Positions 1 to 41,734 of a stretch of 41,734 nt of DNA are shown here, piece after piece. Both the position numbers and the translations under genes were made by a program. The notes below the pieces were generated by a model. It saw only the letters and a list, made by a program, of their open reading frames with translations. It was not told the origin of the DNA and ran no database searches. Positions within the stretch are counted from its first letter, which is position 1; each line of letters opens with the position of its first letter. Source of the stretch: a virus; the IMG/VR virus record IMGVR_UViG_3300042465_002080, positions 1-41,734 of that record; one strand, written 5' to 3'.

Positions 1-66
1 GGAATCACCAATAAATACGATTTTTCTAAACCGCGACTTGATGACGCATTGAAAAAAAGGGGCTAA
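1..66 (+). CDS. C-terminal fragment of the HTH protein (cut by the window edge)
   Basis: The first 22 codons encode the last 21 residues, ending DDALKKRG then TAA, of the protein found complete at 37768-38166. It is a partial gene only because the linear window opens here; on the circular genome it is intact. Confidence 0.9.
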   Translation, partial: GITNKYDFSKPRLDDALKKRG

Positions 67-67
67 T

Positions 68-481
68 ATGGCAGTGATGAACGACTATAAGTGTCCGGCT
101 CACGGGTACTTTGAATCGCGTGAAGCGGTATGTCCTCATGGATGTACCGATGTACAAGTGGTTTTCTTGCAGCCTGTAGGTATGACAAGTGATCGTACCA
201 AGGGTAGCGATAAGACCCTGAAACAACTTGCACTGGACTTTAAGATGAGCGATGTGAAGTCTGTCAAACAAGGCGAAGCACAACCACCACGGTTTGCTAA
301 ACCAGATAATCCGTTTGCTCCGCGATGGGGTTCTCCGGGTGATCTTGGCGGCTTTAACTTGCGCTCTGTCGGAGGCGAAAACGTATCTGGCATTGGAGCA
401 GTGAAAGAAGGATCAAGACTTACGGGGCCGCGTGTTGGCAGTTATGTTGCTGACCATCAAAACCTAAAGATTGACAAATGA
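68..481 (+). CDS. Zn-ribbon-like protein upstream of portal
   Basis: A 137-aa protein of unknown function. Its N-terminus carries a possible zinc site: C9, H12, C22 and C26 in the pattern CPAH followed by CPHGC. A conserved-looking Gly/Pro-rich C-terminal part follows. The start ATG is preceded by AAAGGGGCTAAT, a ribosome-binding leader seen at several other genes here. The stop overlaps the portal start by 4 nt (ATGA), so it is probably translationally coupled to portal. Position between the terminase-side HTH gene and portal suggests a packaging or head-assembly accessory. That role is inference from context; zinc binding is inferred from Cys/His spacing only. Confidence 0.7.
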   Translation: MAVMNDYKCPAHGYFESREAVCPHGCTDVQVVFLQPVGMTSDRTKGSDKTLKQLALDFKMSDVKSVKQGEAQPPRFAKPDNPFAPRWGSPGDLGGFNLRSVGGENVSGIGAVKEGSRLTGPRVGSYVADHQNLKIDK

Positions 482-2121
482 GAATACCTACCGACCCATT
501 AGAACGCGAGATGTTCTACATGGACATTATGCAAAAGTGCATGGTGTCTATGGAAAGCAGACGCACAGAATCAGAAGGCTTGCGATCCTACTACCTGTTT
601 GGTGCAGGGCCAGAGGAAGCGCCAGCGCAATATAACAAAATCTTCCCGCACATAGATCAACTATCTGCGTTTATGTATGCAGCAGATTCTACACGCTTTT
701 CAATTAACATTGGGGCAAGCGAGTCTGAAGATTATCAGCGCATGGTTCCTGTTTTAACTAAGGCGCTCTACGATTATTGGTTAAATAGCAACGCAGATCA
801 AGTCTTTGGTCAAGCACTAAACTGGTCATTTTGCTACAACACCACCTTTGTGAAACCAGTTTGGCGCAATGGTATCCACCCGTACATGGTGGAACCCGCT
901 GCCATTGGCGTGTTGCGTGAAGACGTTCCGTACACGGATCGTCAAGAAGCGATGATTCAGCGCTACTACATGACCAAGAGCGAATTGTTCTCACGGCTGT
1001 GGTCGCATCCCAAGAGAGATGAATTGGTGCGCCGCATCACCTTCTCTCAGCAAGAAACGTCTGACAATGCTTCAGGTATGGATCGTGTGATTACGTCTGC
1101 AACCAATCCTACCATCTACGGAAACATTAACTTAAACCTCACTGGCGTAAACCGCTACGTGCCTATGATTGCCGAAGACACGGTGATGATGCACGAACTT
1201 TGGATTTACGATGATGAGATTGATGACTACCTATGCGTCACGATTGCTGACCCTAACGTAGTAATCTTTGACCGTGCGTCCAAGATGATGTTCTTGGAAG
1301 GAGAAGTGCCTTTCGTTCAAATTTCTCCCAATCCGCAGTACGACTACTACTGGGGGCAATCAGAAGTGCAACGCTTGATCTTCTTGCAAGACATGAGGAA
1401 TAAGCGCACCACTCAGATCATGCAATTGCTAGACAAACAGGTAGACCCACCCACGGTATTGCAAGGTTTTGGTGGTCTATTGGATGAGAAAACCTTTGCA
1501 TTGCGCCGTGCTGGTGGCCTATTGGCTAACGATATGCCCAACGGCAAGGTCGAACAGTTTGCTCCAGACATACCAAATGACATATTTCGTGAGATTGCTG
1601 AGATTGATGCCATGTTTGCGGAGGCTTCAGGTATCGTTTCCGTTCTGCAAGGCCGGGGTGAAAGTGGTGTTCGTAGTGCTGGACACGCCTCCCAACTGGC
1701 TCGACTCGGCTCTTCACGCGCTAAAAAACGCGCTTTGGTCATTGAAAGCGCCTTGGAGAAACTGGCAACCCTCTATCTGAAGATGATGATGGTATATGAC
1801 GATACCGTTTACGTTGATGAAAAGGGTAATAAGTTTATAGCCAAGCAGTTTACCGATGATTTCACAGTGAAAGTGGACGCGCACAGTAATAGTCCAATCT
1901 TCATGGAAGACCAGCGAGAGATGGCTTTCAGCCTGTATCAGGCCGGAACTATTAGCAAAGAGCGCTTGATCGAGATGATTGACCCGCCCATGAAGCAACA
2001 ACTGCTTGAAGACTTGAAAAAACAGACTCAAACTGTACAAACGCCTCAAAGCCCTGAGATTCCTCAAGGCCAAGAGCCAATCGCACCTCAACCGGGAGAG
2101 ATAGATGGCGGCCCTGCCTAA
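478..2121 (+). CDS. Portal protein (head-tail connector)
   Basis: A 547-aa protein with the size and position of a podovirus portal, which forms the dodecameric ring at the capsid vertex through which DNA is packaged and ejected. I recognise the family by the N-terminal region with a YYLFGAG segment, the central acidic/aromatic core with DPNVVIFDRASKM, the stretch around YWGQSEVQRLIFLQDMRNK typical of the portal stem/wing, and a Gln/Pro-rich disordered tail (about residues 510-547). Downstream of terL and upstream of scaffold-like and capsid genes is the standard gene order. The start overlaps the Zn-ribbon gene by 4 nt. A second identical copy lies in the terminal repeat. Confidence 0.85.
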   Translation: MRIPTDPLEREMFYMDIMQKCMVSMESRRTESEGLRSYYLFGAGPEEAPAQYNKIFPHIDQLSAFMYAADSTRFSINIGASESEDYQRMVPVLTKALYDYWLNSNADQVFGQALNWSFCYNTTFVKPVWRNGIHPYMVEPAAIGVLREDVPYTDRQEAMIQRYYMTKSELFSRLWSHPKRDELVRRITFSQQETSDNASGMDRVITSATNPTIYGNINLNLTGVNRYVPMIAEDTVMMHELWIYDDEIDDYLCVTIADPNVVIFDRASKMMFLEGEVPFVQISPNPQYDYYWGQSEVQRLIFLQDMRNKRTTQIMQLLDKQVDPPTVLQGFGGLLDEKTFALRRAGGLLANDMPNGKVEQFAPDIPNDIFREIAEIDAMFAEASGIVSVLQGRGESGVRSAGHASQLARLGSSRAKKRALVIESALEKLATLYLKMMMVYDDTVYVDEKGNKFIAKQFTDDFTVKVDAHSNSPIFMEDQREMAFSLYQAGTISKERLIEMIDPPMKQQLLEDLKKQTQTVQTPQSPEIPQGQEPIAPQPGEIDGGPA

Positions 2122-2284
2122 CCAACCAGAAGGAAACCTCCGCACCGGCGATCAGCCCCGTGCTACGGAAACATCCATCAAAGATACTGAACGAAGCATG
2201 GGAAGAATCTCTTATTCACGCCAAGCACAGCGTGGAGGGTTCCCCAAAACTTCATACGGGACACGTTACATGAGGAAATCATAA
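2105..2284 (+). CDS. Small basic protein overlapping the portal 3' end
   Basis: A 59-aa reading frame starting MAALPNQPEGN and ending GTRYMRKS. It starts 17 nt before the end of portal, behind GGGAGAG at suitable spacing. It fills a gap that otherwise has no gene and is basic in its C-terminal half (Arg/Lys, QRGGFPKTSYGTRYM). I do not recognise a family. Overlapping start, a good ribosome site and filling the gap between structural genes support a real gene; function is unknown. Confidence 0.6.
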   Translation: MAALPNQPEGNLRTGDQPRATETSIKDTERSMGRISYSRQAQRGGFPKTSYGTRYMRKS

Positions 2285-2317
2285 GTGGCGAAAATGCAGT
2301 CACGCCCTTTTTTTTGG

Positions 2318-2347
2318 TTGACACTATAGTTTGTCTCAATTGAAAAT
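2318..2347 (+). promoter_or_regulatory. Candidate sigma70-type promoter ahead of scaffold/capsid genes
   Basis: A perfect -35 hexamer TTGACA (2318-2323) is followed after 18 bp by GAAAAT (2342-2347), a 4/6 match to the -10 consensus. It lies in the roughly 90-bp gap before the 2375 gene, where a boost of capsid-gene transcription is plausible. The same bases contain TGACACTATAG, which equals the core of the SP6-phage promoter, but no phage-type RNA polymerase gene is visible, so the host-type reading is preferred. Confidence 0.4.
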
Positions 2348-2374
2348 CCGCACATCATAGGAACAGGATTACAT

Positions 2375-2794
2375 ATGGCTGTTTCAAGCAAAGAAATGAT
2401 GGATATGCTCAAGTCTGAGCAACCACAACCGACACCTCCTCCCAACGAGCAGGCCAGCCAGACTGCGCCTATGCCATCCCCAATGACCACGCCTGAGCCA
2501 CAGTCGGGCAACATGGAGCAAGCACGTTTGAACGTGATGATGGCGCTCGATATGATCCAGAACGCCTTGCAGACCTTTGGCCTTGAGTCCGAAGAGGGCA
2601 TGGCACTTCAGGATGTTGTTGGAAAGATTACGGCAAAATTCGGAGAGCGTGAGTCTGATACCCGTCAACTCATGCCAGCAGAGATCATGAATTTGATTCA
2701 AACCTTGCCGCAGGCGGGTGGTGCAACCCCTGAAGCAAGGGCAGTCGCAGCAGCACCAGCACCCGGAACTCAACAACCTCCATTACCCATTTAA
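2375..2794 (+). CDS. Pro/Gln/Met-rich head-assembly-region protein
   Basis: A 139-aa protein with a disordered Pro/Gln-rich N-terminus (about residues 14-48), a central predicted helical part (about 49-115, including MALDMIQNALQTFGLE) and an Ala/Pro-rich tail. Low complexity at both ends with a helical middle is common in scaffold or chaperone-like phage proteins. It lies between portal and the scaffold-like gene. No family recognised; head-assembly role is inferred from location. Confidence 0.65.
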   Translation: MAVSSKEMMDMLKSEQPQPTPPPNEQASQTAPMPSPMTTPEPQSGNMEQARLNVMMALDMIQNALQTFGLESEEGMALQDVVGKITAKFGERESDTRQLMPAEIMNLIQTLPQAGGATPEARAVAAAPAPGTQQPPLPI

Positions 2795-2804
2795 GGAGAA
2801 GTAA

Positions 2805-2990
2805 ATGGAACTCTTCAAACCACGTGGCAATCTGGCTCCGCGCCGACCCACAGATAACACTCAGCAGAACGGTCAAATCGTCAACACTCCGCGCTTTGCA
2901 GAGTTTGGCGGCTTAACTGCTCCAAACAAAATTGGCCCCAAGAACAAAATGACTCTTGGTAAGCCGGGTGACGGTAAAAAAGTCATCTAA
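2805..2990 (+). CDS. Small basic protein of the head module
   Basis: A 61-aa protein, strongly basic and Pro/Asn/Gly-rich, ending GKPGDGKKVI. AAGGAG lies just upstream of the ATG. It sits 10 bp after the previous stop and 22 bp before the scaffold-like gene. No recognised domain. Composition suggests an extended or disordered peptide, possibly DNA- or capsid-binding; that is inference only. Confidence 0.6.
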   Translation: MELFKPRGNLAPRRPTDNTQQNGQIVNTPRFAEFGGLTAPNKIGPKNKMTLGKPGDGKKVI

Positions 2991-3012
2991 TTGACAGAAA
3001 GGGGCTAACAAA

Positions 3013-3543
3013 ATGTCATTAGAGAATTTATCCGTAGAAGCACAACAAGAGTTGGCAATGCTTGCAAAGACTTTGGCTGAAGACCCAAAGACGCGCAGAT
3101 CATTTCTTCAACTTACTAAGCAAGTACGCCCGGATGTTCCAATCCCTGAGATTGAAATTGAAGAGCGTACTAACTCAGTCCTTCAGCAAGCCGAAGACCG
3201 TGTTAAGTCTTTAGAAGACAAACTACGGGCTAAGGAAGCGCGGGAAGAGTTAACAAAACGCCGCGATACCCTAGTCAAGAAGGGTCTTGTCGAGTCCGAA
3301 GACGAAATCAAGGAAGTCGAGAAGATCATGGTTGAAAAAGGTATTGCAAATCACGAAACCGCTGCTGAATACCATTCGTGGATGAAGCAAGCGGCAGCGC
3401 CTACACCATCGCAGTTTCCGCAGCCCGTAATGTCGAAGTTTAATACCAAGGATTTTATGAAGAATCCTGTTGGTGCGGCACGTGACGCGGCTCATGCAGC
3501 ATTAAGCGAATTTAGGAAAAATCCGAAGCCTATTGGCTTTTGA
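3013..3543 (+). CDS. Candidate scaffolding protein
   Basis: A 176-aa highly charged helical protein directly upstream of the major capsid gene, the usual position for scaffold. Residues about 50-110 are dense in Glu/Lys/Arg with heptad-like spacing (for example VLQQAEDRVKSLEDKLRAKE), consistent with a coiled coil. A Pro/Gln linker (about 130-140) precedes a basic C-terminal helix ending EFRKNPKPIGF, like the basic capsid-binding tails of podovirus scaffolds. Assignment rests on size, composition and position, not on a sequence-family match I can verify. Confidence 0.6.
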   Translation: MSLENLSVEAQQELAMLAKTLAEDPKTRRSFLQLTKQVRPDVPIPEIEIEERTNSVLQQAEDRVKSLEDKLRAKEAREELTKRRDTLVKKGLVESEDEIKEVEKIMVEKGIANHETAAEYHSWMKQAAAPTPSQFPQPVMSKFNTKDFMKNPVGAARDAAHAALSEFRKNPKPIGF

Positions 3544-3552
3544 TTTTATTGG
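3526..3552 (+). terminator. Weak hairpin before the capsid gene
   Basis: AAGCC (3526-3530) and GGCTT (3535-3539) can form a 5-bp hairpin with a TATT loop, followed by the T-rich TTGATTTTATT. It overlaps the scaffold-like stop codon. It may reduce read-through or stabilise the capsid mRNA 5' end; it is too weak to call a full terminator with confidence. Confidence 0.22.
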
Positions 3553-3581
3553 TTTAGGGGCTTTTTTCTAGGAGATTAAAA

Positions 3582-4583
3582 ATGCCTATTGGCGGAGGAA
3601 TTATACCGGCCTCTGGGAGTCAACAATACACGGAACTTACGTATGTAACGCGCCGTGCGTTTATTCCCAAGATGGTCGTGCAGATTTACAACTCTACGCC
3701 CCTCATGGCTGCACTGATCGCCAATAGTCAAACCGCTTCCGGCGGTGTGTCATCGGTGACTGTGCCTGTCCAAGGGTCACAGTTTGTTAACGCTCAGTGG
3801 TCGGATTACTCCGGCTCCTTTGCACAGCCTAGCGTACAGCAGGGCGCTTACAACGCGGAATTCAACCTGAAACTTCTAGTTTCTCCGGTTCCTTTCCTCG
3901 GCATGGAAGGCGCAGTGCAGCAAGATTACGCCATCATCCCGTTGATCGAAGCACGTATGAACGATGCGACCAACGTAATGATGGACGCAATGGCTACCTC
4001 GCTCTACACAAATACGTCTGACACTCAGCAGTTTACGGGCTTGCCTATCGCTGTTGACTCATCGGGTACATACGGCAATATCAGCCGTAGCCAGTATTCG
4101 TGGTGGGCTTCTAAGGAATACGCTGCTGGTTCGGTTAACCCGACCCGTCAGAACGTACTCCAGTACATCTCCGGTACCGTTAAGAACTGCGCTGAAGTAC
4201 CTACTTTCGGCGTTTGCGGCTTTGGTACTTGGACGCTTCTGGCTCAAGACTACGTAGGCCAAGAACAGTACATGATTACTCCGGGTTCCGGATTTGATGC
4301 TGATGCCAATGGCCCACAGGCTGCGTTCCGCGCCCTGATGGTTGCTGGCGTTCCTATCTATCCTGATCCGTACTGCCCAGAAGGTACTCTGTACCTATTG
4401 AACACAAACTATCTGTCCATGTACATCCATGAGCAGGCTTCGTTTGCGTTCACTGGCTTTGAATCGACTCTGCCAAACTTCCAGATTGGTTACGTTGGCG
4501 CGGTTCTGATGATTGCCGAAATGGTAAGCACCAAGCCTAAGTCGATGACCAAAGTGACTGGCTACAACTCTTTGACACTGTAA
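3582..4583 (+). CDS. Major capsid protein
   Basis: A 333-aa protein with the length, position and character of an HK97-fold podovirus capsid subunit. It has an N-terminal arm of about 60 residues, a Trp/Tyr-rich region (QWSDYSG), a loop with GLPIAVDSSGTYGNISRSQ, and a C-terminal segment around STKPKSMTKVTG. It is preceded by CTAGGAGATTAAAA and followed by two decoration-like genes. It forms the icosahedral shell around DNA packaged through the portal. The fold is inferred from family resemblance and context. The first 53 bp recur at the end of the window. Confidence 0.82.
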   Translation: MPIGGGIIPASGSQQYTELTYVTRRAFIPKMVVQIYNSTPLMAALIANSQTASGGVSSVTVPVQGSQFVNAQWSDYSGSFAQPSVQQGAYNAEFNLKLLVSPVPFLGMEGAVQQDYAIIPLIEARMNDATNVMMDAMATSLYTNTSDTQQFTGLPIAVDSSGTYGNISRSQYSWWASKEYAAGSVNPTRQNVLQYISGTVKNCAEVPTFGVCGFGTWTLLAQDYVGQEQYMITPGSGFDADANGPQAAFRALMVAGVPIYPDPYCPEGTLYLLNTNYLSMYIHEQASFAFTGFESTLPNFQIGYVGAVLMIAEMVSTKPKSMTKVTGYNSLTL

Positions 4584-4597
4584 AGGAGAAATAGATC

Positions 4598-4936
4598 ATG
4601 TCACTCGCACTAAATAAAATCCTCTTAGCAAGCGCTAATGCAAACAGCACGGCTGCGTACTTTGTTGCAGGTTCTACTGGCCTGACTTCAGGTGCTTCTT
4701 CTGTGCTTGACGCTGGTTCTTATGTTTTCTATCCCGTAGCAAACGTTGCTGTTCAGGTGAATAACTCATCTGCCGGTACAGGTTTTGCTACCGTTTTAGC
4801 AAACAATACTGGTGGCTTTATGATTGCAGATGGCACCAACGTGCGGATTACCAACTTGGGCAACCAGTTGGCAACTTCTACGTATGTTGTTGTCGGCAGC
4901 GAACAAGCGGCTCCCGAAACCTTCGGTAACGTTTAA
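4598..4936 (+). CDS. Head decoration-like small protein
   Basis: A 112-aa Ala/Ser/Thr/Val/Asn-rich, predicted all-beta protein directly downstream of the capsid gene and preceded by AAAGGAG. Lack of charged residues and alternating small polar/hydrophobic residues suit a secreted-like beta-barrel or capsid-surface protein. Position right after the capsid gene is typical of decoration proteins or head fibres. Family not recognised; function inferred from context. Confidence 0.6.
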   Translation: MSLALNKILLASANANSTAAYFVAGSTGLTSGASSVLDAGSYVFYPVANVAVQVNNSSAGTGFATVLANNTGGFMIADGTNVRITNLGNQLATSTYVVVGSEQAAPETFGNV

Positions 4937-4945
4937 GGAGGCATC

Positions 4946-5347
4946 ATGGACGCAAATGCCGTAGGCCGTGAATATCCAGATGGTTTTGGATATAAGCGCC
5001 TTGGTTTCTTGCAAGGCCAATCAATTGGCACTGCTGGAGACACTGTAATTTCCGTTCAGGAAGGCAATAAGTACATTGTGCGTCAAGTTACTTTGAGCAA
5101 TTTTAGCGCTGCTGCTACTGGTGCTGACGTTGGGGTTCATACCTCAACGGCGGCAACTGGTACCGATGTTGCTGATACTCAAACATTAACTGGCGCGTCC
5201 AGCACGGCATCGTATGTAAATCTTACGTTGTCTTCTGCTGCAAACGCCAATGTGTTTACTGCACCTGCCTTGTATTTCAACGTAAACGTTGCGGCTACAG
5301 GTATTACCTGTGACGTAGCGATCTATGGAGATATTGTCACGTTATGA
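4946..5347 (+). CDS. Beta-rich virion-like protein downstream of capsid
   Basis: A 133-aa protein with an N-terminal charged segment (GREYPDGFGYKRLGFLQG) and then a Thr/Ala/Ser-rich beta-type region with repeated AATG/TAATG-like turns. A TAAGGAGG ribosome site precedes its ATG, and its stop overlaps the next start. It resembles its left neighbour in composition, so both may be capsid-surface proteins. No family recognised. Confidence 0.6.
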   Translation: MDANAVGREYPDGFGYKRLGFLQGQSIGTAGDTVISVQEGNKYIVRQVTLSNFSAAATGADVGVHTSTAATGTDVADTQTLTGASSTASYVNLTLSSAANANVFTAPALYFNVNVAATGITCDVAIYGDIVTL

Positions 5348-5697
5348 GCAATAGTGTGTTTGTCACCAATAGAGGCGTTCCGTTTGTTGGTCGCTATGAA
5401 AACGTGGAATACACGTTTGAAAACGGCAAAGAAGTGGAACTGTCACTAGATGCTGCCAAACACATTCTTGGTTACGGCGATGATAATAAAGAGCCATATT
5501 TTGTAAGGCTTGGTTGGATGAAGATGAATACTGATCTGCCCCGCGCTGTAGAGCGTATGCAGACCGTTTCATTTTCATCTGAGCCTGCAAAAAAAGTCCA
5601 CTTGTCAGCCCCGGTGGTGGAACGAGTAGCCGCACCAATGCCCAAAGTCCAAAAGGCTGAGAGCAGAGGTGTGGCAAAAGTCCAGCAGTTACAGTAA
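5344..5697 (+). CDS. Small head-tail-region protein
   Basis: A 117-aa protein with an ordered first half (about residues 1-70, containing VPFVGRYENVEYTFENGKEV and LDAAKHILGYG) and a Val/Ala/Pro/Lys-rich, probably disordered second half. The start overlaps the preceding stop by 4 nt (ATGA). It lies between decoration-like genes and the adaptor, where head-completion proteins usually occur. No family recognised. Confidence 0.6.
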   Translation: MSNSVFVTNRGVPFVGRYENVEYTFENGKEVELSLDAAKHILGYGDDNKEPYFVRLGWMKMNTDLPRAVERMQTVSFSSEPAKKVHLSAPVVERVAAPMPKVQKAESRGVAKVQQLQ

Positions 5698-5706
5698 TGG
5701 TAAAAG

Positions 5707-6345
5707 ATGCCTACTCTAAACGAATACATCACCGAAACGCGGCGATTGCTGCATGACGTTAATGGTAATTTCTGGACTGACCAAGAACTAACAGATTACA
5801 TTAACGATGCTAGAGGCCACACGGTACAAGATTCCGGGTGCCGCCGAATCCTGCAAACTTACACGCTGACTGTAGGCGATGAGACTATCGACTACTCTGA
5901 CCTGACGCAGGGCAACAATACAATTGATATTCTTAATATCAACCTTTATTGGGGTGATAGTCGCTGGCCTATGTACTACATGGCTTGGACGGATTTCAAT
6001 GCTCAATTGCGTTTCTGGCAAAACTACAACGGAAGGCCAATTGGCTTTTCGATATATGGGGCTAAAACTATCTACATAGGGCCAAAACCGGATCAAGCCT
6101 ATGAAATCGAATTGGATACTGTCGTTCTTCCATCGGCTCTTGTCACTGGGTCGCAGCCCGACACAGACATCCCAAGTCCGTACTACGAAGCAGTCGCGTA
6201 CTACGCAGCAAGCAAAGCCAAGTATCAAGAACAAAGTTACGGCGAATCGGAAATCTTCAAGCAAGAATACACGAAGCAAATCCTCGGTGCGTTGAATAGC
6301 ACCTTTACCCGCCGCCTACCGTCTGTTTATCAGTCGGGGTACTAA
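5707..6345 (+). CDS. Head-tail adaptor (gp6-like) protein
   Basis: A 212-aa protein that fits the head-tail adaptor family docking on the portal. The N-terminal helical motif with LHDVNGNFWTDQELTDYIND is characteristic of these adaptors, as is the C-terminal helical part with YYEAVAYYAASKAK followed by SEIFKQEY. A central beta region (about 70-140) contains Trp/Tyr-rich strands. It is directly followed by the nozzle-like gene, with the next ATG right after its stop. It would form the ring joining portal to the short tail. Recognition is from motif pattern and order. Confidence 0.72.
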   Translation: MPTLNEYITETRRLLHDVNGNFWTDQELTDYINDARGHTVQDSGCRRILQTYTLTVGDETIDYSDLTQGNNTIDILNINLYWGDSRWPMYYMAWTDFNAQLRFWQNYNGRPIGFSIYGAKTIYIGPKPDQAYEIELDTVVLPSALVTGSQPDTDIPSPYYEAVAYYAASKAKYQEQSYGESEIFKQEYTKQILGALNSTFTRRLPSVYQSGY

Positions 6346-8088
6346 ATGGCTGCGGTAGAGCAAAAAAAGTCTTATTTCGTAAGCAAGGACTTTAAGGGCG
6401 TAAACGTCAAGAATAACCGCACCGCTATCGGTGAGGGTGAGTTTGCTTGGCTAGAAAACACCCAACCAATCGGCTACGGCAATATTAAGATTGTAAACGC
6501 TCCAAATACGCTGGCTAATATTGCTTTTGCTAACACGGTCAGTTACATGGCCTCGGCAAATATCAATAATACCGAATTTATGTTTGCGTTTCAGGAAGAT
6601 GGACGCGCTCAATACGTCAACGTTGAGACTAATACGCTTGCCAATCTTGCCCCTGCAAACACCTTTTCCAATGCCAATATGCAAATTGTGCAGTGGAAAA
6701 ATGACCGAATCCTAATTATTGATCCAGCCAAAGGCTATAAAACTTGGGACGGAACAAATTTAGTTAGTATTGGTTCAATTGGTACGGTTACTGTAAACAA
6801 TGGTGGTAGCAATTACTCAGCCCCAACGGTTACTTTTGGAACGCCCGGAGAAACGGGTGGGGTAACGGCTACCGGAGAGGTGGTGTTAGTCGGAAATGCA
6901 GTTTCTCAAATCGTCATTACAGAAGCGGGTAGTGGGTACACATCTGCACCTACAGTCACGATCACCGATCCTACTGGCTCAAACGCTAATGTCACTTGCA
7001 CTCTTTTTAGTCAAAATGGCACTGGTATTGCCACTTTCAGTGGTCGTACTTGGATTGCTGATGGTCGCACGGTTTACTACAGTGCTGCTGACACTTACAA
7101 TGACTTTATATCGGTATCTAGCGGATTCATTACGCTAACCGATTCAACGCTAAGAACAGACATAGCGGCAATTATTGCTGCTAACAACTTTTTGTACATT
7201 TTTGGGGAAGACTCAATAAACGTCTTTTCCGATGTGCGGGTCAATAGCACCACTGGCGAGACAATCTTTACCAATACCAACGTCAGCGCTTCCATTGGTT
7301 CTGGCTTCAAATACGCCATTTTCCCGTATTTTCGATCCATGCTGTTTATGAACCGCTATGGTATCTACGCTCTGGTCGGCGCTACAACGTCAAAGATCAG
7401 CGATGACATTGACGGGATATTTCCAGACGTAGACTTTACCAAGCCGATCACTGCCGGACAGGTGTTGCTTAACAACATTTTGTGCGCTGCGTGGACGTTT
7501 ACTTACAATGAACCTACAAATGGAACCACCACGCCGCGTGAGATTCAAGCCGTGTTCTTTGACCGTAAGTGGTTCTTTACTAGCCAAGGCGATACGGTTA
7601 CCCGCACGGCTTCGGCAGTCATATCAGGCAACATCATCATGTATGGCACTACGGGCCAGAACTTGATTAAGTTTTACCAAAACTCAACCAGCGGTATTAG
7701 TTGGGAAGTGGTTTCAGCCTTGTGGCCTATGGGCGATCCAATCAGGGACAAACAGGCTTTGAAAGTCGGTATTGAGGCTACCCTTGGCACTGGTTTTGCA
7801 GACTTCACAGCCTTTATTGATTCTGAAAACCAACAGTCACCAGCCATAACATTTGCTAACTCTATTGATTGGATCAATAACTCTAGCCAAGTGGTTCAGT
7901 GGACTAATTCTAGTGGCACCCCAATTGGTTGGACTTCTTCTACCGTTACTGGTGGAACAGACTATTATTTGTACAAATCTGACGCTAAGATGTATGGCAA
8001 ATACCTTGGCATTACACTAACTGGTGCAACGACTCCGTTCACCATTAACGGCTTCCAGATGGAGCATGAATTGAGAGCGAGGTTCTAA
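6346..8088 (+). CDS. Tail nozzle / DNA-stabilisation protein (P22 gp10-like)
   Basis: A 580-aa mostly beta protein that probably forms the short-tail tube or nozzle. The opening FKGVNVKNNRTAI and the succession of beta strands with SGRTWIADGRTVYYS and FFDRKWFF are typical of the beta-propeller packaged-DNA-stabilisation family. About residues 145-215 look like an inserted small beta domain with two related halves, GGSNYSAPTVTFGTPG and GSGYTSAPTVTITDPTG, a motif common in surface-exposed phage domains. It directly abuts the adaptor gene upstream and a fibre gene downstream. Confidence 0.65.
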   Translation: MAAVEQKKSYFVSKDFKGVNVKNNRTAIGEGEFAWLENTQPIGYGNIKIVNAPNTLANIAFANTVSYMASANINNTEFMFAFQEDGRAQYVNVETNTLANLAPANTFSNANMQIVQWKNDRILIIDPAKGYKTWDGTNLVSIGSIGTVTVNNGGSNYSAPTVTFGTPGETGGVTATGEVVLVGNAVSQIVITEAGSGYTSAPTVTITDPTGSNANVTCTLFSQNGTGIATFSGRTWIADGRTVYYSAADTYNDFISVSSGFITLTDSTLRTDIAAIIAANNFLYIFGEDSINVFSDVRVNSTTGETIFTNTNVSASIGSGFKYAIFPYFRSMLFMNRYGIYALVGATTSKISDDIDGIFPDVDFTKPITAGQVLLNNILCAAWTFTYNEPTNGTTTPREIQAVFFDRKWFFTSQGDTVTRTASAVISGNIIMYGTTGQNLIKFYQNSTSGISWEVVSALWPMGDPIRDKQALKVGIEATLGTGFADFTAFIDSENQQSPAITFANSIDWINNSSQVVQWTNSSGTPIGWTSSTVTGGTDYYLYKSDAKMYGKYLGITLTGATTPFTINGFQMEHELRARF

Positions 8089-9009
8089 ATGGCACTTCCG
8101 GTAACTATTCCTAATACGTTTGCTAGCGCTACTACGTCTATACCGCTATCGCAGTTAGACACTAACTTCTCTACACTTGCTAATGCTATAAACGGCATTA
8201 ACAGTGGCGCAGAAACGCTTGTCAACTTAAAGGCAAGCAACGTCACAATTACTGGCGGAGTTATCAGCAACGTAACGCTGGATAACGTCAATGTTGACGT
8301 AGAAACTTTAAGTAACGTCACCCTTGTTAATGTAACGGTTACAAGTGGAACGTTTACTGGAATCACAGCAGCCAATATCGCTGGCGCAAACATTAGTTCT
8401 GGCAATGCAACATTTACCAATGTCACGGCTACTCAGGCTAATCTGACTACGGCTAACGTCACTAACCTGCAATCAGGTAACGTAGTCATTACTGGCGGCA
8501 CATTGACCGGAATTACGGCTGCAAACATTGCTGGCGCTAACATTTCTAGCGGAAACGTAACCGTAAGCATTGTTTCTTTGGCTAACGGCAATGCGGCTGC
8601 TCCTTCTTTGCGCTTTACAGATGACACGGATACTGGAATTTACAACTCAGGTGCCAATGCCATATCGTTTACAGAGGGCGGATCAGGCTACCGTATTGGA
8701 TTTAGAAATATACCGCCAGTAGGCACCAAGACAGGTTCTTACACGCTTGCTGTTGGTGATGTTGGTGAGTACGTACAAATTGGTAGCGGAGGTTCTATTA
8801 CGATTCCTGACGGTACTTTTGCCGAGGGCGATGCAATCTCGCTATTTAACAACACTAATGCTGCCGTAACGGTCAATTGTGCGATCAGCACGGCTTATAT
8901 TGCCGGTACTGACACCGATAAAGCCAACGTATCTTTGGCTACCCGTGGTGTGGCTACGATCTTGTTTGCAAACGCTAACGTCTGCGTAATCACAGGAAAT
9001 GTGAGTTAA
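8089..9009 (+). CDS. Tail-fibre protein with tandem beta repeats
   Basis: A 306-aa protein, first codon right after the nozzle stop. Residues about 45-165 form short repeats rich in Val/Thr/Asn/Ala, with TGITAANIAGANISSGN present twice (coded near 8360 and 8510); the two copies differ mostly at third codon positions. The middle has LRFTDDTDTGIYNSGAN, a motif common in phage tail fibres. The C-terminal part (about 215-306) is a beta domain with GEYVQIGSGGSITIPDG. It probably forms a trimeric fibre shaft or adaptor for the adhesin coded next. Confidence 0.7.
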   Translation: MALPVTIPNTFASATTSIPLSQLDTNFSTLANAINGINSGAETLVNLKASNVTITGGVISNVTLDNVNVDVETLSNVTLVNVTVTSGTFTGITAANIAGANISSGNATFTNVTATQANLTTANVTNLQSGNVVITGGTLTGITAANIAGANISSGNVTVSIVSLANGNAAAPSLRFTDDTDTGIYNSGANAISFTEGGSGYRIGFRNIPPVGTKTGSYTLAVGDVGEYVQIGSGGSITIPDGTFAEGDAISLFNNTNAAVTVNCAISTAYIAGTDTDKANVSLATRGVATILFANANVCVITGNVS

Positions 9010-9012
9010 GAC

Positions 9013-11547
9013 ATGACCGGAATCTTTCAGATTCTTCTTGCTGGGCAGGGTGCACCGACTATCCTTGCTGACTACCTTGTTGTAGCGGGTGGTGGTGGGG
9101 CATCTAGTTATGGTGCTGGCGGTGCTGGAGGTTATCGCACAAGTGCAGGGACTAGCGGCGGTGGTGCGTCTGCTGAATCATCTTTAAGTCTTGCGGTTGG
9201 AACTTCTTACATTGTAACGGTTGGCGCTGGAGGAAGTGGCGGTTCAAATGCAAATGGCAGTCAAGGTTCAAATTCTGTATTTAGCACAATTACTTCTACT
9301 GGCGGTGGTTTGGGAGGTCAGCAAGCCGGTGGAGGTGCAGGTGGCTCTGGAGGTGGTGGGGGCTATGGAGCCACAGGAAATCCAAGCGCAGGAGGTTCTG
9401 GAACCACTAATCAAGGATATGCAGGTGGTAGTGGTTTAACAGACGATGCAACATATTCTGCTGGTGGTGGAGGCGGCGGTGCTGGTGCTGCTGGAACTAA
9501 TGCTGCGTTTCAAGTGGGTGGCAACGGTGGAAACGGTGTTGCTTCATCAATCACAGGCTCATCGGTAACAAGAGCAGGTGGCGGCGCAGGTCGAACCAAC
9601 GTAGGTACTTCTGGTACTGCTGGCTCTGGAGGTGGTGGAACTGCATCAACTTCAGGGGCGGGTGGAAGTGGAACTGTAAATACTGGAGGGGGTGGAGGTT
9701 CTGGCTCCGGCATCGCCGGCGGCGGCGGCGCTGGCGGCTCTGGTGTCGTTATCATCAAAATCCCATCTACGCACTATGCCTCATTCTCATCTGGTGTAAC
9801 TTCAACTTTATCTACTGCGGTTGCTGGATACAACGTATACACAGTAACGGCTACATCTACTACTAGCGAGACTGTTACTTTCCTTGCTGGCGCACCTGTT
9901 AGCGACTTGCTAGTGGTGGCTGGTGGTGGAGGCGGTGGGCATACTAGGGGTGGTGGTGGCGGTGCTGGTGGTTATCGATCAAGCACAACCCAAGGAATCG
10001 TTTTTGGTCAGACCTACACAGTTACAGTAGGCGCTGGCGGCAATGGTTCTTCAAGTGCTACATTGCGTGGTTCTAACGGTTCTGATTCTGTATTTTCTAG
10101 CAATACTTCTGCCGGAGGTGGTGGAGGTGGGTCTGGAACTGGTCAATTTGCGGGTTCAGATGGTGGATCAGGTGGCGGTGCTGGAAATCAAAACAATACA
10201 AATGTTAGTGGAGGCACAGGAAACACGCCAAGCACTAGCCCATCTCAAGGAAGTAATGGTGGTGCATCCAATGCTTCTGGTCAAGGAGAGATTGCAGGTG
10301 GCGGAGGTGGCGGCGCAAGCGCAGTAGGAGCAACGTCATCGTCGAGTGATAACGGTGTTGCTGGAGGTGCTGGAACATCCTCATCAATCACAGGCTCAAG
10401 CGTTCCCCGTGGTGGTGGAGGTGGTTCGGGCGTTGGAAATAATGATTCTGCTACTGGCGGGACGGGCGGTGTAGGCGGAGGCGGTAATGGTGGGCAAAGA
10501 ACCACCGATAATGCAACCGCTGGAACCGTCAATACTGGCGGTGGTGGTGGAGGCGGGGGTGATAATCAACCCGGAAAAGCAGGCGGCTCTGGCATTGTCG
10601 TTATCAAAGTACCTGACAACGTAACTGCGACATTCTCTGGTGGCGTAACTTCATCTCTGTCTACTTCTGGTGGATTCAACATCTACTCTGTGACTGCGAC
10701 TAGCACGACAAGTGAGACTGTGACGTTTAATCCTAAGATTGTTGTTGACTACCTTGTAATTGCAGGTGGTGGTAGTGGAGGCGCTCAAGCGGGTGGCGGT
10801 GGTGGCGCTGGTGGATACCGTGAACTTACTGCTCAAGGCTTAACCAAAGGCACGGCTTACACAGTAACCGTTGGTGCTGGTGGTGCGGCACAATCTGCCG
10901 GAGTTGGAAATGCAGGTTCTAACTCTGTATTTTCATCTACAACATCTACTGGAGGTGGTGGTGGAGGTGGAACTGGTGCTGGTGCTGGTAATGGAGCAAA
11001 TGGAGGCTCTGGTGGTGGTGGTTCTGCTGGAGTTGGATTAACTTCTGGAGGCACAGGAACATCAGGGCAAGGAAACAACGGTGGAACTGGAGTAGGAACA
11101 ACATCTGCAAGTAATGGTTCTGGTGGTGGCGGGGGAGGTGCTAACGCAGTAGGTGTAAATGGCACGGTAGATGGTGGAACTGGTGGCGCTGGAACGGCCT
11201 CATCAATCACAGGCTCATCGGTCACCCGTGCTGGAGGTGGCGGTGGCTTTTCACGGGCTGGAACTCTTGGAAGTGGAGGCACAGGTGGGGGTGGAGACGG
11301 AGGCCGTGAGGGTGGGGCATCTCCTACTGCTGGAACCGTAAATACTGGAGGCGGCGGCGGCGGTGGATTATTTACTGGTAACTCAGGCGCTGGCGGTTCA
11401 GGCGTAGTCATTATTAAGATTCCTGATAGCGTAACCGCTACATTCTCAGGCGGTGTTACATCCTCGCTATCGACTGCGGTATCAGGATTTAAGATTTACA
11501 CCGTGACCGCTACATCAACCACATCAGAAACAGTAACTTTTAGTTAA
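9013..11547 (+). CDS. Glycine-rich triple-repeat tail adhesin
   Basis: An 844-aa protein made of three tandem units of about 278-280 residues, starting near residues 20, 298 and 578. Each unit opens with a strand like YLVVAGGGG and GGAGGYR, runs through long GGx/GGGG stretches with a conserved SSITGSSVTRAGGGG, ends with NTGGGGGG and SGVVIIKIP, and is followed by a short linker ATFSGGVTSSLST plus TVTATSTTSETVTF. Such Gly-rich regions are known in phage adhesins, where they fold as polyglycine-II helix bundles (Salmonella phage S16 gp38). It lies between two tail-fibre genes. Receptor-binding role is inference from composition and location; no strong ribosome site is visible. Confidence 0.72.
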   Translation: MTGIFQILLAGQGAPTILADYLVVAGGGGASSYGAGGAGGYRTSAGTSGGGASAESSLSLAVGTSYIVTVGAGGSGGSNANGSQGSNSVFSTITSTGGGLGGQQAGGGAGGSGGGGGYGATGNPSAGGSGTTNQGYAGGSGLTDDATYSAGGGGGGAGAAGTNAAFQVGGNGGNGVASSITGSSVTRAGGGAGRTNVGTSGTAGSGGGGTASTSGAGGSGTVNTGGGGGSGSGIAGGGGAGGSGVVIIKIPSTHYASFSSGVTSTLSTAVAGYNVYTVTATSTTSETVTFLAGAPVSDLLVVAGGGGGGHTRGGGGGAGGYRSSTTQGIVFGQTYTVTVGAGGNGSSSATLRGSNGSDSVFSSNTSAGGGGGGSGTGQFAGSDGGSGGGAGNQNNTNVSGGTGNTPSTSPSQGSNGGASNASGQGEIAGGGGGGASAVGATSSSSDNGVAGGAGTSSSITGSSVPRGGGGGSGVGNNDSATGGTGGVGGGGNGGQRTTDNATAGTVNTGGGGGGGGDNQPGKAGGSGIVVIKVPDNVTATFSGGVTSSLSTSGGFNIYSVTATSTTSETVTFNPKIVVDYLVIAGGGSGGAQAGGGGGAGGYRELTAQGLTKGTAYTVTVGAGGAAQSAGVGNAGSNSVFSSTTSTGGGGGGGTGAGAGNGANGGSGGGGSAGVGLTSGGTGTSGQGNNGGTGVGTTSASNGSGGGGGGANAVGVNGTVDGGTGGAGTASSITGSSVTRAGGGGGFSRAGTLGSGGTGGGGDGGREGGASPTAGTVNTGGGGGGGLFTGNSGAGGSGVVIIKIPDSVTATFSGGVTSSLSTAVSGFKIYTVTATSTTSETVTFS

Positions 11548-11557
11548 GGAGAAACAA

Positions 11558-11935
11558 TTGGCGCACTTTGCGAAACTTGATGAAAACAATGTCGTTATCT
11601 TTGTCACGGTTGGTCGTGACGAGGACAACGGCAAAGAGGCAGAACTCTCTGCCCGTACAGGCGATGTCTACAAACAGACTTCGTACAACACCCACGGTGG
11701 CGTACACGCACTAGGTGGGACTCCGTTCCGTAAGAACTATGCGGGACTAGGCTATACCTACGATGAAGGACGGGATGCGTTCATTCCTCCAAAACCCTAT
11801 GCGTCTTGGTTGTTAGACGAGGATACTTGTTTGTGGGAATCGCCAGTACCGTACCCAACGGATGTTGGAACAGATAAAAACCCAAAGCGCTACACATGGG
11901 ATGAAGACGCAGGCAATTGGGTACAGGTGGCTTAA
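11558..11935 (+). CDS. Conserved phage fibre-associated protein
   Basis: A 125-aa protein starting at TTG behind TTAAGGAG (7-nt spacing), giving MAHFAKLDENNVVIFV. I recognise the pattern from phages of aquatic bacteria: an N-terminal AHFAKLDENN, a central YNTHGGVH and GGTPFRKNYAGLGYTYD, then FIPPKPYASWLLDE and a Trp/Pro-rich tail. Members occur near tail-fibre genes, as here. The biochemical role is not established; a virion fibre tip or fibre-assembly role is inferred. Confidence 0.7.
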   Translation: MAHFAKLDENNVVIFVTVGRDEDNGKEAELSARTGDVYKQTSYNTHGGVHALGGTPFRKNYAGLGYTYDEGRDAFIPPKPYASWLLDEDTCLWESPVPYPTDVGTDKNPKRYTWDEDAGNWVQVA

Positions 11936-12136
11936 TTGAAACTGATCCGGCTAACAAACGCTACAAAAGGACGGATTGGAGAGTCTCTGATCCTGAACAC
12001 TGACCTTATTGCGTCATTTTTTGAACATAGCCAAGAAGACGGTGTAAAGGTCACGGTGGCGTATGGCATGAATGGCAACTCATGGGAAGTCAAGGAAACC
12101 GTTGACGAGATCATGGAGCAAATAAATGGGCATTAA
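11936..12136 (+). CDS. Small FlbD-like protein
   Basis: A 66-aa protein whose TTG start follows directly on the preceding stop codon, so expression probably depends on translational coupling. The pattern LIRLTNATKG, then ILNTDLIASF, then WEVKETVDEI resembles the small FlbD-like fold found in flagellar operons and phages. Similarity is judged by eye and is weak. It overlaps the next gene by 11 nt. Confidence 0.55.
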   Translation: MKLIRLTNATKGRIGESLILNTDLIASFFEHSQEDGVKVTVAYGMNGNSWEVKETVDEIMEQINGH

Positions 12137-12455
12137 CGCATTTACCAAACTAGGCAATACGGTAGTTTTTACCGCTGCCACAACTGCACCTGCTGCCGTA
12201 CAAGCCGCTTCTACTACGCTTGGTGGAAACCAGTACAGGATTATTAACGCTGGCACTGTGACGGTATTTTTGGGCTACGGCACAACTGCATCAGACGCAA
12301 ACAATGCTGCTGCCGTAGTTTCTTCTAGCGGAGAGGCTTTGCCATTACTGCCGGGGACAGATGAAATTCTAAGTTTTGTTCCTAATGCCTATTTTACTGG
12401 CATTACGTCAGCGAATACAGCAGCCGTTTATATCACTCCGGGTGATGGGCTTTGA
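12126..12455 (+). CDS. Small beta protein, paralogue of the gene at 23189
   Basis: A 109-aa Ala/Thr-rich protein. It shares with the 113-aa product of 23189-23530 an early FxATGNT/TAATT region, a central NQYRI, a TVFL/TVFV strand and a nearly identical end (VYITPGDGL against VFVTPGEGM). This looks like an ancient duplication of one small beta-sandwich domain, one copy in the fibre module and one before the lysis genes. Likely a virion surface or fibre-associated protein; function not known. Confidence 0.6.
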   Translation: MGINAFTKLGNTVVFTAATTAPAAVQAASTTLGGNQYRIINAGTVTVFLGYGTTASDANNAAAVVSSSGEALPLLPGTDEILSFVPNAYFTGITSANTAAVYITPGDGL

Positions 12456-12466
12456 GAGGATAGATC

Positions 12467-13972
12467 ATGCTAAAGGTAGTATCGTCATTTGGAAGCAGTG
12501 GTGGTGGTGTAGGCGCGGTAACGTACAAAGGCACGTGGAACGCAAGCGCAAACTCGCCTTTTTTGGCTTCCGGTGTTGGAACGCAAGGCGATTACTACGT
12601 AGTCAACATTGCTGGCAGCACCAATCTTGATGGCATCACCGATTGGCAGATTGGCGATTGGGCTATCTTTAATGGCTCTGTTTGGCAAAAGGTAGACAAC
12701 ACTGACGCAGTTTCTAGCGTCAACGGGCAGGTCGGCACAGTGGTGCTTACCGCTGCAAACGTAAACGCCGTTGCAGATACGGCAACAATTACCGCTGGCA
12801 CTGGATTAACTGGTGGCGGCACACTAGCATCAAACACCACGATTACGCTTGCTAACACGGCTGTAACGGCTGGCACCTATGGCGGTGGTACTGATGCTGC
12901 ATCTTTCGTTGTAGACGCACAAGGAAGACTTACAAGCGCCGCTAACGTGGCTATTCCACAGGGTACTGTAACCAACGTGGCTACAGGAACAGGGCTTACT
13001 GGCGGCCCAATTACAAGCACTGGAACGATCAGTTTAGCCAATACTGCGGTTTCTGCTGGCTCATACGGCAATGCAACATCAGTGGCTACATTTACGGTAG
13101 ATGCTCAAGGGCGGCTTACCAATGCTTCTAACGTAGCAATTACGTTTCCGTCTTCTTATACCAATTTGTCGGTTGACTTAATTGATTTTAATGAAAACGC
13201 CAATCTTACGGCTACTAACAGCCAGATGACTTGGAACAATGAAGATCAGCACAAGACGGTAGCAGTTGGGATAAACGGCGATCAGTTTTATCTTTTACAA
13301 GACCAAATTTTTAGGATAAAAGCCTCGTCTGCCATAACTAAAGGGCAGGTGGTGATGTTTAGTGGAACTCTTGGTTCCTCTGGCGGGTTGACAGGTGAGC
13401 CTGCTACGGGCTTGCAACCAGACCAATCTAATTACATTCTTGGCGTTTCTAAAGACACTCTTAGTACAAACGATTGGGGAAACGTCCAGTATTTTGGTGA
13501 AGTCACAGGACTTAACACTACTGGCGGCGCTGAAAACTGGGTTCAAGGCGATATTTTGTATTACAACCCATCTGTTACTGGTGGTTTGACTAAGATTAAG
13601 CCAACTGCACCTGCCGCTATAGCCATCGTTGCTGCGGTGGTTAATGTAAGCGCATCTTCTGGCATCTTGTTTGTGCGTCCCACTTATGGTTCAGTGCTTG
13701 GCGGCACCGATGGAAACGTAAATTTTAATAGCCTAGCCAACAATCAAGTTATTGTTTACAACACAACCACTAATGTTTGGGTCAATACTTCAAACATCAA
13801 TTTAGGCAATATCACTGGCGCTAACGTGACAGTGACCGCTAACTTATATGCAAATTTAGCAACTAGCAATAGTGCTGCCATGCCTGATCCTAGCCTGCCG
13901 CTAAACCCGGAAGGATATTTGACGGTCATTATTAACGGCGCTGCCAAAAAAATACCTTATTACGGTGTGTGA
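12467..13972 (+). CDS. Large tail-fibre protein
   Basis: A 501-aa protein with features of phage tail fibres. It has an N-terminal region with TYKGTWNASANSPFLASG and GDYYVV, and WQIGDWAIFNG and SVNGQVGTVVLTAANV motifs common in fibres. Two copies of an element read FVVDAQGRLTSAANVAI and FTVDAQGRLTNASNVAI, each preceded by TGLTGG. A C-terminal domain (about 240-500) lacks those repeats. The small beta protein is upstream and a small membrane protein overlaps downstream. Probably a host-binding fibre distinct from the Gly-rich adhesin. Confidence 0.7.
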   Translation: MLKVVSSFGSSGGGVGAVTYKGTWNASANSPFLASGVGTQGDYYVVNIAGSTNLDGITDWQIGDWAIFNGSVWQKVDNTDAVSSVNGQVGTVVLTAANVNAVADTATITAGTGLTGGGTLASNTTITLANTAVTAGTYGGGTDAASFVVDAQGRLTSAANVAIPQGTVTNVATGTGLTGGPITSTGTISLANTAVSAGSYGNATSVATFTVDAQGRLTNASNVAITFPSSYTNLSVDLIDFNENANLTATNSQMTWNNEDQHKTVAVGINGDQFYLLQDQIFRIKASSAITKGQVVMFSGTLGSSGGLTGEPATGLQPDQSNYILGVSKDTLSTNDWGNVQYFGEVTGLNTTGGAENWVQGDILYYNPSVTGGLTKIKPTAPAAIAIVAAVVNVSASSGILFVRPTYGSVLGGTDGNVNFNSLANNQVIVYNTTTNVWVNTSNINLGNITGANVTVTANLYANLATSNSAAMPDPSLPLNPEGYLTVIINGAAKKIPYYGV

Positions 13973-14160
13973 TGCCTACTCATACAGACATTGTGGAAAC
14001 CAAATTATCCGCCCATGAGATCATTTGCGCCGAAAGATACCGTGGAATCAACGCACGGCTAAAGCGGATTGAGGTTATTGGCATTGGCGCAACTGCAACA
14101 ATCATTGCGGCTATGGGTTGGGTCATAAACCTGCTGATTGGCTTGGTAGCAAAACTGTGA
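13972..14160 (+). CDS. Small C-terminal-membrane protein, holin-like candidate
   Basis: A 62-aa protein starting at ATG 13972 (a GTG at 13969 is also possible). The first half is charged and helical (SAHEIICAERYRGINARLKRIE); the second half is one hydrophobic span (VIGIGATATIIAAMGWVINLLIGLVA). The layout resembles XhlA-type phage lysis proteins. Its start overlaps the fibre stop and its own stop overlaps the next GTG. With a clear 3-TM holin at 23880, a holin role here is uncertain. Confidence 0.55.
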   Translation: MPTHTDIVETKLSAHEIICAERYRGINARLKRIEVIGIGATATIIAAMGWVINLLIGLVAKL

Positions 14161-14498
14161 ATTTTGAGAGTCTGGCAACTGTTCGCTTTGGCGATCCTGA
14201 CGGACTCAAAGAATTTTTGTTTGAAAACGGTATTCAGCACCAAGCATTTGCTGAACGGCTGATAGATTTGGGTTTTACGGTACCTCGGTACCCGTTGATA
14301 GACGCTGATGTAGAGGATTTGGACGATTGGCTGGCTATCCACCAGATTGAGCATCAGGCTTTTGCCACGATCCTTGATCTGGACAATCCTTTCAACCTTT
14401 TGGACACAGATTGGAACCAAGAGGACGATTTTTATGATTGGATTAACAGCCATCTGCTCATACATGAGCAAATAGCACGTGCTTTAGGGGTCACTTAG
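14157..14498 (+). CDS. Small acidic phage protein with His/Trp-rich repeats
   Basis: A 113-aa protein starting at GTG 14157, overlapping the previous stop by 4 nt; an upstream ATG at 14118 has no better ribosome site. It has three similar helical units built around a ...(E/D)FL/DWL...H...HQAF pattern: EFLFENGIQHQAF, DDWLAIHQIEHQAF and YDWINSHLLIHEQIA. The family is common in aquatic phages near internal virion genes. Function unknown. Confidence 0.6.
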   Translation: MNFESLATVRFGDPDGLKEFLFENGIQHQAFAERLIDLGFTVPRYPLIDADVEDLDDWLAIHQIEHQAFATILDLDNPFNLLDTDWNQEDDFYDWINSHLLIHEQIARALGVT

Positions 14499-14528
14499 AG
14501 GCTAAAAATGACCAAAATTTACAATTTT

Positions 14529-14590
14529 GGGTTTGGACTGACCAGTTTACAAACCCTTCCCCGCCTCCCAAGAAAAATGGGTTTTTGTGC
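14529..14590 (+). promoter_or_regulatory. Mutually exclusive hairpins in a 190-bp gap
   Basis: CAAACCC (14550-14556) can pair perfectly with GGGTTTG (14529-14535), with an inner ACTG/CAGT stem. Its AAACCC part can instead pair with GGGTTT (14579-14584), which is followed by TTTG. Only one pairing can form at a time, a layout typical of attenuators or of processing sites between gene blocks. The gap 14499-14688 otherwise shows no convincing gene or promoter. Regulatory function is inferred. Confidence 0.35.
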
Positions 14591-14688
14591 AACGCAACAT
14601 AGTAATAAGTTATTGATATGTGAGCCACAATTGAGCGAAAATATGGTATCCAGTTGGGGTCTAGGTGGTGTATCCGTTAGGAGTAGCA

Positions 14689-15147
14689 ATGCAACCAGTA
14701 GATAGCAAGAAACAAAAACTAGGACTAACCGACCTTCTTTCTATTGTAGGCGAGGCTAGCGACAACGGCCTTGACTTACGTACTTTTGCCTTGAAAACCG
14801 TGATGCTGGCCTCCCGTCCTGACACGGAATTTATGAATCTTGGCAACAGCGTCTTTATTATTGTTGATGGCGGCAATAGAGTAGGAAACATTATTGTTTA
14901 TAACGCCGATACCAACGAAAATTTTATTGAAAACTACAGCAAAGCGCTAGATGCAGCATATATGCTTGGTTTTGACGAAGTGTTTACTGACTTTCAAGAA
15001 TCATTCTTGCCATTTTATGAAGGGTTTTTTGATGTATATGGTGGAGATGGCTTTGGTTCAGAAATTCAATTACTAGAAGATAACACGTACAGAGCGTTAA
15101 TGAGGCTTGGCCCTGACCGTGAAGGAGAGCGTGATGGGCAGACTTAG
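14689..15147 (+). CDS. Unknown protein, possible acetyltransferase-like fold
   Basis: A 152-aa protein. ATG 14689 was chosen because TTAGGAG lies 6 nt upstream; a longer GTG start at 14665 has none. The core FIIVDGGNRVGNIIVYNAD, followed by NYSKALDAAYMLGFDEVFTDF, alternates strand and helix somewhat like GNAT acetyltransferases, which some podoviruses encode next to internal virion genes, but the acetyl-CoA loop is not clear. It overlaps the large internal virion gene by 14 nt. Confidence 0.5.
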   Translation: MQPVDSKKQKLGLTDLLSIVGEASDNGLDLRTFALKTVMLASRPDTEFMNLGNSVFIIVDGGNRVGNIIVYNADTNENFIENYSKALDAAYMLGFDEVFTDFQESFLPFYEGFFDVYGGDGFGSEIQLLEDNTYRALMRLGPDREGERDGQT

Positions 15148-17479
15148 TAAAGCGTGGAAATCTGCTACCAAATTTGTTGGTAACGCATTAGGTGCGGTTG
15201 GTGATGCGATCTCAGGCACTTTTAAGGCCGTAGTAGATACCGTTAAAAAGACGGGAGAAGCAATTACTAAGATTGTTTCTTCTACTTTTAATGCCATTGA
15301 GAAAGCGGTCAATCAAGTTGGGGACGCTCTAAAAGAACTAGAAGACTTTGCAAAACCACTAATTGAACGCTACGCAATACAGGTAGCGTTAGTTGCTATG
15401 GGCATACCGCCTCAGTTTGCAGCCCCAATGTCAGCCGGGATGCACACTTTGGCTAAGGGTGGATCGCCTGAAGACGCTCTAAAATCTGCCGCTACCGTTG
15501 CTGTTATTCAGCAGGCTGGTCAGTCAGTACAAGGTGGCATGGAAGCCGCCAACGCTGATGCTATAGCCCAAGGCGGTCAGGCGGTTTATAGCGCTGCTGA
15601 GATTGCTGCCGCTACTTCTGCCGCGCAATCTGCTGTTGCCGCAGCCGCTACAGGTGGTGATGTTAAGCAAATATTAACAAGCGCAGCCATTGGTGGGGTT
15701 ACTGGTGCAGCCGCCACCGAGGTTTATAAAGCCACTGGAAGTATTGCCGCCGCTAATTTTACCCGTGTAAGTTTGCAAACCACCTTACAAGGGGTAGAAG
15801 TTAAAGAAGCAATCCTAATGGGCGCTTCTGCAAGCATGGTTTCTTACCTACAAACCATGAATAAGTATGCCAATGAAGCGTCTGATATTTCTCGCAGTAG
15901 GGCTGCCTCTATTGAGGCTTATAAAGCCCGTGCAGAAGGCTATAACGCAAAATTAGACCAATATAACCAAGCCCGTGATGCTGGCGATGTAGCAACGGCT
16001 AATCGTTTAGCCGATGAGTTAAATGCAGAATTGCCCATTATAAACAATCTGTCTAATCAAATTGGCTCATTTAACGCTCAAATTAAAGACCTTACAGACA
16101 AGTATTCTGCCGAGCAAGAAAAAGCAAAAACAGAGGCTCAAAAAACTGGTTTTGACTTTAAGCCTAAAACCGATCAAATGTTAGCCGCAGAACAAGAAGA
16201 ACGAGACGCTCTGGCTGAAGAGTTAATAAAATTGGTTGGTGAAACGGAAGGCCGCAGGTACGAGGGTATTCAAGTTGCTGGAGAACTGCCTGCCGCTATT
16301 GAAGAGTCGATCAAAACCGTTCCTTTGGTTGGAGAAGAAGGCAGCGATTGGCAAGATTTGGGTGATGGCAGGCTTTCGCGCACTGTAACCACACAAGACG
16401 CTAACGGGAATGTGCGGCAGTACAACATTCTTTTAGACCCAGAAACTAACGAAGTAACTTATAGCGTCCCTGAATATGCAACCCAAGATAACCCGCTTGG
16501 CGAGGTAAGTGGTAGACCAAACTACCGTTCTATGGTTGGAACCCCCCAACAGCCAACACAGTTGACTCCAGAGATGGAAGCCCAAGGGTATACAAGGGAT
16601 GAGCAAGGATCTATTAGATCGCCTTCAGGCGCTTTGTTTATTGAGATAACCACAGGCGGTGCTGACAAGCCAGAACTGGTTGAGGACGTTGGCGAGTTGG
16701 TTGGTCAAAGACCTACGTTGACCGAGGCAGAACTAGCCGCGATCAACGCCCAAGCCCGTGAAACCCGTGGCACAAGCATCCGTGGCGCGGTAGAGCAAGA
16801 CCTTTTTGAGCAAGAACTTGAGCAGTTTGAGCAAGAACTTCAAAACGCAGAAGACGCTGCTGAAAAAGACGCTGCAAGACTTGAGTTTGCACAGAAACAA
16901 CGTGAAAGATTGGCTCAGGCGAACCGTTTACCGGGGACGCTACAAGCCCAAATTGACGCTGAACTTGAGTCTATTTTGGACGAGTACGAGCGCACCAAGG
17001 GAGTTGCAACCGAGGCCGCTTCCAGAAGAGAACAAGTTGTTGCATCGCAACAAGAACGTGCAGGCACAGCATCAGATGAAGAGATCATGCGTTTAATTGG
17101 TCTAACACCTGATGAGGGTGAGCGCTATGGACTTGGAAGAGGCACTGGAACAGGCTTTAGGCCAACAGAAGTCAAGCCAATTTCTGAGCAGCCGCCTGAA
17201 TTGCCAGAAGGTGAGATGGAACTTGGCGGCGGCGAAGGAGAAGGTGAGCCGCCTGCCAGAAGATTTGATGCTCAGGGTAGAGCAATCACAACTACGGCTG
17301 TAGAGGCTGGTGACCGTACCCGTGAAGCAGGCACTCCGGGCATTTCGTCACGGGTGACAGGCGAGGCTTTGGTAGGTATTCTTGGTGAAAAGGAGCCGCT
17401 ATTTGGTGGCGATGAAGATGAGCAACGTGCGGTATGGAACCGCCGTTCACTACGCTTGAGAAAGGCGCTAGGACTATGA
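15134..17479 (+). CDS. Large internal virion / ejection protein
   Basis: A 781-aa protein from ATG 15134 (GAAGGAG 6 nt upstream). Residues about 10-75 are amphipathic, Gly/Ala/Val-rich and repeat GD(A/V)ISGTFKAVVDTV-like heptads. A hydrophobic stretch (IQVALVAMGIPPQFAAPMSAGM) follows. The middle and C-terminal parts are long charged helices with heptads such as LFEQELEQFEQELQ, then a disordered Gly/Glu-rich tail (ELGGGEGEGEPP). First of three successive large Ala/Gln-rich proteins before the lysis genes, a layout typical of podovirus ejection proteins that enter the envelope. Not a family I can name. Confidence 0.6.
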   Translation: MGRLSKAWKSATKFVGNALGAVGDAISGTFKAVVDTVKKTGEAITKIVSSTFNAIEKAVNQVGDALKELEDFAKPLIERYAIQVALVAMGIPPQFAAPMSAGMHTLAKGGSPEDALKSAATVAVIQQAGQSVQGGMEAANADAIAQGGQAVYSAAEIAAATSAAQSAVAAAATGGDVKQILTSAAIGGVTGAAATEVYKATGSIAAANFTRVSLQTTLQGVEVKEAILMGASASMVSYLQTMNKYANEASDISRSRAASIEAYKARAEGYNAKLDQYNQARDAGDVATANRLADELNAELPIINNLSNQIGSFNAQIKDLTDKYSAEQEKAKTEAQKTGFDFKPKTDQMLAAEQEERDALAEELIKLVGETEGRRYEGIQVAGELPAAIEESIKTVPLVGEEGSDWQDLGDGRLSRTVTTQDANGNVRQYNILLDPETNEVTYSVPEYATQDNPLGEVSGRPNYRSMVGTPQQPTQLTPEMEAQGYTRDEQGSIRSPSGALFIEITTGGADKPELVEDVGELVGQRPTLTEAELAAINAQARETRGTSIRGAVEQDLFEQELEQFEQELQNAEDAAEKDAARLEFAQKQRERLAQANRLPGTLQAQIDAELESILDEYERTKGVATEAASRREQVVASQQERAGTASDEEIMRLIGLTPDEGERYGLGRGTGTGFRPTEVKPISEQPPELPEGEMELGGGEGEGEPPARRFDAQGRAITTTAVEAGDRTREAGTPGISSRVTGEALVGILGEKEPLFGGDEDEQRAVWNRRSLRLRKALGL

Positions 17480-18537
17480 AATCATTAACTGGAATGGGCG
17501 GTGTTGGAAACGCCCGTGAATTGGCTGAAATGCTACGTCAAATGGGCCGTGGACGCGACACTATACTTGCCCACATTACCCCTGAAGAAGCCCAAATGCT
17601 CATGGATGCGGGTGGCTCTGGAGATACTAACCCCAACACTGGCCTGCCTGAGTTTCAGGAAGAAGACTTTTTTGGCTCTGAGTTTGACCCATATGGGGGG
17701 CAAGCAGTGACTAGCGCAAGCGGAGGTATCAGCCCAGAAGCAGAATCCTACTACACTGGTCAAACAGGCGCTTTTTTTGATAGAGATATGCAAACCGCAG
17801 CAGAGCAAGGCGCACAGGGACAAATGGATATAGGGTTTGGCCCCGGTAGATTTGCGCCGCAATACACTCCAAGAGATGTGTCTGGCATGGCTCCAGACCA
17901 ATTCCAGCGTCAAATGGAAGGTGTGGGAGCAGGGCCGGGATTGGCTGAAACTCTTGAATCTAAACTTGGTGGAGTTTCAGACCTAGCAGCCAAATACCCA
18001 CGCTTAGCGCAGGCCGCAGGCTATAGCGCTCAAGGGTTGGTTGGTATGTTGCAAGCCGCCCGTGCGCGTAAGCAGGGTCGTGATGAGGCTGCACGGTTAT
18101 CAGCCCTTGGCGCTCCACTACGCGCTCAAGGAGAGTCATTGCGTCAACAGGCTTTGTCCGGCACCTTAACGCCGCAGCAGGCTGCTCAACAAGAGGCTGC
18201 TAGGGCAAGATTGCGTCAAACCGCCGCTGGCAGAGGTGCTGTAACTGGCACACAGGCCGGAATGATTGAAAACCAGTTGGGTAGACAGCGCTCCGAACTA
18301 AGCCAAGTAAACCTTAATAACGCTTTGAAACAGTTGAATCTGGCTAATGCCTACGACGAGGCTGCAATCAAGGCTACTATGGCTGCGGATCGTGAGGCTG
18401 ATGATTACTTAGGTCAGATTGCCGCAAACATTGGCTCTCAGTTGGCAAGCGCTACCCCAGTGCAACGTGCGCCAAGAGCGCAAAGACCAGCAACACCTGA
18501 GATTACCCGCAGACCTGAACTTCCCCGTGGAGAATAA
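17476..18537 (+). CDS. Internal virion protein, Gln/Ala-rich
   Basis: A 353-aa protein starting at ATG 17476, overlapping the previous stop (ATGA). The first 150 residues are Gly/Gln/Asp-rich and probably disordered (SGGISPEAESYYTGQTG). The second half is long Ala/Gln/Arg helices (LSGTLTPQQAAQQEAARAR, GRGAVTGTQAGMIENQLGRQ), a composition common in small podovirus ejection proteins. It lies between two other internal-virion candidates. Assignment by context and composition. Confidence 0.58.
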   Translation: MKSLTGMGGVGNARELAEMLRQMGRGRDTILAHITPEEAQMLMDAGGSGDTNPNTGLPEFQEEDFFGSEFDPYGGQAVTSASGGISPEAESYYTGQTGAFFDRDMQTAAEQGAQGQMDIGFGPGRFAPQYTPRDVSGMAPDQFQRQMEGVGAGPGLAETLESKLGGVSDLAAKYPRLAQAAGYSAQGLVGMLQAARARKQGRDEAARLSALGAPLRAQGESLRQQALSGTLTPQQAAQQEAARARLRQTAAGRGAVTGTQAGMIENQLGRQRSELSQVNLNNALKQLNLANAYDEAAIKATMAADREADDYLGQIAANIGSQLASATPVQRAPRAQRPATPEITRRPELPRGE

Positions 18538-18539
18538 TA

Positions 18540-19868
18540 ATGGCATTGGCTGAAACTCTAAACGGCGGTCTTGATCCGTTTACTTCTGTAGGAAAAATAG
18601 CGCAAGGCGGTGATGCTCAGGCCCGTGCTAAAACAGCGCGTAAAGAATTAGAGCCTATGATGAGGGCTGAATCTGGCTTAGGGAAAGACATTGCTAAAGA
18701 AGAAACTAGACTCAAGAGAGAAAGAGCGCAGGCAGAAACGCTTGCCGAAGAAACTTTTGCTACAGGCAAACGAGAGTCTTATGACAAATATCAGGCTGGA
18801 CTAGAGCAGCGCCCTACTTTTAACCCTACTGAATTTAATGCTCCAGCAGCGGCAGAACTTGCCGGATTGACTGCTGTTATTGGCGCTATTGCTGGCGCTG
18901 GTAGCGCCCGTGCAGCCTTAAAAAGCATGGCTGGTTTTACCAAGGGCCATAAAGAAGGTCGCGCTGATCTTTACGATAAAGAAATAAAACAATACGAAAA
19001 AGACATACAAGCGTGGAAAGACAATGTTGGGATGGCAAAGGAAAAACTAACGCAAGTTATTGACCTGCTTTCTACCGACAAAAACGCCGCTTTGGTCAAG
19101 GCTAAAGAACTTGAACCTATGCTGCAAGAAGGTTTAGTTTTGGCAAAAGTACGCAAGGGAGACTATAAGGGCGCAATGGACGTTCTTAACAATGCTATCA
19201 AGTCTGGAGATCAGTTAGACATTGCATTGTCCAAAGCCTCTGGAAAGAGCAGCGGACTAAAACCCGGAGTTGATTTAGTCAACAAGCACTTGATGAAAAT
19301 GCGTCTTTCTGGTTATGCCAACCAGATGCAAGAGGCTCTTAAAGACCCAGAGTTTGCTAAGAAAGTGGATCAATACAGGGCTTTGGCGTTTGCCCAAGAG
19401 CAGACCCCTATTGCAGATCAACTTCTTCAGAAAAACATTCCCGAAGATATACGCTCATTCTTGATTCTTGCCAAACGATTCCGTAATGAGGTTTACCGTA
19501 CTGAATCAGGGCTAGCAGTTACTGCTTATGAAGCCTTACGTCAGTATGGTGCAGTGCCACAGCCGGGAGATAGCGCTAGGGCATTAGTTACCAAGTTGCA
19601 GACTCTTGAAAGAGGCATGAAAGATGACTTGGCTAATGAGCAAAGGGTATTCCCTGACCTTATGATTGCTGGTCAGCGCAGTGGATTGATCCCAGTAACG
19701 CCACAGACACCTGCTCAAAGAGATGGTGCGGCAGCAGCGCCAAATGTTGATCGTGCAAACCTTCCAACACCACAGACACAGGAAGAGTTTGATCGTTTGG
19801 CTCCCGGCTCAGAATATATTGATCCAGACGATAATCAGATTTATCGCAAGCCAAAAGCGAGGCAATAA
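18540..19868 (+). CDS. Internal virion protein with Ala/Gly hydrophobic segment
   Basis: A 442-aa protein starting 2 nt after the previous stop. Its charged N-terminal helices (about 20-90) are followed by a hydrophobic Ala/Gly span (AELAGLTAVIGAIAGAGSA, about residues 102-120), then a long Lys/Glu helical region and a Pro/Ala/Gln-rich tail. A single membrane-active segment in a helical protein suits a role in the ejection channel. Its TAATG stop/start junction couples it to the next gene. Confidence 0.58.
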   Translation: MALAETLNGGLDPFTSVGKIAQGGDAQARAKTARKELEPMMRAESGLGKDIAKEETRLKRERAQAETLAEETFATGKRESYDKYQAGLEQRPTFNPTEFNAPAAAELAGLTAVIGAIAGAGSARAALKSMAGFTKGHKEGRADLYDKEIKQYEKDIQAWKDNVGMAKEKLTQVIDLLSTDKNAALVKAKELEPMLQEGLVLAKVRKGDYKGAMDVLNNAIKSGDQLDIALSKASGKSSGLKPGVDLVNKHLMKMRLSGYANQMQEALKDPEFAKKVDQYRALAFAQEQTPIADQLLQKNIPEDIRSFLILAKRFRNEVYRTESGLAVTAYEALRQYGAVPQPGDSARALVTKLQTLERGMKDDLANEQRVFPDLMIAGQRSGLIPVTPQTPAQRDGAAAAPNVDRANLPTPQTQEEFDRLAPGSEYIDPDDNQIYRKPKARQ

Positions 19869-22195
19869 TGGCACGATTCCAAGGTGAGCCAGTTGAGTCA
19901 GAAACCCGCAAACCACGGTTTGCTGGCGAGGTTCCCACTCCATCTGCAAAGAAAGATGAGTTGCCGCCACCCCCAGAAGATACTTTTGACGTAGGTAAGA
20001 TTCCAGAAGCCACTGCTTACGGTGGATTGTTTGGTGCTTTTACGCCTGAGATTATGAAAGGCGCTGCCAAAGTATCTCAGTTTTCCCCATATACACGGGC
20101 GTTTAGCCCAATGTTAGAGGTGGCTGGCGAGGCTGCTAAAGGCCGTAGGGCTGCTGGTGCTGTTGCTGGTGGCTTTGCTGCTGGCACCGGAGAGACGGCT
20201 GCTCAAACCGCTAAGGCAATGGGCGCTGGCCCAGTAACACAGGAAGCCTTAAGATTTGGCACAGAAATTTTAGCACCTGCTGGCTTAGTTGCCGCTGGTC
20301 GTAGCCTGCCGATCACAAGAGGATTTGTTCAAGATATTACGGAAGGCGGCTACAAAGAGGCTACTCAGCGTTTTGCTGACCGCTTGCGTGGCCCTGCTGC
20401 GCGTGAAGCAAGAACGGCTCAAGAGGCAGTGATTGGCGGTTTAGAGCGTGAAGCATCAGCATTACGCGCTCAAGGCAAACAACAGGCTGACCAAATTATT
20501 GCATCTGCTGAAGCAGAGGCTGCAAGGTTAGCGCCTACTAATGCACAGCAGGCAGCACAGATTAGACAAGCAGCCCGTGATCGTGCCAACAACATACTTG
20601 GTGATATTGAGCGCAGGGTAGCCTTTAAGAGGGCCGCTTTGAGCCGTACCCGCGGTGTTATTGCTGAAGCAGAGCGTATTCCGGGCGGTACCCGCGCATT
20701 GATTGGTGAGCCAAAAGAGGCTACGGATGTCGGTTCTGCTCTGCGGGATCGGATTACTGAGGTTCAAAAGGATCGTTTGGCTGCACGTGAAGCACAAGTT
20801 ACGGCTGACAAGGCTTCTGTTTTGGCAGACGTTCAAGCCAAGCAAGCGGCTGGAAAATTGGTTTCAGACCTACCTGAATACAAGCAGTTGCTAGACTTTT
20901 TGGCTACTAAGTCTGGGATTGGCAAGGCTGGCAAACAAGCGCCATTGGCTGCTGAACGTGATCCCGGCACAGTCAATGCCCTGCAAACTCTTTATAACTC
21001 ACTAAGGCCACGCCGGATTGAAACGGCTGAAGGCACTGTAGAAGAGTTGCCAATTGGCTTTGATGCTATCGACACTATTCGCCGCAGGCTAGGCGAGGCA
21101 TACCGCAACCCTACCGCTGAAGGCTATGGCGCTATTGGTCAGGGTTATGCCCGTGATCTTTACAAGCAATTAAGCGAAATCCTTGGTAAATATTCTGAGC
21201 CTAAGAAAGACTTAATTGCCAACTACGAAACCCTGTCCCGTGATCTGGACGTATTTAAGACCGGAGCAGGCCAAAAGGCTACCGCTGTAGAGCGCTTTGA
21301 CCCGGATCGGTTTAAGACCTATGCTTCAGAACTGCCTGCAAACTACTTTGCCAACCGTGAGTCGGTGCGTGACCTAGTAGAACTTACAGGTGGAGACAAA
21401 AGGTTTGTAGAGCAGCAGGCCGCATCCTATGTTGCACGGCAACTAGAAAACGTCAAAACTGCTCAAGCAGCGTCTAACTGGGAGTCGGCTAACCGGGATT
21501 GGCTGGTAGAGTTTCCAGCACTTCAAGGTTCCGTAAACCGTTACTTGGAATCCCTTGGCTTTGCAGAACGCCGTATCCCACGGACAGAGGCAGTAGCAAA
21601 GGCTCTAAAGACTGAGATTCCTAAGATTCCAGAACTGGCTAAGAAAGAGGCCGCTGGAGTAGTCAAGGAAGCGGAGAAGCAAGCCACAGCGCTTGAGCGC
21701 CCCGGTGCAGCGGCTATGGCTGGTGCGCGTGGTCAGGCTAGGACAGCGGAGGCTGCTGCGTCTGCCAAGGCAAAACTACTGTCTAGTCTTGGAAAAGACC
21801 CAGTAAAGGCTTTTGATGAGTTAGTCAGGGCAGGCAATACTGATCGACTACGTGCCGCTGCGCCTGTTATTAAGGGTGATCCTGAGTTACAAAATCAATT
21901 CTTGGAAGGGGTGCGGATTAGTATTAGCCGCCTAGACCCCAAAAATATGGCAGACGATTACCGCCGTTTGATTCAGCCAGCGCTCTTAGACACTGAATTG
22001 ATTGACGCAAAGCAGGCCAAACAGATTGCCGATCAGGTGCGTTTGGTAGAAATGTCTGTGGCTCCAGAGCGCCGTGCTATGGCAATTACTTCAGCGATCC
22101 GCAATGCCGTTACTGGCACGGGTGGCGCTGCCACCTCTAGGCTGATGGAGTCGTTAGGGTTATCCTTTACTCAACCATTTTTAGGAGGCCAATAA
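19868..22195 (+). CDS. Large Ala-rich internal virion / ejection protein
   Basis: A 775-aa protein starting within the TAATG overlap. An N-terminal Pro-rich part precedes a hydrophobic Gly/Ala segment (AAGAVAGGFAAGTGETAA, about 90-110) and LAPAGLVAAGRSLP. Most of the rest is long Ala/Glu/Arg/Gln helices, for example AEAEAARLAPTNAQQAAQI. No enzymatic motif such as a lytic transglycosylase site is evident. It is the third large protein of this block and overlaps the next small gene by 1 nt. Ejection role is inferred. Confidence 0.58.
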   Translation: MARFQGEPVESETRKPRFAGEVPTPSAKKDELPPPPEDTFDVGKIPEATAYGGLFGAFTPEIMKGAAKVSQFSPYTRAFSPMLEVAGEAAKGRRAAGAVAGGFAAGTGETAAQTAKAMGAGPVTQEALRFGTEILAPAGLVAAGRSLPITRGFVQDITEGGYKEATQRFADRLRGPAAREARTAQEAVIGGLEREASALRAQGKQQADQIIASAEAEAARLAPTNAQQAAQIRQAARDRANNILGDIERRVAFKRAALSRTRGVIAEAERIPGGTRALIGEPKEATDVGSALRDRITEVQKDRLAAREAQVTADKASVLADVQAKQAAGKLVSDLPEYKQLLDFLATKSGIGKAGKQAPLAAERDPGTVNALQTLYNSLRPRRIETAEGTVEELPIGFDAIDTIRRRLGEAYRNPTAEGYGAIGQGYARDLYKQLSEILGKYSEPKKDLIANYETLSRDLDVFKTGAGQKATAVERFDPDRFKTYASELPANYFANRESVRDLVELTGGDKRFVEQQAASYVARQLENVKTAQAASNWESANRDWLVEFPALQGSVNRYLESLGFAERRIPRTEAVAKALKTEIPKIPELAKKEAAGVVKEAEKQATALERPGAAAMAGARGQARTAEAAASAKAKLLSSLGKDPVKAFDELVRAGNTDRLRAAAPVIKGDPELQNQFLEGVRISISRLDPKNMADDYRRLIQPALLDTELIDAKQAKQIADQVRLVEMSVAPERRAMAITSAIRNAVTGTGGAATSRLMESLGLSFTQPFLGGQ

Positions 22196-22371
22196 TGCCT
22201 TTAATGAAAGGTTCTAGCCAAAAGACCATCTCTAAGAATATCGGTGAGATGGTGAGCAAGTTTAAGCGTACTGGAAAACTCGGCACTTCCCGTCCGTCTA
22301 GCAAACGTGCCGCAATGAAACAGGCTGCTGCTGCCGCATACGCCAGCGCCAGAAAGAGCAAACGCAAATGA
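22195..22371 (+). CDS. Conserved short basic phage protein (MPLMKGSSQKTISKN type)
   Basis: A 58-aa protein beginning MPLMKGSSQKTISKNIGEMV and ending with a Lys/Arg-rich tail (ASARKSKRK). This start pattern is widespread in phages of aquatic bacteria as a very short basic protein before lysis genes. TTAGGAGG precedes it. It overlaps the large upstream gene and the next ATG. A DNA-binding or virion role is possible; not established. Confidence 0.7.
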   Translation: MPLMKGSSQKTISKNIGEMVSKFKRTGKLGTSRPSSKRAAMKQAAAAAYASARKSKRK

Positions 22372-22541
22372 ACAAGAATTACCAAGAAATGTCTGACATG
22401 GAAAAGCGTCAGGCTGATCGCTCTGCTGCTCGGAACTCTGCCAACGAAACAACTGGCTCTGAGTCTGCAATGAGAGCGCGTGGTCTAAAGCCATTAGACG
22501 CAAAGAAGACTGCTCGCTCCCGTAGGAAATTGGATAGATGA
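22368..22541 (+). CDS. Small charged phage protein
   Basis: A 57-aa protein starting MNKNYQEMSDMEKRQADRSA and ending SRRKLDR. Its start overlaps the previous stop and its stop overlaps the next ATG (ATGA at both ends), strong evidence for a real coupled gene. Highly charged and helical, with a basic C-terminus. No family recognised. Confidence 0.62.
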   Translation: MNKNYQEMSDMEKRQADRSAARNSANETTGSESAMRARGLKPLDAKKTARSRRKLDR

Positions 22542-22741
22542 GCAAGAAACAAAAGGGGCTGAACCCGGAACTAGAGGAAGCGGTGAACACGTTACTGCGT
22601 CAAGTAATGAGTGACTCCACTGCCTCTTTGACCGACAAGACTAAAGTATTAGACCGCGCTCTCAAACTGGAACAAATCAAACAAAAGATTTCGGATGACG
22701 AGTGGGGTAAAGGTTTTTATAACGATGAAGAAGGAGAGTAA
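22538..22741 (+). CDS. Small helical phage protein
   Basis: A 67-aa protein starting MSKKQKGLNPELEEAV, predicted helical with an acidic tail (NDEEGE). Linked by ATGA overlap to the preceding gene and 2 nt before the next ATG. Similar short acidic helical proteins precede holins in many phages; no activity is known. Confidence 0.6.
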   Translation: MSKKQKGLNPELEEAVNTLLRQVMSDSTASLTDKTKVLDRALKLEQIKQKISDDEWGKGFYNDEEGE

Positions 22742-22743
22742 TT

Positions 22744-22971
22744 ATGTCGGAAGGAATGATTTTGAGAATCGTCAGGATGGCGATGGAAGTGCTGTCTATG
22801 CGATTGTTGACCATCTTATCTATGGCGATGAGTTTTGCGTTGGCAGTTTGGACGATGTTCGAACCTTCTTGGGAGCGTATGGCGATGGCAGCATTTTTTG
22901 CCGTGTGCGTCTATTTACCTTGCATTAGTATTGAAAAAGGAAAGAAAAATGATGAAGTTAAAGATCAATAA
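22744..22971 (+). CDS. Two-TM small membrane protein
   Basis: A 75-aa protein with two hydrophobic spans, about residues 20-38 (LLTILSMAMSFALAVWTMF) and 46-63 (MAMAAFFAVCVYLPCIS), joined by a short loop (EPSWER) and followed by a Lys/Asp-rich tail. GAAGGAGAG precedes its ATG. Small two-TM proteins close to endolysin genes may be lysis helpers, but this role is inferred. It overlaps the next gene by 23 nt. Confidence 0.6.
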   Translation: MSEGMILRIVRMAMEVLSMRLLTILSMAMSFALAVWTMFEPSWERMAMAAFFAVCVYLPCISIEKGKKNDEVKDQ

Positions 22972-23185
22972 AACCGCCGTGTACATGAACGGAAACGGGA
23001 ATGGAAACGGTGAGTACAAGAAGGGGCCAGCAGGCGAGGCTTATCGTCCGGCAGTCATCACTGATGCGTGTGGTCACATTCAACCTACCCGCCGCCAGCC
23101 TCAAGGATTTGTCGGTGTTTGGGATTATTCTGGCTCCGGCGATGTAAAGAAGTCACCAACTTCTAAACCGGGAAACGGACGGTAA
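22949..23185 (+). CDS. Small protein with Asn-Gly repeats
   Basis: A 78-aa protein; two tandem ATGs (22949, 22952) follow AAAAAGGAAAG, and either could be the start. It contains NGNGNGNG, then an ordered-looking GEAYRPAVITDACGHIQPTRRQ and a Gly/Ser/Lys-rich tail. The frame overlaps the membrane-protein gene and runs up to the next ATG. No family recognised. Confidence 0.5.
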   Translation: MMKLKINKTAVYMNGNGNGNGEYKKGPAGEAYRPAVITDACGHIQPTRRQPQGFVGVWDYSGSGDVKKSPTSKPGNGR

Positions 23186-23188
23186 ATC

Positions 23189-23530
23189 ATGGCTAACAAC
23201 ATAGCATTTCAGGCTACTGGCAACACCTTTGTAGTAGTAACAACCACGGCTAACACGGCAGTAAACAAGCCTGTCACTGGTGTAACTCCGAGCAATCAGT
23301 ATCGGATTACTTCAGCCAATACCACGGTCTTTGTGCGTATGTCTGAGTCCAATGCCAATGCTGTGTTGCCAACCATGACCACTAGCCAACCCGGATTGTG
23401 GCTAACCAGTGGGCAAACTGCTGTCGTTACTGCTCAACAAACCAGTGTAGATAAGACCGTATACCTATCGGTTATCTCTGAAACAACGAATGGTACCGTG
23501 TTCGTAACTCCGGGTGAGGGAATGACATAA
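23189..23530 (+). CDS. Small beta protein, paralogue of the gene at 12126
   Basis: A 113-aa Thr/Val/Asn-rich protein. It shares the NQYRI motif, a following TVFV strand and a VFVTPGEGM end with the 12126 product, so both belong to one domain family. It lies just before the holin block rather than among fibres. A virion surface role is plausible for both; function unknown. Confidence 0.6.
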   Translation: MANNIAFQATGNTFVVVTTTANTAVNKPVTGVTPSNQYRITSANTTVFVRMSESNANAVLPTMTTSQPGLWLTSGQTAVVTAQQTSVDKTVYLSVISETTNGTVFVTPGEGMT

Positions 23531-23883
23531 TGGAACAACAATACGAAAACGCTAAAGAAGTAGCAGGCAAGTCGATTGGTCGATTTGGACTCTTCTACAT
23601 TACGCTAATCGTATTGATTGGCGTAGGTTCTAGTTACTTCCTGTCCGAGGCGGCAATCACTGCCGTGATGACAATGATTGGTGGCGCTCTGGTAGCGCTC
23701 ATCAACATGATGAATGGGATTGCTGGCACTGCGGTCAAAGAAGAAAGACCTGAGTTTAAGGTTATCGAAGGCTTGATCCAACGCCTAGACCAAAAAGAAC
23801 CTCCAATGCGAGTAGACGTTGTGGATGGCAAGGTAACGGTTGCTAAAGGCCATGACATTGTTTCGATGAAGGAAGGGAAATGA
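23530..23883 (+). CDS. Two-TM membrane protein of the lysis block
   Basis: A 117-aa protein with two strong hydrophobic segments, about residues 19-38 (FGLFYITLIVLIGVGSSYFL) and 41-63 (AAITAVMTMIGGALVALINMM), and a soluble C-terminal domain with DVVDGKVTVAKG. It overlaps the upstream gene by 1 nt and the holin gene by 4 nt. It could be an antiholin or accessory membrane protein; no defined family recognised. Confidence 0.62.
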   Translation: MEQQYENAKEVAGKSIGRFGLFYITLIVLIGVGSSYFLSEAAITAVMTMIGGALVALINMMNGIAGTAVKEERPEFKVIEGLIQRLDQKEPPMRVDVVDGKVTVAKGHDIVSMKEGK

Positions 23884-24290
23884 TTCCATTCGCTGCTCTA
23901 TTTGATGTCGGCATGAAGGTACTGGATAAGGTCATTCCTGATCCAGAGGCTAGAGCCAAGGCACAGGCTGAACTTATCAAAGTGCAGCAAGAGGGCAGGC
24001 TCGCTGAGTTGCAGGCTGACAACGTAGAAGCCCAAGAACTGACCAAACGCCTAGCAGCCGACATGGGTTCAGACTCATGGCTATCAAAGAATATTCGCCC
24101 AATGACATTGGTTTACATCCTGACAGCATACTTAGCATTGGCGATCATGGATGCGTCAGGATTAGACATATCCGATAACTTCGTATCCCTGCTAGGCCAG
24201 TGGGGGATGCTAGTGATGTCCTTCTACTTCGGAGGACGTACTTTAGAAAAGGTTATGGACATGAGGGCTAAGAGTGAACCTAAGTCCTAA
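23880..24290 (+). CDS. Holin of the 3-TM family
   Basis: A 136-aa protein with the pattern of the 3-TM holin family (Pfam Holin_3TMs): N-terminal DKVIPDPEARAKAQAELIK, charged helix to about 60, the conserved SWLSKNIRPMT near 65-75, then hydrophobic segments YILTAYLALAIMDA and VSLLGQWGMLVMSFYF. It would form pores in the inner membrane that release the endolysin coded directly downstream, with which it overlaps. Family recognised from motif pattern; high confidence for lysis role. Confidence 0.82.
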   Translation: MIPFAALFDVGMKVLDKVIPDPEARAKAQAELIKVQQEGRLAELQADNVEAQELTKRLAADMGSDSWLSKNIRPMTLVYILTAYLALAIMDASGLDISDNFVSLLGQWGMLVMSFYFGGRTLEKVMDMRAKSEPKS

Positions 24291-24711
24291 CTTTACTTTA
24301 GAGGAGTTGACCTCCTCAGAAACGGCAGAACGACATGGAATTGATAACACGCCTACGCCAGAGATTATCGAAAATCTTAGACATCTTGCGGCAGCGCTTC
24401 AAGAAGTAAGGACGCTCCTTGGCAACAAACCAATCACTGTTTCAAGCGGCTATCGCAGCCCTGCGGTCAATGAGAAACTGGGTAGCAAACCGACTTCTGA
24501 CCACTGTAAGGGTCTGGCGGTTGATTTTGTTTGCCCGTCTTTTGGCACCCCGGATGAGATTGTCCGGGCAATTATGGCTTCTCCTGTATCGTATAAACAG
24601 GTCATTAGAGAGTTTGATAGATGGGTACATCTCGCGGTACCAGCGCCGGGAGAAGAACCGCGCCGCCAAGCGCTTATCATAGATAAGCAGGGTACTAGAA
24701 ACTATGCCTAA
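24274..24711 (+). CDS. Endolysin, M15 (M15A-like) zinc peptidase
   Basis: A 145-aa protein starting at GTG 24274, overlapping the holin gene by 17 nt. It cuts peptide crosslinks of host peptidoglycan. The M15 signature is clear: SSGYRS (58-62), zinc ligands H77 and D84 in SDHCKGLAVDF, and a third ligand H119 in RWVHLAV. One short domain and no cell-wall-binding repeat suit a Gram-negative host and holin-dependent release. No signal peptide, consistent with holin export. Confidence 0.85.
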   Translation: MNLSPNFTLEELTSSETAERHGIDNTPTPEIIENLRHLAAALQEVRTLLGNKPITVSSGYRSPAVNEKLGSKPTSDHCKGLAVDFVCPSFGTPDEIVRAIMASPVSYKQVIREFDRWVHLAVPAPGEEPRRQALIIDKQGTRNYA

Positions 24712-24937
24712 GAAGAACGTATCTCTAGCCATCAGCCGGGGTGAGAAGTTACCTGTCAGCCGTGGCGCTGGTCTGACAGCCAAGGGTAGGGCCAAGTACA
24801 ACCGGGAAACTGGGAGTGATCTGAAGGCTCCAACCAAAGATACCAGTAGCGGCAGGCACAAGTCGTTCTGTGCTAGAAGCCGTAGTTGGAAAGGTGAACG
24901 CGGCAGAGCCGCACGTAAACGATGGGGGTGTAGATGA
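24704..24937 (+). CDS. Conserved basic phage protein (GLTAKGRAKYN type)
   Basis: A 77-aa strongly basic protein with the conserved core GAGLTAKGRAKYNRETGSDL and an HKSFCARSRSW stretch. I recognise this as a short conserved family of phages of aquatic bacteria; function unknown. It overlaps the endolysin stop by 8 nt and its stop overlaps the next ATG. Confidence 0.7.
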   Translation: MPKKNVSLAISRGEKLPVSRGAGLTAKGRAKYNRETGSDLKAPTKDTSSGRHKSFCARSRSWKGERGRAARKRWGCR

Positions 24938-25071
24938 AAGCCAAAGGACTGTATTACAACATTAACAAACGCCGTAAAGAAGGCAAGACTCCAAAAAAGC
25001 CCGGACAAAAGGGATACCCAACACGCGAGGCTTTCGTGCGATCCGCTAAGACCGCACGTAAACCACGCTAA
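24934..25071 (+). CDS. 45-aa conserved basic phage protein
   Basis: The frame begins MKAKGLYYNINKRRKEGK and ends RKPR. The opening (M-x-x-KGL-x-YNINKR) matches a small recurrent phage family found next to the GLTAKGRAKYN type. It overlaps the previous stop (ATGA) and is the last rightward gene before the terminator. Basic composition; role unknown. Confidence 0.65.
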   Translation: MKAKGLYYNINKRRKEGKTPKKPGQKGYPTREAFVRSAKTARKPR

Positions 25072-25081
25072 CTTCTCCTTC

Positions 25082-25138
25082 CCTGCCGTACCTTCCCGGC
25101 AGGCTTGAACCCCCCGGTCTAGTGCCGGGGGTTTTTTT
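25082..25138 (+). terminator. Intrinsic terminator ending the rightward late unit
   Basis: CCCCCGG (25111-25117) pairs with CCGGGGG (25125-25131) around a 7-nt loop and is followed by seven T (25132-25138): a strong intrinsic terminator for + strand transcripts. A second stem, CCTGCCG (25082-25088) with CGGCAGG (25097-25103), lies upstream. The leftward gene ends at 25137, so its last codon overlaps the T tract; on the - strand there is no U tract. Confidence 0.9.
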
Positions 25139-25379
25139 ATTTGAGTTTGTTTACCTGATCGCAGATCACGCCTGCGACTAGCGCACGTTCCTCTGCTGTG
25201 CCATCAATCATCTTGCAGATCACGCGATCATTCTCAGTAATGATCTCAAGACTGCCATCCCTGCGCGACATAACAGCCCAAGGAAGTTGACACATATCGA
25301 CAACCCATTGCGGTTCGCTACCAACTTCATGCTCCCACCTCTGACGGTCATCATCGATTTCATCTTGTAATGTAGTCAT
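25137..25379 (-). CDS. Small acidic protein at the end of the leftward unit
   Basis: An 80-aa protein starting MTTLQDEIDDDRQRWEHEVG behind GGAGCCAAAGA. Charged, with two Trp-containing segments and a Cys-containing C-terminal helix. Overlaps the upstream glycosyltransferase gene by 20 nt. No family recognised; its place after recombination and sugar genes gives little clue. Confidence 0.6.
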   Translation of the reverse strand: MTTLQDEIDDDRQRWEHEVGSEPQWVVDMCQLPWAVMSRRDGSLEIITENDRVICKMIDGTAEERALVAGVICDQVNKLK

Positions 25380-26121
25380 TCTTTGGCTCCGGTGTTTCCA
25401 CTAATTGTCCTGAAAAATTGTAAGTGCCAAAGTGTCCAATCTTGCACCAAGGCGCTGCCCATACTTTGCCACCATGTTTGCGCCACTCATGGCAAAAGTG
25501 GTAATCTTCACTCAGAAGCCGCTTGCTTTCAGGGTCTATGCTTTCCGTAAAAAACCTGTAGACAGGCTTGCCTCCGGGCATATGACTCATATCGTTTCTG
25601 AATATTGGTGTGTGTTCAATCATCTTTTCGAACACCTCACGCTTAATCAACATGATCCCAGTGCCACCAGCAGCCACTTCAAACGGCTGGTTCTGAGGCA
25701 CGGAGATGCTGCCTGCTCCGTCCAGTAGGTTCACGACAAAGGAGCCTGTGAACTTAGACAAGTCCTTTTCACCGCGTATGGCAGCGTCCCGTACCGTATT
25801 CCAATTGATCTCTTTCTTGGGACACATACCTACAATGATCTCCTTGTCTGCCATCAGCATATGGTATAGGTCAGAGCCACGCCACTGCTGGTCTGCGTCA
25901 ATGAATAGTAGGTGTGTGTTATCAGTCTCTAGGAACTGGCTGACCAAGTTGTTTCTAGCCCGTGTGATCAGGCTCTCATTAAACATGAAAGCGCATGATA
26001 GTTTGATTCCGTGGCTGGTCAATACATTGCTCATGTCTAGCAATGACTGCACAAAAACTCCCGTACACATTCCACCGTACATTGGCGTAGCCAAAAAAAT
26101 TCTAGGTTTTTGCTCTTCCAT
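25360..26121 (-). CDS. GT-A glycosyltransferase-like protein
   Basis: A 253-aa protein from the ATG at 26121, chosen because GGAG lies 5 nt upstream and the conserved domain begins there (KPRIFLATPMYGGM). The motif LLFIDADQQW with D75 and D77 is a DxD metal/sugar-nucleotide site. GGTGIMLIKREVFEKM and EDYHFCHEWRKHGG follow, as in family-2-like GT-A enzymes. It would transfer a sugar from a nucleotide-sugar donor. With the dTDP-glucose dehydratase and a second GT in the same operon it suggests phage-encoded glycosylation of DNA, virion protein or host surface; acceptor unknown. Confidence 0.7.
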   Translation of the reverse strand: MEEQKPRIFLATPMYGGMCTGVFVQSLLDMSNVLTSHGIKLSCAFMFNESLITRARNNLVSQFLETDNTHLLFIDADQQWRGSDLYHMLMADKEIIVGMCPKKEINWNTVRDAAIRGEKDLSKFTGSFVVNLLDGAGSISVPQNQPFEVAAGGTGIMLIKREVFEKMIEHTPIFRNDMSHMPGGKPVYRFFTESIDPESKRLLSEDYHFCHEWRKHGGKVWAAPWCKIGHFGTYNFSGQLVETPEPKNDYITR

Positions 26122-26138
26122 ATGATCTCCGTATTGGT

Positions 26139-26164
26139 GGGGGATGACCGAAACACTGTCCCCC
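26139..26164 (-). other. Intercistronic hairpin
   Basis: GGGGGA (26139-26144) and TCCCCC (26159-26164) form a 6-bp stem with a 14-nt loop in the 52-bp gap between the nuclease and glycosyltransferase genes. There is no U tract, so mRNA stability or processing is more likely than termination. Confidence 0.35.
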
Positions 26165-26173
26165 GTCAATGTC

Positions 26174-26536
26174 CTAATCGCCATCCTTTGCGGAAGGCTG
26201 CACCTCGGTCTGTGCGGGGGGTAATTCGTTCCCCAAAAATTTCAACATATCCTCCCACCGTACCAATGCAAGCGACTTCTCTCCGTCTGCTCGCATCACC
26301 ACGATGGGAGTCTGCCCCTCTTTACATGATGCTTCTGCCTGCTTCATAAACTCATACACAGCAATCTTGCGGCGGCGCTTGCACTCGATCACGAACTGCT
26401 CAAGGATGATGTCACCCTCGCCAGCCTCTTGATATTGCACTAGGTTACGTCTGGTCTTATAGCCAAGGATCATGTACAAATCATTGACTATATCTCTTTC
26501 GTACTGCGCTCCACGCTGACGCTGTAACTTGCCCAT
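26174..26536 (-). CDS. Holliday-junction-resolvase-like PD-(D/E)xK nuclease
   Basis: A 120-aa protein with the pattern of archaeal Hjc-like and phage PDDEXK nucleases: an N-terminal helix with E13 in GAQYERDIVN, RRNLVQYQEAGEGDI carrying D42, FVIECKRRRKIAV with E51 and K53 as the ExK part, and FMKQAE beyond. It would cut branched recombination intermediates. A TAATG junction (1-nt overlap) couples it to the secreted Cys-rich gene. Function inferred from motif and from neighbouring RecT-like, YqaJ and SSB-like genes. Confidence 0.72.
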   Translation of the reverse strand: MGKLQRQRGAQYERDIVNDLYMILGYKTRRNLVQYQEAGEGDIILEQFVIECKRRRKIAVYEFMKQAEASCKEGQTPIVVMRADGEKSLALVRWEDMLKFLGNELPPAQTEVQPSAKDGD

Positions 26537-26685
26537 TAGAAACAGGTCGTGTTGCAGTTACCGTTGTAGCAGCAGGTCGTACACATAATAAACTTACCAC
26601 CTGAGTTTACAGTGTGCGTAGTGCAATTAGCGTAAACTGCGCCAGCAAACGTCAAACCGATCACCGCCATAAAAATTTTTGTCAT
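26536..26685 (-). CDS. Small secreted Cys-rich protein
   Basis: A 49-aa frame with an N-terminal signal peptide (MTKIFMAVIGLTFAGAVYA, likely cut after A19) and a 30-residue mature part holding C21, C35, C38, C39, C44 and C48, with the pattern CTTCCYNGNC then C at 48. It is preceded by TAAGGGG and overlaps the next start through TAATG, so it is a real coupled gene. Six cysteines in so short a protein suggest disulphides or a metal site in the periplasm. Function unknown; the operon is otherwise cytoplasmic DNA metabolism. Confidence 0.7.
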   Translation of the reverse strand: MTKIFMAVIGLTFAGAVYANCTTHTVNSGGKFIMCTTCCYNGNCNTTCF

Positions 26686-26697
26686 TTTTGATTCCCC

Positions 26698-26985
26698 TTA
26701 AAAAGGCACATCGTCATCCAAGTCATCAACTGACTTGCTCGGAACTGGCTGCACGTTCTGCTTGTAGCCGGGATCGGGCTTCCAGTTATCTTCCTTAAGG
26801 CTAATCAATGGCCCCTTGGCAGATTGCTTAGTCCACGCTGCTATCTTCACTACCTCACCAGCAGTGTAGTCACGTTCTAGTTTCAATTCTCCCTTCCAAT
26901 CGGGGCCACTACCTGTCTCACCTTTCTTGTGATTGGTGAACAATACCCCAGTGCCTGCCTGTCGTTCTTGTGGTTGATACGCCAT
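26698..26985 (-). CDS. SSB-like protein with acidic tip
   Basis: A 95-aa protein from ATG 26985, behind AAAGGAAAG; a longer frame starts upstream without support. The body has GVLFTNHKKGETGSGPDW, GEVVKIAAWTKQSAKGPLISLKED, a small beta pattern common in short phage single-strand-binding-like proteins. It ends DDLDDDVPF, which is nearly the DDDIPF tip of bacterial SSB that recruits repair proteins. It probably coats ssDNA for the annealing protein coded upstream. The tip is visible; DNA binding is inferred. Confidence 0.65.
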   Translation of the reverse strand: MAYQPQERQAGTGVLFTNHKKGETGSGPDWKGELKLERDYTAGEVVKIAAWTKQSAKGPLISLKEDNWKPDPGYKQNVQPVPSKSVDDLDDDVPF

Positions 26986-26986
26986 C

Positions 26987-27214
26987 TTACTTTCCTTTCG
27001 CCAAATGATAACGGGCAAACGTCTTCCCGTTTTGTTTTACATCTTCCGTAATTATGTTATGCCCTGCCTTACGCAGGTCATCGATCCTTGCTGCCAACCT
27101 TGCACAGCCAAATAAACTCAAAGCGTTCATTGCGGTTAGGCTATTACCCTTAGTTAAATAATTCAAAATCTCTCCGTTCTGAGTGCGCTTTGTGTTCTTT
27201 GCTACCTGCTCCAA
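26987..27214 (-). CDS. Winged-helix DNA-binding protein (HTH_39-like)
   Basis: A 75-aa protein starting at TTG 27214, 11 nt after the previous stop. The pattern GEILNYLTKGNSLTAMNAL followed by CARLAARIDDLRKAGHNI matches the HTH_39 winged-helix family: two short helices, a recognition helix rich in Arg, then a wing (TFARYHL). Possibly a regulator of the recombination operon or an accessory to its nucleases. No visible strong ribosome site, so coupling is likely. Confidence 0.65.
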   Translation of the reverse strand: MEQVAKNTKRTQNGEILNYLTKGNSLTAMNALSLFGCARLAARIDDLRKAGHNIITEDVKQNGKTFARYHLAKGK

Positions 27215-27225
27215 GATTGGCTGGA

Positions 27226-28047
27226 TTACTTTGGGAGTGCGTCACTCGCTGCCTTGAGTAAACCTGCCGTGATCCGGTCTGCAATTTCTACGTGTACGCC
27301 TTTCAAAAGGCTCTGAGTGGCTTCGTTGGCAGAGATAAGGTCACTGATCTTCTGCACCTTCTCTTCTGCCGCTAGTTTCTTGGAGTCCAGAATCTTGATG
27401 CCCATCTTCTCAAAGGCGGCTAAGTAGTCATCCTCGTTCTGATGGTAAGAGTACGGCTCATCCGATCCGGGTAACAGTAGCGCCCAATCACCTTGTGGCT
27501 CAGAGATAACCGTAGGGATTGGCTCTGCCTGCGGTATTACGATACTTTCCTTACTGGCATTAGGGATTGTCTCGACTTCGGTTTCGTCCAGCATCCCAAG
27601 TCCACAGTGAGCAAGCACTGATCTGCGTATTGCTTTGGTAGTGCATTTAAGCACTGCGTTAGCAAGGGCATCCCCTCTAAGTCCTCCGATGCTAACAGCG
27701 CCTTGATTTTCGCTAGAGCGTCCATCAGCCCCGGTAACTCTGACCGAGACAACGTAAATATCATCCACCCGTTCTTTATTCGTAATTTGAGTTGAGAGTC
27801 GATGGAGGTTACAGAGTTGTTGCGTGGCTCCCGCGTTGGCATATAGCACCTGCTTTCCTGATAGGTTCAGCAGGTCAAACGGTTTGGCGCTAGGGTCTAG
27901 GCCAATCTGCTTGCAGCGATAGTTGTAATACTGCACCTTCTGAACTTGGTTTAGCCCCGACAAGTCCCCTTTGGTTACGATAGATTCGATAATCGCTGGA
28001 TCAATAACAGCGACTTCACCCTTTGGCATACTGATTACGTTACTCAT
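27226..28047 (-). CDS. RecT-like single-strand annealing protein
   Basis: A 273-aa protein that resembles the widespread phage annealing family. Key stretches are YYNYRCKQIGLDPSAKPFDLL, GKQVLYANAGATQQL, and the conserved GLRGDALANAVLKCTTKAIR followed by CGLGMLDETEVE. Such proteins pair with a 5'-3' exonuclease; the YqaJ gene lies 10 nt upstream. It would anneal ssDNA during phage recombination. Identification is from family memory and operon partner, not from a search. A GAGGGGCTAAAT leader precedes the ATG. Confidence 0.72.
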   Translation of the reverse strand: MSNVISMPKGEVAVIDPAIIESIVTKGDLSGLNQVQKVQYYNYRCKQIGLDPSAKPFDLLNLSGKQVLYANAGATQQLCNLHRLSTQITNKERVDDIYVVSVRVTGADGRSSENQGAVSIGGLRGDALANAVLKCTTKAIRRSVLAHCGLGMLDETEVETIPNASKESIVIPQAEPIPTVISEPQGDWALLLPGSDEPYSYHQNEDDYLAAFEKMGIKILDSKKLAAEEKVQKISDLISANEATQSLLKGVHVEIADRITAGLLKAASDALPK

Positions 28048-28057
28048 ATTTAGCCCC

Positions 28058-28960
28058 TCATTTGATTAAGAACCGGCGTGATCCGGGTTGTTCTACTACG
28101 AACTTCTCATAAGTCTCTGGCAATGCCTTCTTCAACAACTCAGCATTGAACTTCTTACTAGACTTACTGGTTTTCCAAGTGGCTAGGATCGAGCCATCAA
28201 AGGCTTTCAATGTAGCCTTGGACAGCATGGCTGCTTGAATCATTTCCTTCAAGCCTTCCTCGGCCTCTTCGTACTCTTTCATCTTGGCCTTGATCTGCCC
28301 TAACTGCTGGCAGGCTAACTCAAGCGCAGCATTGGCTACCATGTCCTGACCATCATCCACCTTGTAGATGTCCTTGGTAACGTCAGCCATCGTCTGCGGG
28401 TTCCAGTTTTTAGTCTGCACCTGCGCCCAGAACTCAGCCATAGCCCGGATGTGAGCCTCTGCCTCTAGTTGTGTGAAGTTTTGCGGGAAGTGGCATAACT
28501 CTTGACCGCCAAACAGAACCACCAAGACTATGTTCTGCACCCCCTCATGCACAATCTGCTCGTGCATACACTGAGCGCGATACTTCTCAGAAACCATCTC
28601 AGTGCCATCATCGCCATACTTCTTGCGCTGGTGTACGCCGAGGTTCTTGACCTCGTAGAGCGTCTTGCCATCGGATGAGATGTAGTCAAAGTGGGATGCC
28701 AGCCAGTTGTGCTTTGGGTGTCTGAGCGCATAGTCTGCGTCTTTGAACTCCCAACCCCATCGGCCTGCTGCGATCCGCATGATTGGTTCTTGCAGGTGCA
28801 AGCCCATCTGTACTGGTTCTACGTCTGATAGATCAGGCTTTTCCCGCTGCCCAATCTTGGTAAGGTAAACCTCTCCACCCTTACCTTCTGCAATCATGCC
28901 TGCATCTGATGACCAGATAGCCTGATCGCGTACTGCCAAGTCTGCTTCGCTTAGTGCCAT
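28058..28960 (-). CDS. YqaJ-family (lambda-Exo-like) viral exonuclease
   Basis: A 300-aa protein with the YqaJ recombinase core: E58 in LHLQEPIM, D92 in SHFDYISSDGK, then E103 and K105 in LYEVKNLG as the catalytic D...ExK, and a helix with Y127, Q130 and Q135. The C-terminal 90 residues form helices with EEAEEGLKEMIQAAMLSK and end GSRRFLIK. It would digest 5' strands at DNA ends and load the annealing protein. Start supported by a GAGGGGGCTGAT leader. Confidence 0.78.
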   Translation of the reverse strand: MALSEADLAVRDQAIWSSDAGMIAEGKGGEVYLTKIGQREKPDLSDVEPVQMGLHLQEPIMRIAAGRWGWEFKDADYALRHPKHNWLASHFDYISSDGKTLYEVKNLGVHQRKKYGDDGTEMVSEKYRAQCMHEQIVHEGVQNIVLVVLFGGQELCHFPQNFTQLEAEAHIRAMAEFWAQVQTKNWNPQTMADVTKDIYKVDDGQDMVANAALELACQQLGQIKAKMKEYEEAEEGLKEMIQAAMLSKATLKAFDGSILATWKTSKSSKKFNAELLKKALPETYEKFVVEQPGSRRFLIK

Positions 28961-28986
28961 ATCAGCCCCCTCATAAATTAGCGAAA

Positions 28987-29706
28987 TTAAATACTACCAA
29001 GGAAATATCGTTTATGCAAGATAGGTCTATTAAGTTTAAGCCAATCTTCTGCTTCCATTGTGTTTTTGCTGTCAGAGCCAAAGCCACGCCCGATTGTGCT
29101 ACTACCCACGTGGTGAACGTAGGCACGGGATAAGAAGTGTTTGAACCCGTTGTCTGCCATGTCAGCGCAGGCCACGTTGTCTGAGTAGAAGTTGATCGGC
29201 GGGAATCCGGGCCAGCCTTCCTTGTCCACACTAGCAAACAATGGAGCAGTCCATTCCACTTGTGCAATGGTTTCCTCGCTTGCCCACTTCATGCCTGCCC
29301 ACTGGTCGGTTTCTTGCTTAAACCTAATGTTCTGAGGCATGGTAGCCATGTTGCTACGGGCAGATACAAAGCCCACCTTATGCCCCTGTTGCTTCAGGAT
29401 AACCCTGTCATGAGTCAGTAGCCAGTAGGTATTGGGGTCAAGAACTACGTCATCGTTAGCCATGATGACTGTCTCATGCCCATCCAGAAAGACTTGGGTT
29501 ATGGCGTGGTTAAAGGAATCTCCGAAATTGTCCTTATCGTTTTCCCCTATCCACTTCACAAAGTCCCAACACTGGATCGTATTCCAATCGCCGTAGACGT
29601 AAACCTGTGTTTCCCGTGGAACGTACTGCTCAATACTTGCCAACAGTACATTGATGCTTTTACTGCCCTTTGTCGCTATGACTATCGGTGTCACGTTCTT
29701 CTCCAT
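28987..29706 (-). CDS. GT-A glycosyltransferase-like protein (second copy)
   Basis: A 239-aa protein from ATG 29706 (AGGATTGGAT upstream). It has PIVIATKGSKSINVLLASIEQ near the N-terminus, the NDDVVLD motif (84-90) as the DxD-type site, and a C-terminal part with FYSDNVACADMADNGFK and YVHHVGSSTIGRG. Layout matches family-2-like GT-A enzymes of phages. Second glycosyltransferase candidate in the operon with the dTDP-glucose dehydratase. Confidence 0.68.
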   Translation of the reverse strand: MEKNVTPIVIATKGSKSINVLLASIEQYVPRETQVYVYGDWNTIQCWDFVKWIGENDKDNFGDSFNHAITQVFLDGHETVIMANDDVVLDPNTYWLLTHDRVILKQQGHKVGFVSARSNMATMPQNIRFKQETDQWAGMKWASEETIAQVEWTAPLFASVDKEGWPGFPPINFYSDNVACADMADNGFKHFLSRAYVHHVGSSTIGRGFGSDSKNTMEAEDWLKLNRPILHKRYFLGSI

Positions 29707-29773
29707 ATCCAATCCTAATTCCCAAATAGATGACCAGCACAATAAAACCTATGCCAATCAATGCCTCATACAC
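29660..29773 (-). CDS. 37-aa single-TM protein overlapping the glycosyltransferase start
   Basis: A frame starting at GTG 29773 behind GAGGTG, giving (M)YEALIGIGFIVLVIYLGIRIG, a clean hydrophobic span, and a charged tail (YGEERDTDSHSDKGQ). It fills the gap between its neighbours and overlaps the glycosyltransferase gene by 47 nt. Hydrophobic span plus ribosome site support it; its shortness leaves doubt. Confidence 0.45.
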   Translation of the reverse strand: MYEALIGIGFIVLVIYLGIRIGYGEERDTDSHSDKGQ

Positions 29774-29775
29774 GT

Positions 29776-29973
29776 TTACACCTCGTCTATCGTGACCTTC
29801 ACACGCACTGGTATAGCCTTGAGTTTAACCCAGTAGGGGTTGTCTTCAAGCCATGCAGCGGCGTGGTTACGGGTACGAAATAGCAGGGTCTTGAGTGGCT
29901 GTGTAGGGTCAGACAAGTCTTGTACAAAGCCACGCTGGTACTGCAAAGCCCAACATAGTTTCTTCATAGCCAT
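29776..29973 (-). CDS. Small basic/aromatic protein
   Basis: A 65-aa protein, MAMKKLCWALQYQRGF at its start behind GGGAGAATAAAA, ending VRVKVTIDEV. It looks like a small phage beta/alpha protein with a PTQPLKTLLFRTRNHAAAW core. It overlaps the dTDP-glucose dehydratase stop by 10 nt. Function unknown. Confidence 0.58.
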   Translation of the reverse strand: MAMKKLCWALQYQRGFVQDLSDPTQPLKTLLFRTRNHAAAWLEDNPYWVKLKAIPVRVKVTIDEV

Positions 29974-30968
29974 TTTTTATTCTCCCTAAACCAGCCGCAA
30001 ACGCGCCAAAGTGTATCGGTCACGCTCTTTGGCTTCCAGCCAAGACTCTCCATCAATGAGCCATCCAAGGCATATCTCAGGTCGTGTCCGGGCCTGCTGG
30101 AGTGAAAGTCCACCATTTCGTAGGACAGTTTCTTATGCAGAATCATGGATATGGCTTCAGCCATCATCAGGTTATCCCATTCCTCGCTGCCAACGATGTT
30201 GAACTTCGGGCATTTGGCACCACCGTAATCGTTCTCAATTTCAGGATTATTGGTGAGCAAAAATAGCAATGCGTCTGCTACTTCTCTTGCATGGATGTAG
30301 TGCCTAGAACCTGCCTTGCTCTTATCCGCATTGGAGTGGATAGTGATTGTCTCGCCTGCCAATGCCTTACGGATACACATTGGGATGAACTTCTCTGGCG
30401 ATTGACGCTCACCAAATACGTTCATGGTGTGTGTAATGTATATCGGTAGACCGTATGTATTCTGATAGGCCACGGCAAACTCTTCACCACCTGCCTTGCT
30501 TGCGGAGTAAGGATTGGTGCAGTTGTAGCGGTCACGCTCCTTGTACTTGATCCCTTCCGGTGCTGGCCCAAACACCTCATCGGTGCTGAAGTAGATAAAG
30601 CGCTTTAGGTCTTGGGTACGGGCAAAGTCTAGGATATTCACCGTTCCTATGACGTTATCCATCGCAAACTCAAGCGGATGGTCAATAGATCGGTCTACAT
30701 GGCTTCCAGCCGCTAGGTGCAAGATGATGTCTACCTTCCCAATATGGGCGGCTACGTGTGGATTTATAGCCGCTTTGAGGTCGTGGTGAACCACCTTGAC
30801 GCGCCCTGTCGCTTGAGGCATTTGCTTTAGCGCATCGCTTAAACGGTTCAGATTGCCTGAGTAATCCAGCCGATCAAGGCTTATGACCTGCCAATCTGTG
30901 CGCTCTAGCAAGTAAGCAATAACGTGATGCCCAATAAATCCGGCACCACCAGTGACTAAAACTCTCAT
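29964..30968 (-). CDS. rmlB: dTDP-glucose 4,6-dehydratase
   Basis: A 334-aa SDR enzyme from ATG 30968 (GGAGGGGCGAGA leader). It converts dTDP-glucose to dTDP-4-keto-6-deoxy-glucose, the first shared step to deoxysugars such as rhamnose. Motifs: GGAGFIG (7-13) for NAD, HLAAGSHVDRSI (84-95), catalytic T129-D130-E131 in STDEVFG, and Y154-x3-K158 in NPYSASKAG. Later SRHYIHAREVADAL and RPGHDLRYALD are typical of RmlB. No RmlA, C or D homologues are visible, so host enzymes or intermediates are needed. It overlaps a small TM gene upstream. Confidence 0.85.
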   Translation of the reverse strand: MRVLVTGGAGFIGHHVIAYLLERTDWQVISLDRLDYSGNLNRLSDALKQMPQATGRVKVVHHDLKAAINPHVAAHIGKVDIILHLAAGSHVDRSIDHPLEFAMDNVIGTVNILDFARTQDLKRFIYFSTDEVFGPAPEGIKYKERDRYNCTNPYSASKAGGEEFAVAYQNTYGLPIYITHTMNVFGERQSPEKFIPMCIRKALAGETITIHSNADKSKAGSRHYIHAREVADALLFLLTNNPEIENDYGGAKCPKFNIVGSEEWDNLMMAEAISMILHKKLSYEMVDFHSSRPGHDLRYALDGSLMESLGWKPKSVTDTLWRVCGWFRENKKWL

Positions 30969-31093
30969 TTCTCGCCCCTCCAGATCAAGATAGCCACGAT
31001 GATAAAGAATATCATCACAGCCCACGCTATGCCCTGAGCCGCGTCTGCTGCCTGTTGGGTTCTCAGCCACCAATCATAGTTAGAGGGGTTCAT
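30965..31093 (-). CDS. 42-aa single-TM protein
   Basis: A frame starting MNPSNYDWWLRTQQAADAA, then a strongly hydrophobic segment (IAWAVMIFFIIVAILIW) and RGEK. Its start overlaps the previous stop (ATGA) and its stop overlaps the dehydratase ATG, exactly filling the gap. Small membrane anchors of this type occur in many phage operons; role unknown. Confidence 0.62.
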   Translation of the reverse strand: MNPSNYDWWLRTQQAADAAQGIAWAVMIFFIIVAILIWRGEK

Positions 31094-31281
31094 TTAGCCA
31101 CCTCATCGACTATGCGCTGGATCATTGAGCAATGGTGCCGTATCTCTGTGGCTACCCCATCGATGTCTTGCCAGTTTGGTTTGTAGGCATTGCGGCTAAG
31201 TCTATTTAACTCAGTCATTAACCTATTCATCTGCACTACATGACTGCCAAGGTCAAACAACATTGGATCAGTATTTCTCAT
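31090..31281 (-). CDS. Small helical protein
   Basis: A 63-aa protein starting MRNTDPMLFDLGSHVV behind GGGGGCTGAT, the same leader as the YqaJ gene. Helical, His/Arg-rich C-terminus (ATEIRHHCSMIQRIVDEV). It overlaps the next gene by 4 nt. Unknown function. Confidence 0.6.
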   Translation of the reverse strand: MRNTDPMLFDLGSHVVQMNRLMTELNRLSRNAYKPNWQDIDGVATEIRHHCSMIQRIVDEVAK

Positions 31282-31298
31282 ATCAGCCCCCTGATTGA

Positions 31299-31484
31299 TT
31301 AGTCTAGTCTTGCTTCTTGGTCTAACTGCAATCTCCGTTCCTTGGCCTTGGTAAGTAGGTCTGCTACCTCGTTAGCCTCTTGTCTGATTCGATGCAATCT
31401 CTCAGCCAATTGACGCTCTACCACTAGGCTTTGCAGTGCTACATTCATCGCTTCTTGAATCGTATATTCACGCTGTACATTCAT
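31299..31484 (-). CDS. Small coiled-coil protein
   Basis: A 61-aa protein from ATG 31484, behind GGAGGTTAACC. It is one long charged helix with heptad-like pattern (LVVERQLAERLHRIRQEAN, LLTKAKERRLQLDQE). No catalytic motif. Could be a regulator or dimerising accessory; not recognised. Confidence 0.58.
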   Translation of the reverse strand: MNVQREYTIQEAMNVALQSLVVERQLAERLHRIRQEANEVADLLTKAKERRLQLDQEARLD

Positions 31485-31508
31485 GGTTAACCTCCGTTGA
31501 TTAGGTAT

Positions 31509-31524
31509 GTGTAAACGTCTACAC
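31509..31524. promoter_or_regulatory. Palindrome in the gap between HNH and coiled-coil genes
   Basis: GTGTAAACGTCTACAC is a near-perfect 16-bp palindrome (two mismatched positions) in the 62-bp gap upstream of the leftward coiled-coil gene. Such symmetry suits a dimeric repressor site for an internal promoter. No clear -10/-35 pair stands out beside it. Confidence 0.35.
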
Positions 31525-31546
31525 GATATGAACCGTATACCCATGT

Positions 31547-31936
31547 TTATGCACTGTCAAGAACTTTGTTGTATTTTTTTTGATTCTCTTTCTCTGATAC
31601 AACACGCAGGTTAGAGGGAACGTGTAGCCCAGACACGGTAGCGCCACGTAGGGGGTAGATATGATCGACAACATATCTTGACCCTGTGGCCTGCGTTAAA
31701 TGTACAGCCTGTAGGTAAATGGCCTTGATCTCTTGCCAATCTCCATCGGTTAGCCAATGGGGTACGCAACGGTTTGGAACCGAAACTGACCTGCCGTTTG
31801 GATGAGTCTTTTTACGCGCTGCGGTCTTGGCTTTGTGGCAGGTTTTACAGATTGAATACAGGCCATCTACGGTTGTATATCGCTGGTAAAACTCTGTTAC
31901 GTACTTAATTTCTTGGCACGACTTGCACATTTTCAT
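31547..31936 (-). CDS. HNH endonuclease with CxxC zinc site
   Basis: A 129-aa protein from ATG 31936 (AAGGAGCAGCC leader). The N-terminal zinc site is C4, C7, C30 and C33 (CKSC ... CKTC), followed by a basic linker. The HNH core is YVVDHIYPLRG (D91-H92), SNLRVV with N109 and ENQKK with N118. It cuts or nicks DNA. HNH proteins of this form occur free-standing in phages and also near packaging genes; here it is the first gene of the leftward unit, next to the candidate origin. No intron or gene interruption is seen. Confidence 0.75.
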   Translation of the reverse strand: MKMCKSCQEIKYVTEFYQRYTTVDGLYSICKTCHKAKTAARKKTHPNGRSVSVPNRCVPHWLTDGDWQEIKAIYLQAVHLTQATGSRYVVDHIYPLRGATVSGLHVPSNLRVVSEKENQKKYNKVLDSA

Positions 31937-31950
31937 GGCTGCTCCTTGGT

Positions 31951-32123
31951 TGTGGATAACCAAAGGATAACATAAGGATAACTAACTTTGGGATATATCC
32001 TATATACGTCTTATTACGGGCGTATACTATAGGACATATATTATAAATATAGAACGTATACTATACGCCCTTACCTAGATTACAAAACATATAGCCTATA
32101 GGTTTGGATTGGGGTGTGGATAA
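31951..32123. other. Candidate DnaA-dependent origin of replication
   Basis: Two perfect DnaA boxes (TGTGGATAA, reverse of TTATCCACA) lie at 31951-31959 and 32115-32123, same orientation. The first is the start of three GGATAAC repeats at 31954-31960, 31965-31971 and 31976-31982, spaced exactly 11 bp, so on one face of the helix. The AT-rich stretch between holds GGATATATCC (31991-32000), an 11-bp direct repeat CGTATACTATA (32021-32031 and 32055-32065), the inverted pair GGGCGTATA (32018-32026) and TATACGCCC (32062-32070), and CCTATAGG (32095-32102). A minus-strand TATAAT (32045-32040) may be the -10 of the leftward operon. Boxes and repeats are visible; origin function is inferred. Confidence 0.6.
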
Positions 32124-32412
32124 CTTGGGCCTCGCAGTCGGCCTACCCAACGGATCAGCAGGCGGAGTATGTGAACGTGTGAAATCCTAAATCTTAAATT
32201 TAGGACAATCGCAAAGTGCAATGCCCTAAAAACCAAATCCTGATTTTTTTTGCCATAGAAAATGCAATCTCATTTTTGGAAAACAGGGAATAGATTCAAG
32301 AAATGACATTGCGTGCAGAGCATATGCACAGGCACTATATCGGGGACGGGCCATATAAGGCCATAGTAAGGCCGCTAGACGCTAGTCTATGCCTTACCAT
32401 TAGCCGGTATGA
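32124..32412. other. Gene-free stretch with inverted repeats beside the candidate origin
   Basis: No convincing gene is seen here. TCCTAAAT-CTTAA-ATTTAGGA (32185-32205) is a perfect 8-bp inverted repeat. Two GGCCATA direct repeats (32349-32355, 32359-32365) precede a two-part hairpin at 32367-32396: TAAGGC/GCCTTA outside and TAGAC/GTCTA inside. These could be operators or a structured RNA; no promoter stands out. Confidence 0.4.
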
Positions 32413-32435
32413 AAAAGGCCCGTAGAGGGCCTTTT
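32413..32435 (-). terminator. Intrinsic terminator of the ArdC unit
   Basis: AAAAGGCCC (32413-32421), a 5-nt loop and GGGCCTTTT (32427-32435) form a 9-bp hairpin ending in T on the - strand (five T with base 32412). It follows the 32442 stop by a few bases, so it ends the leftward ArdC unit before the candidate origin. It is nearly symmetric and could also act for + transcripts. Confidence 0.85.
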
Positions 32436-32441
32436 ATTGGG

Positions 32442-32621
32442 TTATAGAATAGCCGGATCGTGAATCACTGGATCGCCATTCATCTTAGCGGCAAGAATAA
32501 CGGTTACTTCGTAAGACTTTTTTGCTTTGAATTGTTTCGCCGCTATCAATTGCGCGTCATAGGATCGCAGCGCTTCAACGGTTATTTCTTTCCCCTTGTA
32601 GAATGCAATATAGGTAAACAT
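32442..32621 (-). CDS. Small conserved protein downstream of ArdC
   Basis: A 59-aa protein from ATG 32621 (GAGAGG upstream). MFTYIAFYKGKEITVEA, then YDAQLIAAKQFKAKKSYEVT and VILAAKMNGDPVIHD give an alpha/beta pattern seen in short plasmid and phage proteins. It ends the ArdC operon. Function unknown; association with antirestriction is by position only. Confidence 0.62.
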   Translation of the reverse strand: MFTYIAFYKGKEITVEALRSYDAQLIAAKQFKAKKSYEVTVILAAKMNGDPVIHDPAIL

Positions 32622-32644
32622 AGTGAAAACCTCTCTTAGGAAAT

Positions 32645-32685
32645 GCCGGGACAATTCCCGGCCCGTTATCCCCTACCACGTAGGG
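32645..32685 (-). other. Two intercistronic hairpins
   Basis: GCCGGGA (32645-32651) pairs with TCCCGGC (32656-32662) around a 4-nt loop. CCCTAC (32671-32676) pairs with GTAGGG (32680-32685) around CAC. Both lie between ArdC and the following small gene, without U tracts. Likely mRNA processing or stability elements. Confidence 0.45.
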
Positions 32686-32706
32686 CAAGGGATAAAAGGC
32701 CGGAAA

Positions 32707-33594
32707 CTAGGCCGCTAACGGCATTTCTTCGCTAGATTCTTGCTTTGCTTTGCCGCCATTTATTAGCCAATCCATACCGGCCTGCGCTTTACCTGCCGCG
32801 CTAATAATGAATTTTTTGTCATTCTTGAGCGCTTTGAGCCATGATTCAATATAGGCCGCATGGCGTAAATCCCCGTCTAGGCCGCAATGAGCGCAAAGCA
32901 TGGCCGCGCCAAGTTCCGCGATTAGTTCCTCATAGGCGTAGGCATGATCGCCAAAGCGCTTACCCTTTTCACGATTCAAGCGTGATTCATGGCCTGTAGC
33001 ATGAATCGCCTCATGTAATAGGGTAGCGTAGTAGTTTTCCCGGCTAGAAAACTGGGCCTTTTCCGGCATATGGATCGAATCATTAGACGGGCGGAAAAAC
33101 GCCTCATTTCCGCCATGATGCAGGCCGCCGGATAGTTTCAAAGTATCGGTTAGCGCTTGTGCCTTGTCGCATGGCTCCCATGATTCGGGCGCTATCTCTT
33201 CGCGTACTGGTAGGGAAACGTCTTCGCATTGATCTAGATTGAACACGTAGTAGTGTTTAAGCATAGGCACGTGCGTTATTTGATCGGGGTTAGTCTTATC
33301 TTTTACAGCCAAGGGTTTCCAGAAAACAATGGGAGTACCCTTTTCGCCTGTTTTGATATTGCCGCCCAGTGCTTGTGCTTGTTTGAACGTAACCCATGCA
33401 TTGCTGGTAAAGGTAGAACCCATAAGGGTCAAGAATGTCCAGTTAGCGCCACGATAGACTGTACCGCTAGCAGGGTTCCATGGTTGGCCGTTGTGCTTGC
33501 CATTTCTAACGTTTTTCCATGGTTTAACCCATGGGGCAGTGCCGTTTTCTAATTCAGTAATGATCCGATCAGTAATTACTTGTGCAATGTCCAT
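32707..33594 (-). CDS. ArdC-type antirestriction protein
   Basis: A 295-aa protein from ATG 33594 (AAAGGGG upstream). The N-terminal ssDNA-binding domain of the ArdC family is recognisable: ITELENGTAPWVKPW, YRGANWTFL, WVTFKQAQALGGNIKTGEK and GTPIVFWKP. The C-terminal zincin-like domain has HEAIH (194-198), H202 and a YEELIAELGA helix carrying the likely third ligand E227. ArdC proteins protect incoming DNA from restriction, best known from plasmids. It lies in its own leftward unit next to the divergent promoter region, fitting very early expression. Confidence 0.82.
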   Translation of the reverse strand: MDIAQVITDRIITELENGTAPWVKPWKNVRNGKHNGQPWNPASGTVYRGANWTFLTLMGSTFTSNAWVTFKQAQALGGNIKTGEKGTPIVFWKPLAVKDKTNPDQITHVPMLKHYYVFNLDQCEDVSLPVREEIAPESWEPCDKAQALTDTLKLSGGLHHGGNEAFFRPSNDSIHMPEKAQFSSRENYYATLLHEAIHATGHESRLNREKGKRFGDHAYAYEELIAELGAAMLCAHCGLDGDLRHAAYIESWLKALKNDKKFIISAAGKAQAGMDWLINGGKAKQESSEEMPLAA

Positions 33595-33595
33595 G

Positions 33596-33766
33596 TTATT
33601 TGACCCCTTTAGCAAAAAAGATTGATCGAATGGCGGCATAGCGTGAAGCGCCCATGTCGCGCAGTTTCCAATAGGCATAGCGCGTGCCATATAGCGCGAT
33701 AGTGGATCTAAGCGTTAGCGGATTGCTCTCATAATTTAATGCGTGGTTTACAAGCGTTTTGTGCAT
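33596..33766 (-). CDS. 56-aa first gene of the ArdC unit
   Basis: A frame starting MHKTLVNHALNYESNPLTLR and ending RSIFFAKGVK behind a good ATAGGGGTAACAAA leader. It ends 1 nt before the ArdC start. Basic/aromatic, helical middle (YGTRYAYWKLRDMGASRYAA). A longer frame overlapping it in another phase is judged a shadow because ArdC has its own better start. Function unknown. Confidence 0.62.
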   Translation of the reverse strand: MHKTLVNHALNYESNPLTLRSTIALYGTRYAYWKLRDMGASRYAAIRSIFFAKGVK

Positions 33767-33799
33767 TTTGTTACCCCTATATATTGATTAGGAAATGTA

Positions 33800-33805
33800 A
33801 TTATA
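33800..33805 (-). promoter_or_regulatory. Candidate -10 element for the ArdC unit
   Basis: The minus strand reads TATAAT at 33805-33800, 34 bp upstream of the 56-aa gene. No good -35 is seen 16-18 bp away, so activation or an extended element may be needed. The 10-bp palindrome GCATATATGC (33811-33820) lies just upstream and could be an operator. Confidence 0.4.
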
Positions 33806-34172
33806 TAACGGCATATATGCGTAGAACGTTTACGTTTCCTATATGTCATACATTGTATTTTCTAATCTATATATGTCTTATAATAGGTGTAACCTATAGT
33901 CTATATATAGGTACTAACGGGGTTCTAGCGATATCTATGGGGATTGATCCTAATCGCGCTCCACGCGTTCAGGGAATTCCCATGCCATAGTGTGAACCGC
34001 TATGGGGTAACGCCTATGCAAGCGCTAGACGTAAACCTAAACGCATATGCGTCATGCATTGCATCGATTCGATATCGATTGATCCGCTTAAATTTGGCTT
34101 TCGATTGGGTTTCGCCCCTTGTGGATGCGCGACCCATAACGCCCCCCGCCCCAAGGAAAAATCAGGTTTTCC

Positions 34173-34194
34173 CTACACGCTATATTTCGTGTAG
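34173..34194 (+). promoter_or_regulatory. Inverted repeat upstream of the first rightward gene
   Basis: CTACACG (34173-34179) and CGTGTAG (34188-34194) form a perfect 7-bp inverted repeat around CTATATTT, 30 bp before the ATG. TATATT (34181-34186) inside could be a -10 element, though no -35 fits. Operator or 5'-UTR hairpin. Confidence 0.42.
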
Positions 34195-34223
34195 TATTTG
34201 CACATATCGTTTAAGGAGGACGT

Positions 34224-34445
34224 ATGCAACAGGTGTATGAAGTGAGTAAGGATGTGCCTATACCGCAGCCGATTAAGAGGCATAACTACCCTTATGAGCA
34301 GTTGCAGGTGGGGGAGTCGTTCTGGGTTACTGGAATCAGTATGCAGTCCCTTTGCAACTCCAATAGGAGGCAGAGTAAGCGGTTGGAGAGGAAGTTTATC
34401 TGCCGTAAGGAGAATGACGGGGTTAGGGTCTGGAGGGTGTCATGA
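34224..34445 (+). CDS. Small conserved protein (DVPIP type)
   Basis: A 73-aa protein behind AAGGAGG. The pattern DVPIPQPIKRHNYPYEQLQV, GESFWV, then RLERKFICRKENDGVRVWRV is a short recurrent family of phages. First gene of the rightward unit, overlapping the next start. Probably an early small protein; function unknown. Confidence 0.68.
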   Translation: MQQVYEVSKDVPIPQPIKRHNYPYEQLQVGESFWVTGISMQSLCNSNRRQSKRLERKFICRKENDGVRVWRVS

Positions 34446-34606
34446 GTTATGCAGATCAATTAGAACCTACTGCCAAACTAAGATGGGTTAAGAACGGTAA
34501 GGAGTACACGCTCCAGCAGTGGTGGAGTAATCAGGCCAATGTGAAGATGGGGCCAACCCATATGGTCAAGGGTGAGTGGCGGGATGTGCCAATGGAAGAG
34601 CAATAG
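34442..34606 (+). CDS. 54-aa hypothetical protein
   Basis: A frame starting MSYADQLEPTAKLRWVKNGK, with TLQQWWSNQANVK in the middle. It overlaps the previous stop (ATGA) and its own stop is directly followed by the next ATG, supporting a real coupled gene. Trp-rich and polar; no family recognised. Confidence 0.6.
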   Translation: MSYADQLEPTAKLRWVKNGKEYTLQQWWSNQANVKMGPTHMVKGEWRDVPMEEQ

Positions 34607-34690
34607 ATGGCTGTGATGGTAGCGGTATTTGGGTTAGGTGCTTTTACTGGCTTTGTGTTTGGTTTGATATTTGCCGAGTTAGACAAATGA
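34607..34690 (+). CDS. 27-aa single-TM micro-protein
   Basis: MAVMVAVFGLGAFTGFVFGL followed by IFAELDK: an almost entirely hydrophobic single-span peptide with a short charged end. The start follows directly on the previous stop and the stop overlaps the next ATG (ATGA). Tight packing supports it, but so short a frame remains uncertain. Confidence 0.45.
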   Translation: MAVMVAVFGLGAFTGFVFGLIFAELDK

Positions 34691-34914
34691 GTAAGTCTGT
34701 GCGGGGGATTGATGTAAAGAAGACTGCCGAGGCTTGGTTCAAGCAGGCGGTCAATATTGATAAGGATTACTTTTGGCGCTGCATGAAAAGCCATAAGGAA
34801 AACTCTAAACCTAATGGAGACTATCCTTACTGCGGTATACACGCTGAAACATATAAACTGATGGTTAATCACCCTTGGGGTCAGGAGTATCTAAAAATTG
34901 TCAAACTTAAATAA
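34687..34914 (+). CDS. Small basic/aromatic protein
   Basis: A 75-aa protein from ATG 34687 (a longer upstream frame has no support). MSKSVRGIDVKKTAEAWFKQ, then YFWRCMKSHKENSK and PYCGIHAETYKLMVNH. Compact, with paired Cys/His that could bind metal, though spacing is not a standard motif. It overlaps the methyltransferase start by 17 nt. Function unknown. Confidence 0.6.
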   Translation: MSKSVRGIDVKKTAEAWFKQAVNIDKDYFWRCMKSHKENSKPNGDYPYCGIHAETYKLMVNHPWGQEYLKIVKLK

Positions 34915-35461
34915 GGTCTTGCCTCAGATTGCGCCCCACTGTACAGATATGTGGGAACACTTCACCACCCTTAGAGACTACGCACAAGAGTGTTCATCGG
35001 TAGTTGAGATGGGGGTAAGAGGCGGCTGCTCTGCCTACGCCTTGGCTGCTGGTTTGGAAGCCAGCCCCTACAAAGGCAAGTGGATGCTCTACTTGGATAT
35101 TAACGCCTGCCAAAACCCTAAGTTAGAGGAACTCTGCAAACTCTCTGACATCAGCATCGAGTTTAAGCAGGCGGATTCCCGCCACATTGAGATACCTACC
35201 TGTGACCTACTTTTTATCGATACGCTCCATACCTATGGGCAGTTGAAGTTAGAACTATCGCTCCACCATGAGAAGGCTAAGAAGTACATCATCATGCACG
35301 ACACCGATGCCCCTTGGGGGTTTAAGAACGAGGTTGATGATGGCTCACCTGACCGTGGGCTTTGGCCTGCCATTGAGGAGTTTGAAAAGGAACACCCTGA
35401 GTGGCAGGTGCATGAGCGCTTTCGTAACTGCCACGGGCTAACCATACTGTTGAGAGCCTAA
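34898..35461 (+). CDS. Class I SAM methyltransferase-like protein
   Basis: A 187-aa protein from TTG 34898. The SAM-binding motif I is SSVVEMGVRGGCSAYALA (33-50), motif II is WMLYLDINA, and LLFIDTLHTYGQLKLEL with YIIMHDTDAPWG follows, as in Methyltransf_24-like and cephalosporin-hydroxylase-type enzymes of phages and polysaccharide clusters. Substrate unknown. Its stop overlaps the next methyltransferase start by 1 nt, so the two are probably used together. Confidence 0.7.
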   Translation: MSNLNKVLPQIAPHCTDMWEHFTTLRDYAQECSSVVEMGVRGGCSAYALAAGLEASPYKGKWMLYLDINACQNPKLEELCKLSDISIEFKQADSRHIEIPTCDLLFIDTLHTYGQLKLELSLHHEKAKKYIIMHDTDAPWGFKNEVDDGSPDRGLWPAIEEFEKEHPEWQVHERFRNCHGLTILLRA

Positions 35462-36015
35462 TGCACGAATCAGCCATTAAAAATGGCAAACGGTTTTTTG
35501 AAACCTATGCCAAGCATAAAGACGGTGGTGTGGTAGTTGACATTGGTAGCCAAGACGTAAACGGTAGTCTTAGGTCTTATACCCCTGAACGGTTTAAGTA
35601 CGTTGGCGTAGATTTCAAAGAGGCAGCAAACGTGGATGTGGTGCTTAAAGAGCCATACGTCTTGCCATTTGAGTCTGAGTCTGTAGACATTGTGGTGTCT
35701 TCTTCATGCCTAGAACACTCTGAGTTCTTTTGGCTAACCTTTTTGGAAATAGTCAGGATTACTAAGCCTGATGGCTTGATCTACATCAATGCACCCTCTG
35801 GTGGCCCTCACCACGCCTTTCCTGTTGACTGCTGGCGGTTTAGGCTAGACGCAAGCATGGCGCTTATGAACTGGGCTAACCACAATGGATATAACACTAT
35901 CTTGCTAGAAGCCTTTGTTGATAGCGCTCCGATATGGCACGACATGGTAGCAATCTACATTAAAGACAAAAACCTGTCCCACCTTTACCCAGATAGGATT
36001 GATCTTGAAGTTTGA
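35461..36015 (+). CDS. Class I SAM methyltransferase (Methyltransf_11-like)
   Basis: A 184-aa protein with motif I GGVVVDIGSQDVNGSLRSY, motif II YVGVDFKEA, motif post-II VDIVVSSSCLEHSEFFW, and ITKPDGLIYINAPSGG. This is the standard small-molecule/sugar methyltransferase layout. It directly follows another methyltransferase and precedes terL, whose TTG start it overlaps by 11 nt. It may modify sugars made by the dTDP-sugar branch or a virion/host surface target; acceptor unknown. Confidence 0.72.
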   Translation: MHESAIKNGKRFFETYAKHKDGGVVVDIGSQDVNGSLRSYTPERFKYVGVDFKEAANVDVVLKEPYVLPFESESVDIVVSSSCLEHSEFFWLTFLEIVRITKPDGLIYINAPSGGPHHAFPVDCWRFRLDASMALMNWANHNGYNTILLEAFVDSAPIWHDMVAIYIKDKNLSHLYPDRIDLEV

Positions 36016-37765
36016 CACCAAGAAGTTTTACCAGTTTTGCCGCAACCTAAAGATTGAATCTAAAGAGCAAGGCATGATTACCTTGGGGGAAACCCTACTA
36101 GGTACTCAGACCTATGTGATTGATGAAGTAGCCAAAGGCTTAGAAGACGATATTCATTTCTTTATTGTGCTGAAAGGAAGGCAGTTAGGTATCACCACCA
36201 TCAGCCTTGCTATGGACTTGTATTGGCACTTCCTAAACCCCGGTATGCAAGGCACTCTAACTACTGATACGGAGGAAAACCGTGAGCAGTTTAGAAGCAC
36301 CCTACAGATGTACATGGACGGACTACCCAAAGAGTACAAGATACCCCTTATGTCCCACAACCGAAACCAGATGGTTCTCAAAAACCGATCCAGAATGTTC
36401 TACCAAGTCGCTGGCACAAGGTCAAAGGGAACACTGGGACGCGGTAAAGGTATCACTTTCTTGCACGGCACTGAGACTTCTTCTTGGGGTGACGAAGAAG
36501 GACTCGCCTCTCTTCTTGCCTCCCTCGCAGAAACCAACCCCCTTAGATACTATATGTTCGAGTCCACCGCCCGTGGGTTCAATATGTTCCATGATATGTG
36601 GGTGACAGCCAAGAGAGCGCGTACACAAAGAGCCATATTCTGTGGCTGGTGGCGCAATCAACTCTATGCTGCTGACCCAAACTCTGATGTGTACCGCGTC
36701 TACTGGGATGGGAAGTTATCCGCAGAAGAAAAAGAATGGACGCGAGAAGTTAAAAAGGTCTACAACTACGAGATCAATAGCCGCCAAATGGCTTGGTGGC
36801 GTTGGAAGTTACACGAAGGGCTAAAAGACGAAGGCTTGATGTACCAAGAGTTTCCTCCCACAGAGGACTACGCCTTTGTGATGACAGGCTCATCGTTCTT
36901 TTCTACCAGCAGATGTACTGATGCTATGAAAGTAGCCAAATCCATAGACGCTAACTATTACCGTTTCTCTATGGGGGCAAACTTTCAGGATACTGAGTTA
37001 CTACAGTCTACCGCACGGCTTGCAACGATGACAATTTGGGAAGAACCCATCGACTTAGCCTACTACGTGATTGGTGCTGACCCTGCCTACGGTTCATCCG
37101 ATTGGGCAGACCGCTTTTGCATACAGGTTTACCGCTGTTATGCCGATGGGCTGGATCAGGTGGCTGAATTTTGCTCATCCGAACTCAATACCTACCAGTT
37201 TGCTTGGATTATTTGCTACTTGGCAGGCGCATATAAGAACTCAACCCTAAACCTTGAGGTCAACGGGCCGGGGCAGGCAGTCATTAACGAGATGCGTAAC
37301 CTTAAACGGCAGGCAACCGCTATGGGAGGCTCTGATGCTGCCAGCCTATACAACGTACTAGCCAATATGCAGCACTACCTCTGGCGGCGTAATGACAACT
37401 TTGGCGGCGTATCCAACAGCATTGGGTGGGTTACCACTCATTCCAGCAAAGAACGGATGCTCAATTACTTCAAGGATTACTTTGAGCGTGGTATGTGTAA
37501 CGTGTATGGCATAGATTTACTAGATGAGATGAAAGGTATAGTACGTGACCAAGGGACGATTGCAGCGTATGGAAGGGGAAAAGATGATCGCGTTATTGCT
37601 TCAGCGCTGGCCTGTGCAGCCTACGCAGAACAGGTACAGCCCAGACTCATTGCCCAAAGGCTTACCCGTGTCAAAAAGGAAGCCCAAGACACAGCCGCCA
37701 CAAATCCTGAAGGAGAGCAAGTCAGGAAACAGGTCAATAACTACCTCAAGGCACTTGGCTTTTAG
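36005..37765 (+). CDS. terL: Terminase large subunit
   Basis: A 586-aa packaging motor. TTG 36005 was chosen over TTG 35999 because AGGA lies 6 nt upstream of it. The ATPase has Walker A as GRQLGITT (58-65), the RQxGxT form typical of terminases, and ITFLHGTETSSW (about 150-161) as Walker B with the catalytic Glu. The C-terminal RNaseH-like nuclease has VIGADPAYG with D359, an acidic residue in LNLEVNG (E418) and D527/D528 in GRGKDDRVIASALA. It pumps and cuts concatemeric DNA at the portal; no separate small subunit is obvious. Confidence 0.88.
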   Translation: MKFDTKKFYQFCRNLKIESKEQGMITLGETLLGTQTYVIDEVAKGLEDDIHFFIVLKGRQLGITTISLAMDLYWHFLNPGMQGTLTTDTEENREQFRSTLQMYMDGLPKEYKIPLMSHNRNQMVLKNRSRMFYQVAGTRSKGTLGRGKGITFLHGTETSSWGDEEGLASLLASLAETNPLRYYMFESTARGFNMFHDMWVTAKRARTQRAIFCGWWRNQLYAADPNSDVYRVYWDGKLSAEEKEWTREVKKVYNYEINSRQMAWWRWKLHEGLKDEGLMYQEFPPTEDYAFVMTGSSFFSTSRCTDAMKVAKSIDANYYRFSMGANFQDTELLQSTARLATMTIWEEPIDLAYYVIGADPAYGSSDWADRFCIQVYRCYADGLDQVAEFCSSELNTYQFAWIICYLAGAYKNSTLNLEVNGPGQAVINEMRNLKRQATAMGGSDAASLYNVLANMQHYLWRRNDNFGGVSNSIGWVTTHSSKERMLNYFKDYFERGMCNVYGIDLLDEMKGIVRDQGTIAAYGRGKDDRVIASALACAAYAEQVQPRLIAQRLTRVKKEAQDTAATNPEGEQVRKQVNNYLKALGF

Positions 37766-37767
37766 GT

Positions 37768-38166
37768 ATGGATACGGTTCTGACTAAACAAGACATCATC
37801 CGCAGGCTTGAGGCCATGCGCTCTAAACGTAAGCGCGGATTTACCATGCGTATGTTCGCTTCCTTTGCCGCCATAGGCTATCGGCACATGGAATCCATAA
37901 CCCGTGACGGATCAAGCACCTTTACTGAACTGACTCAGCGCAAACTAAGTAAGGCGCTCCTAGCCTTGGAAAAAGGCGAGGCTGGCCCAAGAATAGACAT
38001 TCTGGGGCGCAAGTTTATTGACTACCACCCAAGGGCTAAACCAGTTTTGAAGCGCGGGATGGGGATAGAAATGACCCCCTTGGGCATCAAAATGAAGGTA
38101 GGAATCACCAATAAATACGATTTTTCTAAACCGCGACTTGATGACGCATTGAAAAAAAGGGGCTAA
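37768..38166 (+). CDS. HTH protein next to terL (possible small terminase)
   Basis: A 132-aa basic protein. Residues about 20-70 look like a helix-turn-helix: FTMRMFASFAAIGYRHMESI, then TELTQRKLSKALLALEKGE. It is followed by a basic Pro/Lys/Gly tail that resembles flexible C-termini of small terminases. It sits between terL and the Zn-ribbon/portal genes. A small-terminase role is possible but it lies after terL rather than before, so a DNA-binding accessory is equally likely. Confidence 0.55.
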   Translation: MDTVLTKQDIIRRLEAMRSKRKRGFTMRMFASFAAIGYRHMESITRDGSSTFTELTQRKLSKALLALEKGEAGPRIDILGRKFIDYHPRAKPVLKRGMGIEMTPLGIKMKVGITNKYDFSKPRLDDALKKRG

Positions 38167-38167
38167 T

Positions 38168-38581
38168 ATGGCAGTGATGAACGACTATAAGTGTCCGGCT
38201 CACGGGTACTTTGAATCGCGTGAAGCGGTATGTCCTCATGGATGTACCGATGTACAAGTGGTTTTCTTGCAGCCTGTAGGTATGACAAGTGATCGTACCA
38301 AGGGTAGCGATAAGACCCTGAAACAACTTGCACTGGACTTTAAGATGAGCGATGTGAAGTCTGTCAAACAAGGCGAAGCACAACCACCACGGTTTGCTAA
38401 ACCAGATAATCCGTTTGCTCCGCGATGGGGTTCTCCGGGTGATCTTGGCGGCTTTAACTTGCGCTCTGTCGGAGGCGAAAACGTATCTGGCATTGGAGCA
38501 GTGAAAGAAGGATCAAGACTTACGGGGCCGCGTGTTGGCAGTTATGTTGCTGACCATCAAAACCTAAAGATTGACAAATGA
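38168..38581 (+). CDS. Zn-ribbon-like protein (repeat copy)
   Basis: Identical to 68-481. Confidence 0.7.
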   Translation: MAVMNDYKCPAHGYFESREAVCPHGCTDVQVVFLQPVGMTSDRTKGSDKTLKQLALDFKMSDVKSVKQGEAQPPRFAKPDNPFAPRWGSPGDLGGFNLRSVGGENVSGIGAVKEGSRLTGPRVGSYVADHQNLKIDK

Positions 38582-40221
38582 GAATACCTACCGACCCATT
38601 AGAACGCGAGATGTTCTACATGGACATTATGCAAAAGTGCATGGTGTCTATGGAAAGCAGACGCACAGAATCAGAAGGCTTGCGATCCTACTACCTGTTT
38701 GGTGCAGGGCCAGAGGAAGCGCCAGCGCAATATAACAAAATCTTCCCGCACATAGATCAACTATCTGCGTTTATGTATGCAGCAGATTCTACACGCTTTT
38801 CAATTAACATTGGGGCAAGCGAGTCTGAAGATTATCAGCGCATGGTTCCTGTTTTAACTAAGGCGCTCTACGATTATTGGTTAAATAGCAACGCAGATCA
38901 AGTCTTTGGTCAAGCACTAAACTGGTCATTTTGCTACAACACCACCTTTGTGAAACCAGTTTGGCGCAATGGTATCCACCCGTACATGGTGGAACCCGCT
39001 GCCATTGGCGTGTTGCGTGAAGACGTTCCGTACACGGATCGTCAAGAAGCGATGATTCAGCGCTACTACATGACCAAGAGCGAATTGTTCTCACGGCTGT
39101 GGTCGCATCCCAAGAGAGATGAATTGGTGCGCCGCATCACCTTCTCTCAGCAAGAAACGTCTGACAATGCTTCAGGTATGGATCGTGTGATTACGTCTGC
39201 AACCAATCCTACCATCTACGGAAACATTAACTTAAACCTCACTGGCGTAAACCGCTACGTGCCTATGATTGCCGAAGACACGGTGATGATGCACGAACTT
39301 TGGATTTACGATGATGAGATTGATGACTACCTATGCGTCACGATTGCTGACCCTAACGTAGTAATCTTTGACCGTGCGTCCAAGATGATGTTCTTGGAAG
39401 GAGAAGTGCCTTTCGTTCAAATTTCTCCCAATCCGCAGTACGACTACTACTGGGGGCAATCAGAAGTGCAACGCTTGATCTTCTTGCAAGACATGAGGAA
39501 TAAGCGCACCACTCAGATCATGCAATTGCTAGACAAACAGGTAGACCCACCCACGGTATTGCAAGGTTTTGGTGGTCTATTGGATGAGAAAACCTTTGCA
39601 TTGCGCCGTGCTGGTGGCCTATTGGCTAACGATATGCCCAACGGCAAGGTCGAACAGTTTGCTCCAGACATACCAAATGACATATTTCGTGAGATTGCTG
39701 AGATTGATGCCATGTTTGCGGAGGCTTCAGGTATCGTTTCCGTTCTGCAAGGCCGGGGTGAAAGTGGTGTTCGTAGTGCTGGACACGCCTCCCAACTGGC
39801 TCGACTCGGCTCTTCACGCGCTAAAAAACGCGCTTTGGTCATTGAAAGCGCCTTGGAGAAACTGGCAACCCTCTATCTGAAGATGATGATGGTATATGAC
39901 GATACCGTTTACGTTGATGAAAAGGGTAATAAGTTTATAGCCAAGCAGTTTACCGATGATTTCACAGTGAAAGTGGACGCGCACAGTAATAGTCCAATCT
40001 TCATGGAAGACCAGCGAGAGATGGCTTTCAGCCTGTATCAGGCCGGAACTATTAGCAAAGAGCGCTTGATCGAGATGATTGACCCGCCCATGAAGCAACA
40101 ACTGCTTGAAGACTTGAAAAAACAGACTCAAACTGTACAAACGCCTCAAAGCCCTGAGATTCCTCAAGGCCAAGAGCCAATCGCACCTCAACCGGGAGAG
40201 ATAGATGGCGGCCCTGCCTAA
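38578..40221 (+). CDS. Portal protein (repeat copy)
   Basis: Identical to 478-2121. Confidence 0.85.
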   Translation: MRIPTDPLEREMFYMDIMQKCMVSMESRRTESEGLRSYYLFGAGPEEAPAQYNKIFPHIDQLSAFMYAADSTRFSINIGASESEDYQRMVPVLTKALYDYWLNSNADQVFGQALNWSFCYNTTFVKPVWRNGIHPYMVEPAAIGVLREDVPYTDRQEAMIQRYYMTKSELFSRLWSHPKRDELVRRITFSQQETSDNASGMDRVITSATNPTIYGNINLNLTGVNRYVPMIAEDTVMMHELWIYDDEIDDYLCVTIADPNVVIFDRASKMMFLEGEVPFVQISPNPQYDYYWGQSEVQRLIFLQDMRNKRTTQIMQLLDKQVDPPTVLQGFGGLLDEKTFALRRAGGLLANDMPNGKVEQFAPDIPNDIFREIAEIDAMFAEASGIVSVLQGRGESGVRSAGHASQLARLGSSRAKKRALVIESALEKLATLYLKMMMVYDDTVYVDEKGNKFIAKQFTDDFTVKVDAHSNSPIFMEDQREMAFSLYQAGTISKERLIEMIDPPMKQQLLEDLKKQTQTVQTPQSPEIPQGQEPIAPQPGEIDGGPA

Positions 40222-40384
40222 CCAACCAGAAGGAAACCTCCGCACCGGCGATCAGCCCCGTGCTACGGAAACATCCATCAAAGATACTGAACGAAGCATG
40301 GGAAGAATCTCTTATTCACGCCAAGCACAGCGTGGAGGGTTCCCCAAAACTTCATACGGGACACGTTACATGAGGAAATCATAA
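40205..40384 (+). CDS. Small basic protein (repeat copy)
   Basis: Identical to 2105-2284. Confidence 0.6.
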   Translation: MAALPNQPEGNLRTGDQPRATETSIKDTERSMGRISYSRQAQRGGFPKTSYGTRYMRKS

Positions 40385-40417
40385 GTGGCGAAAATGCAGT
40401 CACGCCCTTTTTTTTGG

Positions 40418-40447
40418 TTGACACTATAGTTTGTCTCAATTGAAAAT
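40418..40447 (+). promoter_or_regulatory. Candidate promoter (repeat copy)
   Basis: Identical to 2318-2347. Confidence 0.4.
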
Positions 40448-40474
40448 CCGCACATCATAGGAACAGGATTACAT

Positions 40475-40894
40475 ATGGCTGTTTCAAGCAAAGAAATGAT
40501 GGATATGCTCAAGTCTGAGCAACCACAACCGACACCTCCTCCCAACGAGCAGGCCAGCCAGACTGCGCCTATGCCATCCCCAATGACCACGCCTGAGCCA
40601 CAGTCGGGCAACATGGAGCAAGCACGTTTGAACGTGATGATGGCGCTCGATATGATCCAGAACGCCTTGCAGACCTTTGGCCTTGAGTCCGAAGAGGGCA
40701 TGGCACTTCAGGATGTTGTTGGAAAGATTACGGCAAAATTCGGAGAGCGTGAGTCTGATACCCGTCAACTCATGCCAGCAGAGATCATGAATTTGATTCA
40801 AACCTTGCCGCAGGCGGGTGGTGCAACCCCTGAAGCAAGGGCAGTCGCAGCAGCACCAGCACCCGGAACTCAACAACCTCCATTACCCATTTAA
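40475..40894 (+). CDS. Pro/Gln-rich protein (repeat copy)
   Basis: Identical to 2375-2794. Confidence 0.65.
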   Translation: MAVSSKEMMDMLKSEQPQPTPPPNEQASQTAPMPSPMTTPEPQSGNMEQARLNVMMALDMIQNALQTFGLESEEGMALQDVVGKITAKFGERESDTRQLMPAEIMNLIQTLPQAGGATPEARAVAAAPAPGTQQPPLPI

Positions 40895-40904
40895 GGAGAA
40901 GTAA

Positions 40905-41090
40905 ATGGAACTCTTCAAACCACGTGGCAATCTGGCTCCGCGCCGACCCACAGATAACACTCAGCAGAACGGTCAAATCGTCAACACTCCGCGCTTTGCA
41001 GAGTTTGGCGGCTTAACTGCTCCAAACAAAATTGGCCCCAAGAACAAAATGACTCTTGGTAAGCCGGGTGACGGTAAAAAAGTCATCTAA
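40905..41090 (+). CDS. Small basic head-module protein (repeat copy)
   Basis: Identical to 2805-2990. Confidence 0.6.
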   Translation: MELFKPRGNLAPRRPTDNTQQNGQIVNTPRFAEFGGLTAPNKIGPKNKMTLGKPGDGKKVI

Positions 41091-41112
41091 TTGACAGAAA
41101 GGGGCTAACAAA

Positions 41113-41643
41113 ATGTCATTAGAGAATTTATCCGTAGAAGCACAACAAGAGTTGGCAATGCTTGCAAAGACTTTGGCTGAAGACCCAAAGACGCGCAGAT
41201 CATTTCTTCAACTTACTAAGCAAGTACGCCCGGATGTTCCAATCCCTGAGATTGAAATTGAAGAGCGTACTAACTCAGTCCTTCAGCAAGCCGAAGACCG
41301 TGTTAAGTCTTTAGAAGACAAACTACGGGCTAAGGAAGCGCGGGAAGAGTTAACAAAACGCCGCGATACCCTAGTCAAGAAGGGTCTTGTCGAGTCCGAA
41401 GACGAAATCAAGGAAGTCGAGAAGATCATGGTTGAAAAAGGTATTGCAAATCACGAAACCGCTGCTGAATACCATTCGTGGATGAAGCAAGCGGCAGCGC
41501 CTACACCATCGCAGTTTCCGCAGCCCGTAATGTCGAAGTTTAATACCAAGGATTTTATGAAGAATCCTGTTGGTGCGGCACGTGACGCGGCTCATGCAGC
41601 ATTAAGCGAATTTAGGAAAAATCCGAAGCCTATTGGCTTTTGA
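41113..41643 (+). CDS. Candidate scaffolding protein (repeat copy)
   Basis: Identical to 3013-3543. Confidence 0.6.
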   Translation: MSLENLSVEAQQELAMLAKTLAEDPKTRRSFLQLTKQVRPDVPIPEIEIEERTNSVLQQAEDRVKSLEDKLRAKEAREELTKRRDTLVKKGLVESEDEIKEVEKIMVEKGIANHETAAEYHSWMKQAAAPTPSQFPQPVMSKFNTKDFMKNPVGAARDAAHAALSEFRKNPKPIGF

Positions 41644-41681
41644 TTTTATTGGTTTAGGGGCTTTTTTCTAGGAGATTAAAA

Positions 41682-41734
41682 ATGCCTATTGGCGGAGGAA
41701 TTATACCGGCCTCTGGGAGTCAACAATACACGGA
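41682..41734 (+). CDS. Major capsid protein, 5' fragment (cut by window edge)
   Basis: The first 53 bp of the capsid gene, identical to 3582-3634; truncated only by the end of the window. Confidence 0.9.
   Translation, partial: MPIGGGIIPASGSQQYT

Follow-up and report, generated by a model that had tools for sequence, protein, structure and literature searches.

Among phages, a few coliphages are so far known to make proteins with a periplasmic site of action. Llp of phage T5, a small lipoprotein produced early, jams FhuA from the periplasmic side (PMC9586334). Rtp45 (~6 kDa) shares a β-sheet with LptD, to whose periplasmic face it binds (PMC12685063). The mini-protein family described here resembles the superinfection-exclusion lipoproteins T5 Llp and Cor, which are very small exported phage proteins, are expressed early in T5 and contain an intramolecular disulfide. 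It is also close to Rtp45 in its mass of about 6 kDa and its predicted periplasmic location, the β-sheet with the target being a feature of Rtp45. Llp, Cor and Rtp45 are lipidated, whereas the new family lacks a lipobox and carries three likely disulfides. The llp gene adjoins a receptor-binding gene in T5 and the Rtp45 gene has another genome position, whereas the genes considered here lie in recombination or replication operons. Comparison of the A3 profile with PDB sequences gave chance matches to the signal peptide alone and no link to the solved members of the Llp, Cor and Rtp45 group. By lipobox, sequence and gene position, the new proteins fall outside this class.

The window, i.e., the entire stretch of DNA analyzed here (41,734 nt; IMG/VR record IMGVR_UViG_3300042465_002080), contains bases 1–3634 as an exact repeat at 38101–41734. 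The record is a circular genome of 38,100 bp read past its start, and genes within the 3634-base repeat occur twice in it. The nearest terminases are from two Manatee Spring records (72%), followed by a Hydrogenobaculum phage (34%). The gene of interest encodes a protein with six cysteines and lies on the minus strand within a recombination operon, in a position that we call the slot (Table 1). No tRNA genes were found in the window phage. Two further genes, one resembling nucleotide-sugar epimerases or GDP-mannose dehydratases and one resembling glycosyltransferases, may alter host surface sugars, and an ArdC-type antirestriction protein with a metallopeptidase domain is encoded in the same gene block.

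Table 1 Features of the window around the six-cysteine gene, with the matches or properties on which the labels are based.
Feature	Coordinates	Strand	Match or property
Glycosyltransferase-like gene	25360-26184	-	PHROG 1574; weak Anp1
PDDEXK/RusA-like resolvase gene, behind the slot	26174..26536	-	PHROG 244 "RusA-like Holliday junction resolvase", 5e-19; Pfam PDDEXK_15
49-aa six-cysteine mini-protein (CTTCC family), predicted to be exported	26536..26685	-	large conserved viral family; TAATG overlap with next start
Mature 30-aa peptide, predicted three-stranded β-meander (21-28, 31-40, 43-48)	26539..26628	-	AlphaFold2, mean pLDDT 91.7
Signal peptide, residues 1-19, predicted cleavage VYA/NC	26629..26685	-	basic (K/R) n-region followed by a hydrophobic core; A at -1 (117/117)
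SSB-like protein, acidic C-terminal tip DDDVPF, before the slot	26698..26988	-	PHROG 18154 single strand DNA binding protein, 2.1e-5
Winged-helix HTH_39 protein	26987..27214	-	Pfam PF14090, 5.4e-14
RecT/Rad52-type annealing protein (tentative)	27226..28047	-	weak Rad52 match, 0.023; adjoins exonuclease
RecE/YqaJ-like recombination exonuclease	28058..28960	-	PHROG 434, 1.7e-39; Pfam YqaJ, 6.7e-5
Nucleotide-sugar epimerase/GDP-mannose dehydratase-like gene	29964-31073	-	PHROG 540, 2.7e-103
ArdC-type antirestriction protein with metallopeptidase domain	32707-33690	-	upstream end of minus-strand gene block

The product of the six-cysteine ORF is MTKIFMAVIGLTFAGAVYANCTTHTVNSGGKFIMCTTCCYNGNCNTTCF. 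The ORF has the ribosome-binding site GGGGA and starts 12 nt past the stop of the SSB-like gene; at its other end, in TTCTAATGGG, stop codon and following ATG overlap. An initial annotation of the window, made from the sequence alone, had pointed to a signal peptide, six cysteines within 30 mature residues and TAATG coupling to a resolvase-like gene. All of these are present in the ORF, with the six cysteines falling in the 30 residues that follow VYA, and the downstream gene matches a resolvase and a nuclease family.

Searching viral contigs in IMG/VR with successively broader queries, we confirmed 76, 459 and finally 563 relatives, the last number being a lower bound on family size. This is far beyond chance and establishes a real viral family. 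The homologs retain both the signal peptide and the cysteines; a lack of such homologs had been named in the initial annotation as a refutation. The spacing C-x13/14-CxxCC-x4/5-C-x3-C is kept in all complete members inspected, and ten residues (A19, C21, C35, T36, T37, C38, C39, C44, T46, and C48) are invariant over 105 gap-free genes. For the same genes, dN/dS is 0.09 in the mature part and 0.20 in the signal peptide.

The protein of the window has no match in Pfam, PHROGs, NCBIfam, PADLOC or PDB, and 36 family members searched against PHROGs yielded weak, scattered matches alone (best 0.0085). Matches of the single sequence to HIV gp120 vanished with the family profile and reflect chance similarity in composition. 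A text search of the literature for the motif returned nothing relevant. Among phage and plasmid records, the family appeared only in the two uncultured Manatee Spring records; in MW202462 (L141:755-898) and at the matching place in MW202544, an antisense ORF is annotated and the intact six-cysteine gene was missed. A search of 84,980 species genomes gave one match, located right where a contig of a Runella MAG ends and preceded by a phage-style Shine-Dalgarno sequence. We read it as a phage fragment or a chimera and rejected an origin of the gene from the host. The six-cysteine proteins thus form a large undescribed phage protein family with predicted export.

The export signal was evaluated over 117 distinct proteins. 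All have alanine at the predicted cleavage site, which is of the Ala-x-Ala type, and nearly all have a basic start and an acid-free hydrophobic core, as is typical of signal peptidase I substrates. A strict lipobox is found in none of the 117, and a loose lipobox pattern fits 28; nearly all members have Y or W three positions ahead of the cysteine, often with N in front of it. The invariant alanine and the lack of a strict lipobox fit signal peptidase I and not a lipoprotein, so that membership among lipoproteins was ruled out for the whole family. One member is already present in UniProt and BFVD, A0A6J5M8Q5 from an uncultured Caudovirales phage (49 aa, 48% identical). Its name, "Lipoprotein", probably stems from a loose-pattern annotation. 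Judged by these signals, the mature peptide is predicted to reside in the periplasm.

Structure prediction with AlphaFold2 gave a three-stranded β-meander for the mature peptide alone (45 sequences), and the full-length model (36 family sequences) has the same strands. The independent BFVD model of A0A6J5M8Q5 agrees with the mature fold within 0.4 Å. Two-residue turns at positions 29–30 and 41–42 connect the strands, facing residues sum to 59 and 83, and the predicted register places C21 opposite C38, C35 opposite C48 and C39 opposite C44. All length differences and indels in the family are confined to the two turns. Together with the sums of facing residues, this makes three cross-strand disulfides likely (C21-C38, C35-C48, and C39-C44), a pairing taken from the topology and not from coordinates. 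Comparison with PDB structures gave a best Z of 3.5, to generic unrelated three-strand segments, and other structure look-ups likewise returned generic three-strand hits, with the BFVD family member as the one exception. Rows of Thr-x-Thr on one face recall insect antifreeze proteins. We set an ice-binding function aside, as a periplasmic ice-binder makes little sense for a phage.

This topology also bears on the metal binding considered in the initial annotation. A thiol-active or metal-binding periplasmic peptide, used for metal capture or redox control, would accord with the six cysteines and their CxxCC motif and with weak matches to periplasmic metal proteins, though these lie mainly in the signal peptide. 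In the predicted register, however, each of the six cysteines faces another one across strands, and the sole histidine, His24, is present in 82 of 105 genes and hence not invariant. The other protein families that occupy the slot (see below) have four or two cysteines and no common ligand set. Metal binding is therefore disfavored, and we regard such a function as improbable.

To follow the gene among close relatives, we used 17 loci with readable downstream sequence, fetched by the SSB-like protein of the window. The peptide follows the SSB-like gene in 12 of them. At four sites (L221, L222, L229, and L232) the slot is empty and the SSB-like gene is joined directly to the nuclease gene, the flanking genes on both sides being retained; in L218 a different ORF comes first. 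In the alignment, the occupied joint reads SSB-F-TAA-[peptide]-F-TAATGGG, and three of the empty sites read SSB-F-TAATGGG, the fourth, L222, having a short spacer. Recombination at the short TTYTAA repeat found at either end could permit the peptide gene to be gained or lost. Peptide and neighbors also differ in their similarity between genomes: compared with the window, L228 has a peptide 96% identical next to a RecT-type protein at 76% and an SSB-like protein at 83%, and L217 has a peptide 90% identical with a RecT-type protein at 99.6% and an SSB-like protein at 99%. The six-cysteine gene is an accessory cassette that is swapped independently of its neighbors.

In 58 of 90 distinct loci, the peptide comes after a gene whose product has the acidic SSB tip, with a gap of 9–27 nt in nearly all of them. 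In a wider sample of 150 loci, this setting again accounts for 58, and the peptide gene is elsewhere in 84. The more distant members are mostly outside the SSB-tip setting, and the second common place is before a DUF1376 replication gene.

Other occupants of the slot were found through the loci of two further SSB-like proteins, which were fetched regardless of the peptide. For these upstream proteins, of 204 and 85 aa, the SSB-like label refers to the acidic DxPF tip and the place in the operon; among the three SSB-like types, only that of the window matched an SSB family. The occupants include a peptide of 42–43 aa with a CGGGGC motif and four cysteines (CWQQYVCGGGGCQWVTICR; fam2), a two-cysteine peptide of 47–66 aa with a VITC..CP pattern (fam3) and a lipoprotein of about 90–100 aa. 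Exported products were called in 42 of 127 slots fetched by SSB-like proteins and in 2 of 132 comparison genes (other small or window genes; Fisher p about 6e-13; deduplicated loci, with export called by a simple script and related contigs not being independent). Their share is uneven between the three SSB-like types (10/15, 5/65, and 27/47). The initial annotation had called such a peptide unexpected among early cytoplasmic genes; it turned out to be part of a recurrent arrangement, with many phages encoding exported mini-proteins behind their SSB-like genes.

When fam2 was fetched mostly on its own, the SSB tip preceded it in at least 42 of 61 loci. Each of the three unrelated SSB-like families occurs in combination with the six-cysteine family and also with fam2. 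The six-cysteine gene and fam2 were not found together: fam2 was absent from all 25 long contigs with a six-cysteine gene and a separate six-cysteine gene from all 20 with fam2, in contigs that may be incomplete, while the positive controls recovered the own family in 25/25 and 20/20. Weak matches of the A3 profile to two fam2 genes, which might have been taken for co-occurrence, were the fam2 genes themselves. fam2 (L408–L487, e.g., L408:2501-2629) is itself an undescribed exported family with a nearly invariant mature part. It has 95 confirmed relatives in viral contigs and no Pfam or PHROG match. In L318 and about 12 other loci, a slot lipoprotein of about 100 aa often comes after the CGGGGC peptide, hence exported genes can also stand in tandem in the slot.

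Gain and loss at this site resemble those at phage moron or accessory-gene hotspots, with clean insertion, intact flanks and swapping between relatives. In contrast to such hotspots, the present site lies within an operon, and it is exported mini-proteins that it has received time and again, behind SSB-like genes unrelated to each other. What is new is this gene setting, in which exported mini-proteins are exchanged at a slot that follows SSB-like genes. That the six-cysteine gene shares it with unrelated exported mini-proteins suggests a common job at the cell envelope. The wider proposition, that the slot is a dedicated periplasmic-effector position of freshwater phages in which at least four unrelated exported families interchange because they serve the same envelope job, appears to us possible, if somewhat short of an even chance.

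The peptide has no evident catalytic site, is exported by prediction, rigid, and conserved yet present or absent between relatives, and it is replaced by unrelated exported proteins. These properties point to a stoichiometric envelope effector. Our preferred reading, with a probability of about 0.42, is an early exported effector whose target would be a conserved component of the periplasm or outer membrane and whose role would most likely be superinfection exclusion. Encoded in a replication/recombination operon, the peptide would be an accessory phage effector. Translated right behind the SSB-like gene, it would probably be abundant, and we infer early and high expression. The Sec pathway would export it, cleavage would follow VYA, and oxidation would yield a rigid three-stranded sheet held by three cross-strand disulfides. 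In a Gram-negative host it might then bind a conserved envelope component, presumably in the periplasm, stoichiometrically and not as an enzyme. The most likely benefit, and the most tentative step, would be that the infected cell or its debris is closed to further phages, as with T5 Llp or Rtp45. Superinfection exclusion is well documented for phage products of this kind and is the leading, though unproven, reading of the benefit. The 84 of 150 loci without a preceding SSB-tip gene count against this explanation, as does the contrast with the known exclusion lipoproteins, which are lipidated and encoded beside the receptor-binding gene. So does the strong conservation of the mature sequence across hundreds of phages, since a blocker of varied receptors might itself vary.

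The same conservation speaks for a target common to many hosts and makes interference with a conserved assembly machine the main rival. According to this alternative, the β-meander docks as an extra strand on BAM, Lpt or a similar machine and alters envelope physiology without a role in superinfection. The extremely conserved mature part, the edge-strand fold of the AlphaFold2 model and the β-sheet that Rtp45 forms with LptD agree with it. The last residue of the peptide is aromatic (F/Y) in 100 of 105 genes, which resembles outer-membrane β-signals. Yet the C-terminal F is replaced by I, V or M in some members, and the TTYTAA end seems also to owe its form to junction microhomology with the SSB stop. 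We consider such an envelope takeover rather unlikely, although well ahead of the remaining alternatives.

The gene setting also bears on a function in lysis. A periplasmic protein that sets the time of lysis, similar to a spanin or an antiholin, would be small, exported and encoded once per genome, as the six-cysteine protein is by prediction, and a relative of the slot lipoprotein in the cultured Limnohabitans phage DC33 has weak matches to Rz-type spanins, probably due to its lipobox. The six-cysteine family lacks a lipobox, however; its gene belongs to a recombination operon on the strand opposite to the holin-like and M15 endolysin genes of the window, and it is entirely missing in many relatives. 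A lysis factor is accordingly a poor candidate. Release by lysis leads to a further idea, a public peptide acting outside on neighboring cells or debris. The fold is compact and likely protease-resistant, lysis would set the peptide free, and exclusion proteins are also thought to guard against adsorption to debris (PMC9586334). But nothing points to release or surface activity and a periplasmic role is simpler, which leaves this idea as improbable as metal binding.

The effector reading assumes a Gram-negative host. In DC33, a phage isolated from freshwater, the RecE-RecT operon closes with the gene for the relative of the slot lipoprotein, so that for the group of the window phage a Gram-negative host from freshwater is plausible. 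DC33 is also a cultured relative of the slot to start with, and the compact 30-residue fold is useful for target fishing. With a family present in hundreds of uncultured virus contigs and a genomic address at which unrelated exported mini-proteins interchange, the function of tiny secreted ORFs becomes testable, and a rule for finding more follows, namely to look behind SSB-tip genes. If our reading of the slot is true, it would help to find further exported phage effectors, a large class so far unseen. The record of DC33 (PQ492659; L488) carries the taxonomy line Inoviridae, yet it is 39 kb long and has RecE, RecT and peptidase genes; this filing is probably a wrong taxonomy entry.

Follow-up and report, generated by a model that had tools for sequence, protein, structure and literature searches.

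The chromosomal origins (oriC) of E. coli, H. pylori and B. subtilis carry consensus DnaA boxes in a head-to-tail array with 2–3 bp between the 9-mers, strong boxes beside degenerate ones, and an adjoining weak AT-rich duplex. DnaA boxes are also combined with an unwinding region on mobile replicons, as in the iteron origins of the plasmids P1, RK2, and pSC101; box orientation matters in RK2, and P1 has two box arrays (excerpt of PMC4980987). A phage genome has been established as an oriC minichromosome in the lambda-asn transducing phages (excerpt of PMC5835720), lambda itself relying on its own O and P proteins (excerpt of PMC3640518). For phage vB_PseuGesM_254, Ori-Finder predicted DnaA boxes by an AT-rich stretch of the genome (excerpt of PMC11512268). 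The excerpt of PMC12371093, on DnaA titration, makes no mention of phages, and the literature covered, with few subscription papers among it, yielded no report of a phage family that lacks an initiator gene and relies on a DnaA array.

Here we describe a module of DnaA boxes in a 41,734-nucleotide stretch of viral DNA (IMG/VR record IMGVR_UViG_3300042465_002080, positions 1 to 41,734), referred to below as the window. The box module is real and conserved in relatives. A host-DnaA-dependent replication origin is the most likely single reading, although we regard the odds for it as even.

Architecture of the DnaA-box module

The 9-mer TGTGGATAA, which reads TTATCCACA on the minus strand, starts at 31951 and again at 32115, in the same orientation (Table 1). 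These are the only perfect TTATCCACA boxes in the 38,100-b circle, compared with 0.2–0.3 expected on both strands. As the initial annotation had stated, they enclose AT-rich DNA, namely 155 bp with an A+T content of 66% (genome, 52%). Its second observation, three GGATAAC units in register, also holds: the units start at 31954, 31965, and 31976, in steps of exactly 11 bp. Because GGATAAC is the sole 7-mer of the genome present three times at one equal step (steps of 8–39 bp scanned) and is conserved in relatives, a chance repeat was rejected. The window contains a DnaA-box cluster above chance, and its head-to-tail boxes, one perfect and two degenerate units, lie ∼2 bp apart as in oriC-type origins. 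A 2-bp gap between boxes is optimal for the DnaA filament (excerpt of PMC8235120), which supports a role as an origin.

Table 1. Features of the module and its surroundings (positions in the window)
Feature	Position	Strand	Remark
Small, probably helical protein u31299	31299..31484	-	First gene past promoter-like site; helicity judged from sequence
Promoter-like site TTGACA-N17-TACGGT	31532..31560	-	Precedes u31299; array 390 bp away; -35 perfect, -10 poor
HNH/endonuclease VII-like gene	31547..31936	-	ATG 14 bp past perfect DnaA box 31951-31959
Perfect DnaA box TTATCCACA	31951..31959	-	Array side, nearest hnh gene
Degenerate DnaA box TTATCCTTT	31962..31970	-	GGATAAC core 31965-31971; 11 bp from perfect box
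Degenerate DnaA box TTATCCTTA	31973..31981	-	GGATAAC core 31976-31982; next 11-bp step
TATAG/CTATA-rich, palindrome-rich low-stability block	31983..32114	.	Candidate unwinding element
Perfect DnaA box TTATCCACA, far box	32115..32123	-	Across block from array
Second TATAG-rich island	33748..33938	.	Upstream of ardC; genome's least stable stretch; no DnaA boxes

An adjacent region of low stability, a further oriC-type feature, is present as well. At a length of 50 or 100 bp, only one piece of the genome is less stable than the inter-box duplex, and the standing of the block among the two weakest duplex pieces argues for an origin; that the boxless island upstream of ardC is weaker still argues against one. 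The inter-box DNA had been noted as palindrome-rich. An inverted repeat in it (32015–32042/32046–32073) is 79% complementary, whereas the stretch folded as a single strand barely beats shuffled sequences (z −1.44; 16 of 200 shuffles equal).

Two further hallmarks of origins speak against this role. DnaA-trios, read in the customary strand convention of the element, were sought next to the far box only, with a run defined as at least three trios within 16 bp of the box. No such run occurs in any of 18 loci; the longest has two trios, and the mean of 1.7 lies below that of shuffles (2.6), which weakens the case for an origin. The trio rule itself is given in excerpts of PMC8287927 and PMC6669920. 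A GC-skew switch is likewise absent at the array: the minimum that the initial annotation would have placed there is not found, and the curve has its extremes at 8.7 and 24.9 kb. As skew mostly tracks gene strand, it is a weak origin test in a small phage. A large rightward ORF (9013–11547; G-over-C skew ∼0.24, ∼54% GC) has a heavy weight on the skew curve.

Gene context and replication genes

The 41,734-b record ends in an exact 3,634-b repeat (1–3634 = 38101–41734), which makes the 38.1-kb circular genome assumed in the initial annotation a fair reading. The repeat may stem from such a circle read beyond its own start or from genuine terminal redundancy. Rightward genes serve packaging, structure, and lysis. 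Early genes, all leftward, occupy the stretch between 33.7 and 25.3 kb in the order ardC, small ORF, array and block, HNH, u31299, u31090, epimerase, 251-aa ORF, and YqaJ exonuclease, followed by a possible Rad52-like annealing protein (Pfam match below cut-off, E 0.023), an HTH_39 protein (26987–27214; Pfam), SSB, and RusA.

No polymerase, primase, helicase, initiator, or loader was recognised among the chosen ORFs of the window (58 compared with PHROGs and 56 with Pfam; the best 25 of 41 PHROG families and the best 25 of 26 Pfam families considered), the first four having already been reported as missing. Weak Pfam matches, such as those to AAA_29 (0.017) and XPB_C (0.036), were not taken for replication genes. 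An Rfam search returned 0 matches, and a nucleotide search returned no match among named phages. For host assignment, YqaJ had no relative among genome contigs, and TerL pointed to eight MAG contigs with conflicting phylum labels.

Among 16 family records, three of them shorter than 26 kb and probably incomplete, none matched DnaB_C, IstB/DnaC, Bac_DnaA, or Rep_3 (PF01051), and none matched Phage_rep_O (PF04492) above cut-off; a single sub-cut-off Phage_rep_O match (E 6.7e-4) was found in the record of L229. The 14 control genomes matched DnaB_C (14), IstB/DnaC (13), Bac_DnaA (13), Rep_3 (2), and Phage_rep_O (2). That no initiator, helicase, or loader exceeded the cut-off in the 16 records supports recruitment of the host machinery at an origin. 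In array-less relatives, the search for an initiator gave weak leads only: besides the Phage_rep_O match, L225/L229 and the L237/L240 clade have winged-helix genes that were not found in array loci.

Some relatives code for a clamp-like protein. The central domain of DNA polymerase III beta was detected in L225 and L265 (Pfam), and the L225 protein also matches solved clamps. Similar ORFs occur in L004, L072/L205, L229, and L261, with none in the window. The early-region clamp-like ORFs of L225 (4186–4821), L229 (4438–5142), and L265 (1595–2221) comprise 208–234 aa.

Conservation of the array in relatives

Close relatives were found via the HNH protein and the 251-aa ORF, and a YqaJ alignment search added loci, the best 80 of at least 574 relatives being kept. 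Relatives possess 2–7 perfect boxes at the same place, nearly all in one orientation. Two close perfect boxes occur in L070, three in L074/L075, and six in L077 and L078/L203, each locus having one far box in addition. The three boxes of L074/L075 follow in steps of 11 and 12 bp where the window has 11 and 11, and in L069 and L004 the GTTATCC core is retained, as are both 11-bp steps, with different intervening letters. Since relatives have perfect boxes at these positions, the inner units of the window are read as decayed DnaA boxes. Throughout the family, 101 of 103 clustered boxes share one orientation, and close boxes follow each other in steps of 11 bp (15 times), 12 bp (25 times), or 20 bp (7 times), the 11- and 12-bp steps representing ordered boxes ∼2 bp apart. 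Upstream of yqaJ, 83 boxes were counted against 2.2 expected, in sequences that are related and not independent.

The repeats might instead be bound by another phage or host protein that prefers TTATCCACA-like sites, given that a helix-turn-helix protein is coded nearby and that binding of DnaA to the array is putative. However, the sites match the DnaA consensus letter-perfectly in many relatives, and 11-bp steps are as described for DnaA filaments (excerpt of PMC8235120), which leaves this explanation very improbable.

Presence of the array follows YqaJ identity. When the upstream sequence of yqaJ extended to 3,300 bases or more, a cluster of at least two boxes within 320 bp was found in 13 of 13 loci at ≥80% identity (the window and its near twin L202 included), in the single locus at 60–79%, in 9 of 11 loci at 50–59%, and in 2 of 27 loci at 44–49%, one of the latter (L262) being a pair in opposite orientation. 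Short-upstream loci (L076, L220, L227, L230, L232, L236, L266, L268, and L277) were left out of these bins, and near-identical phages were counted separately (L202 and the window; L074/L075, L231/L232, and L228/L230 with identical YqaJ). The array is missing from 27 of the 52 loci, 25 of them at 44–49% identity. Recruitment of DnaA is therefore not family-wide, and relatives manage without an array, which weakens the origin proposed in the initial annotation; its layout, on the other hand, proved to be conserved, with perfect boxes in relatives.

In a quick 83-row tree of YqaJ, the state of the array changes at least three times. That three changes suffice also weakens the case. Within a 44-row clade, every scored row but L225 and L229 has the array, and it recurs in the A+T-rich L265 group; scoring is biased in that short loci were scored only when the array was present. 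L239, L248, L259, L260, L264, L067, and L071 are absent from the tree. L067 starts at a contig end, and its array lies at the opposite end of its record. Two named relatives from Manatee Spring, MW202753 and MW202825 (TerL 72–73% and YqaJ 46–47% identity), share synteny; neither has an array, and no helicase, polymerase, or initiator is annotated in them.

The initial annotation had suggested looking for the layout upstream of HNH genes. It is conserved in relatives, but two perfect boxes were found in 0 of 60 distant HNH loci (L006–L065), and the layout was rejected as a feature of the HNH gene.

The boxes are concentrated in the module. A far box lies 133–279 bp from the array in 21 of the 32 array loci listed. 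Eight array-bearing records of 36.6–41.7 kb (the window and G001–G007) hold 23 of their 28 perfect boxes inside the module, which supports an origin; the pattern read backwards as a control gave 3 matches in the same records, and five array-less records have 0, 1, 2, 1, and 2 scattered boxes. These figures bear on a decoy function, in which the array would titrate host DnaA and halt initiation on the host chromosome. There is precedent in datA, which titrates DnaA with two consensus boxes among close degenerate ones (excerpt of PMC5835720). The window, however, has two perfect boxes only, just 5 of the 28 boxes in the eight records lie outside the module, and a decoy needs neither a far box nor a low-stability block. 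The module boxes do not look like dispersed titration sites, and we consider a decoy improbable.

The block, TATAG islands, and iteron-like repeats

The block between array and far box exists as several sequence types. One type is common to the window, L069, L004, L070, L074, L075, L078, and L208, a second occurs in L072, L077, and L079, and further types are found in L068 and more distant loci. CCTATA/TATAGG is enriched ∼24-fold in blocks and present in 19 of 22. Array-bearing relatives often have two TATAG islands, and array-less relatives often retain one. Because of this distribution and of the weaker box-free island, the block may serve transcription or be bound by an as yet unrecognised phage protein. 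The ardC-side island (33748–33938) is a possible second regulatory or origin element.

In some relatives, iteron-like repeats stand beside the array. Six 17-bp repeats abut three DnaA boxes in L219 (2874–2989), and 18-bp repeats occur in L211 and L215. They hint at a phage initiator and an origin of iteron type, and they weaken the case for host DnaA as the initiator. The module would then be the origin of an unrecognised phage-coded initiator acting on TATAG or iteron-like repeats, with the DnaA boxes being accessory, as in iteron plasmids. Enrichment of CCTATA/TATAGG in the blocks and retention of a TATAG island in many array-less relatives are consistent with such an initiator; small proteins without an assigned role, such as the HTH_39 protein and u31299, could be considered for it, as could the product behind the sub-cut-off Phage_rep_O match of L229. 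Against it stand the 16 records without a Rep_3 match or a Phage_rep_O match over cut-off, and the window itself, which has no iteron row and only two-copy repeats in its block. We judge a phage-coded initiator of this kind to be rather unlikely.

The promoter-like site

An array of phased boxes upstream of a leftward early promoter could also serve transcription. DnaA would act as a transcription factor, the early operon would be switched on or off by the amount or nucleotide state of DnaA in the host, and replication would start elsewhere. A TTGACA-type match starts 6–87 bp past the last box in 22 of the 32 array loci listed, and several of these matches include a perfect TATAAT; both TATAG islands are located upstream of leftward early genes. 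Because the array adjoins a promoter-like site in most array loci, a transcriptional role is conceivable, and the case for an origin is weakened.

In other loci, the array and the promoter-like site are apart. The match is 168–542 bp away in 7 of the 32 loci, and none was found in 3. The HNH gene separates the two in the window, L069, and L004, where the array is kept although the site is 390 bp off, and the match is also distant in L228 and L230 (463) and in L268 (542). The −10 element of the site in the window is poor, and a stricter promoter and terminator scan (31200–34300), which gave three promoters and one terminator where shuffles gave more, did not report the site. Moreover, a simple activator needs no far box across the block. 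That array and block remain joined despite a distant promoter-like site favors them as a functional unit and supports an origin, short of proving it. Control of transcription by DnaA appears unlikely to us, though slightly less so than a phage-coded initiator.

The small protein u31299

The u31299 family is homologous to the small-ORF family of the clade with 50–59% YqaJ identity (HHalign probability 94.8), and the L265 group has a third, unrelated small ORF past its array. One or other of these small ORFs comes after the array in most array loci. Family members include the window protein and that of L231 (8330–8500). Small gene and array occur together in 29 rows, the array alone in 3, the small gene alone in 0, and neither in 28, with 23 rows unscored for one or both; among the unscored, the small gene accompanies a single perfect box in both L233 and L234. 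These rows contain three independent contrasts only (p 0.25), so that a link between small gene and array is not established. The u31299 family is nevertheless a candidate DnaA partner.

Box pairs in other viral contigs

Head-to-tail pairs of the form TTATCCACA-N2-3-TTATCCACA were found in at least 120 IMG/VR stretches (L080–L199), compared with 8 for a reversed-letter control. Gene checks on 50 of these contigs, mostly larger ones, gave no DnaA match over cut-off and one below it. Contamination by host oriC is hence unlikely as the source of the pairs, and both results support viral origins built on DnaA boxes. Close box pairs look common in viral contigs and are not explained by host dnaA-linked origins in the sample. 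However, convergent pairs also number at least 120, so that pair abundance does not single out head-to-tail arrays, and DnaB in 13 of the 50 contigs indicates that array carriers are not all initiator-poor in the same way; both points weaken the argument. YqaJ of the window's family was found at four of the 120 pair loci listed (L133, L154, L175, and L195). Head-to-tail pairs, mostly without this YqaJ family, are a possible marker of viral origins.

Discussion

The module combines ordered DnaA boxes with a weak duplex in a phage family in which no initiator, replicative helicase, or loader was recognised among the ORFs and records scanned. At a host-DnaA-dependent origin, host DnaA would bind the head-to-tail row and the far box and form an oligomer. 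This oligomer would open the TATAG-rich block of low stability between array and far box, and the host helicase could then be loaded at the opened block. The YqaJ exonuclease, the possible Rad52-like annealing protein, SSB, and RusA would probably convert the first copies to concatemers. Control of transcription and an unrecognised phage initiator are serious rivals of such an origin.

We tentatively propose, with slightly less confidence than we place in the window's origin itself, that an apparently virulent phage family without a recognisable initiator or replicative helicase replicates from an oriC mimic, and that other branches have swapped the module. The mimic would be a plug-in of one to six close boxes and a weak TATAG block, often with a far box, and perhaps with a small phage protein helping. 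If so, phages in nature, and not laboratory constructs only, would start replication by means of host DnaA alone, and phage replication would be tied to the host DnaA-ATP cycle. The natural array variants (1–6 close boxes; 11-, 12-, and 20-bp steps) could then be used for testing the assembly rules of the orisome, and a DnaA array could mark origins in unannotated viral contigs.

Compared with oriC of E. coli, H. pylori, and B. subtilis, the candidate module shares the box consensus, the head-to-tail array and its spacing, the degenerate neighbors of strong boxes, and the weak duplex, but the genome that carries it is that of a phage, no dnaA was recognised there, and no DnaA-trio run lies past the far box. 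It resembles the iteron plasmid origins in pairing DnaA boxes with an unwinding region on a mobile replicon, whereas the phage family lacks a recognised Rep gene, and clear iterons are missing from the window and approached by the 17-bp repeats of L219. Phage vB_PseuGesM_254 is similar in its predicted boxes; it differs in having its own primase and DNA polymerase A, and the excerpt of PMC11512268 gives no comparative support for its boxes. The lambda-oriC minichromosomes are a laboratory construct with a chromosomal oriC region, to which the module would be a natural counterpart. Like datA (excerpt of PMC5835720), finally, the module has consensus boxes among close degenerate ones; in contrast to this host titration site, it also comprises a far box and a weak block.
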